This document shows, piece after piece, positions 1 through 64,000 of a stretch of DNA of 64,000 nt (positions within the stretch are counted from its first letter, which is position 1; every line of letters starts with the position of its first letter). The position numbers were made by a program, and so were the translations under genes. The notes beneath the pieces are model-generated. The model was not told the DNA's origin. It did no database searches and saw only the letters and a list, made by a program, of their open reading frames with translations. The DNA is from Neelides folsomi (Eukaryota; Arthropoda; Collembola; Neelipleona; Neelidae): contig JAQGBZ010000085.1 of NCBI GenBank assembly GCA_034687125.1, positions 62,001 to 126,000 of the forward strand, read 5' to 3'.

Positions 1-711
1 TTGGTAGTTTGTTTAAAAAGGCCGATATGCAATAAGCTGAGGATCTGGGCCACTACATTGATGTCAGACTTCCCATAATGTAGCATATAATCAACCTTTA
101 ATTACAGTTAGCTTCTAAACAAAAGATATTTCTATTTCATTGCCAACACAAAAGTTGTTCATCTTAAGGAGGCCTTTAAAAAAGCATAAATACTTTTTGC
201 TATAAATTGGATATTTAAAAAATTATTTATGAATAAAAATTCGAAAAAATTAAATAATTACTTAAATATGTTAATAATTTCAAAATTCGAGCAAGGGCAA
301 CAACTTCACTATAGCCATTTTAAAGACCGTTAAATTCTTCATATAAAAAGTATAGTTTAAGGGAAAAGTCGATTTGTATTCATAGTTTAATTTTAATTGG
401 AATTAAAAATTCTCTCTTCCCCACTATCTTACTATGGTGGAGAGTCGGGGCGGAGAACAATAGGGAGGCATTCTATTGTTGTCTATATATAACGTCAATG
501 AAAAGAATTATTATATTCATAAACGTCTGTATAGATAAAGGGTTCAGAAAGTATGAATTGAATTGATTTGTGGAATTCTGACACCAATGGGCTTCTTTTC
601 CTATCAACGAAAATAGTTTTATTGTGCATGGCCCAGGTACCCAGCTTGTTGCATATAATCCTTTAGTATTTATGATATATAGTAGGTAATGCTTTAGAAT
701 TTCAATCTAAC
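1..711 (-). other. Probable BIRC6 intron, no exon recognised
   Basis: AT-rich sequence downstream of the last recognised BIRC6 exon. After the GTTAGA donor at 706-711 the frame soon stops. I found no stretch on either strand with BIRC6-like coding potential plus splice sites. A small GC-richer patch at about 415-475 has no assignable role. The next BIRC6 exon is presumably off the left edge. Confidence 0.5.
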
Positions 712-3700
712 CTCAACACATTTCGAATTGATGAACTCTTTCAAATGTTCTTCTTTACTGATAACTTTCAAAACAAGAAGGACAAAAGTCTCAGATACGG
801 TAAGTGGACAGTAAAAGTCATCAAATGGAGATTCTAGAATTTGAGTAAAGTGTGTTTTAAAATATAAATGCAGTCTTTAGGAATACAAAACATTATCTAT
901 TATGTATCAACTTACTCGATAGAAATTTAAAAATCGGTTGGATTGGCCATTGAGGTTGAGAAGCAGAAGAACACATTTTACTGAATAGAGATATTACAGA
1001 ATCCACGACATTGGCTGGAGTTGAAGTTTCCATGATATTGAAAGCACTCAGCAAATCACCGCTCACCAGAACATTGATCCCATTTGGATTTGCAAGCACA
1101 GAAAGAATTCTCATCATTGTAGGTTCCATTTGAAATACTATAAAAGAATTATTAGTTTGATTTAATGGATTAAAAATGATTAAATGGACTCATGTAATTT
1201 GATAGCCACTTTACCAATATCTGCAATGGTTTTTGGTTTATGCTCGCCGCATTTCTCCACATAAGAATTTAATGTCGTGTCATAGCTCTTTATTTGAGAG
1301 GAGAAGGCAAAGTCGGACAGAAAATCTTTAATTTCTTCGTGAGGCTGTATAGTCAACAAATAATTAATTAGTTTAATGACGGTATTTATTAATAAATAAA
1401 AAATAAAATGATACTTACACTATGTGAAGCCTTGAATGGAAGAGAAATAAGAGAAGACATGAAAGATGTTAGTCGAAACATCACATGTTCAAAATTGACT
1501 ATTTTCCCAAACTTAGCTTCAGTTCCTGAAGTGAGTGTGGTATTCGAAGAGAATCCCTTGAGATCCGGAGAACGAATTGAGAGCTTGTTGGGTAGGAAGA
1601 TAAACAAATGAAGAACTTGCGCTGAACAAATATAATATTTTAAAAATCACATCTGAAATTATTTAACACGAAATTCTACATTTACTTAACATGAAGTACA
1701 ACTTACCAAAATATTCAATAATACTGACAACGGTGGAAGGATTTTCGTATGATAAATCAGGGCAAGTCACACGATCCAAAAATTTATTGAAGGCGTCAAG
1801 AGGAAAATCGGTGTTGATAAATGGGCCCGCAAGGAATAGGCTTAAAACACGGAGTAAGACCTCCTTTAAACAAAGAGTCCATGGCGTATCATTGCTCAAT
1901 TGACGAAGGCGTAAAAGGAAATTGTAAAAATGTTGGCAAACAGTGGGTCCAGCCTAATACAAAATAGGATCAAATCAATGAAATTGTATGAAAGTTTTTT
2001 TTATAAGTTATCAGGAATTTCTGAAACTTACTGTAATCTCTAATCTATATTAAATTATTCGATTGTTGTATATTTTTTAATTTACGGTAACAAGATTCGT
2101 TTTCTGAAGATTCATTCCAGTTCCCGATATGAACTTCAAAATCATTTCAGGGAAATATTTATCACTGAGAATATTGAGCCAGAATCCATTTGTGCTATTG
2201 AGTGCTCTCTGATTTGCAGCAAGAGAAAGGCACTGAAATGCAAGGCCCCATTCTTGGATTCCAATTCCTCGATTTCTTCAATAAAAAAACATACCAGTTA
2301 AGTTATAGCAAATTGTTTTTATACTGACATTGAGAATGAACAATTAAATTTCAAAAATTAACTCAAACTTACTTGCTAAATGTCATCATAAGTGAAGAAA
2401 TAGATTCTCTTGATAGGGGCACAGAAGGTTTGCACATGTAACTATCTTCAGTTCCAGAGATCTCCAAATTGAAGCTTAACCACAATTGTAAAAGCTTCTC
2501 GATATTTACCGAACAATTCTGAAAATAAACATGAGGGAACAATTTATTTTGTGCAACTAAAAATGAAAATAATCATAGTATTTTAATTTTAATAAATATC
2601 AATTACCTCTGAGCTCATCATTTCAAATATTCTGTCAAAACAGCCAGCCAATAAATTGAGTGAATTGACTTTAGTAGCAGATGGAGATTCGGCATTAAGG
2701 GAATTTTTCCTTGGAAGTCCAAAGTTTTTAAGAATTTCTGAAGACACTTCAATTGGAGATTTTAACGCCTGGGACAAAATTTCCGAATCTACTACGGACA
2801 TCATTCTAAGTCTCAATTCAGTTGTGCTGTCGACTCCATTCTCCAATCTCGCATCAATTGCAGTAGAAATGCTATTTATAAATGTTTATTAGAAAATAAT
2901 CCATTTTAAAGAAATATTGTAGATAAAATAAATAGCTAATGATTGGAACCTTGTGGCACATGGAGATAATTTCTTAATTATATGGGCTTTCTTGGCAATG
3001 GCATTATGCCTAGCTTCTGTAGGATTATGGAAGGCGAACTCGTAAGGCACTTCGTCAAAATCACTTTCTTCCGAATCCATCATGCTGATTTCAATCGGAT
3101 TTGAATCCACGATCGTTCCCATCATTTCATTTACCTCTATAACTTCTACAAATTCATAAATGATTTATGTCAAAATTAGTAAATATAACATTTTTATGCG
3201 TTTATGTTATTATAGGTATTAATTAATTAGTAAAATTACCAGCATCAACATCATCAATTGACATATCTTCGGAAATGGGAGGTGTGCTGGAAGGATTTGT
3301 TTGATCTTCAACATTGGACATAATATTTTCACTCATCGAATTGCTTTCATTCAAAGAATCTTCACTTCTTCTAGGGAAAAACTTTTCCCCTTCGAGAATA
3401 TCCTGAACCAAACACATGATTGCATGTGAGATCCAAGGAGAAGACCAATTCCTTAATCGAACTTGATCAACTCCAACAGCAGTTAAAATGATTCCAAATA
3501 TTTGCTCAGAATCAAAAATTTCTCCCAATGAAATTGCCGGACGGCAGGCCGTAGCTATCCGCGCTAATGCTTTGCAAATAATGAGATACACATCCGAGTG
3601 ACAAGTTGAATCCATTTTCAAGAGGAGTGAAGCAAGACCTTTGGTTACATTCTGACACAAAACTTGGCTTAAACACAGAGTAATTTCAACTTCTTGAACT

Positions 3701-6700
3701 GAGGATTCTTTCCCTTCTTTAACACCACTAAGTCCACGGCTTTTGTTCAGCATTTCTGTCCGTCGGATTTGAAGAAGATCCTTAAAGTGCTATATTAACA
3801 AAAAGTAAACATTAAATAACTATTTAAATGTTATGTTTTTAAGCAAAAATATAAGAATGAGTGATGAAACCTTTGTAGATTGAAGCTTGATATTCTTCCC
3901 AATGTTTACTTGTTTCTGCTTGATAGCTTCAATTTTGTTCCCAAGAGCAGAAAGCTGAGTTCCAAGGCCGCTCATTTGCTGTTTAAACTGGATTTTACAA
4001 TTTTGTCAATTGGTTTTTTTGTAAAATAGAAGCAACGAAAAAGAAAATATCATTTACCATGCTTTGATTGGCATATCCCAAACCAGCGGCGACATTATCA
4101 AGCTCTTCTAATTTTTGTTTCGTAGCCAAAATCTTCTTTTGAATTCTTCTTTTAAAACAGCCACTTGTGACTAATTTGGATGGACCAGTAATTCTTCGAT
4201 AAAGAGAACTTTCACCTTGAATAAAATCCCACCTTGACGAAATTCCACTACCTGTGAAATAAGATTTTTAAATTAGAAAACAACAAATGAGAAAATGTAG
4301 TAATTTTTAAACGAATTAATTACCTTCTTTGGTATCTCTTGATTTCTTATGTTGAGCATTTTGATTTCCATTTGCGTCTGTTGCCCCTGAGGCAAAAGTG
4401 CAATTTACTCCATCAAAGCATAAGCAGATATACATAAGGACCCATCCAAGTAAACTCATGTCAACTTTTGATCGTAAAAATCCTCGCTTATCTTCTAATG
4501 GTTCCAAGAGTTCAATAAGCAACTCCATTGCATTTTCTAATACTGAAGAATTCTTCCCATTAATCAGTGCTTTTTGTCCAAGATAGACTAGCAATATGAA
4601 TACTCTGAAAAAATTAAGTATTATAAGAAGGATTGAAATAATAATAATTTAAATGGTTAAATATTATAACCACAAGTTAATACAAAGATGAAATCACACC
4701 TGTCTTGTGGAAAGAGGTAATCATTCAGTGATGAGAAAAGATGTGAGAGTGTTGATGACAAAAATTTTCCCCACCATGGTTGAAAACCACAGACACGGAG
4801 CATCAGAGTGCAGGTAGACAACTGACACTGTCCATTTTCCATTACACATATTTCCTGAAATAAACTTTCGCACATTTTTTGATCCATATGTGTGTAAAGT
4901 GACAAAGCGGACGATTGCTATATAATAACATCAATTATGATCACCAGATTCTGTTTAATAAATATAAATACTTCGATTTTATAGAAATTTTTAATTTACC
5001 GGCGGAATTTGACTAGAAGGTGATGCAAGGTAGCTAACCGACAATAGTGACTCAATAAGAAACTCAGAAATTAAATGAACCTTATCAGTACAAATATCTG
5101 ATAGTCGCTGAATAGAAAATTCAGACATCTGTGGTGATGTTAAGGAACGCTGGAGTCTATTCACGACGTTCTTGGCCATATTGAGTTGTTGTTGAAGAGT
5201 TATACATTCCTGAGTAAAATTTATTTTCGCATTTTAATTTTTTAAATGATATTTTTTACTTGCACTATACTTGTAATGCATATTATATATATATATTTAG
5301 GTAGATAAATAAATGTATGGTAATTTGTAAAATAAGTATAACACAAACCTGATATGCCGAATTAATACTTTGGTCTTGAATATGATTGAATCCAAGTTTG
5401 GTCCTTTCTTTCCCTTTAGGAAGATAATAAGATATATGATCGAGTGACGTGATTTCAGGCTTGACGATTGGGTCGAGTAAACGATTTAATTTGGCACATG
5501 CAAGTTGATACCGGCACTCAATATCTTCAACCAGGTACGATAAAACAGACAAGTTCGCCTAAAAACATTTAAGTTTATAGAATTCTCAATAAACCATACT
5601 CACATAATTCTCCATTCATAAAATCCCAAATTATCAATTATCAAAAGTTTTAAATAAATAAATACTTGAACATTTGCAGGGTTGAGTACAGGTAATTCGG
5701 CTGCATTGAGCCCCGAATTAGCTTTGACGTCATTAGGTAAAATGGTCGTATGGCCATAAAACATTCCAATGGGAATTCTGCACTTTGTCGTTCCCATTCC
5801 GTACCTTCCAATCGTTGTGATTTTGAGGTATCTACAAGCCGGCGGAGGTTGAAGATCACAAATCACTAAAGATCGACTTCCAATATCTGAGGCAACAATT
5901 AGCCTTTGTCCGTCAAGTTCCTCACGTTGAATCCAAATATCAATAGAAAGTGAAACGAGATCCGAACAAGTTGGTATTACAATATCTGTAAGGAGGATCG
6001 GAGCACCGAAATCAAGCACTACAAACCTTCGAGCACCTGAGTGCATTCTATCAATCACAAGTGCTTGTTGTGGTGGCACATACATCATTTGCTGCCAGGG
6101 GGAAAGGAGAAGCCTCAGATCTTCTTTTTCTCCTTCTTTTGGCAATTGTGGTTCTTTCACTTCTTTAATGACATTTAGAGATGGTCCACCTCCGCTGGTA
6201 CTGCTGTTTTGGATGAATGAATGGGACGAATGCATCATTGAGCCAAATGCAAGCATTTTAGATGGATCAAAATCCTTCGGAAGACTGGGTACAGCAATTT
6301 TTCCTGGATTTCCTCCTGGTGGCATGACCATTGTAAGGACACCGACATTTTTCCATGGTATATTTGGATGTGCAATCTGTGACATCTCTCCTGGGTTCTG
6401 CATTTCAATCATTCCCAATCCATGATTCTCCATGAAGTTCAAATCAGAGAGCACATCATAATAGGCCGAGTGGTTATCCATTTTAAGAGCCTTCTGCAAC
6501 ATCATGATTTGCTCCATCTTAATTCCGCAATTTAAACGTAAACAAACAAACAAACGACAAAGAAAATTAACTAAACAAAAATAACATTGAAGTGCATTTT
6601 TCACATTGCACTCCCGCTTATTTAAAAGGAAATGTAAAATCAGGATGAAACAAAAATATAAAATATTGTTTATAATATTACCTTGTCAGGATCGGATTTT

Positions 6701-9700
6701 TTAGATCCTTCTCCAGTAGGCATGTTTGTAAACGGTTCCCACGGTTGGGGAAGCGGCACTGCAGAAAAATAACCAGCTGCAGGATCTAAAAATATCATTT
6801 TATTTATTAAATCATAACTATCAATTTACAACCCTCATAAGGGTTAATCTGTTCAAGGCTAAATATACATTTTAATATGAAATCATTAAACATATTATAC
6901 AAAGATTAAGTATTTTAGGTACTTTGATCTATTTTTTCAATTCGAGTCCCATCACTAGCAGCATGACAGGTGAAGTGAAGAGGTTCAACTTCCAAGAGCC
7001 CCTGAACTTGTTGTTTGGGTGAAGGACTTCCAAATTTATTCCATCTTAAGTTTACAGGGTTTCCAATGAGGAGATCACGAAAATCTACGTCTTTCAAGCC
7101 CCAGAGATGAAATGTACTGGAAGTTGTTTGAATTGGAGCATCATTTCCTCCGCATATTCCAGCATAAGTCAAAGGGTGAGAAAAAGACTTTGTAACTGGC
7201 GGAAGTTCAATTTCAAATAAATCAGACTCAAAAGGAGTCCCATATAATCCAAATCTATTAAAAACAAAATCATTATGTTAAATATAACCAGATGTTATAT
7301 GCTTAAATTAATAATTAATTAACCTTGTACGAAGTAACGCGTGTTTTGAAGTAATTCTCTTGCACAATTCATTTGTAACATCTTTCAAAAGCATTAAAAT
7401 CGATTCGCTGACGAGATTCAAATTTTCTCCCCGCACACGATTACACAGAAGAAAATACCATTGCAATGATCCTGCCGACACTGCTGAAATGGTGTAAGGA
7501 AGAAGGGCAAGAAGAGTTTTCAACATTGACTGAAGAAATTGTCTCGCTTCCTCTCGTGTATCATGCCCCTCTGCAGCACTAATTAAATATTTTTAATTAT
7601 GGAAAGGATTTTGATTTAAACAAAATATTTATAGGCATACGGTATAATAATAAAATTACAATATTAACAATATTTAAAATCTATATCCAACTTACTCGAT
7701 GCAAAGAACCAATAACTTAGCACATTTGTGAGCAGTTGATCGATCAGCCTGAAGGATTCCATAAAGAATTAATTCATTCAATTTCTTTTCAACCGTTTGA
7801 ATAAATTCCATTTGCGTAGAATTGTTGATCTCTGGCCCACATAAGTTGATCGCAGCAATCCAAATCAATATGTCGAATGCCAAATCCTGACTGGATGCAG
7901 TCTTCTCCACACCTTCAAATACAGCTGTTTTCAAAAGTTTGCAAAGAAAGTCGGGTGACGTCAACATCGTATTTCTCTCTTTCCTGAAACAATTCATCAA
8001 AAATTAGAATTGTAAATAATAATTAATAAACAACGAGTGTGTAATTTAACTCTATTCACACGATCAAAATTATGTAGCAAATAAATGTATTATTTACTCT
8101 TGAAAGGGAATGAGAGTTGTTTTTGCTTGGCGGATAGTTATCGAAATCTCATGAAGCCAATCGCAGCCATCAAAATCCTTCATATTATCAGCCAGAATCA
8201 AGTCCTTATCTTTTCCACACGTTTCATAATACTTGGATGCTTGTGATTGAGCGATGGCCTTTTTGAAATTGACTTGATCCATCAAGAGACATACATCATC
8301 CCTTTTAAATATATTATGCTCTAAAGGGTTAATGCAAGAATTCTGTTGAGTGTGAGTTTCTTCTTTCTGGACCTAAACAATAAAATTATAAAATCATTAA
8401 ATAATCGAACCAAACGGTAATATTGAAATAAACTCAATTAAAATATAAAGTTAAATGTTTTGAGGGTGAAAAGGCTCAATTCTTATAATAAAGAATTAGC
8501 TTGGATCTCTCTAATTTAATTTAGCATTTCATTAATTTCATTTTTATTTTAAAAATGAAGAAAATATCTTGAAATGCATAAATTTAATTATTTAACATTG
8601 ACAATTTAAAAAAATGCATCCGTACCTTAACACTGGAAGCTTCTTCGTTATCATCATATTTAGATTTAATATGAAGATAAAAATTTCTTCCTCTTCGTAG
8701 CATTAAAGCAGGACTTGTCATCACGACGTTTCCACCCTGTGCTGATAAATCAACATGAGAACCCAAATCTAATGGTCCACAAACAGCTTCTGCTCCAATT
8801 GATTTGAGAAACTCATTGTTTGGGGTTGTCAGGATTTCATTCCCAAAATTAATTCGAGAATCGATAGGCATGCCGAGGGTTTTAGGGGCTTGCTTCAATT
8901 TATTACTTGAACTTCGATATAAAGTCACTTCAATTTTTGGAGTTGAAATACACCCAATTTGAAAGAGGAACTTCATGTCCAAATGACCAACATGCACTGC
9001 TTTTGGCAATGTGATTTCAAACAAGTGTTCATCTTTTGAATTTCTAAAACATTAAAATTATTTCAAACATTAACTACCTATATGCTATACAATATAAATA
9101 CCAATTGGTAATATTTAGTAAAATACACAAGTACAAGATGAACATTATAATAGATAAAATGAATAATTACTTGTTTCTCTGTAATCTCCAAGAAAGAGTC
9201 GTTTTGCTAATTTCGCAATCTTGATGCTGAAGATGCTGAGGATGTTTCCTCTCTTTCTGAGCCTGAATGATTTTAATCCAACAAGATGGAACATTGACTG
9301 AGAAACATGGATTGATATTTTCAAAGGCCGTTAATTGAAGAAGTTGACTCATCACTTCGGTGGTCAATGGCTGCTTTACTAACAATAAATCTTCAGGTTT
9401 ACCATCACATTTCTCATTAGCAAAATAAGTTCCTTTAAACAAAGACGCCTCTTGTTTATCATTTGTTTCTGGCTCTACTTGATTGTCAATTGAATAAAAT
9501 TCTATTGACCCTGTATTGGTTCCGCAACAAATCTTCTCCATTGCTATAAAAAAATAACATTTTTACAAGTTAAACACAAAGTGCTTAATTATGTCATAAA
9601 TAAAATTATTTAATATTATTGATAAATAATAGTATTAAATCAATAAATCTTTTCTGATAGATTTCCAAAAATTTAATAATCCCATCAAATTACCTGAGCA

Positions 9701-12700
9701 GTAAGAGACTGATGTGTACTTGGTAGGTGAAACGGGAGATATTTTAGCAAAAATATCCAAATTATTAAAATTGAGTATGTTGATCAATCCGACTGGAGTT
9801 GGACATCCAAACAAAGATTCTCCTCCCTCGATGTTGATCAAAGAGAGAGCGAGAGGAACTTCGTCTCGATTTTTGAAAATCAATACAGAGGAGGGTTCTC
9901 TGTCCAACATCACAATTTTTGACTCGACAACTACGTTGAACACGAGAATGGCTCCAAAAACTTCTCCCACATCACTTGGGTTTACGAGCAAAAGTGCGAC
10001 TCTTGCTCCGTCGGCAGAAGGAAGAATATCCTTCGTCTCCAGACATCCTTTCAATTCAGAAGGTAAATTTATCTTTTGAGCTAGTGTAACTTTTGGAATC
10101 AGGGTCTTGGTCTCGGCAAAGGGTGTTTTCTTCTTTGGAGTCGCAATTACAGTTCCTTTTTTCTTCATAAGGACTTCGGCTGGTATAGACGGAGCAGCAT
10201 AAGAGGTGAGTTGCGGTTTTAAAGGAAGACCCTGGGTCGTTTGACCGTTAGCATCAACAATAAATGTTCCGGAACTCTCGGATAAATTCATATCACTGAA
10301 AATGCTAACTGAATCAGACATGAGATCAGTTTCTGACATATATGATCCACAAACTTCTTCTTCAAACGGATTCCGAACATCTTGCTTCGTACCTAAGTAT
10401 ATAAGTAAATTGTAAATTAATAACTAAAATAATTAATAATGAATATTATATATGTATTTATAGATTAAATATGATAACGACACGACGACATGATCATCTA
10501 AAGCATTATTTTAATAATTGTAATGAGGGTGAAAAGACTCAATTCTTAAAAAAGAATCAGCTTGGATCTCTCTTATTTAATATTGCATCTCCATTATATT
10601 CATCTTTATTTTAAAGATGAATTTTAAATATATGGGAATGCTCTCTTTTAATTTTAATAATTTTCCATCAAATCAAGACGCGTGTAAGATGGATTCATTA
10701 AAAAAAATACGATTTTATTCACAAATCCTCACCAGAATTTCCTGTTGATTGTAAATCTTCGGCTTTCTTCTCTTCAGGTGCATCTTTTGTTGTGAGAAAA
10801 TTAATTCCGTAAACAAGTAATATTGGTGATGTATTTCGGTCCACTTGCTCATTTTCAAAAGTCTTCACAGTATTCAAAATACCCGATAATAACAAAGAAG
10901 GAGATGCCTTTTGTTTTTGTTCGGAAAACTCTTGAGGGGAGCCAAGTAAGCAAGCACTTTTGGTCTTAAATATGTCCTCAGTTCGGCATAAAAGGTTTTC
11001 TTCAAAAACAATAATTATTGAAGATGTCATTGTATCAAATGTAATTTAATTTATTAAATGAATTTTACCAGGAAGTGTACCAGCGGGTAGAACATCATTT
11101 GAATCACAAACCCAGGCTTCTTTTGGTTTCAAATCAATATCCGAATAACAAAGTAAATGGGACTCAGATTTAAAATCTTTTACAGAAACTTTAAATTCAA
11201 CAATTTCCTGCAAATGAAAGAATTAACTTTTGTTCTGTACAAACCTGTATTATATTTGAAACTGCAACTTTAAAACTTACCTTTACAATCTTATCAATGG
11301 AATAAACAACCACAGTTCCATTTTCGTATGCCACCACAAAGAAATTAGCCAGTGAAGATCTTCCGAGAGTTGGATGTCCCTCTGCTTTTTTAACGGTAAA
11401 GGCTGGAGCTGCCGAGTAGGACAGACATAGAGGTACATTGTGTGTATGTTCGCCTCGAACAAATGGACAAAAGGGAGAATGTCGTTCATGTTCTGACCAT
11501 GGTTCATCTGTTGGTTCCCAACTGACAAGACAAACATTACAAGTAAAGCACATAGCTCGGTCATCCCCGTGTGCGCTAGGATTGTGATAAAAACCCGCTT
11601 GAGCCATTTTTTCAGGTAACGCCCATCTAAACGTTGAAAAAATAATTGATTGAATAAATAAAAAATAAGCTTTAAATAACATGTTTGTATAAAATATCTG
11701 TATGTTTTAATATTTTTATTATAATTGATTTATACTTGTAGTCCATGTGTGGCCAAGAATAGAACGTATTCAATCTCGCTGTTTCACTGAACATTTGATT
11801 TTTGTCAAGGGGAAGGTCGTAATCAATTTTAATTGGAAAATGAAGATTGAGCCTCTCGAGAATTGAAGATGCTATTGCTAATTGAGGAATATATGCATTC
11901 TTCTTCCAGAGTTCGGAGACCATTGATTGAAATGTATTCTTAAGTTTCGAATATTCCATATCCAATTTAATTGTACACCACTGCAAGAAAAAATATTATT
12001 CACCAATTTACTATATATTGTTAATTGAAATTTAAAAATATTTAATAGTGGCTTTCGAACCTTTTCCTTTTTAACTGAAATTAGTGAATCCGCTGAAACT
12101 GATGCAATAACTAATGCTTCTTTGAGACTCTTTTCGACTTCAATGGAATCACTGTCTGAAAATTCTATTGCTGATAATGAAGGTGTTAAAGATTCCGCCT
12201 AAACAAATATAATTTATTGTTAAAATACTCTATTTGATCAAAAGACCAATTTATAATTTTTACCTCAGCTTTGTTCAGCTCAATTTGAATTATTTCCGAA
12301 GGATGCGAAACAGGAGTTTGAAGTACCGAGTCCAATAGGAGAATTCCATTATATTCACTGCGAATTCCAATTCTATCTTTATAAGCAATGATGATTTTCT
12401 CAGAGCTGATATTGAAATCCCAAGCATCTTGCGCATCTGCTTCTTCACCTGTTAGAATTACTCTTTTAGTATATTTTAAAATTTCATAATCTAAATATAA
12501 AAACTTATGAACAGCTAAAACTAACCAATTTTAGTATGATATAAAATTTCTCCAAGTGTAGGATCCACAACAAAAATGTCCTTTTCATAGGTTCCAACGA
12601 AAATTACATTAAGCTTGTCGTGGTACGCGATTCTACTAATGGCCTTCCCACCACTAATATATAATGGAACACTTTCCCTCTTCAAAATTGTTGACTCTTG

Positions 12701-12718
12701 ATCCATGAGGTCTGACAT
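712..12718 (-). CDS. BIRC6: BIRC6/Bruce, giant IAP ubiquitin ligase (5' part of gene, C-terminus off window)
   Basis: Giant inhibitor-of-apoptosis E2/E3 hybrid ubiquitin ligase (known family role: ubiquitinates caspases, SMAC/HTRA2 and LC3, at Golgi and endosomes). Seen: 32 exons, 2,870 codons, all phases consistent. Start ATG at 12716-12718, with an in-frame stop just upstream. Landmarks as in the animal family: box ILLLDSVLQTPVS, then SWPHMDYKW, the BIR domain (residues ~255-330), and a galactose-binding-like region (~1570-1690). Exons: 12526-12718, 12264-12448, 12061-12198, 11736-11980, 11281-11626, 11069-11207, 10733-10999, 9694-10392, 9171-9543, 8626-9043, 8098-8372, 7696-7983, 7324-7578, 6923-7254, 6682-6785, 5666-6517, 5349-5558, 5000-5209, 4700-4917, 4324-4604, 4058-4251, 3871-3987, 3240-3789, 2950-3145, 2607-2871, 2373-2518, 2086-2275, 1707-1953, 1419-1621, 1215-1344, 916-1137, 712-833. 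The UBC domain should lie left of position 1. The last exon (712-833) is the least certain. Confidence 0.94.
5740..6080 (-). other. BIRC6: Galactose-binding-like (F5/8-type) region of BIRC6
   Basis: This part of the largest BIRC6 exon in the window encodes IDRMHSGARRFVVLDFGAP, then PTCSDLVSLSIDIW and ITTIGRYGMGT, a stretch strongly conserved in animal BIRC6 and resembling a discoidin/galactose-binding-like beta sandwich. The next exon (5349-5558) carries the conserved DIECRYQLAC box that follows it in the family. Assignment to BIRC6 is firm; the fold name is inferred from family knowledge. Confidence 0.75.
8461..8559. repeat. Interspersed ~100 bp hairpin repeat, copy 1 (BIRC6 intron)
   Basis: Starts with TGAGGGTGAAAAGGCTCAAT and shares about 100 bp with 10524-10621. 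It contains two hairpins: AATTCTT (8478-8484) with AAGAATT (8491-8497), and a 10-bp perfect arm pair TTCATTTTTA (8537-8546) and TAAAAATGAA (8550-8559) around a 3-nt loop. It lies in the intron between exons 8098-8372 and 8626-9043. It is too short for a coding transposon; a MITE-like or structured intronic element is possible. I did not recognise the family. Confidence 0.8.
10524..10621. repeat. Interspersed ~100 bp hairpin repeat, copy 2 (BIRC6 intron)
   Basis: Second copy of the element at 8461-8559, same orientation, 2.06 kb away, in the intron between exons 9694-10392 and 10733-10999. Shared blocks include GAGGGTGAAAAG, CTCAATTCTT, AGCTTGGATCTCTCT and a 3' hairpin with arms TTCATCTTTA (10599-10608) and TAAAGATGAA (10612-10621). 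Relative to copy 1, both arms changed together (T-A to C-G pair), so the stem stayed perfect. The first stem is ATTCTT (10542-10547) with AAGAAT (10552-10557). Confidence 0.8.
11440..11626 (-). other. BIRC6: BIR zinc-binding domain of BIRC6
   Basis: Baculoviral IAP repeat, the zinc fold that binds caspases and IAP-binding-motif proteins. The exon encodes C-x2-C-x16-H-x6-C with ligands C280, C283, H300 and C307 (numbered from the chosen start). It also has the stretch CFTCNVCLVSWEPTDEPWSE, which is close to the BIRC6-type BIR and unlike shorter IAPs. All four zinc ligands are present, so the domain looks intact. The exon continues into a beta-rich segment after the BIR. Confidence 0.96.
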
Positions 12719-13806
12719 GTTTGAAATTTCTAGCACTTATGCCTGAGTCTCAACAAAGAGCAGCAACAATCTGAAATTATAAAAACAGTCGTTTTCAATC
12801 AATACATTATTCCATAAAATTATAAAAAAAATATAAACGTGATTTTGTAAATATTGAAGTTATAAATTAAAATACGATCCACATAAAATTACACGCATTG
12901 ACACACCTTTAAAAATATTACACGATCTCACATATTTTACATATAAAAAATGTTAAAGCTTCGGAAGAGTCCTCATATACAAACTACATTATTTCAACCT
13001 AAAAGACCATAAGGGATACATTTAATGCTAAACAGGGGTCATATTGTTTACCAAGTGAGAAAATAATTAAAGTTGAAATTAATTAAAATCAAAACAGATT
13101 ATTCAAAGACTAGGTTTTACTTGGATGCTTGATTCAAATTGTGTATTAAGGCGTAGGCGTGGAGATGGGTTCGTTCCCGAGGGACTTTCGCCGTCTTCAG
13201 GAACACTTGACTCCGCCCGAGGGTAGGAAACCATGAATGTCGAGGGGACGAGTGACCTGACTCAAGGTCAAGGGTTATTCCTCAACTTGTCGGCAAAATC
13301 TTTGGTCGCTGACAGTCGGCTGAGGTCCGGATCTGATGACTGATCTGATGAGGTTGTGTGTGTGTGCAAGGAGCTCATCAAGAGTCCTTCTCATGCGCAT
13401 GAACACATACGACATTGGAACTATATCATAATATGCTCTTCTCTGTTCCGTCCAAAATACACATCAGCTGTGTTCGCACACAAATACACATGTGACTCCA
13501 CGAACCCCACAAAGACGCAATTTGCAATTCTCTTTCTCTTCACAAAGGAAGGTCTTTTAATTACAATTAAGGAAGGAGTGGAATTAATAAGCTTGGAATA
13601 TACTCGTAGTTTGTGCTCCTCTATTGGGATCCATTAATAAGAACACGTTGAACGAGTCACTTAGCTTTAATTCTAATCTCTTAAGTTCATTCAACCTCGA
13701 CAATTAACGATTAAACCCGATTGAAAAAAATATTTATTTGCGTGTTAGGATAAAGTTTTATATCTTACAGATTAGTGCAATATATTTACCTAATATTATT
13801 TTACAT

Positions 13807-13830
13807 GTTTTCTCGAAATAACGAGAAAAC
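13807..13830 (+). promoter_or_regulatory. Perfect inverted repeat in the ATG2 5' leader
   Basis: GTTTTCTCG (13807-13815), a 6-nt loop AAATAA, then CGAGAAAAC (13822-13830): a perfect 9-bp stem ending 45 nt before the ATG2 start codon. If transcribed it forms a stable hairpin in the leader; as DNA it is a palindromic site for a dimeric factor. Which one applies cannot be told from sequence. Confidence 0.55.
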
Positions 13831-13850
13831 GTCTAGGGGCTTTGCAATAA

Positions 13851-13872
13851 CTATCTGACCGAAGATAGGTCA
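13851..13872 (+). promoter_or_regulatory. Interleaved inverted repeats directly before the ATG2 ATG
   Basis: CTATC (13851-13855) can pair with GATAG (13864-13868), and TGACC (13856-13860) with GGTCA (13868-13872). The two stems share one base and exclude or knot each other, ending 3 nt before the start codon. The arms are only 5 bp, so chance is possible. Confidence 0.3.
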
Positions 13873-13875
13873 AGG

Positions 13876-14295
13876 ATGTGGCCCTCCGTGACAGGATGGA
13901 CGGAGCATATAAAAAAAAGAGTTTGTAGATATTTGCTCCAGCGTTACCTCGGTCAATACCTCGAAGAAAAACTCACGTTAGATCAACTCACCGTTGACCT
14001 TTACAATGGAACTGGAAAAGTTACGGACGTCTCACTTGATTGTCATGTAAGGATTAAAATTTCTCGGCCTAAAATATGCAATCACTGTACATTTTGTGAA
14101 ATTTATTATAATTACTTTGTCTTTAGGCTCTCAACTTACTGGCAGAACAACAGAGCATACCTGTGGAATTCAAAGAGGGTCATTTGGAAACCATATCTGT
14201 GTCTATACCATTGTCTTCCATTATGCAAGAAAGCTGCGAAATTGAAGTATCTGGATTGTACATTGTTGTCCAGCCTAAAAAACGTGTAGACAATG
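13876..14295 (+). other. ATG2: ATG2 N-terminal chorein/lipid-entry tip
   Basis: Exons 1 and 2 encode the ATG2 N-terminal tip that extracts lipid at the ER. Residues 13-32 (KKRVCRYLLQRYLGQYLEEK) followed by LTLDQLTVDLYNGTG match the conserved chorein block. Exon 2 gives VSGLYIVVQPKKR, matching the family's VSGL-x-L-x-x-QP strand. The two exons are joined in phase 0 through a donor at 14047 and an acceptor ending at 14126. Confidence 0.9.
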
Positions 14296-17200
14296 GTATG
14301 TTTCTAATAAACATTTATCAATATTATCAATTTTTGTCTTTGGTATATTTTTCAACAAAAATGAAGGAGTCGATTAAACAATAAACGTTTACAGGAAGTT
14401 CAATGTTCAATTCAATGTGGACCAGTATGGCGTCTAGCAAACAACTCGCTGAAGAATGTCTCAAGAGTTCTCCAGAAGACGATGAAAAAGATCCGAGTCA
14501 AGATATGTCTGGTCTCGAACATTGCACTCAAACCATTGACGCTGGTAATTAAATGAATAATGATTAATTTTAACATGAAGCAGATGATTATGTAATTTGT
14601 AAGTAATCAACAACCAAGCTAATTTTGTTTCTTCCTCCAGTCTTATCTCGAGTCAAATTATGCTTTCGCGACACAACAATCAGAATCGAATGGTCTGATC
14701 GATCAAGTGAAATTGGAATTGGTCTGGAATTTCAAATAAAAGAGTAACGATTTATTTCTGAATATTTATACTAATAGCGATGTGAGTATTACAATGCTTA
14801 AGCGTGTTTTTTTCTTTAAGATGGCGATTTTCTGATGAGTTAAGTAGCGAAGCTATTGAGAGTAACTCTTTTCTAACGGCCTATTCTAATAAGCGGATTT
14901 CCATCAAGGGAATCACTTGTCACAGTGATATTTTTAAGACTCAGTCATTGCACCTCGGGGTGAGTCATTCAAGATAAGACAATGCCGATTCAGCATTATT
15001 TTCTCTTCCTATTTACTAAATCATTTTTTCGTAGGGTTTTATCGAGAAAGATATTCCTAGTGAAAAAGAGAACACTGTTCTCATTGCGAAGCTCAACGGA
15101 AATCATGAAATCAAACTTCAAATTAAAAAAGATGAATCTATGAGCGGACCTCAAGTAATTACGATTTACGATTAATGTTAATAAGTTTGCTGAATTAAAA
15201 TCATTAATTCTTTACTTCTATTCAGGTAACTTTAGACTGCTCTTTTGGTTCCATGATATGTTTTCTGTCTCCTATTCAAGCTCATATTGTGTACAAGTTA
15301 ATTGAAGAAATGATCAGCCCAAATTCTTTGAAAGGGTGAAATTGATATAAGATTCATTTTCTACCATATTTTCCACGGGCTTAATTCTGACGTTTTCTTT
15401 TTGTCTTTGTCCTTAGTGAAGAGTCTTCAATCAAATTTTGTAAGGAAAAACCAATGGACAGATTTGATTTTCAAAGAATTGAAGAGGAACTCCAAGAACA
15501 TTTAAAGCCAGAAGCAATTGGACTTGGTGGACTTCAACAAAACCAAGGATGGTCTTCTGTAAATGGTAAAATATAAATGGTTATCAAATTAATTGGTATT
15601 TCCGTGCATTGACATTCGTTTTTATTTTAGATGATAGCGACGATGAGTTTTTCCAACCAATGAGGGGGAAACAGGGTCTTTATAACAGTGTCCATTCCAT
15701 GATGATGACAAACTCAACGGCTTCATCGGCAATTTCCTTGGATCAGTCAGTTTGCGATTCACTTTCAACTGTCACTCAATACCAGAATTCTCCAAAAAGA
15801 GGAAATTATGGTAAAAATCAAATCCACGTTAACATATCGATTTCACGAGTACTAATTCAAACATGACTTAAAAATATAATCAATTTAATTAATACTTATT
15901 TAATTTTAGATATTCAATCACAAGATTTGGAAAAAACGAAATTTAGTCTTTCATTTTCAAGCTGTGCGATTGTTCTTTTACATGATGATATTCTTGTCTT
16001 TTCTTCCACAACTGGAGTACTCCCTGAAACTGTCGATAAAATGAAAGAACTTTCCAGAGTATTTTTCATGTCGTTGGGAAACTTTGGACTTCGTGCCTCT
16101 GGGAAAAGAGATTTGGGTGTAGTAAATACTACTATATCTGATGCTTGCCCGTTATCTCAATTAAGGTGAGTTTAATTTTGCTAAATATATAAGCAATTAA
16201 AATTAACATTACCAATTTGGTAAAAAAATATTAACCCTAATAATTTTCAAAATTTAGATGCTTGGCTGCCCCGATAAAAATAGAAGGTTTAATAACAGGC
16301 GACAACTCGATTAGCGTGACAAAGGGGCACGTATCTTTCAACAACTTTGAACTCTCCGAATATCTCCAAGAAAAATCAGCTTTTGAAGATTGCCCTCGAA
16401 CCTCGGAAATTTTAAATTTCGATTCCTCAAGTCCTTCCAGAATTGACTTTAAACATAAAAATTATAAATCAGGGAGCAGAACAAGCGTTAGAGTTCAACT
16501 TCAAAATTTCAACTCCGAAATTGACGTCTCACTTGTAGATCGAATCAACTCGTTCATTCGACCAAAATTGTCCTCGTTAATTGAAGATGCCTTGCCACTT
16601 TCTCCTGAGGGATCTAAACCAGAATCTGTGATTGATATTAAAATTGATGCACCGTGTTGCAATTTAAGCTTTCGGTTTCCAATACCGGATCTGCGTCCTG
16701 AGAGCGATGTTCAAAAGGTTCACTATTGGGTGAGGAATATCAGGAAGGATTATGTCAAGTTAAACATCAAAGATTTTAATTTTGCAACTTCGCTCAAATC
16801 TTTCAATCAGAATTTGAGATTGGACACAATGTGTCAACATGCGGATATATATTACATTGAACATGCCGGTGCTGATCCTTTGCACTTTGCAACTGTTGCT
16901 TCTGATGATCCAGAGGTTGACGGAGCTTCAATGAAATTAAAAGGTTTTGATTGGCCAAGAGTCATCGTTGAAATAAATTCTGAGAAGATGCAACAATATT
17001 TTTCCGATGTTGAAATCTCGGACGAGGATTCGATCGAGAATATTATGAAAAAAGAAAAGGGTGCTTCCCCATTCTCTTCCAAAACAGTCGTACATGAAAG
17101 TTTGAGCCATAAAGATGGACGGCAGGATTATGAGACAGTAATCCCAGGCGATCGAAAAGAAATGGACGAGTTCATTGAAAGCACTCTCAAAAATACTTTT

Positions 17201-20200
17201 TACAATATTAATCTGAACTTGCGATCAGTGGAAGTGAAGCTTCATTCAAAGAAGTTTTTTGAAGAAATTTATAACCGAATTTGCACAGATATCCTTCTGT
17301 GGGAACCGTCGGCTCCATCCAACGTTGCTTCTATGGTCAATAACGATAAAATGTTCCAAGGATGTCAAGGGCCTATGAAGTCTTTTATGCTCTGCAAGTC
17401 TGGGATTAAAATCGATTCCGATGAAGAGTCTGATGATGATAATAAGCCATTTTACAACCCCGCAGCACCAGGTGAATCAAGAAACACAATTAAGAGAAAA
17501 TCAAATAAAGGTCAAAGTGACCTTACCTTGGCTCTTACGATCACAAGAGGAAATTGCTTGTTCAACACGCCCTTTTACGACAAAGATAAAAACATACAAG
17601 AAGAGAAGTCTGGGCAATTTGTTCTTAAAGTTGAAGATGCAAAACTATTCGTTGTGTCTGGATTTAAAGGAGATTCGAATCTTGGATATTTGTGCCTTAC
17701 GAGTCATAAAGCTGCCTTTTTCCATTGTGGTGAGCAATTTTAATTCATATTAAATAAATATATGGTAGATATAATTAATTAACCTAAAAATTAATTTTGT
17801 TTATTACAGGGGAAATGGATGAAAGTGAGAGCAGAGATTGTATTTGGGGTTCTCCTAGACTTCTTCGGACTGTTTACCCGAGCGAGGAAGGCGTTAACAC
17901 AAAGGGCACTTGGGACCTGAGTACTGATACTTATGTAGATATGCTCTCTGTGGCTGTGAAGATTGATCGTGAGAGAGATGATCTCGGGATTGGGCTAAAG
18001 AACATCCGAGTTGCTGTTGGGATCAAAGACGGGTCTTTGGATTATCGAATGTCGTATCAAAATACTTTCTGGTTCACCCAACTTACCGACTTTTTCGATG
18101 TGAATGAAACTCCGATCAAAGGTTACACTCCGTACAAAATAGTGACCGAGTTGCAACTGCACCTATGGAATTGTGCCATTATCTACAAACCCTTGTACCT
18201 TCCGCATGCCTTCATCCTCTCTATTGACAATTTTACCCTTTCGAGTAACATTGTCGCCCAGACTGAAACACTGATATTGAAATTCTTGGCCGAAGAAGCG
18301 GCTCTTTTTGTCTCACAAAACAAAAATTCAATTGATATTCGGAACGACTACGTTTGTATCATTGAATTGGACCTGATTGAACTTTCTCTTCGATTCTGTG
18401 ATGATAAGCGAAGTGAAGCTCCGAGGTTTGAATTGATCCTCTCAAATAATGTGGTAAATGTCCGAACTTGTCGAGATTCATTTGAATCTCTTAAAGACAT
18501 CATTGTACATTTAGCCAATGAAGGAGATCTTGTTGATCGAAAGAAAACCATCCTTCCAGACGGAATTGAAATCCCATCTTCTGCTTCAGGCTCAAATGAG
18601 CAATTAGTCTCATCACAAATATCAGAATCACAGAAAAATCACATTAACGACATGGTCGAGGAAGCAATGAAAGAGTCCAAGACTCAATTTTGTGGACAAT
18701 CTCCACCTTCGAAAGAACGACAAAGTCGAAGCAAGCAAAATCTCGAGCTTCATTTTGAACCTGAAGAAATTAATTTTTCACACAAAACCATTCCAGTTGA
18801 GGATTTGAACCCACCGTCGTACAATCCAAACCCAAGGTTTTATGGCGATCCTATTATGGAAACATCGAGCCCTTTTGGCATTGATATCCAGCCGAGCGAC
18901 GACGAGGAAGATTTTTGCATTCTTGAAAATGACCCTGGTGTTGGAATCGTTCCAAAAGACGGAGAGCCAGAAGCCAAAATTCTCGTCAATGAACCAATCG
19001 TCCTCGTTGAGAATCATTTCTCGGTGCCAATAGGGAAAATGGATATTTTGCGAGCTCCTAAACACTATCCAAAGCCATTAGTGAAATACTCTATCCAGGA
19101 CATGACATTAATTTGGCATATTTACGGCGGAGAAGATTTTAGCACCACGCCAAAGGCGTCAAACGGCCCGTTAGAATCCGAGTCAAAAGAGTCGCTCAGA
19201 GATTATTACAATACTTATGACCAGAGTGATGTTGACATTGGGATTGACGCTCTTAACACAGGGGTCATTTTCTCAAAAAACAAATGTTTTGAGAGTGCTT
19301 GGGAAGCTTATGAGGGGCCGAAGAGAGAAACGAAACTTCCCAATGAGGAAAATTGGAGAAAAAAAGGAGGAAAAGGACGTCAACATGATCGCCTTGTTGA
19401 GATACAATTGAGTAAAATTAAACTCCAACATGAATTGTATCCTGAAACGACGGAGCAAGCATCGAGACAAGTCATGGTCATTAACACCATTGAAATTAGA
19501 GATCGGTTGAGATGTTCGCAATTTAACAAAATGCTTTACTTGTACACATCTCCCTCCAAGCCGAGACAATCGCATGCCAATATGATCCTTGTGAAAGCTG
19601 CTCACATTCGACCTGATCCTCAATTGAAGTTTGAAGAATGTTGTCTCAAAGTTTCTCTATTGCCCATTCGGTTGAATGTTGATCAAGATGCTCTGCTTTT
19701 CCTCTTCCATTTCTTCAGTGATATTACATCCAAAGGAGATAGCGATGATGATGAATCGTTGGGGAATCCAAAACCGCCGAGTGCCACGCCGTCAGTTGAG
19801 TCATTACCAGTCTTAACTCTTAATATCACGGATGATCTTCCTGTTGAAAACTTGGAAGATAATCATTCTCAAGAAGATACTGTTTCCATTTCTTCTCGGG
19901 CACCTTCAATTGATTCTGGTCGAACATCTCCGCCTGTATTCTTCAGGTACCTTTTATATTAATTTATTTAAATTTCTCCATTCCACTTTTCCGCTCCATT
20001 CTATTAATATTAATATTAAAATATTTGTATCATATTCATCTATAGCTTAAAATTAATTTTTAATATTATTCATAGGCAAGTCATATTTTCACCCGATGTT
20101 CCAATTCGACTTGACTATAGAGGAAAAAGTGTTGATTTAACATTTGGACCTCTAAATGGAATTTTGATGGGACTGGGACAATTGGATCGCTCTGAAATTC

Positions 20201-21238
20201 GCTTAAAACGACTTTCACACCGAAATGGGTAATTACTTCACAATTGTAATTATTGTGCGAAGTTAAATTAAATCTTTGATATTATTTAGTTATTTACAAG
20301 CTCATTTTTAATTCATTTATAGAATTCTTGGAGTGGATAAATTAATTGCGTTTATGACGTCAGAATGGATTAATGATATTAAAAAGAATCAACTTCCATC
20401 TCTTTTGGGCGGAGTCGGGCCTATGTATTCATTTGTTCAACTATGTAAGTTATTTCTTTAACGATATGGAACTTGCTCAAACGATTCTCACTCACTTAAA
20501 TATCTTAAACAGTTCAAGGAATTCGCGACTTATTTTGGCTTCCGATTGAGCAATATCAAAAAGATGGAAGAATTGGGAAGGGGCTTCAAAGAGGAGCCAA
20601 TGCATTTTCCACTTCTGCAGCAATGGCTGCTTTAGAATTGACAAATCGAATGGTCAAAGCAATTCAGGTAGGTTTAATCATTGAGTCGAATGAATATTAC
20701 TTTCTTTTCCTTGTTATTGTTTAACTTCTTAGCCATCAGTTTGAAGTGATGTTCACGTGAATTAAAACCAAAAATTCTTTATCAAATTTTAGGGAGCAGC
20801 TGAAATAACGTACGATATGGTTTCGCCTGGACCAAGCGTGCAACAACAGCGAAGACAATCGTCAGCAAAGAAGAAGAGATACAACCAACCAAGTGATATC
20901 CGTGAAGGTGTCACAAATGCCTACAATGTTGTAAAAGAGGTTTGTCTAAATTGTCCATCATTTCTTCCAATTACCTATTCAAATAACGACAAATTAAAAA
21001 TGATTTCAATGAACAGGGTATTGGGGATGCTGCCCATACAATTGTGAGTGTGGCAAGCAAAGAACATGAACAGAAAGGCGTTTCTGGAGCAGTTGGAGGG
21101 GTTCTTCGTCAAATTCCGCCAACTGCAGTGAGGCCAATTATTTTGATCGCCGAAGCAACTTCTAACGTTCTCGACGGTTTCCGTTCTCACATTGAACCGG
21201 AATTCAAGAAGGATGCAGAAGAGAAATGGAAAGAGTGA
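13876..21238 (+). CDS. ATG2: ATG2 autophagy lipid-transfer protein (complete, 17 exons)
   Basis: Rod-shaped bridge-like lipid transfer protein (known): moves phospholipid from ER to growing phagophore with ATG9 and WIPI. Seen: 1,984 aa, close to vertebrate ATG2A/B. The N-terminus carries the ATG2 chorein block KKRVCRYLLQRYLGQYLEEK, so the ATG at 13876 is right. LIR is at F1375-L1378, HFS at 1409-1411, and the C-terminal domain ends REGVTNAY... to TGA 21236-21238. All phases agree. Exons: 13876-14046, 14127-14295, 14395-14544, 14641-14743, 14821-14959, 15035-15154, 15226-15335, 15417-15565, 15631-15810, 15910-16165, 16258-17729, 17810-19946, 20076-20228, 20323-20444, 20513-20667, 20793-20939, 21017-21238. 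Two large exons hold most of the rod. Confidence 0.96.
18913..18924 (+). other. ATG2: ATG2 LC3/GABARAP-interacting region (LIR)
   Basis: Core F-C-I-L (residues 1375-1378) preceded by the acidic run DDEED and followed by ENDPGVGI. Vertebrate ATG2A/B carry the same acidic F-C-I-L/V LIR at nearly the same residue position, needed for GABARAP binding and phagophore closure. The motif sits in the second giant exon of this gene. Confidence 0.85.
19015..19023 (+). other. ATG2: ATG2 WIPI4-binding site with HFS in place of YFS
   Basis: Residues 1409-1411 read H-F-S inside EN-HFS-VPIGKMDILRAP, the position where vertebrate ATG2 has the Y-F-S motif that contacts WIPI4/WDR45. The flanks (LRAP, then WHIYGGEDF) are conserved, so alignment is secure. 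The aromatic first residue is replaced by His. Confidence 0.7.
20076..21235 (+). other. ATG2: ATG2 C-terminal domain (ATG2_CAD)
   Basis: Five exons encode the most conserved C-terminal part of ATG2, with PIRLDYRGKSVDLTFGPLNG, KKNQLPSLLGGVGPM, FQGIRDLFWLPIEQY, LQRGANAFSTSAAMAALEL and EQKGVSGAVGGVLRQIPP, all characteristic of the family. This end contacts the phagophore rim and ATG9 in characterised homologues. The final exon ends in KWKE and a TGA. Confidence 0.93.
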
Positions 21239-21335
21239 AAAGGCTCCATTTTCTATTTTAATACGAGTGTTTATATTGAACCTATTTCACCTAAATACCT
21301 ATATATCTTTGTCTTAATCGCAATTTTTTAAATTT

Positions 21336-21341
21336 AATAAA
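21336..21341 (+). terminator. Poly(A) signal of ATG2
   Basis: AATAAA 98 nt after the ATG2 stop codon, in AT-rich 3' flank. Distance and sequence fit a canonical polyadenylation signal. Confidence 0.65.
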
Positions 21342-21471
21342 TCGTATAATTATTTATTGTTACAATGCACGATGATTTCGTATTTCGATTATATCATTAC
21401 CAATGGCAATTTTTGATAAAATGGAGAACACGAATTAATTTATTTCATTTTGTATGAATACTTTCATGTAA

Positions 21472-21477
21472 TTTATT
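21472..21477 (-). terminator. Candidate poly(A) signal of the nesprin KASH transcript
   Basis: AATAAA on the minus strand, about 510 nt after the KASH stop codon. Further minus-strand copies lie at 21439-21444 and 21353-21358, so the true site may be any of these. Confidence 0.5.
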
Positions 21478-21986
21478 ATTATAAATCTAAAAGATTTTAA
21501 CAGTCTGACTTATTGGACGAGACAATCTGCGATCCCAGATCACAGTGTCCACATTTTTCAACAACCTAAGTAGTAATATAATATCTCAACTCAAATTCGT
21601 ATAATTATTATTCGTAGTATTTCATCGAAATAAACACACATAAATAGCTGATGTCATCTGACTAGCTAACTAAAGCTAACTAAATTTAATCAACAATGCA
21701 TTTTAAGCAATATATTAAGGAAGTTGAAAAGGACTACATCTGAAAAATTAAAGTCTAAGATATATCTTTATACATTTTAATATTATTCACAATAACATTG
21801 AAATGACTACTGAACAATATTTTCTAGATTTAACAATTAAATATTTAACCTACAAATACTTTTAAAGCATCTTTTGAGAACTATGTGAGTTATATGTATT
21901 AAAATTGAAACACGTTGAAAGTTAAAGAATATAAGTAGCGATTAAGGTACTCGAGTGTGATATTTGAGTTCACATGGGATGAAGGT

Positions 21987-22206
21987 TTAAATGGGAGGGG
22001 GCCCTTGAGGATAATGTAACATTGGTTCAAGGGATCGAGCGAAGTTGTTTGCGGCGGAACAAGCAAAGTCTTCTTCTCGAGAAGGAATGAGGGCTGCGGC
22101 ACCGAGGAGAAGAATGATCAGTGCTTGAATCGGAAGAGACGTTCGAAGGACGCGGTAAAAGTAACGTCCGCCTCTGACCAAAATTCCTCTTCTTCCTTCA
22201 TGTTCA
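21987..22206 (-). other. SYNE1: KASH domain exon: transmembrane helix and SUN-binding tail
   Basis: Last exon, 73 codons plus TAA (21987-21989). Basic [13 protein letters not shown] is followed by the membrane span [18 protein letters not shown]. The luminal tail contains [16 protein letters not shown] and the C-terminal GPPPI. The Cys at -23 from the end, which forms a disulfide with SUN proteins, is present. The terminal PPPx that inserts into the SUN pocket is present, ending in Ile where vertebrate nesprin-1/2 have Leu or Thr. It joins the preceding exon (22774-22829) in phase 2. Confidence 0.96.
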
Positions 22207-25200
22207 CTAGAAATGTAACCAAACACATCATTTTAGATAAAATATTAAAAATGAATGGTTTAAATTGATAAACATGATTATCAGTATTGTATTTAAATAA
22301 CTGATAAATATTTTTAATAATATTGTACTTTACTATTCGTCTTTAATTTCTTTATCTTTAATTTTCAAAAAAGTTATCAACGCTTAACATTCTTCTTTAC
22401 AAACGATAATTAAAAACATTCCTTATTAAGAAAACGTGGATTGTTTTAAATATTCATCAAGAATTTTTTGAATTTTGCACAATTTATATAAAAAAACACG
22501 CCAATGATCCATAAATATAGAAAACAAATCGCCCAATTCTTTCCCAATAAATATTGGAAAACGAATATAAAAAGTATTAGCAAATGCTTGCAAATTAAAA
22601 TCCATTTTCGAAAATCATGAAAATTAATTTTTAAATCATTTTGATGCATTTAAAACCTCGCATGTTATATTAAGACAGTTTTATCCCGTAAACATTGAAT
22701 TTTCATAATATTGTGTGTAATTTGTATACCTATGTAAGGTGCATAAAATAAAAACAATGGATAAACGAGTTACGTGTCGTTAGAAGGGTTTGGTTCTGGA
22801 GTTTGTGATGAGGGAGACCGGTCGAGGATCTAAAAATAAGAAACGCGTGTCAACTGCGTGATAATAAAACTACATTAAGCAACAATGGCAGAGTTCAACA
22901 ACACACTCATAAATCAACACAAAGGAAATAAATACAAATCATAAAGTTTTCATGTAATGATAGTAATAAAATTAGGAGTGATGGTTGTGTATGAATTGTC
23001 GTCAGAACCAGACCTTTTCAGAGAGACTGAGGAGACTCGGAGATGAAGATTCTTCCTCCGAGTTGTTCCCCAGGAATGAACTCAAGTTGCTCACATAGGC
23101 TTCTGACACTCTTTGTAAAGAAGACATTTGCCTACTGATTACAGTAATTCTTTCTAAAACTCTAGAGCATTCCGGAGTGGTAAAGATTGTGTCTGAAGGA
23201 GTGCTCGTTGTTTTCATTTCTCCTTCCTTGTCGATTGAGCTGGCATTGACAAAGAGTTGTTCTGCGGTTTGATGAAGCATTCGAAGCTCGGGTTCGCTTC
23301 GAGATAATGTATCGCTTATTTCCTGTAGAATTAATATATTTAACAATTTATTATTCATCACAATTCTTTATTGGGACCTATTACTTTGATATACTTTTCT
23401 TACCATAAATTTTTTAAGTTTATTTCGAATCAAACTCCTATCTGTTGACAAATTGACGGGTTCCAATTCTTGGATCAGTTCTTGAATGGACTCGTTAAGC
23501 TCTTCATATTGATGAATTGTCAAGTGAAAATCAGGATTCTTAAAAATTGAAAGTTAAGAGAATCAACAATTAGTCATACAAAGAAAATGTGTTACATAAA
23601 TACAATGATCTTATACATAAATACAAGATTTGATATTCTTATATTATTTAGTAAAGATGGTTCAATTACTTCAATTAAAGCTATTTGTAGCCTAGCCTGC
23701 CATGTTGCAGCATTATGACAAACATTTCTCCAAGATTGGAGAGATCCGCTTAAACGTCCTTTCAGTTGTTCAAGTTCAGCGGCTCCCATGCTTGTTGTTT
23801 CGCCATGTTCCTCAAGATGAGTTAAAATGTTGGCTAAGGCGTAAACAAGACTTCGATGACTATCCAAATCGAGAAGTAAATCCTAAATTTGAAAAATTGA
23901 GGTCAATTTAAGAGGTTAAGAGCCACCTAATAATAGTTACATTCAAAATTTTTACTTAAATTAACAATTTTGAAATTCAAAAGAAAAATATAAAATTACT
24001 CTGTGTTTCAAAATGGCATTTTCAAGATTTTCAAGATTGTTGGGAGGTCTTTTCTTCATTTCCGCTTTAAGTGTGATTTCTGCATGAGATAGCCATTGCT
24101 CTAATCTCCAAATTGTACTATCCCAGGCACCACGCTTTTTTGGAGAACAAACAGGACAAGAAACAGCTTTCTTGGATGGACTAAAAAATTAATTTTATTT
24201 GAATTGATGAATGCAAATTATAATAAAAAAAATTTAATGTGTAATTAGAATTTACTTAATATAAAGTTTTATCACGTATTAACCTTTGTTCTCGAAGTTT
24301 TTGTATCACTTTTCTAGTTATACTTTCAAGAGAGTTTAATTTTTCTTTCAAAGCTTTGACTTCTTCAGATTTTGCAATTTCTGGGCTTACTCCATGTTGT
24401 TCTTCGAGTAGATGACTCAGATGAAGCACAATTTCAAAGGAGTTCTGTGACTGCGCCAATGCTTTGACCTTCAAAAACATTAAGTAGATTATATTAGAAA
24501 ATATTTAAATGCTTTATTGATAATAATTATTAATAATTTTGTAAGCTAGGTATGATTTTTTACCAGTTTGTCATGATTGTGGTTAACAGGATCTTTTAAT
24601 ACGAAATTTTCTAAATGTTCCAAATTAAGCGTCGTTTCAATTAGAGCCTTTTCCAGCTCTTGTATGTAAATTGTCATTCTCGTAAGTGTTGACTCTTCTG
24701 ACTCTTTCTCAGCTTCGCTGGTCGCTTCTTGGTCTTTTAAGTATTTTGAAGGGAGAGTTTCAACTTGGACATTCACTTCCCTGTCGTTAGGCGATATATG
24801 AGTGATAGTTATTTCGGGTTCGGAAGATCCAGAGAGGGTGTCAACTTGAACAGAAGAATCTTTTTCTTCCACCTTCTCCACTTCTTCCAAAGGCTTCTGC
24901 AATTTAAATAAAAATTGAATGAACAAAATGTTAAAAGGGAAATAATATTGTAATGAGATTCATGTAACCCTATATACCTTTTGCTGTCGGCATTCCTTTT
25001 GCAATTTAACAAATGTTTTTTCTAGTTTCTTTTTGAGAGTGTCGTATTCCGACACTTTATCAGTGACATGTCCTTTTAAAGACAATTCTTCTTTAAGAAC
25101 TCGTTCAGCAAGTTCCTGCATGTGATTTTCGAGATCTTTCTTATTTCTCATTTCTTCTTTCAACTCTTTCAATCTTCCTTCAATGTTCTGGCTATTTGGC

Positions 25201-28200
25201 TTTAGATTCTCCACCTTAATAATCAAGGCATTAGTTTAACTTAAGATAAGAAGTTTTTTAAACTTAAAATATAGATGTAATTGAATAAATATTACATCCT
25301 TTGTTAAAAAATTAAAAACATTATACATCTAAAACACAATATTATTTAGGTACTTAAATTATTACTGTAATAATGTATAGAGGTATATATAAAATAATTG
25401 TAAATTCGTTTAGAACTCACTTCCATGCAAGTTTCTTGAAGAAGTGTAATCGCTGGGGTATAAGCTGAAGTGAATTTAGCCAAAATAAGCTTCTTTTGCC
25501 TTTCGTCTAAATAATCGCTTGTTCTTTTCACCAACAAGCGCCAGTTGGCTACTGAATTTTTCACGCGTGGTCCCAACATACCGGGAGAATTAGCGTTGAT
25601 TTCTTTGCTCAAATAACTGTGGTCATTTTCAATATCTTCGATTTTAATAGCAATTGTTTGAAGTGAATTTGCGATTTCCTAAAAGAATAAAATATATGGT
25701 CGTTGTAATGTAGACCCATGCCATGATTAACTATCAAATACGATTGTACACGTTAATTTTCTAATTTAAAATTAGAACATTAAAAATTAAAACGAAAATT
25801 ATTTCATAACAACGTATTTATAAAGTAAATATACCTCTCCATGAACGATTTGTTGTTCAAGTTCATACGGATTTTCAGAGGGTGGGTCTTTTTCGAGAAC
25901 AGTCAAATTTTCATCAATTTGGTCAAGAAGTGCTTCAACTAAATCACAGTTTTGGGTCAATTGATTCAAATTTTCGTTTAATCTGTTTAAGTGCTCTGTT
26001 CTTTGTCCAAAGCGGGTTGAAACTTGCTTCCGTCTAAAGCAAAAATTTAAGTGTAAAAATAGGAAAAAGATTTTATAATATTTAATGTTGATTATAAAAT
26101 GTTGAATGAGTCATTACAGATTTTGCAGCTCTTCAACTTTATGACGAATGGAGCTTGCATCAATAAACATTCTTATTTCATCACAATCATTCGCCGTTAC
26201 TTTCCCCAAACTTATTATTTGATGTATTTCTGTGCTTTCATGGGAGAGTTTCGCTTGTTCGGCCTGAAATTAATTTTCAAAGAACAAATACAGATTAAGC
26301 AAATATTAAAAGATATAATAATTACGTAATTCGATATTAAATATGAGTTAAAGGTCTAGTATAATTTCTTTTCAATTATGTAAAAATAATTTTAAAAAAC
26401 GTTTTGTTAATTATCTAGTATATAGTTTGTTAGTTATTATTTTATAATTCTACGAAATACATTAAGTACACGTACGTCGTGATTTTCAATGGCGTCCGTA
26501 ACTGACTGAGCACTAAATTCTTGGAATGCAACAGGAACAATGATGTAATTTTTAAGAACCTTCAACTTTTTTAATGAATCATCACATCTCATCTCCACAA
26601 GTTTGGCCATCTAAATATAAAAATAGTTTAAATATAGTAGATAAAAACAGATAATAAACAAATGGAAATTTAATTTATTGAAAGTCCATTTTATACTTAC
26701 CCCTAAAAGTTGATTTGCCTTCGTTCCTTTATTTTCAACAGACTTATGGAAAGAATCGGCCTTATTTTTCACTTCCTTTAAAATCTTGACCAGTTCTTTC
26801 TTTTCTTTCCCAGAAGTCATGTCAATCAAATCCCGTCCAGTATTGAGAATCCATTGGTATGATTGAGATTTTGAGCTGATTTCACTAACAGCGTCTTGCT
26901 TAAGCCAAAGAAGAAGTTCTTCTAAATTTTGACATGGAGGTTTTTCAAGTTTTTCAATCATATCTGAAGCCCACATAAGCCACGCTTTACACCTGAAAAG
27001 GCATAAATAACATAAATAAAATTCCTAACTTTTACAATTTATAAAATACACAATAATATAATAATAATTAAAATTGATATTTGTTTGAATCGAACATTAA
27101 TTGTAATTTGACTTACCGTGTGTCGAAAATTGGAACCAAGTCAAGTTTTTCTTGAGTGTTTACAATTGCATTAGAAAGAGATGTATTAGTATCAACGTGA
27201 TCTTGAGAAAGTGACCAAACCTTTTGGTTTAGCATTCTGTTATCGCCAGGGCTTATTGAAGATTTAATTTCGTCTAAATTGCCTTCATTCTCTTCAAGTG
27301 CTTCCCTCAAATGACCACTTTCAGATTGAAGTCCCTATATCAAATATGCATATTAGGATTATAAGTTATTTAACTCGTAATCATCACGAATGAATAAATG
27401 ACATCACGAGTGATTGACCTCTGTATACAATTTATTATAGCGACAATATTGATTTATAGATTTCAAGTATTAATAGATAAGTAAAATGCACTTAAATGGT
27501 ATTTCGTATTACCTTAAGTTCGGAAATGTGAGTTTTGAGTTCTGCAAATGATTTTGGGACTGGTAACTTTTCCTGTCTTTCACGGATGTCTGAAAGCGTT
27601 GCGTTGATACAATTAAACCTCTCATTGAAATTTGCATTCAACAATGTGAGACGATTAACATGATCGAGCCACGTTTTTAAAGCTGCTTGTAAATTGTTAT
27701 ATCGGGTTGTGTAGGAAGTGAGCTCATGAGATAAAGAAGATTGTAATTCAGGTTGACAAAATGACATTAAATCCATCTTTTTTCTCTTAAAATCTCCCAG
27801 GAGTTCTTCACCTTTGGGACAACGACCCAATAGAGCCTAAAATTTTATGAAAAATTAATTTGATAATTGGAATACTATATTAAAATAATGAATAATAATA
27901 TATTATAAACAAAAACATACTTCAATCTGCTGTTTGATAGTGGAAAGTCGTTTTAGTTGTAAAAATGGAAGATCCATCCCTCTCTTTTCTCTTTCCATGT
28001 TTTTAAGCCAAAATGACAAGGTTTCTTGAGATATTTTGAAATTTTCCCAGGACTCAAGACGTTCTCGAACATTTTCTATCCTCAAACTTAGCTGTTCGTC
28101 CAATTTTTCCTGTTGATCTTGAAGCGATTGAAATTCGGATGGACTTCTCTCCTTAGCCGAAGTAAGAGACTCACTCTGTCCATTCAAAATTGATTGATAC

Positions 28201-31200
28201 ACTTTGGTAAGAGCTGTGTCTTCTAATAGTTGTTCCCTTGAAGCTGGAATTGGGCTATCAAGATATGAAATGGTCTGTGTAAGATAAGTTTTCCACAAAG
28301 TGAAGCTCTCACGAACATCTTCTCGTTCAGAGAGCCGTTCCCAAATGGTGAGATATTCTCTAAAAGCATCTTGGAACACATTTTGAGATTTTTGCAGAAG
28401 ACGCATAATTTCTTCTTCCTCGACTTTGTTCTCTGGAAGAACTGCTCTCATCTTTCCTTCAGCATTTCCAAGCTCTAAGAGCTTTTTGTGAAGTTCAGCC
28501 AAACGTTCAGCCGACGGCTCTTTCCCACTTTCAATGTCCTTTAATTAAATTTAAAAAAATTAGGTTTGTTTAATTTAGTAGAAAATCACCAATTTTCAAC
28601 TTGAAAGAATTTAAGTAATGCTACAAAGAAAAGGGTTTACTAATCCTAAGCAAATAGGAACACATCAGACTTTAGTGGAAATATCTTGAGAATATAAAAA
28701 AGCATATAAAAATACTTACTTGAGCAAAGTTGAAAAGTTCAGTTTCTGTTTCTTCTAGAATCCGGCTATGTGAACCACTAAGAAGAGAGTTGATAGAAGA
28801 TAAGTAAATTCTTAAGAAGTTGAGCTTCCTCGAGAGAATTTCCAGATTTAAAACAAGTGGAATTTGTGAGGACATTTCTCTTTGTGTCTCCTTCTCTTCA
28901 GTGTTGGTGAGAACGACACAAAGATCCGAAGCCAAGGCCTGAAGATGATTCATTTTGCTCTCATAAATCGGAAGTTCATTAGAAAGCTTCTGGAGATGTT
29001 GAGGACTTAGCCTTCCAACTTCAACTTCTTGGTATACTTCACCAATCCATGATTCTATTTCGTCCTTTAAAGGCACGATTTGTGACCAAATACCAAGTCC
29101 CTTAGATTGTTTTTTCTTCACTTCTTCGAGTTTCTCCGCAAGAGTTTTCGATCCACTGAGGAGATGTTGAACCGAGGAGTCAATTTCCCCCTTTACGTCC
29201 TCCGAACATTCACTTTTTAAACGTTCGGCTTTTTCTTGCAAGTCTTTCAATGGGCGCGTATTTTTTACACTTTCTTCAACCCCCTACAAAGTTCAGAGAA
29301 ATAAGTTTCTAACTTTTATGTGAATTACATTTATGCATGCGTAAGCAATAACTCCTTTTAAAATGTGTGAGATATAAAAATAATAAATAATTATTAGGCA
29401 CAATTTCTTATTTTTTGCTAATTGATATGTTGTGGTTTTGCACTTTTAATATCACTGCAGAACAAAGTCCGTCAGCTAAATAAGCTCAAAATATTCAATA
29501 TTTTGTTGTGATGAGTGTATGTGTGTAACAATCTGCGTTTCTGATTGACACTGGAGCTGCCGTTTGAGATTTATTCTCCGCTTGGTTAAGGATATATGAC
29601 TTCACAATTTAGTTTTATGACTCGTGTTTCATTGGGATATCTATAGGCGCCTTCCTCTTTATATCTCAATGATGTTAAACAGAATTGGAGTTGGACTCCA
29701 ACTATATTACAATCTTTATATTTCCGTTCCCAATATTGATGCACGCTGGTGCACCGACAATAAACTACTGGTAAATTCAATTACTAATATTTCAGTCTCA
29801 TTTATAGTCGTTACATGATAAGACGTGGGTTGTAAAATCAGTTTAGCTTTCTATTTAGGATATTGCCGGAAAGTAATGTGATTAGATTAATATGAACACG
29901 AGTCGTCTGTATGTGTGGTTGATTGAGAGGGAAAGAGAAGCAAATGCCAGCACATTGGATTCTAGATGAAATTGCGTGTCAGCAGCTCAAGTGGGGGTCG
30001 GCAGTATCTTAATATCCTCAATCCACACGGAGAGATAAAAAGGATTAAAGGGAGCGTAAGCTGGAGATGAGCTCAACTGAGTTAAAAACAAGAGTATTTA
30101 AAAATAGGAACATCTGGTGAACTCTCTTTCTCTGCGCAACTTCAGGAAAAGTATGTCAAAAGCCGGCCTATATATATTCTTAAATAATTGAGAGTGCCAA
30201 CCGGCAATTACCTGGAGATATTTTTGGGAGCGTAGTAAGTAGTTGAGGGTCTGTGGACACTCTTCGGAAAGGAGCTCAAGTGTCGCCTCATTGGAACCCA
30301 ACCGATGTGCAACAGTATTGAGGGCATGTTCGTACTCTTGCCAGTGACCTAGCTGTTCTGTCACACGTTTCCGCAAATCCTATTTTTCAAAATTACAATA
30401 TTGTACATTCAAACTAATAATAATTTTTTATGCTACGTCCAAAATAACTTTCGGGTTTTGTAGATTTTAAAGAAGATTCTTTTTATGTTTATTTTTGTTG
30501 TCCTTTATCTGTATTTATTCTTCACAGAGGAAGGGCCTTTATGTATGTGTTTGCATACCTGAACTCGGGCCGTCAATGTATGAATCGTGGCTTCCATTTC
30601 CTGCATTTCATTCTCCAGCTTAGCCGTGCTGAGCGATAAGTGATTAGTTGAAGGGAAACTCTGCAATACGCTCTTCATTTTATTCAAATCACCGTTACTA
30701 TTTGAAATGTCATCGTCCAAAACCTATTCAATGTAAATATTTTCAATTGATAAATGTCAATAGATAAATATTTTTTATTAAAAATATAATAAATCAAAAA
30801 TATTTGTTAAGTAAAAGTATTAGGATAATTTTATCTTATATGATAAGAATGAATGAATTTACTTGGCAATTTTGAAGTGCTTGTTTAAGAATATCTTGAG
30901 ATAATTCAAAAAATGATGCCCATTGATCAACTCTTGCTCTTAAAGTGTCTTGGAGCCGTTTGTTCTTTATTAAAAAAGATTTTTATAAGAAAATTAATTA
31001 ATTCCTTTTTAAATGTCGAAAAATTTACCTTTAGAGACATTCGATGAAAGGTGACAAACTTTTCTCGAATTATATGTGCAGCTTCGAGCTCTTCGGATAT
31101 TTGAATATCAAAATGAGACAAAGTTTGTAAAAGTGAATTAATTTTCTCTTGGTCTTTTTTGCCGATATCAAGATTTTTAGATGAAATTGCGTTTAACTGA

Positions 31201-34200
31201 TGTTTTTTATTAAGAATTTGAGCCTTAAGAACCTATGCATAACAAATAAATAAAAATCAGGATTATGTTCATTAAAATGCACTGAGTGAGTGCCTAATTA
31301 ATTTGCTTAAATTGTTAAATATTTGATAAGACATTAGTTCATTTTAATAGTTAAATGACTATTATACAATAGTTTCAAATTTTCTCAATTGGATTTAATT
31401 ACCTGCAATTTCTCAAGATAATTGTATAAATCATCCTCACTTTCAACGACCATTACGATATTGCCAAACGATTCTTTCATGGTGTCCAACTCATCTACCA
31501 TTGAATGTAAGCGCGTTGAAACATTTGCACTTTCCGTTCCATCATCTTCATATTTGGTCATCTCCAGCTTGGCTACTTTTGATATTAAGGAATTCCATCG
31601 GCTATCAAAGTTTGAGAAATTATCCCGAATTAACTCTTCGTCAGTGACCGGAAGAAATCGCATGGCCTGATTGAGTAAGCCAAATGCTTCGTTCCTAAGT
31701 GGTTGCTGACTCTCAAGTTGGGCTTTCAATTCCTATAAAATTGAAAATTTTGATTATTGTTTTATGATCTTTAAAATTAAAATTCCTAATTCATTATTGT
31801 ATTTACCCAAAAGTCATAAGGATGGCTTTGTTGTTGAAGTGGTATTGAATTCATTCGAGATTCTGCTTTCTTAAGCCACGTTTTCAACCGTTCCCAAAGT
31901 TTTTCGTAATTTATGTAAGAGTCTCTGAATCCAATGAGATTTTGAAGGGAAGTCGTCAATTTGCTGCTTGTCAGTAAAAGTGATTCAGTAATTTCATCAC
32001 AACGGCCTTCTAATTCTGGGCAGGTAATTATTTCTAACAAGCTCTCACAAACTGTTCTCATTTGCATGAGTCTGGCTTGATGAACAATGAGATCTGAATA
32101 TAATGTCTGAAAATATATATTAAAATTGATTACTCATCTGAATATGTTATTTCATTTTATAATGAATTGCAAAGAGTTAAAAGTAATTTACTTGATGGAT
32201 AGAGCAATAACGATCGACATCTGTAGAAGCAATTGATTCTAAATGAGGAATTTTCTTGTTAATGGATGCGAGCCAATTTCCTTCTTCTATCAATCCAGCT
32301 TCCATTCTTGACCATCGTGATGAAGAAACGACAATTTGCTGACGTCTTTTAGAAGCTTTATCAAGTATCAAACTTGCTTTATCATACAACTCATGATGTA
32401 GTTCCTTAAAAAATTAAATCATAAGAAAATTAAGTTCAATTTATATTTAACTATTGACAATTAATGATTACATAATTACTATTAACTATCAAAATTAAAT
32501 TATATCATTGCTTACTTTGTGCTTTTCTTTCGTTGTAGGGTCTAAATCGTATTCAATTTTCTCAAGGGCCTGTTGACATCTCTTGAGGCTTCCAAAGTAA
32601 AATCGGTGACGTTTAAGTTCATCTTGTAAATGTTGTAAATTTTTAACAGTCAGTTTCCCATCCACTAGTGATCCTGCAACTTGAATTACTTGTGAAAATT
32701 CTACAAGAATCTGTTCATATTCTTCTGAAAGAGAAATGATCGTAAGCAGACGTTCTTTCTCGGCGGCAAATGCATTTTCTGTCACAATGACATTGGTCTT
32801 CACTTTGTCAAAGTCTTCTTTAAGCTGAGCTTGGATGTTTTTATTCTCGTTTTCAATCTCACTTTCGATTTTTTCAACCTCCTCCTTGAGATTCAAATAC
32901 CGAGCTTCAATTTCTTCCAACTTTTCGTATTGACAATTCGCACCAGCAGATTCATTTTTGTTCGCGTTAATATATTCTTGAATCCCGGTCAAAGATTTCA
33001 ACATTTTTTCAATTAAAGAAGCTATCGGCTTTAGCTTTTCATTAGAATTGTCAAGATCCGCGTTTTCAATCGATAATGAATCAACGGTCAATTCTGTGTT
33101 GCTAACAAGAGAATTTAGTGAAGAGGTTAGAAGTTCTTTTGAGTCTTTTTTAATGTTAGGATTCTCATTGAGTTCCCCTTGAAGTTTTGAGAGTTCAGAA
33201 TTCAATTCTCGCAAATCATTTTCATTTTTCTTATGCTTTTCTAATTTTTCATTTATAGGGATCGTGCTGTCGATGACTCGAATTCTCCTCACTTCTATCA
33301 TTTCAATAATTGAAACAATTGTCTCAAAAATATCAACATATTCTTCAATCACAGATTCTTTGATCTCAGGATTCTTCTTCAACTTGTCCATTTTGTCCTT
33401 CAAAATTTGCATTTCTCCTTCTAAATCATCACTTTTTGATTTTCGCAAAATATTTTTATTTTTCCTCTTAAAAAATTTATTCATTTTATTCTGGAATGAA
33501 ACAATGGATTTGATCTTAGCCTCTTTACTTGGCTGTTCAGCATGTTCGACAAATATTTCTTCTCTTGGTATTTCAAGTTTGGAAAGATTTTCACATTTCT
33601 CTTGTGAATCAATTGGTGAAGTTGGGCTATCGGGAGAATGTCCATGCTCGACAGGAATGACAGTGATGTTGGAATTGTCGGTTGCATCTTCTAATTCAAG
33701 ACTTTCTCTTTTTGTCACAATTCTTGATTCAGTGGGGCCGAGTGTGATTGAGATTTCATCTTCACTTCCACTTGTTCGGAATTCTTTAACATTGGATCTT
33801 TCCACTTCTTTCGGAACAGGAGAAACTGATGGACTCACAATGTTCATGGAATACTTGATTTGAGATTCAGAGCTTGGAGGTTCAATGTTTAAAGAAATGA
33901 CTTCCAATGAGCCTTTTTCATCCTTCTTTTCCTGTCCAATATCAGGTTCTTCAATTAATTTAGTGTCAGGTGAAAGTTCAATGGGAGGAATTTCATGAAC
34001 TTTTGATACTACAAGTTGTTCGGATTCTGTAATCTTTTCCTCAGCAGTAGAAATTGGCCGGGAAATCATTTCCTTATCTGATTGAATTTCTTGCTTGCCG
34101 GTTGATAGGTCATCATTAATAGGTGAAAGCTCTTGAGTAGCCAATGGCTCGTTGGTTGGTTCTTTGGTCGGAGTCTCTTTCGAAGCAATAATTTCTTTTT

Positions 34201-37200
34201 CTTGGGGAAGAATTACTTCTTCCGTTGGTTGTTCTTCAGCTGCAATGTTAATGCTTTTTTCAGTCGTGGAAAGTGCCTCAATGGTCGTTTCGAGTATCCT
34301 AGCTGCAGGTTCATTTGTGGAAATTTCTATCTTATCCAATGAAACTGAAAGAAGATTCTGTTGAGTTTGTTGTTTACTTTCCTCAATGGGAAGAAATTCC
34401 TTAGTCAGTGGAGCTATTTTTTCATTTAAACTTTGTGATTGTGATGGAATTTCTACGGCTGAAACATTTCCTTCAGATTTCACTGAATAACTCGGCTCAA
34501 GTGGAACATCTTTCTCTTGCTTAATTTCCTTTTGAATCGAATCTTTGGCTGTTTTCTTAGATTCTTTTGCAGATTTTTTAGCTGATTCTTTTGCTACCTT
34601 TTTAGATAAATCTTTAGATTTTTTGTGCGAGTCCTTGGCTGACTTAGCTGGTTCTTTAGCTGCAGATGGTAGTTGAATTTCGGACAATTCCTCACTTAAC
34701 TCACTAGCTGCCAAATTCTCGTTAAGTTGCGGTTCGTCAATAAATGTGAGATCTTTTACTTGGGAATTCTCCCCAAGTTCGGAGTCTTGTGATGGTAACA
34801 TTGCTTCTTGAGGTATAGAAGTCGGTCCAGATATATTAATACGCGGTCTTGGGTCAATGGGTAAAAATTGTAAATTGGACGGAGTTTCTGTAAATGCAGA
34901 GTGCTCCTCTAATTGTGAAGATGTATCTCCGGACGGTTCTGTTTTTTGTGGTTGTAATATTGTAGTAGTTTCCATTACAGGTAACGTTTCAGAAATTGAT
35001 AATTGAGCTGAAGTTAAGTCTTTAGCTGATATAGCTTCGTCATTTGAAAACTCTATCGATGGCAAATCTCCATTTTTCAAATTAACATTTGAGAGCTCAA
35101 GTTCGAGACTTTTTTCACCAATTTCACTAGATTGTGAATTTTCATCTTCTATAGGTTCTGAGCTTGAAATTACATTTTTCTTGGACATTTCCGGAAAAAC
35201 TATTTTTGTTGGCTTTAAATTTTGAAAAGTTTCTTCCGTTTCTAATGATCCTTCGGCGTCAGACATTGGATCTTGGTCAAGTTCCTCAGCAGGGGAAATT
35301 TCTTTGGAAAACGTTTCGACTGGTTCAGATGGTTTTAATTCCTTGACTATTGATTCCGGTGTAGACGAATCTTTTAACACGGCAGTCAGCACTTCATCTT
35401 TAGCTTCTAATTCATCTAATGATTCTTCGGGGGGTGTTGGAATATTGAATTTAAGCTCTTCTGGGTTAGAAATTTCTTTAGATGAAATTTGATCTTTTTG
35501 TTGTGATTTCTGAATTGGCGGTTGTGATGTTGAAGAATCTTTAGCTGACAATGGAAGTTCTTCTTTAGCCTTCATTTCATATGACCCTTTGTTTCCTTTT
35601 CCCTTCTCTCTTTTTTTACTTTTCTTCCCCTTTTTCGAATCCACCTCATCAACTTCTTTGTCTGCAGTCTTCATTTTCTCGTCACTTTCTGCGGTCCTTT
35701 CGCTTGTTATCATTTCACTTGGTGAAATATCTTCGCTTTTAATTGCGCGACTTTCGGCTCCAAGAATTCTTTCAGCCTCACTTTTTGGAATTGCTTCGCT
35801 TTCGATTACGAGGAATTCTTTGTTTTGAATTTTAGGAATTCCTTCGCCTTCAATTGGCACGTTATCATCAAGTTTTATAATCTCAGGAGGATCTTGGGCT
35901 TTTACTTCAACTTCCGCAATCATCTTTTCATCCGTTTGTTCTTTTATAAGAATTTCTTCCATGTTGTGAGGCTCACCAATTGAAAACTCCTCCGTTTGTT
36001 TCATTTTCAAATTTTCTTCGTCTTCGTCTAATAAAAATGATACAACTTTTTTCGTTTTTGGCCCTTTTTTCTTTGATATTCTCGAACTCGTTGATGGCTT
36101 TGGTGGTGGAATGGATGGTGGTATTTGTTCATCTGAATGAGTTTCCAGTTTAAATGTGGTTTCTTCAAATTTCTCAGTTTGAGGGACCGAAATATCATCA
36201 TCAGGTAAGAGGAAAGGTGGAGGAGAAGGCGAAGACAATTTTGGAATATCTTCATACTTCAGAAGTCTGCTCATTCGCTCCTCAACTTCGAAGATCTTTT
36301 TGATCTTTTCTTCTTTAATTAACGGGTCAAAGGAGCAGGTTGTTGAATCAAAATCAGCTCTCAGTTTATCAAATTTCAATTTCAACTCTGCTTCTTGGGT
36401 TTCCTTACTCATGGGCAATTTATCGCTAGTTGATTTTATATTACAGATATCTTCAACCGGAGTTGAGGGAGTTATGTTTTCACCAGCTTCCATTAAATCA
36501 CCTTCTAGTTCTCTACCGTCTACATTAATAGGATTATCTTCGATAGTTAGAGGTGGTTCATTAATTATTGGTTGATCTTCAATTTCAACTTTCGAATCTT
36601 CAGAACTTTCTGTAACAGGAGAATTCTTTGACTCGTCTGAATCTTTAGTTGTTTCCAAATTAATTACTTCTGTTTCAACCTGAGCAGCATCTTCCGAGCT
36701 GACAATAGGAACAATTGCCAAAGGCAAATCCATTTGCCTTTCTGAAATTTCTGGATCTTTTTGTTCAATTACAGATTCTGTAGTTAAATCCACATCAAAT
36801 GAAACAGTGGTTGGTAGTGTTTGTTGTTTAATTTCATCAATGAGTTGAATTTCTTTAGCTGGTGGAGAATCATAAGCTTCGATGATTTCTATTGAAATTT
36901 GCGATTGTGGAGGTAAATGATGAGATTCAGATGGAAGGGAAGATTTATCATCTGACTCAACCGTTATTTTGATGCCTGTTGAAAATTCTATTGAAATTCC
37001 AGGATGATCAGTCACATCTTCTGATAATGGAATGATTGGATGAACAGTAGGAGAAAGAAGTTCGGGACGATTATCTGCAGATGGAAATTCAGAATTATCT
37101 TTGGCTTCTCCGATTAAATTAGGTGACGGAGTTTTTGACATTTTATGAACTTTCTTCGCTTCATAAAATGATTGAGTTGACTTTTTAGTTGATTTCTCCT

Positions 37201-40200
37201 TCTTTGATTTGTTTCCTTGAGGGGATTCATGAGATGAATCGGCGACAGACGGAGGAGCTTCACGTTCGATTTCTTTAATAGAAATTTTTTCTAATGCTTC
37301 TTCCGATTTTTCTTTAGATGGGATATTGGATTTCTTATCCGAATCTATTTCATCTTTCATTACATCGCGCATTTTTTCCACTGAACGGCCTTTTTCTTCA
37401 TAAATAGGCATTGATTTTTCCGAGACGAATGTCGGGCTCTCGACCCGTGTTTCCTCGTCTCCCTTAATTGATTCTTCTGGTTTCAAACTTTGCTCGACGG
37501 ATAAGGTTTCTTTAATTTTCTTATTTATCTTTTCTCCACCTTTTTCCATATGACTTTTAATATCTGGTTCATTGACATGTTTCTCGGGAGTTTTATTCTT
37601 TTCTTCTATAGATGGAATTTCAATGGAATCCTTAAGCTTACTCTCATTTCCCTTTGCTCTTTTCTTTGATTTCTTTTTCCCTGGTTTTGCAAGTGAAATG
37701 CTTTCAACAGTTTCTTCGTTAGGTTTATATATTTCACAAGAAGGCTCTTTCTCGATTGGAATATTTCCCTCTAATTTAAATTCAGTATAACTTTCCTCCT
37801 GGGGCATATCAGCTTTACTTGATTGAATTTGTTCGGGTAAATTAGACTTCGAACCTTTTGGAGCCTCGTCTTGAGGAATAATTGAAGCAGAAGTTTGTGG
37901 GTGTTCTTTTGCTGTTACATTTTCATTGTCTGAGTCTGGAAGTTCTGTAATTGTAACTCCAAGTGTGTCAACTATATCGGATTTTCGTGAATCGGAATCG
38001 CTAGAAATGTTAATTAGAGGGCCACTTGAAAATTCAGATGTTTGTTCATCGATTTCATCAGGTTCTTCTATGATCTCTTCATTCACCGTTTCAACTCCAT
38101 TGATGATCATGATTTTCCTCACGATCCTCCTTCGCTTTCTTATGACTCTCCTTGTCACATGTTGTGTGATTTGCCTCACCCTCACCGTTACATTTATATT
38201 GTTTGCATCTGGGGTCTCGCCTTGGGAAACATTTTGTAGCAAAGTCTCCGTAGCTGCACGGGAACTGCTAATCAGATTTTCTATACTTGGCTCATTGATC
38301 CTCTGCATTTCACTCGAAACGATTCTGAGCTCTGGAGATCCTTGGGGTTGTGACGTGAGTTCAGATGAGTTTTCTATATAAATCGGAACCGTTATTTCAT
38401 TCCTTTCCACTCTTTCTCCAATTTGTGGTTCTGATTGTGGGGAAATATCCGTGCCAGATGTGAAAGATCTAATCATAGAAACTTCCTTCTTCTGGCTCAT
38501 TGAAACACTTGTGGAGACATTTGACAAATAACGACCCGTCGAATCCTCATGAATTTCTCCCACAACCTCTTTGGGTAGAATTGAGAAGTTGGAAACTTCA
38601 ACTGATTTGAATATCGAAATGCTCTTTCCACCTTTACTTTCTCCATCGATTGAGGAGGAAAGTTGTGGGGGAATGGAGGTTTGTAAGCTCTCGTCCAAAA
38701 TGTTCGCGGCTGGAATGGTTTCTTCCACACTTGTTGATTTCTCTTTACCTTCCTCATCATGCAGGACGGGAATAGAAGTTGGTTCATCTTTCACTACAAG
38801 AATGTTTTCTTCTTCGCTCTCCAACTTTCGAAGGTTCTCCTATTACAAAAAGAGACATATTATGTAAACATATAAATTGAGGAAGTGAAAACTATACTTG
38901 AGGGTATATATTCATTACTATATATTTAGAATTTAAACGTAGGCGTACCATTGCATTGCTCCGGAAGTTTCCGCTTTGTGATTTCAGCGACTTGATTTTC
39001 CCAAGGATATCCTTCAGATCAGCCGAGATGGCATGAACCTCATTGTCGCTCCCAGGGAGTCCCTCAAGAATTCCATTCAATGCCATTCCATTCTGCTCAA
39101 GGCCCTCCAATGCATCAATAATGTTCTAAAGTCAAAATTCAAAATGAGTTCAGATGCTCGAAAAGATGCTGAGTGAGATGAGGAACGAATGTAACATCTT
39201 TATTCGCTACTATTTAAGTGTGAGTATTGGGTCTTTTTACAAGTTTTCTTTTTTTTCTCATTTAATTCTTACTCTACGTCTGTGTCTAACCTCGGTTTGT
39301 CGAACTACTTTCACGGCTTCTTCTCCATCCATTTCTTTTAATTGGACAGAAATGGCTTCAGCCGATTTTCCTAGTTCCTCCACGTCTCCCTTCGAAGAAT
39401 CCTATTAAAACATGTTAAGATTATTTTAGAGCCCTCCATAGCATGCAAGCTTCAACATTCATGACGTTAATTATTACTCAAGACAAATGATACCAAACTT
39501 TGACTTTTGTTAATTAAATTGTAACATTTAAGACGGATGTTATACGAGTTAACTCGTCGACAAAACTGCATACCATGACAAAATCTTATTACTAATTAAA
39601 GGTGGAGAGGTCGGGTAATAAAAATAGGTATGATGAATAAATAAATGCTGTGGTATGCGCGTACTATAATGAAATATAGTACTACATAATTAGTTTCAAT
39701 ATAAAAATAACAAAGCACATTTCATTATTGCATCTTTATTAGTAAAAAAACGAGGGTGAATGTCTAAATGATGAATGGGTTAGGCTTAAATATGATATAT
39801 TTACATGTACTTATCACATACAATTAAGTATTATTAATATTTGTGCACAAGTGTTAAAAAGCCCATGTTTATAAACTACGTTATAAATCTACAATAATAG
39901 CCTATTCTAATAGGTAATTAAGTTGGTGGTTGAAAGGAATTTGGATAGTAGTTATTGTAAACAAAAGGAGACAATAGGCGAAACCCATTGCAAACGCCGA
40001 GAGATGAATTAAAGTTAACCTTTATTTTTTTCAAACAAATATCTTTCTTCTCATCGCCAGCTAAAGCGAGGAGCGGTTTGGATTCCTCTTTTCCTTCATC
40101 TTGAATTGAAGGCTTCTTTTGGATATTTGTTAATTGGATTTGAGATTGGTCAGGGGGTTCTGAACTGAGATAAGTGCTCCAGTCAATCCAATTGGTAATT

Positions 40201-43200
40201 GGGCTTGATAAGAGAAGCTCAGTCACGCCAGATCGACTGCCTCCAGCCTTTCCGCTTCCACCTCCATCATTTTTGGGATCTGGGTCTTTTTTCTTTTTGT
40301 TTATATCTCCTGAACCAGGAGGTGGATGCGGCGGTTGTTTTCCTGGCACCTTCTTGGCCTCCTTTTCCTTCGGCTTCTTCTCACTCTCACTCTCTTGCCA
40401 TCTAAGCTCGGCTTCGTGAAAATGGGGCATTTGGATCAAAAAGTAATCTGTCTCCATCAAAACCACATTCTCGTCCTTCTCCAATTTTTCTTCTGGTTTC
40501 TCTGATTTTTCTGTTTTCAAAAGTTGGGGGACTTTTTTCTGCTCAATGACATGCTTAATGGAAGGCTCTTCATTAGCTTGGGATTCATGTAAATTTTCCT
40601 CGATGTTCATCTCCTTTCTTTCATCTCCACTTGGAAGCTCATTATAATTAGACTCTAATTTTACATTCGGGTGACTCGGAGTTCCCAAGTTATTAGTTTC
40701 TCCAGAATCAAACTTTCCCCTTTCATCTATGGATGATTCAATTTCCTTCTCCAAAGTGTCTCCGCCTTCGGGCAATAGATGTTTTTCTCTTTCATGGGAA
40801 GTCACATTCGGATTGTTGGCCGTCAATGCGGTTGTAGTGAGAGTTAGGGCTTGAGGAGAAACTTGGGTTTCTGTTTGAATCTCACAAACTTGGTTCGTTT
40901 TAACTTTGTCCTCTTGATTAATATTGTCACAATGATCTTCATCATCCGAAAAAGTCATCTCAAAGTCTGCTCCTTCCATCATTTCAAACCAGGCATCGTC
41001 AACTTCACTCGACCAGAGTTTCATTTCTGGTTTCTCTACAGTTTCAACCTTTTTAATTTCCTCGCTCTTACTGTCGCCTGTTTCTTTCACTTCTCCTTGC
41101 AATTCTTTAGATGAAACTTCTAAAGGTTTGTCAAGACCTTTTACGTTAATTTCAAGAACTCCTTTGTCTTTTGGTATTTCACTTATTACATTATGACTCG
41201 TCTCTTCAACATCACACTTTTTCCCTTCTTCAATTAATTCCATTGGCATTAAATTTTTATTCTCGGCATTTTCAATAAATTTCTCTTTATTGGAGGAAAC
41301 ATCTTGAATATTCACTTCCTCCTCAACTTTTCCTATTACCACTTTCGATTCTTCTAAAATTTGGTCTGGAGTTTCCCTTTTCAAAGTAATGTCATTGGAT
41401 GGGAGTTGAGCTAAAGTGCTTTCCTCAACTTTCCTCTTTTCCGAATCTTCAACTTCGATCTTCAACTCAAATATTTCAACTTTATTATCGTCTAACACCC
41501 CAATGCTTGAATTTATTGTTTTATTTCCTTCTTCTATGAGCCTAATCCGTGTTTCCTTGTTGGGATTAATATCACGTTGAGGAGAACTTGGCTCTTGAGC
41601 AATTTGAGCTTTGACTGGTGGGATGATTTTAGTAAATTGATCTTTATTCCATCCCTTATTTTTGGGAACGAACTCGGGAGCTTCCACATTCCACTCCTCC
41701 TTGAACTCTACTTCTACTTTACGATCCTCTGACGATGAAATATTAGGAGTTTTCTTCAATGGAACTTCGGCTCTTCCGACATTGTGATCTTTCGTGTCCT
41801 TCTTTTTCCCTTTATGCTTCCGCTTCCCTCCTGAGACCAAAGGAGGCTCAGGGAGAAAAAGACCAGGGATCGTGGGGTGCATGGAAATGACTCGGGTTGG
41901 AGGTTCGCTTTCATGTTCAGTGGATAATGAATCCGTGAATTGTTCAAGAGGCTGAGATGATCCAGACTCCTGTTCTTCCTTCTCTTCAGAAATCCCTTTC
42001 GATAACACTGATGCATAGGACAGAACACTCGGACCTGGTTTAGATCCGCCATCACTAATAATTGAACTAATTTTATTTAAGTCCTCTTCATTTTCCCCTT
42101 TGGAACAAGTCATTGGGTCGTCATTGATTGTGGACAAAGAAGACTCCTCAGGAGCTAAATTTCGTTCTGGATTTGGTTCTTGAAAAATCTTCTCCTCTAA
42201 TGATTTCTCTTCCAATTGGGGATTAATATCCTTTCCAATTACTGGGATAGGATCATTGTATGGAGTAATTTGATGAGAGATTTCTCGAGGTTCATTTTCC
42301 TCTTCGTCGTCGTCTGGGAGAACCAGGGATTCGTCTCCCATGAGAGTCATCCAGGAATCGTCAGTTGGCAGTTGGAAACTTTTACATTCACCAGCTCTTT
42401 TACTTTCAATACTTTCTTCTTTTGAAAGAAGAGGTAAGATTTCATTCGGCTGCTCATCCTTCGCACTCTCATGAGGAGTATTTGTAATTTGAGAAGTAGG
42501 CTCAGGTAGATTTTTATTCTCCTCGGCCTCTTCATCCTTTCCCTTGAGAAGTAGAGAGGATGGAATTGTTGTCGTGGTTCTTTCCTCGCTAATTCGGTCC
42601 TCCGTCTCCATTTCCATGTAAGGGATTTCTTCCTCGAAGGCCTGAACTTCCGTAATTTCAAACGATGCTTGAACCCTTGTTTGAGAAATCCTCTGCTCCT
42701 GCTCTCTTTTTGGGGCTTCAATGTAATTATGATAATTGGATTCCGCCTCGTTGAATTGTAATATTTGAGATGAGAGAGGGAAGGGCAATTCCTCCGCGTC
42801 CAAATTTCCACATTTCAAACTTTTTAATAATCCAATTTCTTCTTTGTGGGATTTTTCTTCTTGATACTCCTTCACGTCAGAGCTTTTAGCTTCACTTTCG
42901 CTTTTCCCTTTCCCCTGAAAACTGGCCCAATTCTCTTCGGCTACAGAATAAAGCAGCAGATTCGCAGAATCATCATTTATAAAATAAATCTCTTTGGGTT
43001 CTTCAGGAAGGGGGACAATGGGGATTATCGAGCCAACAGGTTTATTGGGCCCACCTTCCCCCTTCTGCTCCGGCAAGGATTGATCAAAATTCTCGTTTCT
43101 TTCCTTTCTCCCCATCTCATAAATTTCTCCTTTCACTCCGATATTTCCGGATGAAATTTCTGAATCAAGCTCACTTTCTTTTCCTACTTCAGTAGAAGGT

Positions 43201-46200
43201 TCATTTAATGGAAGATTTTCTCTTGAACGTTCTTCTTCTTCTTTAATAATGGGAGACTTGGGTGGGTTCTCATTGAGAAGCTCATTCACGCTCTCTTTAA
43301 TTATTTCATCAACGGCCATTGCAATGTCTTCATTTAATTGAAAGGACGTTGGGGGGATTTCATCATTTCTCTTTTCTTGGGCGAATGGAGCAGATTCAAT
43401 TTTTTCTTCGCATTTGACTATCACATTTTCATCACGAATTTCATCTTCATCATCAGATAAAACAAGAGTCGTTTCATTCATCAAATCCATCCAAGAATCA
43501 TCTGTGTTGTATTCTCTTTTATTCTCAACTGCCACTATTGGAATTGTATTGCTGTCACACTTCACTTCCACTTCTGTAATGATCGTGGGCTCGTCGTCGT
43601 CTTCGGGAAATGAAATGTTGTCATCTTCCAAGATATTCATCCAGGAATCAGACAGAGAATCCAATTGAAGTGAAAGTTTTGGCACTTCTTTCGCCTCAGG
43701 TACGATTACTACGTCTTGGCTTTTATCAGCCGTCGCTAATAAATTGTCACAACTTGGAGGATCAACTTGATCCTTTCCATCCAACAAACATATATTATTT
43801 AATTTCTCTTCTTTTTCCTCCTTTTCTCCCAAATTGCTTTTCTCCTCAACTTTCTCAACGCTTTTAAATTCAGGCAGGGTTTGAGCTATTTGAGCATTAT
43901 TCTCACCACAAACAGGTATTGATTCTTCCAATTTAATTTGAACCTGATCTTCAATACAAGGTAATGGTTCCTCCATTACTTCCATGTCTCCCACTACTAA
44001 TTGGATTTCTGTTCCAATGCCATCAATTTTCTGTTCAGGTAACTGATTGCAAGGGTTAGATGGTGGAGGACAGGGAGAAAAATCCAATTTTTCATCCTTC
44101 TCAACTTCCCTTTTAATTTTCCTTTTAGCTCTCACTTTCTTCCTTGTGGATTCTTCCTTGGGCGGTTGCGGCGTCGGTGGAACAAGCAACGGGGTGGCTT
44201 CCTTAACTAATAAATCTCTGTTTTCTTCCGCAACTCTCTTGGTAGGTGAGTGGGGTTTCTCCTTAGCTTCATTTCCTTCCTCTTTCACTTTTTTCTTCTT
44301 TTTCTTTGAAGGGCCGCTTTTCTGCTTTGAGTCTGATTTTGGCTCTGATTCAATTGGCGTATCAAGGCATGTAGAGGAATCAATTATTTCCTCTCCACCT
44401 GCGTTGTCTTTAACGATTGGAGCAGTAATTGAGGATTGAAGTTCAAGGTTTGGAGGATTGAATGGTTCTGGCTCCTTAGCCGATTTGCTCCGACGCGTCT
44501 TGGATTCAATTATTTCCTCTTTCTTCTCCGCTTTATTTTCATTATCTTTTTTAGACTTGGATTTGTGACTTCTCCTTGGACTTCTTCTTCCTTCTTCGCC
44601 AGGAATAGGAAGGACGAGACCGGGAATTGTCGGATGTTGAAAGACTTGACTTTTACTGCTACTTTCCACTGTTTCAATATTTTCCCTTGGTTTGGGAAAT
44701 GCCGTTTCTGACAACTCCAATTCAATCTCAGCCGCAACGATTTTTGGTATTTCTTTAATATCTTCAATATGGCTAGGCAATTGAATGCCAGTTGTGAGAA
44801 TAGTAGCGTATGATTTACTACTTGTTTGTTCAATATTTGGACTTATTTCTGCAATTCCAACTTCCACTTGAGAATGGCTTGCAGATGGATCGAATTCTCC
44901 CATCTCTTTGAATATGTCCTCTTTATCGTTTCCACCACGCTCATTCTCAGACACTCCAAATTCTTGTGCTTGAATTCCTTCACATTGCTCTTCTAAAAAG
45001 AGTTCAGGTGACTCTTCGTCAGTCTGTATTTGTTTGTCTTGAACCTCTACGTTTGACTTTTCTTCCTCGGCCTCCTCATTCATTCCCTCTTTTTTCACAT
45101 GAGAATCTTCAGGTTGAAATGGCAAGCTGTCTATACTTTGTCCAAGTAACTCCGATTCACTCGTGGATCCCAACGAGGGAGATTTTCTTCCGAAAAATAC
45201 CTCAGCATAAGAATTTGGACTATTCCTTGCTGAATCAACTACGACGCTAACATTAGGAATGGGGACAGCAGAGTTCGGACGAGGCGGTAAAAGGATTTTA
45301 GAGTCGAGATTAGAATCAGATGAGGCCGCCGTTCGCTTTTCCGGACGTGGAGATGCACTCGCCGGTCTCATCGTACTTCTTTGCTCACTCCGGGACATCA
45401 TTCCTTTCTTCTGATCTTTCAATGATCTTCCTTCTTTCCCTTTGGGTTCCCTCTGTTCTCTGGGATGACTTCGCGGGGGTTTATGTTCAAAGTGTTTGAG
45501 TTCGGGCGGTCGCGTCGATGATCTTGGAGGAGGAGGAAGAAGTGGAAGAGCGACTTGTTGCTCTGGAATAGACGTCCCTGATGGCGTGGGTGATGGGGGA
45601 AGCGGCGGAAGTGGACTTGAGCGACCAAATGCAATGTCCGCGTACGAGGAACCCGCAGAGGAACAACGTGGTTCGGACGGGGAGGGCTGAAGCCCCAGAT
45701 TGAACTCCATTGTGATTGTGATTGAGATGTGGGGATCAATTTGTTTGAGGGCTTGGACGAGCTGCGAGATTCTGACGATCTTCGATTCCCTCTCCTTCTT
45801 GAGGGCCTAGTAGACAGAGGGGGGAATTGGAGACCTGACCACTCATTAACTTCAACGTGTTTCCAACAGACAAGTACAGTTGGTCGCGACGACGACTATA
45901 GCAATTCTACACGGAGCGAAGCGGGTGGGTCGTCGTTGGAGGAATGTGGTCAGAGTGTGTGGAGGGGAGCCGAGGCGTCAGAGAGGAGAAGTAGCTTAAT
46001 GCGTTCGTTTCGTGCCGTGATCTTGGACTGAATCACTCTGAGCCTCTCCTTCACAGCCTGGCCTCGACAGAGGAAGAGGAAAGCCGAAATTAGAAGCCTC
46101 CTCTCGCCAAAAGCACCCAGCCCCGGCCAATAATACGTGGCCCACATATACCATAATATACTACTAGATACATAGCTAAAGCCCGCAAAATCTCCTTCTG

Positions 46201-49200
46201 CAACTTCGTAACAGAATAACAAAACAGGGCAACAAATGTCGGAAACACCTTGAGAAAATGAGAGTGACAACAAAAATGGATTGTTTTAAAAGTCGCATTG
46301 GAAAAGTATGCAACTTGGTCATAATATGAATAAAAAATCAAAATCCCAGCTTTGCAAATAAAAAGAATGAGAAAGGGAATGTTATAAAATGGAATAAATA
46401 TGAGAATCTATTCTTAGATTCAAATCCCAGTATTTGGAATGAATGAGAGTGAGACCCAATTCCAACAATCTATTTAACTCAATCTATAAAGTAGCCAGTA
46501 TTTGCCCTTATAACATATTTGATATTCATTAAACATCTACCAATATTGAAAGATTGAATATAATATAAGGAACATTAAATTGAATTTGCATTATTAGAGA
46601 TTTGTCAATATTATAGTGAATAATAAATGTGATTCAAATGCATATTTCACAATTTCCGTTCGATCCAAGTTCATTATTATACAATTTTATGTGAATATGT
46701 CCATGTGTATTTACATCATGATGAAACAAAGAGGAAAGAATGTTTACCGTTTTATCCTCAGCAGGATGGGGAGTTCGAGGGCAAGACATATTCCGCAGTT
46801 GTTGCTCGGTCACAGCGAGCTCATTACGCAAGACCCCGATTTCCTATATGTATTACATAAACTTATTAGTAAGGAGAAAGTTCAATTTTGACTTGCCTCT
46901 TGAAGTTTGTCAATCTGCCCCACTGCACTTTCCAATGTTCCGTACTGTATCTTGATCTCTTTACTGAACTCATCCAATGACTTTTGAAGGTCTCCTTCTT
47001 CCTTGGCTATATTTGGATCCCCGTCAATTCCCGATTTGAAGTGAACCTTAAATTAAACAAACGATTAGCTTACAAAATAATTATAACTTTTCTCACATGT
47101 ACAGGTATTTTACCTGTAGTTCATGGTTAATTAATATTAATTACCTACATAATAATCCATTACATGTAGGTATTTATTTATATTTATATTATTGGACTTT
47201 CATAAAATAAATCTGATTTAGCGATTTTGAGTAATGATATAATACCATGAGCTTTTCAAGAGCAAGAGCAATTTTGTTTCTTTGTACTGAAATGTCAGCA
47301 AGTAGCTTTTCTCTCATCGCAAGTTGGTCTCTCAACGGTTTCCTTTTCCCAGTGGGATTATCTACCGAACTCTTAGATTTTTCAATCCAAGATTGAGTTT
47401 CCCTGAACTTTTTCTCACACTGTTCCCATTCTTCGGTTGTTTCTTGAAGGAGAGCGAACTAGGCACAAAATTGGAACAGTTTATAGGACAGTTGAAAGTA
47501 GGGGATTAGTAAATGATGTGTGTTAATTACTTTCTCAAGTAGTTTAGCTTCAAGATCAGCTTTAATCTGCTCTGCTTCTTGGAGCTTCTCATGAAGTGGA
47601 GATGCACTTGAAACCTCTGCCACCCGATCTGTCTCTCGTCCCATCTCACTCAGTTGTTTACTTACGTTCTTCAGTGTTTTGACGGCCATCTGAAAAAAAT
47701 TAATCCAAGAATTTGTAGGTTGCAGTCGTCGATTACAAGAATAATTGTCATAATGAAAGTAGTGAAAATAGGTATTAAGCATCATACATTATAGTTGTTC
47801 AGTTTTTGTCGCGTTTCCGAGAGAGAGGATAATTGAATGGGTTCCTGCAAGAAAGCCCTTTTGTCTTCTGCCCAAGCCATGACTTGAGTGTAGAGCTGAA
47901 GGAATCGCTGCCAGGAATCTAATGACTCTCCGACCTGTATATTCTCAATTTTTCAATCTGTTCCTAATTAAAGAATGCCTAACCTTTAATTTCCGCTCTT
48001 CAATCAAATTTTTTATTTGGTTCAACTGAGCTTCAAGACTTTCCATTGCATTTTTCACTGTCTTTCGTTCTTCTTCATCGGAACTTTTCTCTATAACAGC
48101 CTTTGAAGAACGTTCCAAACGGTCCATTCTTTCCAAAATATTTGGCAAGTTGCTCTGAAGGCTCTACACAAAGGGGAAATACATGTACGTATTAGCATTC
48201 TCTTTGCGTTAAACAATGAGAAGTGAGATCAAGATGAAGACGTGTAAAATTACTTGAAGATTTTCTTTGAGATGATGCGGCTCTGCATTTCTGTTTTGAA
48301 GCCGACCTTCTGCCTCACTGATCCAAGATTTTGTTGCGTCAAAGTCGGATGTATACTCGTTCCTTATTCCTCGAGCCCTGATGATATCTTGCTTCTTTTC
48401 TTCAATGCTCGCTTCCACCTTCTCCACATGAAGCTCGAGATTAGATATCTGAAAAGGATCAATAAACAAACCATAAATGTTTTTATATAGCTTTTGTCCG
48501 CATATATTTATCAGGGTTTATTTTATGCTTTCACTCACGTTTTTGGAAATTGCCGTTGGCATTACTTGGTTCAGAGAAACAAATCTATCTTTAACCTTCC
48601 CATTGAATTCGAGCATGGAATTGCCAACGTCTTTGACTGTTTTGTCAATGGTCTGAAAATAATTCCATAGACCATTTAATCTTTATGGCCACTTACATAA
48701 ATAAAGCTTTGGTACGTTGTAAGTTGATAAATGAATTTTCGTTTAAATGCTACTAAAGGTATATGGTTTAAGTATTTCTATAAATAACCATCTATTAAAC
48801 ATACTTTCATTTTCTGGTCAACCGTAGTGAAGTTAGGGTCATAAGGATTAATGGCTTTTAATTCAGATTCAATTGCATGGAGGTTCTTCTGGAACGTTTC
48901 GGCGCTTTTGTCAATCTCCGACAAGTATTTGTTTTGAGTTGTCAGCCATTCTAATTTTTCTTTTAGAAGCTTGATTACACTTGAAAAATTAAATTTATTT
49001 AAATGAACTAAAATAGTATTTAATAATATTACATTTTAAATTTTTTTAATTCATAAATATTATAATTTTTACGTCTTGTATTGCGCGGATAGATGGTCGA
49101 GTTTCGTTTTTAGATTTGAGTAACACATGTCGGAAGTGGATTTAAGGTGATTTAAAATGTATTCTGCATACATAAGCAAATCATTGTGATTTTGATCAAG

Positions 49201-52200
49201 GCCTTGTGCATCGTTGAGAATTGATTGTAAAGTTGCTTTTGTTTCTTGGAGCTGCTGATGAGATCTAATTGATGGGTCAATTTGGGAAAATTGTTCGTCG
49301 AGGCGAGAGAGGCCGGATTCAAAAGTTTGCCAAAGAATTTCACATTGCTAAATAATATTGATTTGTGATTAAATGTGTATTTTATACTGTTAATGAGGAT
49401 TTTAGAGAAGATTAACTAAATAAAATACTATCTCTATTTGTAAATTATGTTTAGTAAAGAATATAAAGAATTTTGGCAATTACCTCCCATTGAGCCACAA
49501 GTCTTAAAATTGCATTTTTCTTGCTATCCAAGTTAGCCATAGAACTTTTCCACTTGTCATTGACATTCGATAAGTGCATTTGAATCTTTTGGCAACTTTC
49601 CAAATTCGCCTCCCTTTGAACACTCATGGCACGTTCGTTGAGGTTATCTATTTCCACTTGATGATTCTAAATTGAGATTTAATCATATTTAAAATTTAAT
49701 CCGATCCATTTAAATTTAAAAGCAATTTATGATACTAATTAAGGTTTATAATAGACAAAAGTTTTGGTGAATTTTTATGCGATACTTTTAATACTTTTAA
49801 TTAATCTTAATCTTTTAATAACCAAAGAACCATTTACCTGTAGAACTCCTATAGCAGTATTAACATGGGCCAAATTGTTTTTAAGAGCAATTAACGAAGT
49901 TGAAGGGGTATCCGGTAAGTCGGCCCTTGCGATTCCTTCTTGAGCAACTCTCATGAGATCCAAATAGTTTTTCCATAGTGTGGCATTTTTCTCTAGTTTA
50001 GCTTTGAGACTTTTCGAACTATTAAACGTATTTTGTACTAACTCGTTCAAATCTTCTTGGTCCTTGCTTAATCTTTCCTGCTTTCCAACTTCTACACTTG
50101 GCCAAATCTTGTCAACAACATGCCGAACATTTTGCAATTGTTGAATTACATTCTTCTCATTGCCGAAATAGGACTTTAAATAAAAATATTAAAATTAAAG
50201 AATTATCCCATTTTCAAAAAAACGATAAACTCCCACAATTCCCACATGTACAAACAAAATATTTGAACAAAAATCGTTGTTATTTATTCGTTTGAAATAG
50301 TGAATCAATATCAATGTTTACCTTGTGGTCTGCCAAGTCGTTTAGAATCGTATCAAAATCAATTCCGGCTTCTTTCGCTTTCAATTTCCCTTGAGCTTCT
50401 TTCAGCCATTTCATAATATTCTCAACAGCTTTGTTGTGTTCTTCTCGTAACTTTTTATTCTCGATTAAATATTTCTCACGGGCTGCTAGTGCTTGGGGGA
50501 AAGTTTTGAGAAGAAGTTTTGCTTCGTTAAGAAGATCGTTCAATGATGGCAGAAGTCCATCTTCATTTTGAAGCGCCTCTTCAATTGCCGTCAATGTTTG
50601 AAGCCTTTCACCAACCTCGCGGGCCAGATCTTCTTGTTTTCTTATTTCAATATCCACACTTGAAGGGGGAATATCAAGCAGTGGAAGTGATTTGATAGTT
50701 GCTTCTTTATCATTGAGCCATGCAATCGTTGGATCCAATTCATCTGCGTATTTTTTATGGTCAAGTGCACATTGCTCATATTCGGACTTCTTATTCTCAA
50801 CAGCTCGTCTGAGTGATTGTAGTTGGTGCTTAAGAGATTGAAGTTGTTCGGTTATTGAATTCCTATCAGCAATTGTTCCTTCTTCTGCAATTCGAGCTCC
50901 TTTGTCTGCTGCCGTAGCTAATTGAGCTTCACATTCCTGAATCTTGATTATCACCTTAAAATTGATAAAATTACAAAAGTTAAACATTTTTTAAATTGGA
51001 ATGCATAAGTATACAATATTTAATAAATTTTCTCAGTTAAATGAAATGTAAATATAAAAATATTAATACTTCGTTGTATCGCTTAATCTTCTCTTCTACA
51101 GTCGATCCAGACTTTTCAATTTCTTTTACGACTTCAGTATACTTCGTAATAAATGTTGTGATTTCTGTAACAAGAGCCAAAAAGTGCTGCTGAAGCAAAA
51201 GAAGATGTCTCAGCTTTGTGATTTGAGACTCAATTAAAGCAATTAAATCATCTTGGTCCTTCAATACTGCCCTTAGATCATTGGAATTTCTATACACTTG
51301 CATTGGAGCAGAGTCCAAATTTCTTCTGTATCCTTTCAGGTCATCCAGAAGTTTCTAGAAAGAAAAATATTATTTTTAAATCCATAAATGGGAATAAAAA
51401 TTTTAAGGTGGCAATAGTGCACCAAAATATTATGAGAGCTACAATGTGTAAATGAATTACCTCATATGAAGCTAATGTTCCTTGAGATTCCCCAATTTTG
51501 CTACCAACTGGACGGTTAAGATTATTAAGCTCAGATTTGACCTCTTCTAGATATTTCACACTTCGTTCAACAATGTTTGAAATTTGCTTAAACTCGTCAA
51601 TAGCTGACTGGATATTAGATAATTTATCTCCAATGTTAACTGAAAGAGTTCCAAGCTTTGTGGACAATCCTGAAAGTTCGTCTGTAAGAATTTGTCGGTC
51701 AGGTTCATTTAATGAAACGATCATTTCCTTTCCTTTGTCAATCAAAGATTCGATTTCTTTTGTCATAGTTTGTGATTCTTGTTGCAATTTTTTGTACTTT
51801 AAGAAAATAAAGGACACAAGAATAGTTTATGTTGCCATCAAGTTTTAATAGTTAAATGTTAAATTATAAAATCGCTTTTTATATAAAATATGCCATACCT
51901 TGGTAAATTGTTCTTTGAGAGTATCAAGATTTGTAGAACCTTTGATATCAGAACTAATGGAAGCCTCAACTTCACCCAACCAGCTTTTGCATTTCTTAGA
52001 CTCGGTTTCAAATTCTCTTCTTTGTTTCAATATGTGTTGGTATTTGCGATTAATTCCTTCTAGTTGTTTCTTAAGATTTATTATCTTTTCCTTCAAGCCT
52101 AAATTATAATTTAAACAAAAAATTAAATTTGTATCTAAAATGACTGTGAGACTTTGCTAAATTAAGTGTTATTTAACTTATTTACCAGTGATTAATTGGC

Positions 52201-55200
52201 GAAGCTTCTTAATTTGTATTTCATCGCACTCTTTTTCAAATCCAGCAGCATCACTCAGTACCAAAGTAAATGGTCCTTCAAAAAACTCGCATATTTCTGT
52301 CTCCAATTTCTAAAATATTAAATCATTTTTATAATTATAATTTATACTAGATTACTTTAAAATGGTATTTAAGATTTTATTTTGGACTTGTTTACATTTG
52401 AAAATTACATAATAATGCCCATAATTAATTTACAAATAAATAATAACAAAGAAACAAAACATTATTTTGAAATCAAAAGCTACATAGATCCTTCGTTCAA
52501 ATTACAATGTTTAAATTATTAATACCTTAAGATTGGCAAGTTTCCTTTCAACGTCATATGATGCCAATGGAGCGGTGTGTGAGTCGACAATTTCATTGTT
52601 CATTCGATTAACCCAAGATTTTACGGACTCAACATTGTCGTTGAACTTTCTTCTTGAAACGAGAGCTTCATTTAAGAACAATAAATGTTTCTTTAATTTA
52701 GAGCAAAAAGATCCATGTTGAGTGAGAGTTGCCGCAAGTTGAGTTTCAGCTTCAGTGATTTCACTTTCTTCCAGTTCGGGTCGAAGGGCTCCAAGTCGAT
52801 GGTCGAGTGTTTCCAATATTGCTTGCTTACTCTCTGCCTCTTTCAAGCTCACCTTAACTGCATTCTGAATAGCTTCAATTGGAGGAATCTCAAATCCAAT
52901 TTTAGTTGAGACTGTGAGGTTAGACGGTTCTTTAAAATATTCTTTACAGGCATTCAAATTATTCTTAAAGTCATCAAAGCTCTTTTTAGCAACTTCGAGA
53001 ATTTGCTCCTTTCTCTCAATTCGTTTCTTCAATTCTCCAAACCGGCGGTCCAAACTTTTGATTTGATCTTCAACCATTTGGGCATCGACATTACTTAATT
53101 CATTCATCACATGAGTTCCACATGCTTTGACTTCTGCTAAATTCTTCATGTTATTATCAAACTCATTAAACATGTCCTTAAGGTAAGAAATTTTTTCGTG
53201 AGAGGAAATTCCGCCTCCCTTTTCTAATGGATCCATTTTCCCAGATAGTTGATCTAAAGAATTTTGTGTTTTTGTCACCAGACCACGATATTCCGTCACT
53301 TTAGATTGGACTTCCATTCGAAGGTTAATAACGTCTCCCACTTCTCTTTCAAGAATGCTCAGCTCTTCTTCAAGGTTTGGAAGATATTTAATGTTTACAA
53401 GGCCACTTTCTTGAATCTCAATTTCTTGTAATTGAATAGATTTTTCTCCACATCCCTTAAAATTTACAAATAATAACATTCTTAATGACTTAGGTAAGCA
53501 CCACTACTTAGTAATGATAATGATATAAAAGTTCTGAATAAATAAATACATTATATGTTATTTATAGCGTACCGTTCGGATATCTTGGAGTTGATTGAGT
53601 TCAACCTGAGCTGAATCCATTCTCAATTTTGCTTTTCTGTTTCTTATATCTTTCAATGCATTTCTTGAATCATCAACCCATTTCTTAATTGCATCTTTTC
53701 CAGAACAAATCTCTTCTAGTTCCAAAGTAGCAGAAGAAAGCTCCGTCATGTGAGTTTGAATCTAATGGTTAAAGTTAAAATTATTGTTTAATATGTTTAG
53801 TTTCATGAAACTGATAGGCTTTAAAACAAAATGTTAGTTAAAATAATTGTTGATTTTCTGAATTGACAATTCAGTACATAAGAATCAATCTAGATACTAA
53901 AGCATATCTATTTTAGAATTGCAAACTACGCTACACTACTTGAAACGTGACAGCATGACATGGCACACTGAAGAAATCTAATTAGTTTAAGCTTCAGCAA
54001 TATTTTCAACTTCTCAACGCTAACCTTTGAACATAAATATTCAATTCTTTCATTAATAACATTGCATCTTGAACTATCGGTGACAATTTGTATTCTGGCT
54101 TCCTTCGTTTCTTCGTTAAATGCTTCTTTAACACGTAATGGCTTATATCGTGCAAAAATAAAATAAGTTTAGAAAAACAAAAAAAAACGTTAAATCATAA
54201 TTTTCACATCAAATAACACATCAAACAAAAATAATTCATGAAATCCCATCAGACAATTGTACCTGGTCAATAAGATCTTCCAGACGGCTTCTGACTGCAA
54301 TCTCTTTGTCTGGAATTGGCTGCAACATTGCTTCCTGTGGACTTGTTGGTCTTGATAGTGACGCAGTTGCGGCTTCACAAGCTTGAACTGCTAGAGAAAG
54401 TCTATTCTTTTCCCCTTGAATTTTATTGTGAACTCTCTGGAAATTAACAGCATTTTAAAATAAATCCAATAAATAAAGTTAAGTAAATAATTTATTTAAT
54501 GAAGAATACTTACTCTGAAATAGTCGAGCATCTTGCCAGAAGCTTCAATGTTATCAATTGGACTCTCGAGATGTTCTTTTATTTCCGGCTCTAATTGATT
54601 TAAATAAACCGTTATGCTCTCTAATGTATCTTCGTAATCTTGGAACTTGGCCAGGGACTCGATGAGCCTTTTCTTAATTTGAATTCCGGTGTGAAGGAGA
54701 GAGTCGTAACTCTCTTGAACATTTTTCAACTGTTTTTCGATTGTTGTTTCAATAGAAGGAATTGTCGTCTTGTAGCGCTCCACTTGGCCTCTCCCTTTAC
54801 CATTCACAGTTTCAAGAACCGATTGATATTCCTCGATTTCCTCAAGAAGCTGCTTGTGAACTTCCATCTGTTCAAGAGTTTGCTCCCGATTGGTGATGTA
54901 GAGAGAATTGTGAGCCATGAGTTGGAAGGATGTCTGAAGGAGCCATTTTTCAGTATCTTGAAGTGCCGAATGATAATCGGTGTAATCTTTAATCTCATCA
55001 TCCATTTGACTCAAGATGGCTTCTACAGATTCTTTCAATTGTCTCCATTTCTTCACAAGTTTGCTGCAAGATTCGGCAGTTTTTGAACTATTGGCCCACT
55101 TAGAAAGCTCTGATGACTCAAGTTGTAAACGGTCGAGTTCTTCCTTTTCGGTTAATATTTCATTTTGAAGAATCTAAAATGATAGTTTAAAAGTCAGGTA

Positions 55201-58200
55201 TAAATATTTATTTCATCTATAAGTATTTTAAAACTTAATTAAATAAAATATTAAATGTTTACCTTGTATCGTTCATAAAGGGTTTTCATATCACCGAGCT
55301 CTCCTCTTGTGATAGGCGTCTCACTTAATTTCTCTTCTTTTGTCTTACACCAATCAGAGAAACGATTGTAATTTTCTTTGAAATCTTCCCACCTCTGGAG
55401 TGCCTCCTAAAATTAATTAATCAACGTGAAATGAATCTACCTAACATAATAGCGTTATAAAAACTGTTATTGAATTTACCTTTAATTTTGTAATCGACTT
55501 CTTGAGATCCATATTGAACTTTTCCCATCTGCTTCTCAAAACCAATACAGCCTCTCTCATTGAATCTTGATCTTCAGATGGTACCATGTTCAACACTCTT
55601 GTAAACGAATCTTGGAGTAGAGAGAGCAAATGTTGACCTTCGGTCAATCGTTTGGAAACAATCTAAAAGAAAATTTCAAATTGTTATACATTTAGCCCGT
55701 TAAATGATGATTCAAAGTATTAAATTAAGTTAATTTTTACATTAATTGTGTCGAGCTTTTCTTTAATTGCAGTTTCATCCCCGTAGCCTTCACAATCTTG
55801 AACTGTTCCTTCGGCTATTTTGAGCCATTCTTCGAGATCTTTCTTTGATTTTAAGAATTCAGTATGATCCGATAAATTCTTTTGAATCTTCGAAAGAAGC
55901 CCCTAAAATATAAATATGTTAATGAAATCATTTCTTAAGATTTTAAAGAAGAAAATAAGAATATAAAATTACAATCTAAAAAATTCATACCTGGCCAGAA
56001 GTAAGCAGTGCAGTAAATCTCGATTGCATTTTTATTGTTATGTCTCTAACTTGTGGAGATCCACTGTATTCCATGAGGGTCTCGCATTTATCATTAAGAT
56101 CTTCTAAAGGCATCTTGTGAGAAGTGATTTCTGCCATTAGTTTCTAAATTTGTAAGCATTAATTTTATTCTTATAAAACTTATAATGAAGATTGAAATTA
56201 TCGTAAGCATTAATAACAAACGTACTTTGCATCTTTCTAAATCATCAATTGCTTTGTCAGAGTCTGGCTCATCATGAAACTTTTGCTCGGTTTCAGTCAA
56301 TAAGTTTTCAATGTGTTGGTAGCACTTTTCAAAATCGTCCCATGCAACCAAACATTTTTGTAAATTCTTCTGGCTTTCATTGGAGAGTGCAAGGACACTG
56401 TCATAGTCGAATTGAAGTTGATGAGACTCTTGAGCAATTGCGTCTTCTCCTTCAGAAGACAAATTCTCCAAAAGCTTTCTTCCAAGTTCTTTCACTTCTT
56501 TTACTTGCTCTTCAGCTAAAATAAAAAGATTTGAATTACAAAATAACCATGTATAGAGTAATATGGTAGTATTACTCTAGTAGTAATATTTTAAATTATT
56601 AGATTTAAAATGTCAAGCTTTAATTTAGTAGTACCCTTTTGAAGAGACGTATTAAAGTTACGAAGCTCTTTCATCTTTTTCTCAACAAGATCCTTTTCTC
56701 CGTGTGGATCTGTAAAGAGTTGAAGTTCCAAACGAATCTTCCTTAAAAATTCTGACGTTTCACTGAAACGCTCCCAATATTTTTCATGCTCTTGTGCGAT
56801 TGATTCCAATTCCGAAATGTTATTTGCCAATGAACTCTTAAGATCTGAATAGGTTTGGAATGTGGGATTAAAAGCATCCCTTGGCATATCAGGTAATTCT
56901 GCCAATTTTGACTCAAGCTTTGAAAACATCTCTCCTTGAGCAACAAGTTCCTTTTCAATTCCTCGAAGTTTCTCAAGCGTCGCTCGCTTTTCACCCAAAT
57001 CCGCATATCCACCGTTCTCGTTGCTCTCTCTCATTTTTGAAGCTGTTTCTCCAAGAAGGTCGATAAGGACTTTGTGACCCTTTTCTAAATCTTCAAGTTG
57101 TGAGGCTCTCGTTGACAATTTCTGCCGCATATCTTGAACATCAGTAAGAATTTTTTCAAATTCATGTTTAAGGGCTTCGGTATCTTCATTAATTTTCCCT
57201 GCACCACTAGGTTCAGATGTTAACATGACCTTTTCTTTAAGTTCTAAAACGTAACGAAGTTTGTTCTGTCCTTGTTCAAGGGTTTGTTTAAGACCTTTAA
57301 CGGCTTGAAGACGATTGTTAACATCGCTCAGATTATAAGAAACGTCAGAGAGTTGCGAGAGCTTTTCCCTTGTACGGTCAATCCAATCCTGACATTCTCC
57401 AAATAGAGAATTGTGTTGCTGATGCTCTTGGTATTGAAGTTCAAGACGACGAATGACTTCCTTTGCAAGAGAAAGCAAAGCGTTGAATTTGGTCGTGAGT
57501 TGTGTAACAGAGTTGGAAATTCGCGAATCGGCACATGTTTCAAGAAGGATTTGAGCTTTTAGGTTAAGCCGATCCAATTCTTTTTGCCAATCAAAAATCG
57601 TTTGAAGCTGAGCTTGAAATTCCTCCAGTGCAGTTTTCTTTTCCATTAAAGAATTCTGAAGCTGATGAAAAGATTTTACTTCTTTTTCTTTGTTGTTGAT
57701 CCATTCTTCTGCTTCACCGTGTTGATCTTCCCATTCTTTCCACCTTACTAGACCCACTTCCAGCAATTGTTGTGTTTTAGCCATGAACTCCCTAAATAAA
57801 GAAATCAATATTTAATGACATTGATTTAATTGGTTACATGTTTAACAAAAACGGAAAAAATGAATTAAAAAACAAAAATGTTAAAATTGACCAAAAGTCA
57901 TTGACAGAGATCAGAGAAAGTTTAGAAAACGATCACGACTTTTTCTCGTATTGGTAAATGGCGCCACTATTTAGTCGCTTTCTAGTCCTAATTACGTATT
58001 CAGTAAAATAATTCAAATGGCTTACAAATAATTGTCAAATTCTTCCTGGAGAACAGCGACTTCCTCTTCAATCAGTTCTTGATCATCGTGGTCGACGATC
58101 CCACAAGCGTCGCTGCCTTTGGAAAGAGCTGCGTCGAGTTTCTTTTGTCCAACGTCAACTTCAGACTGAAGCACTTTAAGTTGGGAGATCTTGCTGGACA

Positions 58201-61200
58201 AATTGTCTTTGTCTCCAACCGGTTCAGATATTTTTCCAAGTTTCTCTTTTGCAACTCTCATCCACGCCATGAACTCATTAGCCAAGTCAACAAATGCCTG
58301 TGTAAAGATTGAATTATAAATTCAGGTGAGCAATTTTTAATGATTTAACAGACTCCGTGAATATGCATTATGTAAAATTACATTACATAATAAATAAAGT
58401 TATATTTCATATTTAATTAAAATAACTCAACTACATACCTGATGTTGTTCAACCATCTCCTTTTGTCTTGCATACATCTCTTGGGCCTGTTTGGTCAGAC
58501 TTTGGTATTTAGTAGATATTTCAGAAGCTGGTGCTTCTTGCATTAAATTCTCAGCTTTAGAAGTAACAGATTCAATCATTGGCTCAAGAGAAACGATGTC
58601 TTGAACAATGGTATTTGTCGCTCTTAGGGTAGCTTTTCTTTCCCCAATGGAGAGTGAACTCATTCCAGGAGTTGGATGTGATTTCTTGGACCGAGAAACT
58701 TTTTGCTCTTTCACTTTTTGAAGCTTGGCTTCCCGATCGGAAATCCATTGTTGAACTTGAGAATAAGAAGAATTGTAATCGGCCCATTGTAGTAGGCTTG
58801 TCTCAAGAGACACTTTCGCATTCACCATCTTCTTCACGAGCCTTTCCCATTCGGAGCCAATTTCCTTCATTTGTTCATTGATTGTATCTCGGCCATCTGA
58901 ACGGGTATTTCGGAGAGTTTTTTCACCAGAGCTTACTGTAGCGTGCACAAGCGATTGACCTTCCTCTTGTCGTTGGACCAAATCCTTTATTACATAATGA
59001 TATATTATAGTATAGTATAACTTATATTGGTTAACGTTATTGTTCGTTATCATGTTTTTTAAAATTTGAATTATTATACCTGAATTTTATTCAAATTGGC
59101 TTGTAATCTTTCTTTCTTCGAGTCATTAGAATCAAAGCTCTCCCTTATAATTTCTCGGGCATTTTCAATCCACGTTCGAGTTTTTGCCAAATTATTAAGA
59201 AAACCTTGATGGTGTTCCAAATTAGCTTCTACTTTTTTAAGCACATCTTTGCCCATATTTAGTTGCACCTAAATATTATATTTTTGTTAATTTAATCAAT
59301 CTTATCATGTATTTGACAGATATATTTGTACATATTATGAATAAAGTAAATCAAAGACATTACTTGATATTTTGAATTGATGGTTCTCAATTGATTTCCA
59401 ACATAAGTGTCAAGATGTGAATTCAGAAGATCGGTTGCAGACTTGTTGAAATTGTCCATTTGACCTTTTCCTTTTTCTAATTTCTCAAGAACTTCATGCA
59501 TGTCAGCAACCTGCCTTTCTTTTTCTTGGACAGTTCCAGCAAGTGTGGTCTTAGCTGCCTTAATCAGAATTTCGCATTGTTGAAGCCAGTCAGAGAGCCT
59601 TTCGTATTCTTCTTTCCATTCTCTCAGTTTTACCATTGTGACTTCTAGCTGATCTTTTTGCTTTTGAATACTGTCAAAGAGACCTTCGAAGCTCTCATTT
59701 AATGCCCTTATTTCTGCTTTAATTGTGTCTTTCCCAGTTGGCGATGTGCTGGCCATAGCGACTTCTCCCGATTGTTGGAGACGTTCAACGAGTAAACTAC
59801 CCTGAGCTTTTTTATTCATTAATGCCGTATAAGTGCCAGAAGCAGATTCAACATCAAAGAGCCTATCTCCTAGAGATCGCTGCTTGAACGTTGGGATCTT
59901 CTCTCTTGCCCGGTTGAGCCAATTCATAAGTTCGTCATGAGCCTCTTTGAAAGCCTTGTGATCTTTAAATTGCTCTTCTCGCTGATGCCTCAATTCTCTG
60001 ATTTGACTCGAAAACATGTCAAACTTCTTGAGAATCTCTTGGGCTTGAGCTGCAGCTTGACTTTGTTGCCCGCTAGCCATCATCTCTTTTGCTTTGCTCT
60101 TCAGGCTTTCAACTTCTATCTTTTCACAGACAAGCTTTTCTTCCAAACTCTAAAAATTAATTGAAAAGTACGAGTATTATAAATTTCATAATCAATCAGA
60201 TAGATGTCTGGGAATTTCATAGCATAAATAAAATTATGACAAAGGGAATTTTGTCTTTAGATTTAATACCCTTGATTCATTTAAACTTACTCTTATAGTT
60301 TCTAATTGAGCTCTCTTTTCTTGCATTGTTGTTTGGAAAGGAGTTACGTCGGACATAACACTTTCTAGATACTCAACAGTTTTGTTTAGTTGATGTATTT
60401 GTTCGAGGAAACCTGCCCATCGGGAAATGCTTTCATCCAAGTAATTCTTTGTTTCAACCATTTTGGCCGCAAGACTACTCCATTCTTCTTGCAACTTCTT
60501 GACACTTTCATTAATTTCGCTGTGACCTGATGAAGCCGTATTGGCTAAAATGGCTTGTGCTAATTCGACAACTCTCTGTACTTTTCCATACCCATCTTCT
60601 TTGAACAGTAGCAAATCCTAATAATTTTAATGAGATATTATTTATCGATTGCGATCATTATTATATTATGAAAAAAAGATCAATTTTATTTAATTCAATA
60701 AAACTTACATGAACAGTTCCAAGTTTCCCTTCTAAATCTTTCTGAGAAGAAGCACTTAGGTCGGAACAGTAAGTAAGTTTGTATTTAATATCTTCAAGCC
60801 ATCTTGATATTTCTTTGATTTGTGAATCGAATTCCTGATGAGAGCTCACATAGCCTTGCCATTTGGAGACGCAATCTTTGACTCGGTGAGTTAATTGTGT
60901 ATATTTGCTTGTGAGATCACTCACGCTGGTGGAAGTCTTTGAAGTGAGAGATTGGTTTTGAAGATTCAGAGCCCTTTCCGAAATCGAATCAATCTCAAGT
61001 TCTTTCGCTCTCGTTTCTCCTTGTAGTTCCTAAATGATTGTGAATATCTTTTATAAGTATGTGATCGCATTTTATTTATTTAACTATAAATTAAATAACA
61101 ATTTGTTTTGATCCTAAACAAGTACCTTCAGTTCATTTAATTGTTCAATTTTAGAAGAAAGATTCGGCTTTAGGTCAACGGAATGAAGTTTATTGTCGGT

Positions 61201-63836
61201 TTCTTTTAGCCAATCCATGCATTTATCTTTCTCAGCTTCAAATTCATGCCACTGGCTCAGTTTCAGTTCAAGTGATTTAATATTAGACCTGTGATTGAAC
61301 AACAGTTAGTAAAAAATACTTTTTAAATACAACTATATAGGTAATATTTTTATTAAATAGTAACCTGATTTCTGATTGCAATGATTCCCATTCTTGTTGA
61401 GTTGTGTCAATTTGTGCCCGAATGTTTGCATGTCCACTCTCGATTGTTCCAGGAATAACTTTGTTTCCGAAAGTGCGCATTTCATCTGCCCTGTATGCTT
61501 CTTCTGGAATAGAAACTTCTAGGTTCTAATTTGACACAAAAACAAATATTACAGTTCATTGCCATAATTAGTTTAATATTAAAATGTCTGTAAAAAGACT
61601 TACTTTGAGTCTCTCAAGGTTTGAATGCAAAACAATTCTTTCTTGATTTTCATCACACCAGAGTGAAAGAGTGTTGTGAGTTGAGTCAAACCATTCAGAA
61701 GTATCCTGAACTGCATTCATGTATTGTTGATGATTGCAAACAATGGCTTCATATTGTTCCACATACGCTTGAGACTTTTTGAGGAGAATTTCGTGTTTCT
61801 TTGCGAGCGACTCTGCCAATTTCACAGCGCTCTCTGAACCCTCTGGCAAATATCCCGCTTTGTCTTTAAGTTCAAACACAACTTGCTGATGGGAAAGAAT
61901 GTCATGATGAGCTGTTCTGTAGCGTTGCAATTGTGCTCGTTTTTCATCAAGAGTCGCCTTCAATACTAGTTCCGATTCAAGATTATTTTCCATTTCTTTC
62001 AGCCATTCATTCAACTTTTCTTTGCTCTCTTCGAATCCTGACCATCTCGTCATTTTAGTTTGGAGTTCTTTCTCGTTGAGAGATAGACCATCATACAGGG
62101 CATCAAATGCGATTTGAAGTTCCTGTAGTTGAGTTCGGAGTGTTTCGCGACCTTCTGGTCCTGTTGAGGCATAGATCTTTTCACCTGACTCAATGACTGT
62201 GTTGAGAACGGAAGCTTCTCTGCTTCGATCTTCAATTACATTCCTAATTTGCTTAAGTTGATTCTCCAATTCTGGTCTGCTTCCAGTTTGAGCTTTAAGC
62301 TTTTCGGCTCCCTTTTGTGCTTCTTTAAGCCATTCGGAGAAAGCATCGTATTTAATTTTGTGTGCTCTGTGATCTGTAAGAGCCTGGTCGCATTTTTTCA
62401 AAATTTCCTAAATAAAAATATATTGTTAATAAATTTTAATAGATGGGTATGCCTTTTTCAATTTTTTGCCACTTACTTTAGTCGTTGTTTGAACAGCTTG
62501 GAATCTTGAGGTAATTTGTTGAATGAAAGTTGTTAATCTTGTTTCTGCCGTGGTTTGAAGTTCTGAATTATTATCCAACTTGTCGAACTCTGCCTCGTTT
62601 TCTTTAATGTTTCGAAGAAGTGACTGAAAGTTAAATTAGTTTTTCTTTAGATTAGATAATCAAAGTCATATTTGCAACATAGAAAGTTAGGTTGTATTAT
62701 GCATTATTTTTCAGATGTTAAATGCATGAGCATTTCATACACTTAATAATTCTTGCTTTGAGGCAGGTACCTTAATTATGAATTATAAAGATTACAAATA
62801 AAAAGGGTACTGAGCAAGATTTCATGTCATTTCTCATTTCTCCAGCATTCTACTTTGATGGTTAAAAACAGTGGTAATATGACATTTTATTAACTTTTGG
62901 TATTAACATTAGAAAGGTAAGACAAAGAGACGAATGTTATTGGTTTTGCATTTATTTCTTAAGCTCTTTGTTTATTACTAATCAAAAATATTTTTTCATG
63001 CAATTGAGACGAATGGCAGACAATTGGACAGACTGACGAAAAGTCTTGAGTTTTTGTTGAAGAAGGAACCTTACTTGCTGTACGTTGTCAGCAAGGGAGA
63101 CAAAATCCTGGATGACTCGACTTCGCGAGTCAACTATCTTTGAAAAATCCTGTTCAAAATGTAGCAAAAAGTTGGCAAAAATTTAATTTTTATGTACATC
63201 TTACCAAAATAACTAATAAAAGCTGCATATTTTACAAAATTAACTATAAAATATATTTTAATTGAGGTATAAAAATAATTTATAAGCTTCAGTCAATGCT
63301 GTGTTTAAAAGTTTGGCCATGTATATTGCCAAATAATTGTAATTAGATTTCAATGCAGAAAATTTCTTCACCCTGCGCGTTCTTCAAAATAAAAAGCTTG
63401 AAATTGCCTTCAGCTTAAAATGTACAATTAACTAGATTGAATGTTTTGGGTATTTAATTTAAAAATCCTCTATTTTGACACATACATATATAACATGTAC
63501 CTATGTACTTTATGTACTCTTTATCGTAATTTCGTAAAAAAATATATCAGTATATAAAGATTGGTATATACAAAATCATTTACAAAAATGTACTATATGA
63601 GTTAAAATACGTAGTTAGATTCTACTAAGGACTTTCTTACCTGGTATTTCTCCAATTGGTCTTCTTTCTCTTCGAGGGTATTGCATGGTTGGTATGTTTT
63701 GAGCGCATTTTCAGATTCTGTGAGCCAAGTAACTAAACGTTCAAAGCCATCTTCATACTCGGACCATTGTTTTAATCGATCTTGCAATGCGTGTTTGACT
63801 TCTTGGAGAGAATTCACAACTTTTTCGTAGTCAAAT
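21987..63836 (-). CDS. SYNE1: Nesprin (SYNE1/Msp300-type) giant spectrin-repeat KASH protein, 3' part of gene
   Basis: Outer-nuclear-membrane LINC-complex protein linking SUN proteins to the cytoskeleton and positioning nuclei in muscle (known). Seen: 68 exons giving about 8,220 residues in one frame, ending in a KASH domain. Most exons encode helical spectrin-like repeats with spaced Trp. One 2,108-codon exon (32516-38839) is disordered. The actin-binding calponin-homology domains must be right of the window, so this is the C-terminal part. 58 of 67 introns are phase 0. Alternative 3' exons (45950-46057 and 39918-45806) branch after the exon ending at 46748. Exon coordinates are given in the two spectrin-block entries, the KASH entry and the exon A entry. 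Giant exons recall Drosophila Msp300; orthology to SYNE1 versus SYNE2 cannot be split in an invertebrate. Confidence 0.93.
22207..22773 (-). other. Intron before the KASH exon
   Basis: 567 bp of AT-rich sequence between exons 22774-22829 and 21987-22206. No further exon, repeat or RNA gene was recognised. Being the last intron, it decides KASH-plus versus truncated forms if it is retained. Confidence 0.6.
22774..32404 (-). CDS. SYNE1: Nesprin C-terminal spectrin-repeat block (24 exons)
   Basis: Cytoplasmic rod between giant exon A and the KASH domain. The translated exons are heptad-rich helices with the W-x(n)-L pattern of spectrin repeats. A Ser-rich linker (exons 23014-23322 and 22774-22829) precedes the membrane. 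Exon 24000-24180 contains [10 protein letters not shown] followed by [11 protein letters not shown]. Exons: 32192-32404, 31807-32106, 31403-31732, 31029-31232, 30863-30964, 30559-30723, 30212-30379, 28720-29283, 27921-28538, 27513-27836, 27117-27334, 26701-26992, 26476-26610, 26118-26263, 25835-26033, 25421-25678, 24978-25214, 24564-24896, 24284-24468, 24000-24180, 23670-23882, 23404-23538, 23014-23322, 22774-22829. Length and phase agree at every junction. Confidence 0.9.
29284..30211 (-). other. Largest intron of the KASH-proximal nesprin region
   Basis: 928 bp between exons 30212-30379 and 28720-29283 (both junctions phase 0), against a typical 60-200 bp nearby. The stretch 29880-30110 is less AT-rich than its surroundings. 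Short open frames on both strands show no family resemblance. It could hold an alternative promoter for short KASH isoforms, but nothing in it proves this. Confidence 0.4.
32516..38839 (-). CDS. SYNE1: Nesprin giant exon A: 2,108-codon disordered insert
   Basis: Single 6,324-bp exon open throughout, entered after an AATAG acceptor (GAG AAC CTT) and left through AAA|GTAAGC, both in phase 0. It therefore belongs to the KASH reading frame and could be skipped without a frameshift. About the first 1,780 residues are Ser/Glu/Lys/Pro-rich, with very few Cys or Trp, and look disordered. A basic cluster [10 protein letters not shown] is followed by [15 protein letters not shown] (around 38070-38195). 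Three lysine clusters of the GKKSKK type occur. The last ~330 residues return to helical coil and merge with the next spectrin exon. Function of the insert is unknown; elastic spacer or docking platform are possibilities. Confidence 0.88.
34547..34652 (-). repeat. Short A-K-[DE]-S-K peptide repeats in exon A
   Basis: The encoded peptide cycles through [19 protein letters not shown] and neighbouring [11 protein letters not shown], roughly a 4-5 residue period alternating Ala-Lys-acid-Ser. It is highly charged and probably helical or disordered. It arose by slippage-like duplication of a short unit. It is in frame, so it does not break the exon. Confidence 0.7.
38949..39401 (-). CDS. SYNE1: Two nesprin exons joining the upstream rod to exon A
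   Basis: Exons 39291-39401 (37 codons, [17 protein letters not shown]...) and 38949-39125 (59 codons, ending GNFRSNAM). Both begin and end in phase 0 with good acceptors (TTTTAATAG and GACTTTAG). For the KASH isoform, 39401 must be spliced directly to the exon ending at 46748, skipping 7.3 kb that contains exon B. Confidence 0.85.
39735..39740 (-). terminator. Poly(A) signal downstream of exon B
   Basis: AATAAA on the minus strand 178 nt past the exon B stop codon and before the next nesprin exon at 39401. It supports exon B being a 3'-terminal exon with a short 3' UTR. Confidence 0.55.
39918..45806 (-). CDS. Nesprin giant exon B: alternative terminal exon (1,962 codons) with a short-motif array
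   Basis: Open frame of 5,889 bp from a strong acceptor (TTCCCCCCTCTGTCTACTAG, then GCC at 45806) to TAA at 39918-39920. It is in phase 0 with the upstream exon ending at 46748. The first 30 residues ([20 protein letters not shown]...) are helical, like the rod. Then comes a Pro/Ser/Glu-rich disordered region with recurrent short motifs: SYAx[IV] at residues 54, 199, 332, 1263; HPTIPGL at 391 and 1310; acidic W-M-x-L at 722, 772, 1152, 1606; PAM2-like at 1372. No membrane span, so the product would lack KASH. An ATG at 45710 in good context (ACAATGGA) allows an internal start, so a nested gene is the alternative. I do not recognise the family. Confidence 0.75.
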   Translation of the reverse strand, partial: ALKKERESKIVRISQLVQALKQIDPHISITITMEFNLGLQPSPSEPRCSSAGSSYADIAFGRSSPLPPLPPSPTPSGTSIPEQQVALPLLPPPPRSSTRPPELKHFEHKPPRSHPREQREPKGKEGRSLKDQKKGMMSRSEQRSTMRPASASPRPEKRTAASSDSNLDSKILLPPRPNSAVPIPNVSVVVDSARNSPNSYAEVFFGRKSPSLGSTSESELLGQSIDSLPFQPEDSHVKKEGMNEEAEEEKSNVEVQDKQIQTDEESPELFLEEQCEGIQAQEFGVSENERGGNDKEDIFKEMGEFDPSASHSQVEVGIAEISPNIEQTSSKSYATILTTGIQLPSHIEDIKEIPKIVAAEIELELSETAFPKPRENIETVESSSKSQVFQHPTIPGLVLPIPGEEGRRSPRRSHKSKSKKDNENKAEKKEEIIESKTRRSKSAKEPEPFNPPNLELQSSITAPIVKDNAGGEEIIDSSTCLDTPIESEPKSDSKQKSGPSKKKKKKVKEEGNEAKEKPHSPTKRVAEENRDLLVKEATPLLVPPTPQPPKEESTRKKVRAKRKIKREVEKDEKLDFSPCPPPSNPCNQLPEQKIDGIGTEIQLVVGDMEVMEEPLPCIEDQVQIKLEESIPVCGENNAQIAQTLPEFKSVEKVEEKSNLGEKEEKEEKLNNICLLDGKDQVDPPSCDNLLATADKSQDVVIVPEAKEVPKLSLQLDSLSDSWMNILEDDNISFPEDDDEPTIITEVEVKCDSNTIPIVAVENKREYNTDDSWMDLMNETTLVLSDDEDEIRDENVIVKCEEKIESAPFAQEKRNDEIPPTSFQLNEDIAMAVDEIIKESVNELLNENPPKSPIIKEEEERSRENLPLNEPSTEVGKESELDSEISSGNIGVKGEIYEMGRKERNENFDQSLPEQKGEGGPNKPVGSIIPIVPLPEEPKEIYFINDDSANLLLYSVAEENWASFQGKGKSESEAKSSDVKEYQEEKSHKEEIGLLKSLKCGNLDAEELPFPLSSQILQFNEAESNYHNYIEAPKREQEQRISQTRVQASFEITEVQAFEEEIPYMEMETEDRISEERTTTTIPSSLLLKGKDEEAEENKNLPEPTSQITNTPHESAKDEQPNEILPLLSKEESIESKRAGECKSFQLPTDDSWMTLMGDESLVLPDDDEEENEPREISHQITPYNDPIPVIGKDINPQLEEKSLEEKIFQEPNPERNLAPEESSLSTINDDPMTCSKGENEEDLNKISSIISDGGSKPGPSVLSYASVLSKGISEEKEEQESGSSQPLEQFTDSLSTEHESEPPTRVISMHPTIPGLFLPEPPLVSGGKRKHKGKKKDTKDHNVGRAEVPLKKTPNISSSEDRKVEVEFKEEWNVEAPEFVPKNKGWNKDQFTKIIPPVKAQIAQEPSSPQRDINPNKETRIRLIEEGNKTINSSIGVLDDNKVEIFELKIEVEDSEKRKVEESTLAQLPSNDITLKRETPDQILEESKVVIGKVEEEVNIQDVSSNKEKFIENAENKNLMPMELIEEGKKCDVEETSHNVISEIPKDKGVLEINVKGLDKPLEVSSKELQGEVKETGDSKSEEIKKVETVEKPEMKLWSSEVDDAWFEMMEGADFEMTFSDDEDHCDNINQEDKVKTNQVCEIQTETQVSPQALTLTTTALTANNPNVTSHEREKHLLPEGGDTLEKEIESSIDERGKFDSGETNNLGTPSHPNVKLESNYNELPSGDERKEMNIEENLHESQANEEPSIKHVIEQKKVPQLLKTEKSEKPEEKLEKDENVVLMETDYFLIQMPHFHEAELRWQESESEKKPKEKEAKKVPGKQPPHPPPGSGDINKKKKDPDPKNDGGGSGKAGGSRSGVTELLLSSPITNWIDWSTYLSSEPPDQSQIQLTNIQKKPSIQDEGKEESKPLLALAGDEKKDICLKKIKVNFNSSLGVCNGFRLLSPFVYNNYYPNSFQPPT
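40936..43652 (-). repeat. Four acidic W-M-x-[LI] boxes (LIR-like) in exon B
   Basis: Copies at 43589-43652 (SDSWMNI), 43432-43505 (TDDSWMDLM), 42290-42365 (TDDSWMTLM) and 40936-41006 (VDDAWFEMM). Each is followed 6-13 residues later by an acidic run such as [10 protein letters not shown]. Shared pattern: [ST/V]-D/S-D-[SA]-W-[MF]-x-[LIM]-[LM]. Three copies satisfy the LC3-interacting-region core W-x-x-[LI] with acids and Ser in front. The reading frame was checked against the exon start for all four Trp codons. Confidence 0.8.
41664..41693 (-). other. PAM2-like poly(A)-binding-protein motif in exon B
   Basis: Encoded [10 protein letters not shown] (exon residues 1372-1381). PAM2 consensus is L-N-x-x-A-x-E-F-x-P; here N, A, E, F and P all fit and only the leading Leu is Trp. 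PAM2 peptides bind the MLLE domain of cytoplasmic poly(A)-binding protein. A weaker counterpart with F-N-P occurs after the first HPTIPGL box near 44454-44462. Confidence 0.6.
41841..44636 (-). repeat. Two HPTIPGLxLPxP boxes with following basic cluster in exon B
   Basis: [12 protein letters not shown] (44601-44636) and [13 protein letters not shown] (41841-41879), each followed within about 15 residues by a Lys/Arg cluster ([19 protein letters not shown]). Each is preceded by a SYA box 47-59 residues earlier. This argues for duplication of a larger SYA-HPTIPGL-basic module, whose two copies are 2.8 kb apart. Confidence 0.78.
41994..45647 (-). repeat. Four SYAx[IV] boxes in exon B
   Basis: SYADIAFGR (45621-45647), SYAEVFFGR (45186-45212), SYATILTTG (44787-44813) and SYASVLSKG (41994-42020), all in the exon frame. 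Consensus S-Y-A-x-[IV]-[AFL]-x-x-G. The first two share FGR-x-SP after the box. Spacing is irregular, so these are dispersed short motifs rather than a domain. Function unknown. Confidence 0.75.
45807..46747 (-). other. Nesprin branch-point intron, partly GC-rich
   Basis: Region between the exon ending at 46748 and exon B. The part 45811-46080 is much richer in G+C and CpG than the rest of the intron, with runs such as CGACGACGACC. It contains the small exon candidate 45950-46057. It could also serve as a promoter for a transcript starting with the exon B ATG at 45710. The remainder (46080-46747) is AT-rich and empty. Confidence 0.5.
45950..46057 (-). CDS. Candidate short alternative last exon of nesprin (35 codons plus stop)
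   Basis: Acceptor TCCTCTTCCTCTGTCGAG...CCAG followed by GCT GTG AAG GAG. The 35 codons ([20 protein letters not shown]...) look like the rod's helical coil and end in TGA at 45950-45952. It is in phase 0 with the exon ending at 46748, like exon B and exon 39291-39401. No good internal donor was found, so it would end the protein. No poly(A) signal was seen before exon B, which weakens the call. Confidence 0.4.
   Translation of the reverse strand, partial: AVKERLRVIQSKITARNERIKLLLLSDASAPLHTL
46748..63836 (-). CDS. SYNE1: Nesprin central spectrin-repeat block (40 exons)
   Basis: Long helical rod upstream of the alternative 3' ends. Repeats show the conserved Trp pattern (e.g. [24 protein letters not shown]). 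Exons: 63641-63836, 63075-63149, 62477-62623, 61604-62407, 61365-61525, 61126-61288, 60709-61029, 60291-60617, 59364-60149, 59080-59268, 58439-58984, 58026-58297, 56635-57791, 56226-56515, 55991-56143, 55741-55902, 55480-55662, 55263-55406, 54514-55173, 54263-54436, 54025-54141, 53573-53761, 52526-53455, 52186-52309, 51899-52098, 51461-51796, 51070-51354, 50322-50954, 49838-50173, 49484-49666, 49073-49347, 48805-48979, 48539-48652, 48254-48448, 47984-48163, 47788-47934, 47531-47689, 47246-47458, 46897-47046, 46748-46843. The first exon begins in mid-codon, so coding continues right of the window. Other spectrin-family genes are excluded by the in-frame KASH end. Confidence 0.9.
46844..46896 (-). 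other. 53-bp GC-AG intron
   Basis: Between exons 46897-47046 (ends CAA GAG) and 46748-46843 (begins GAA ATC GGG) the only frame-preserving donor reads GAG|GCAAGT, with an acceptor ACATATAG. A GC donor with otherwise perfect consensus is the usual form of GC-AG introns. Both exons are phase 0 and the joined peptide reads [13 protein letters not shown]. Confidence 0.75.
62624..63640 (-). other. Two larger nesprin introns
   Basis: Introns 62624-63074 (451 bp) and 63150-63640 (491 bp) flank a 75-bp exon (63075-63149). Both are AT-rich, and nothing beyond splice sites was recognised. The small phase-0 exon between them is a natural cassette candidate. Confidence 0.5.
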
Positions 63837-64000
63837 CTAAAAAACAGACGCAATTGCAAATAACATTTACTAATATTTAATTAAAATTTCTTTTCATTGC
63901 GTGGTTTGATAGATTGATTGAATTAGAGGCCGTTTACAATTAACCAAATTGGAATTATTTAAGGATAGTGAAGTTAAAATGGTGGAAAGAGGGAATTAAA

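Follow-up and report, generated by a model that had tools for sequence, protein, structure and literature searches.

Few partners are known, to our knowledge, for the tails of nesprin isoforms that lack the KASH domain. One docking peptide described for nesprins is the kinesin light chain W-acidic motif, [LMVIFT][DE]W[DE], of which LEWD in nesprin-2 is an example. The Drosophila gene Msp300 is described in PMC8616381 as having four stop exons, with isoform B of the CH+KASH- type, and that paper proposes roles for the KASH-less nesprin isoforms of fly muscle in Z-disc stability and myofibril registration. According to PMC11213522, fly MSP300 is tied to muscle autophagy, which is impaired by its knock-down, and deletion of KASH in flies leads to similar polyubiquitin aggregates, so a KASH-less product is seemingly insufficient in flies.

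Autophagy also supplies tryptophan-centered peptides for comparison. PMC7615515 describes the LIR of p62 as binding as a strand; some LIRs depend on residues past the C-terminal edge of the core, an acid is frequent at +7, and Met is very rarely seen at +3. The FIR consensus is given there as [DEST][DEST][FWYILV]xx[ILV]. The NEK9 hexapeptide DSWCLL is reported to fail the xLIR expression only at +1 (PMC5119064), and its WCLL is reported as a verified LIR (PMC8172835).

The window analyzed here is a 64,000-nucleotide stretch of contig JAQGBZ010000085.1 (C85) of Neelides folsomi. Its minus strand holds a 1962-codon open frame, exon B (39918..45806), whose residue make-up is that of a disordered chain, with E at 14.7%, S at 10.2%, K at 9.5%, P at 8.6%, and acidic residues together at 20%. 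A polypyrimidine-AG stretch of acceptor-like character adjoins its start, directly before 45806; its stop codon is at 39918..39920, and the nearest poly(A)-signal-like hexamer, AATAAA, lies on the same strand at 39735..39740, about 180 bases beyond the stop. The donor patterns tried gave no splice donor near the exon B end. On the same strand, a KASH domain (21990..22160, C85:83990-84160; E 3.1e-22) is taken as the C-terminal end of this gene's KASH isoforms, spectrin repeats lie above the Pfam cut-off in frames 56591-57811 (E 3.7e-15) and 61568-62407 (E 6.5e-08), with matches below the cut-off in frames 50280-50990 and 52511-53503, and a calponin homology (CH) domain lies outside the window at C85:137196-137453. 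The CH, spectrin, and KASH parts appear to form one nesprin-1/Msp300-like gene region with putative exon joining, in agreement with the nesprin link drawn for exon B in the earlier note.

Exon B is a probable alternative 3'-terminal exon of this gene. Its own stop, followed by AATAAA, makes a KASH-less nesprin tail ending in exon B plausible, and the KASH-less product that the earlier note had put forward is consistent with this layout, acceptor-like start included. As an alternative last exon, exon B would swap the KASH end for a long disordered tail. Drosophila Msp300 isoform B is similar in that its gene, also a nesprin-1, has alternative stop exons ahead of KASH (PMC8616381); the two were compared by layout alone, and we infer the homology of the exons.

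Within exon B, a tryptophan-centered peptide, here called the W motif, occurs four times, and all four copies are in the one minus-strand open frame (45806..39918), as had been claimed. Copy 1 (43590..43655) covers residues 718-739, with W722 at 43641-43643; copy 2 (43440..43505) covers residues 768-789, with W772 at 43491-43493; copy 3 (42300..42365) covers residues 1148-1169, with W1152 at 42351-42353; and copy 4 (40935..41003) covers residues 1602-1624, with W1606 at 40989-40991. The first three are 22 residues long and copy 4 is 23; successive copies are spaced by 50, 380, and 454 residues, and their tryptophans are four of the 11 in exon B. A six-frame scan of the window gave 12 matches to [DE][SAT]W[MFLI], of which just the four in exon B have, by eye, an acidic tail. 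Between exon B and KASH lies a second giant open frame, exon A (32495..38839, minus strand, 2114 residues), which has no tryptophan and hence no W motif.

The copies share the consensus D-[SA]-W-[MF]-x-[ILM]-[LM]-x4-[ILF]-x-[FLM]-x(2-4)-acidic, a bipartite peptide of 20 residues, a unit longer than a LIR. Counted from the tryptophan at 0, hydrophobic residues occupy 0, +1, +3, +4, +9, and +11 in every copy and +2, +5 to +8, and +12 in none, the +1 and +4 positions having been examined post hoc, once the pattern had been seen. Acids fill +15 to +17 throughout. The weakest copy is the fourth (DAWFEM), which has M at +3; the LIR-like core W-x-x-[LI] claimed in the earlier note is accordingly present in copies 1-3 and missing from copy 4.

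The recurrence exceeds chance, as the earlier note had argued. The pattern [DE][SA]W[MF] occurs four times in exon B, whereas among 20000 shuffles of the whole exon it was absent from 19780, occurred once in 220, and in none (0/20000) occurred even twice. The best three 22-residue self-matches of exon B are pairs among copies 1-3, scoring 79, 64, and 51; 400 window shuffles gave no self-match above 58 and 400 global shuffles none above 53, so that the top score was attained by 0/400 of either kind and the third-best by 0 and 1 of 400, respectively. With free segment length, the best score of 79 compares with a maximum of 74 in 60 window-20 shuffles, and the second score, 67 (copies 1 and 3), falls within the range of those shuffles. 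Copy 4 scores 35-41 against the others, inside the shuffle range (mean best 43), and is not significant alone by pairwise score; it is counted as a member through the short pattern and the hydrophobic spacing. The excess over chance is strong for copies 1-3.

The copies have also diverged at synonymous sites. The most alike pair, copies 2 and 3, has pS 0.99 and pN 0.26, and the six pairs together, with one residue of copy 4 left out, span pS 0.50-0.99 and pN 0.26-0.50. Where residues are identical among copies, codons differ 20 times against 20.0 expected from independent draws from exon B codon usage; the likeness is therefore one of protein and not of a recent DNA copy. Saturated synonymous sites with a kept protein in copies 2 and 3 favor selection, and the signs of selection on the recurring motif that had been anticipated are thus present, although the likeness may go back to an old duplication whose protein has drifted slowly. 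The W motif is apparently kept by selection, as judged from copies within one exon, because no exon B relative was obtained: none was confirmed in viral_contigs (one pattern-matching stretch) or genome_contigs (12), as is to be expected of virus and prokaryote collections. Across the genome, a DNA pattern for DDSWM, which is unable to catch copies 1 and 4, gave 12 matches, two of them copies 2 and 3 and the other ten in frames of at most 93 codons with no acidic tail by eye, and a protein search with copy 3 returned only copy 3 itself and copy 2; these searches are too weak for claiming the W block to be absent elsewhere. A look for an intradiol dioxygenase, a gene that might have marked a relative of spider mites, gave no match.

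We consider it fairly probable that the W motif serves for multivalent docking of a putative partner protein to the tail of a KASH-less nesprin. In essence, all copies would dock onto a single folded partner. The W-M-x-L-M half would fold into a short amphipathic helix upon binding, and the [ILF]-x-[FLM] half, together with the acidic run, would make a second contact; four copies may then recruit the partner multivalently to actin-bound nesprin. The 0/+1/+3/+4 spacing would suit such a helix. The hydrophobic moment of the copies is 0.15-0.36 at 100 degrees (helix) versus 0.10-0.12 at 170 degrees (strand). AlphaFold places a helix at residues 11-19, around the W of copy 1, at low confidence (block pLDDT 71), and in a 90-residue stretch it predicts just two helices, one at the W of copy 1 and one at that of copy 2, again at low confidence (block pLDDT 47 and 53). 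If the tail is exclusive to the KASH-less isoform, the 20-residue peptide is a direct handle for fishing out its partner.

The best named candidates for that partner, ATG8 or FIP200, carry well under half of the probability. As an array of LIRs, the copies would insert W into HP1 and the L or I at +3 into HP2 of ATG8 proteins, a reading that we regard as rather unlikely, along with its corollary, in which the KASH-less nesprin would tether autophagosomes or would itself be cargo or a receptor in autophagy. Position 0 is W and -2 is D in all four copies; three copies have S at -1, and three have L or I at +3. A LIR profile built in this analysis from 27 verified LIRs (leave-one-out range 0.2-13.9) gives the three copies with the core scores of 8.8, 7.9, and 5.7, listed in order of rank (1, 2, and 4 among the hexapeptides of exon B); a LIR-like core in these three holds up. 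The genome has ATG8 matches on three contigs, one of which we take by eye to be GABARAP-like. Extended LIRs, such as those of FYCO1, ankyrin-G/B, and FAM134B, as well as NEK9 WCLL, resemble the copies in their disordered setting, in acidic or Ser residues before W, in L or I at +3 (copies 1-3), and in conservation that continues past the core on its C-terminal side. However, neither xLIR (iLIR) nor GIM matches any copy, xLIR has no match in the whole of exon B, and copy 4 breaks the +3 rule and scores 0.6. Exon A, with no W motif, yields hexapeptides at 9.2 and 8.2 on this LIR profile and four xLIR matches. Moreover, +3 is no more fixed than +1 and +4, conservation reaches +17, and the +7 acid is found in just two of the four copies. 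The downstream half, [ILF]-x-[FLM] and then P/S/T and acid, shows no evident amphipathic helix from +7 of the kind seen in extended LIRs. The claim that the motif is a LIR is therefore not sustained: the conserved pattern is longer, and its helix-like spacing differs from the strand-bound LIR of p62 as described in PMC7615515. The fly data cut both ways, as impaired muscle autophagy upon MSP300 knock-down favors a tie to ATG8 and the similar aggregates upon KASH removal speak against one for a KASH-less product (PMC11213522). Among the matches listed, judged on titles and the starts of abstracts, no report of a LIR in nesprin or Msp300 was found, which is weak evidence.

If the peptides instead bound the Claw of FIP200/RB1CC1, they would recruit the autophagy start complex in place of ATG8, or both. 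The FIR consensus matches three copies, as [DEST][DEST]Wxx[LI], but it is loose, with 14 matches across exon B, makes no demand at +1, +4, +9, or +11, and is misfitted by copy 4 and the conserved tail just as the LIR is; we think this improbable. Nonetheless, the WCLL of NEK9 shares the xLIR mismatch of the copies and is a verified LIR, which leaves ATG8 and FIP200 with perhaps a quarter of the probability between them; binding to either would link nesprin at the molecular level to the autophagy defect seen when Msp300 is knocked down. Somewhat less doubtful than FIP200, though still unlikely, is an acidic amphipathic activation-type motif (Phi-x-x-Phi-Phi) fitting a KIX- or TFIIH-type groove in a nuclear, soluble nesprin product. 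The family resemblance is one that we assume, and [LIVMFW]xx[LIVM][LIVM] occurs in all four copies, with acidic flanks and a helix tendency; the same expression, however, occurs 19 times in exon B, and no pointer to the nucleus was seen. Least likely of all, in our view, is that the copies have no function and stem from compositional bias in an exon that is acidic and disordered, or are what is left of an internal duplication. That exon B is 20% acidic and copy 4 weak would fit, as would two further repeated peptides of the exon B tail, SYA-x-[IVL] and HPTIPGL-x-LP: twice in the exon, SYA, HPTIPGL, a basic run, and the W motif follow one another in this order, which suggests an old duplication. 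Set against this are the failure of all 400 window and all 400 global shuffles to attain the top self-match score and the kept protein at saturated synonymous sites in copies 2 and 3.

The W-acidic motif for kinesin light chain is alike in presenting a tryptophan amid acids in a nesprin, but it needs an acid on both sides of W, where the W motif has S/A and M/F; it matches none of the four copies and nothing in exon B. The Arp2/3 acidic-W, AP2 WxxF, and delta-COP di-Trp motifs, as well as the clathrin box, NES, LxxLL, and LD motifs, each match 0/4 copies, and the PP2A-B56 and SUMO-interacting motifs match 1/4 each. When the four copies were compared with Pfam at E up to 10, the sole match was that of copy 1 to an acidic family (E 0.36). 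A PDB profile search returned nothing beyond four sequences from a single splicing factor (E 1.8), which matched the acidic tail.

The docking reading can be widened, tentatively, to the other peptides of exon B. Peptide 41649..41696 (minus strand) is PAM2-like, with a Pfam PAM2 E of 0.095 and 12.9 bits against a gathering cut-off of 20, which it does not reach. Together with SYA-x-[IVL], HPTIPGL-x-LP, and a bipartite acidic class, W-[MF]-x-[ILM]-[LM]-x4-[ILF]-x-[FLM]-acid, unmatched to those described, it could make the KASH-less tail a multivalent platform that gathers a specific partner, and perhaps translation factors, along actin. All of the further repeats are on the minus strand. The type 2 repeat occurs at 44607..44636 (residues 391-400) and 41850..41879 (residues 1310-1319), 10 residues each; the type 3 repeat occurs as two 13-residue copies, at 45612..45650 and 45177..45215, followed by SYATIL at 44796..44813 and SYASVL at 42003..42020.

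The nesprin gene region of this 75.1-Mb genome (840 contigs) lies on the minus strand of the window (contig C85, 62001-126000), where spectrin repeats (frames with domain matches at 50280-62407) and a KASH domain (21990-22160, translation ending PPPI) were found; its CH domain is further 5', outside the window, at contig positions 137196-137453 (minus strand). Between the spectrin frames and KASH are two giant minus-strand open frames: exon B, at 45806..39918, encodes 1962 aa, and exon A, at 38839..32495, encodes 2114 aa. Neither has a Pfam family match at E 0.01. A third giant frame, of 2466 aa, lies outside the window near contig position 135455 (minus strand) and falls within this gene region's 5' half. 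The genome has a second KASH domain (contig C133, 11301-11450, minus strand; E 1.1e-5), which possibly marks a Klarsicht-like gene, though this is a guess.

By its layout, exon B would be an alternative 3'-terminal exon. A polypyrimidine-AG lies immediately 5' of 45806, the stop codon at 39918-39920 is followed by AATAAA at 39740, and the donor patterns tried match a single site in the exon plus the following 600 bases, at 43057, deep within the exon. This agrees with the KASH-less product proposed in the earlier note. The arrangement may correspond to that of Drosophila Msp300, which is described as having four stop exons (26, 29, 40, and 41) and a single isoform, B, of the CH+KASH- type (PMC8616381). 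A short, stop-terminated, helix-like frame just 5' of exon B (45950-46062, minus strand) is possibly another alternative end.

We think it rather probable that the predicted KASH-less tail carries a multivalent candidate docking motif, centered on W722, W772, W1152, and W1606 (copies 1-4). In an ungapped alignment anchored on W, every copy is hydrophobic at 0, +1, +3, +4, +9, and +11, none is hydrophobic at +2, +5 to +8, or +12, and each has acid at +15, +16, and +17, the acidic tail described previously. Because positions are kept out to +17, the repeated unit is ∼20 residues, roughly twice the length of a LIR (LC3-interacting region). The four-fold recurrence reported from the sequence is real: the pattern [DE][SA]W[MF], present four times, occurred once in 220 of 20000 shuffles and never twice. 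The top three 22-residue self-matches in exon B are pairs among copies 1, 2, and 3 (scores 79, 64, and 51), against maxima of 58 in 400 window shuffles and 53 in 400 global shuffles; the third-best score was attained by 0/400 and 1/400, respectively. When segment length was left free, the top score, 79, exceeded the shuffle mean of 55.8 and maximum of 74, and the second, 67, fell within the range of these 60 shuffles. Matched to the other copies, copy 4 scores 35-41, a level easily attained by shuffles (mean best 43). Copies 1-3 are therefore a repeat well beyond chance, which copy 4 joins through the short pattern and the hydrophobic spacing.

Copies 2 and 3 differ by 0.99 per synonymous site (pS) and 0.26 per nonsynonymous site (pN). 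Across all six pairs, which share copies, pS is 0.50-0.99 and pN 0.26-0.50 (one residue of copy 4 omitted), rough values from short stretches. Identical residues show 20 codon differences, with 20.0 expected for independent draws from exon B codon usage. The DNA has largely lost the memory of a common origin, and the protein pattern is retained. The inference of selection, as judged from the copies themselves, is reasonable.

That the copies are ATG8-binding sites, which would specify the partner, seems unlikely to us, and a FIP200-interacting region, with FIP200 as partner, much more so. Three copies have the core W-x-x-[LI], with the preceding D (-2) and S (-1) noted before, and on a profile built from 27 verified LIRs (PMC5119064) they take ranks 1, 2, and 4 among the exon B hexapeptides (8.8, 7.9, and 5.7). 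Left out one at a time, the verified LIRs score 0.2 to 13.9, 7 of the 27 falling under 5.7. Against a LIR, copy 4 has M at +3 and a score of 0.6, and the xLIR expression matches none of the four, nor anything else in exon B. The LIR of NEK9 (WCLL within DSWCLL; profile score 7.7) likewise departs from xLIR at +1, yet mutating W967 or L970 abolishes GABARAP binding (PMC8172835). Exon A, however, which lacks the W motif, contains hexapeptides with profile scores of 9.2 and 8.2, as well as four matches to xLIR. Hydrophobic residues at +1 and +4 in every copy, with a chance of ∼1e-5 from composition alone (noticed post hoc), are not a LIR requirement. The p62 LIR is bound as a strand alongside strand β2 of LC3B (PMC7615515), whereas hydrophobics at 0, +1, +3, and +4 here share one face of a helix, with a hydrophobic moment of 0.15-0.36 at 100 degrees versus 0.10-0.12 at 170 degrees. 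AlphaFold with a four-row alignment placed a helix at copy 1 residues 11-19 (block pLDDT 71), and without alignment it placed helices solely at the W of copies 1 and 2 (block pLDDT 47 and 53); this modeled helix is a weak argument against a LIR.

In fly muscle, ref(2)P and Atg8a accompanied the polyubiquitin aggregates seen on Msp300 knock-down, an outcome the authors ascribed to failed autophagosome maturation, and KASH removal gave similar aggregates; in the passages covered, LIR is named once, within a reference title (PMC11213522). An autophagy role is possible in view of these fly data, and the effect of KASH removal suggests that a KASH-less product would be insufficient for it. An ATG2 match (Pfam ATG2_CAD, E 2.3e-49) lies ∼20 kb from exon B in an open frame on the opposite strand (17788-19962, plus), a nearness that is probably coincidence. 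The motif offers a clean, testable handle on an understudied, predicted nesprin isoform.

Exon B also holds a PAM2-like (poly(A)-binding protein) peptide (41649-41696, minus strand), scoring 12.9 bits, under the Pfam PAM2 cut-off, in which W replaces the usual L of the consensus. Two further minus-strand repeats are SYA-x-[IV], in four copies (45612-45650, 45177-45215, 44796-44813, and 42003-42020), and HPTIPGL-x-LP, in two (44607-44636 and 41850-41879). Synonymous sites are saturated in both measured SYA pairs (pS 1.04, pN 0.38; pS 1.07, pN 0.39); the HPTIPGL pair behaves likewise (pS 0.89, pN 0.16), its 22-residue score of 50 lying inside the shuffle range. Each HPTIPGL copy follows a SYA copy and precedes a basic run, and the succession from SYA through HPTIPGL and a basic run to the W motif is found twice, as if by an old internal duplication.
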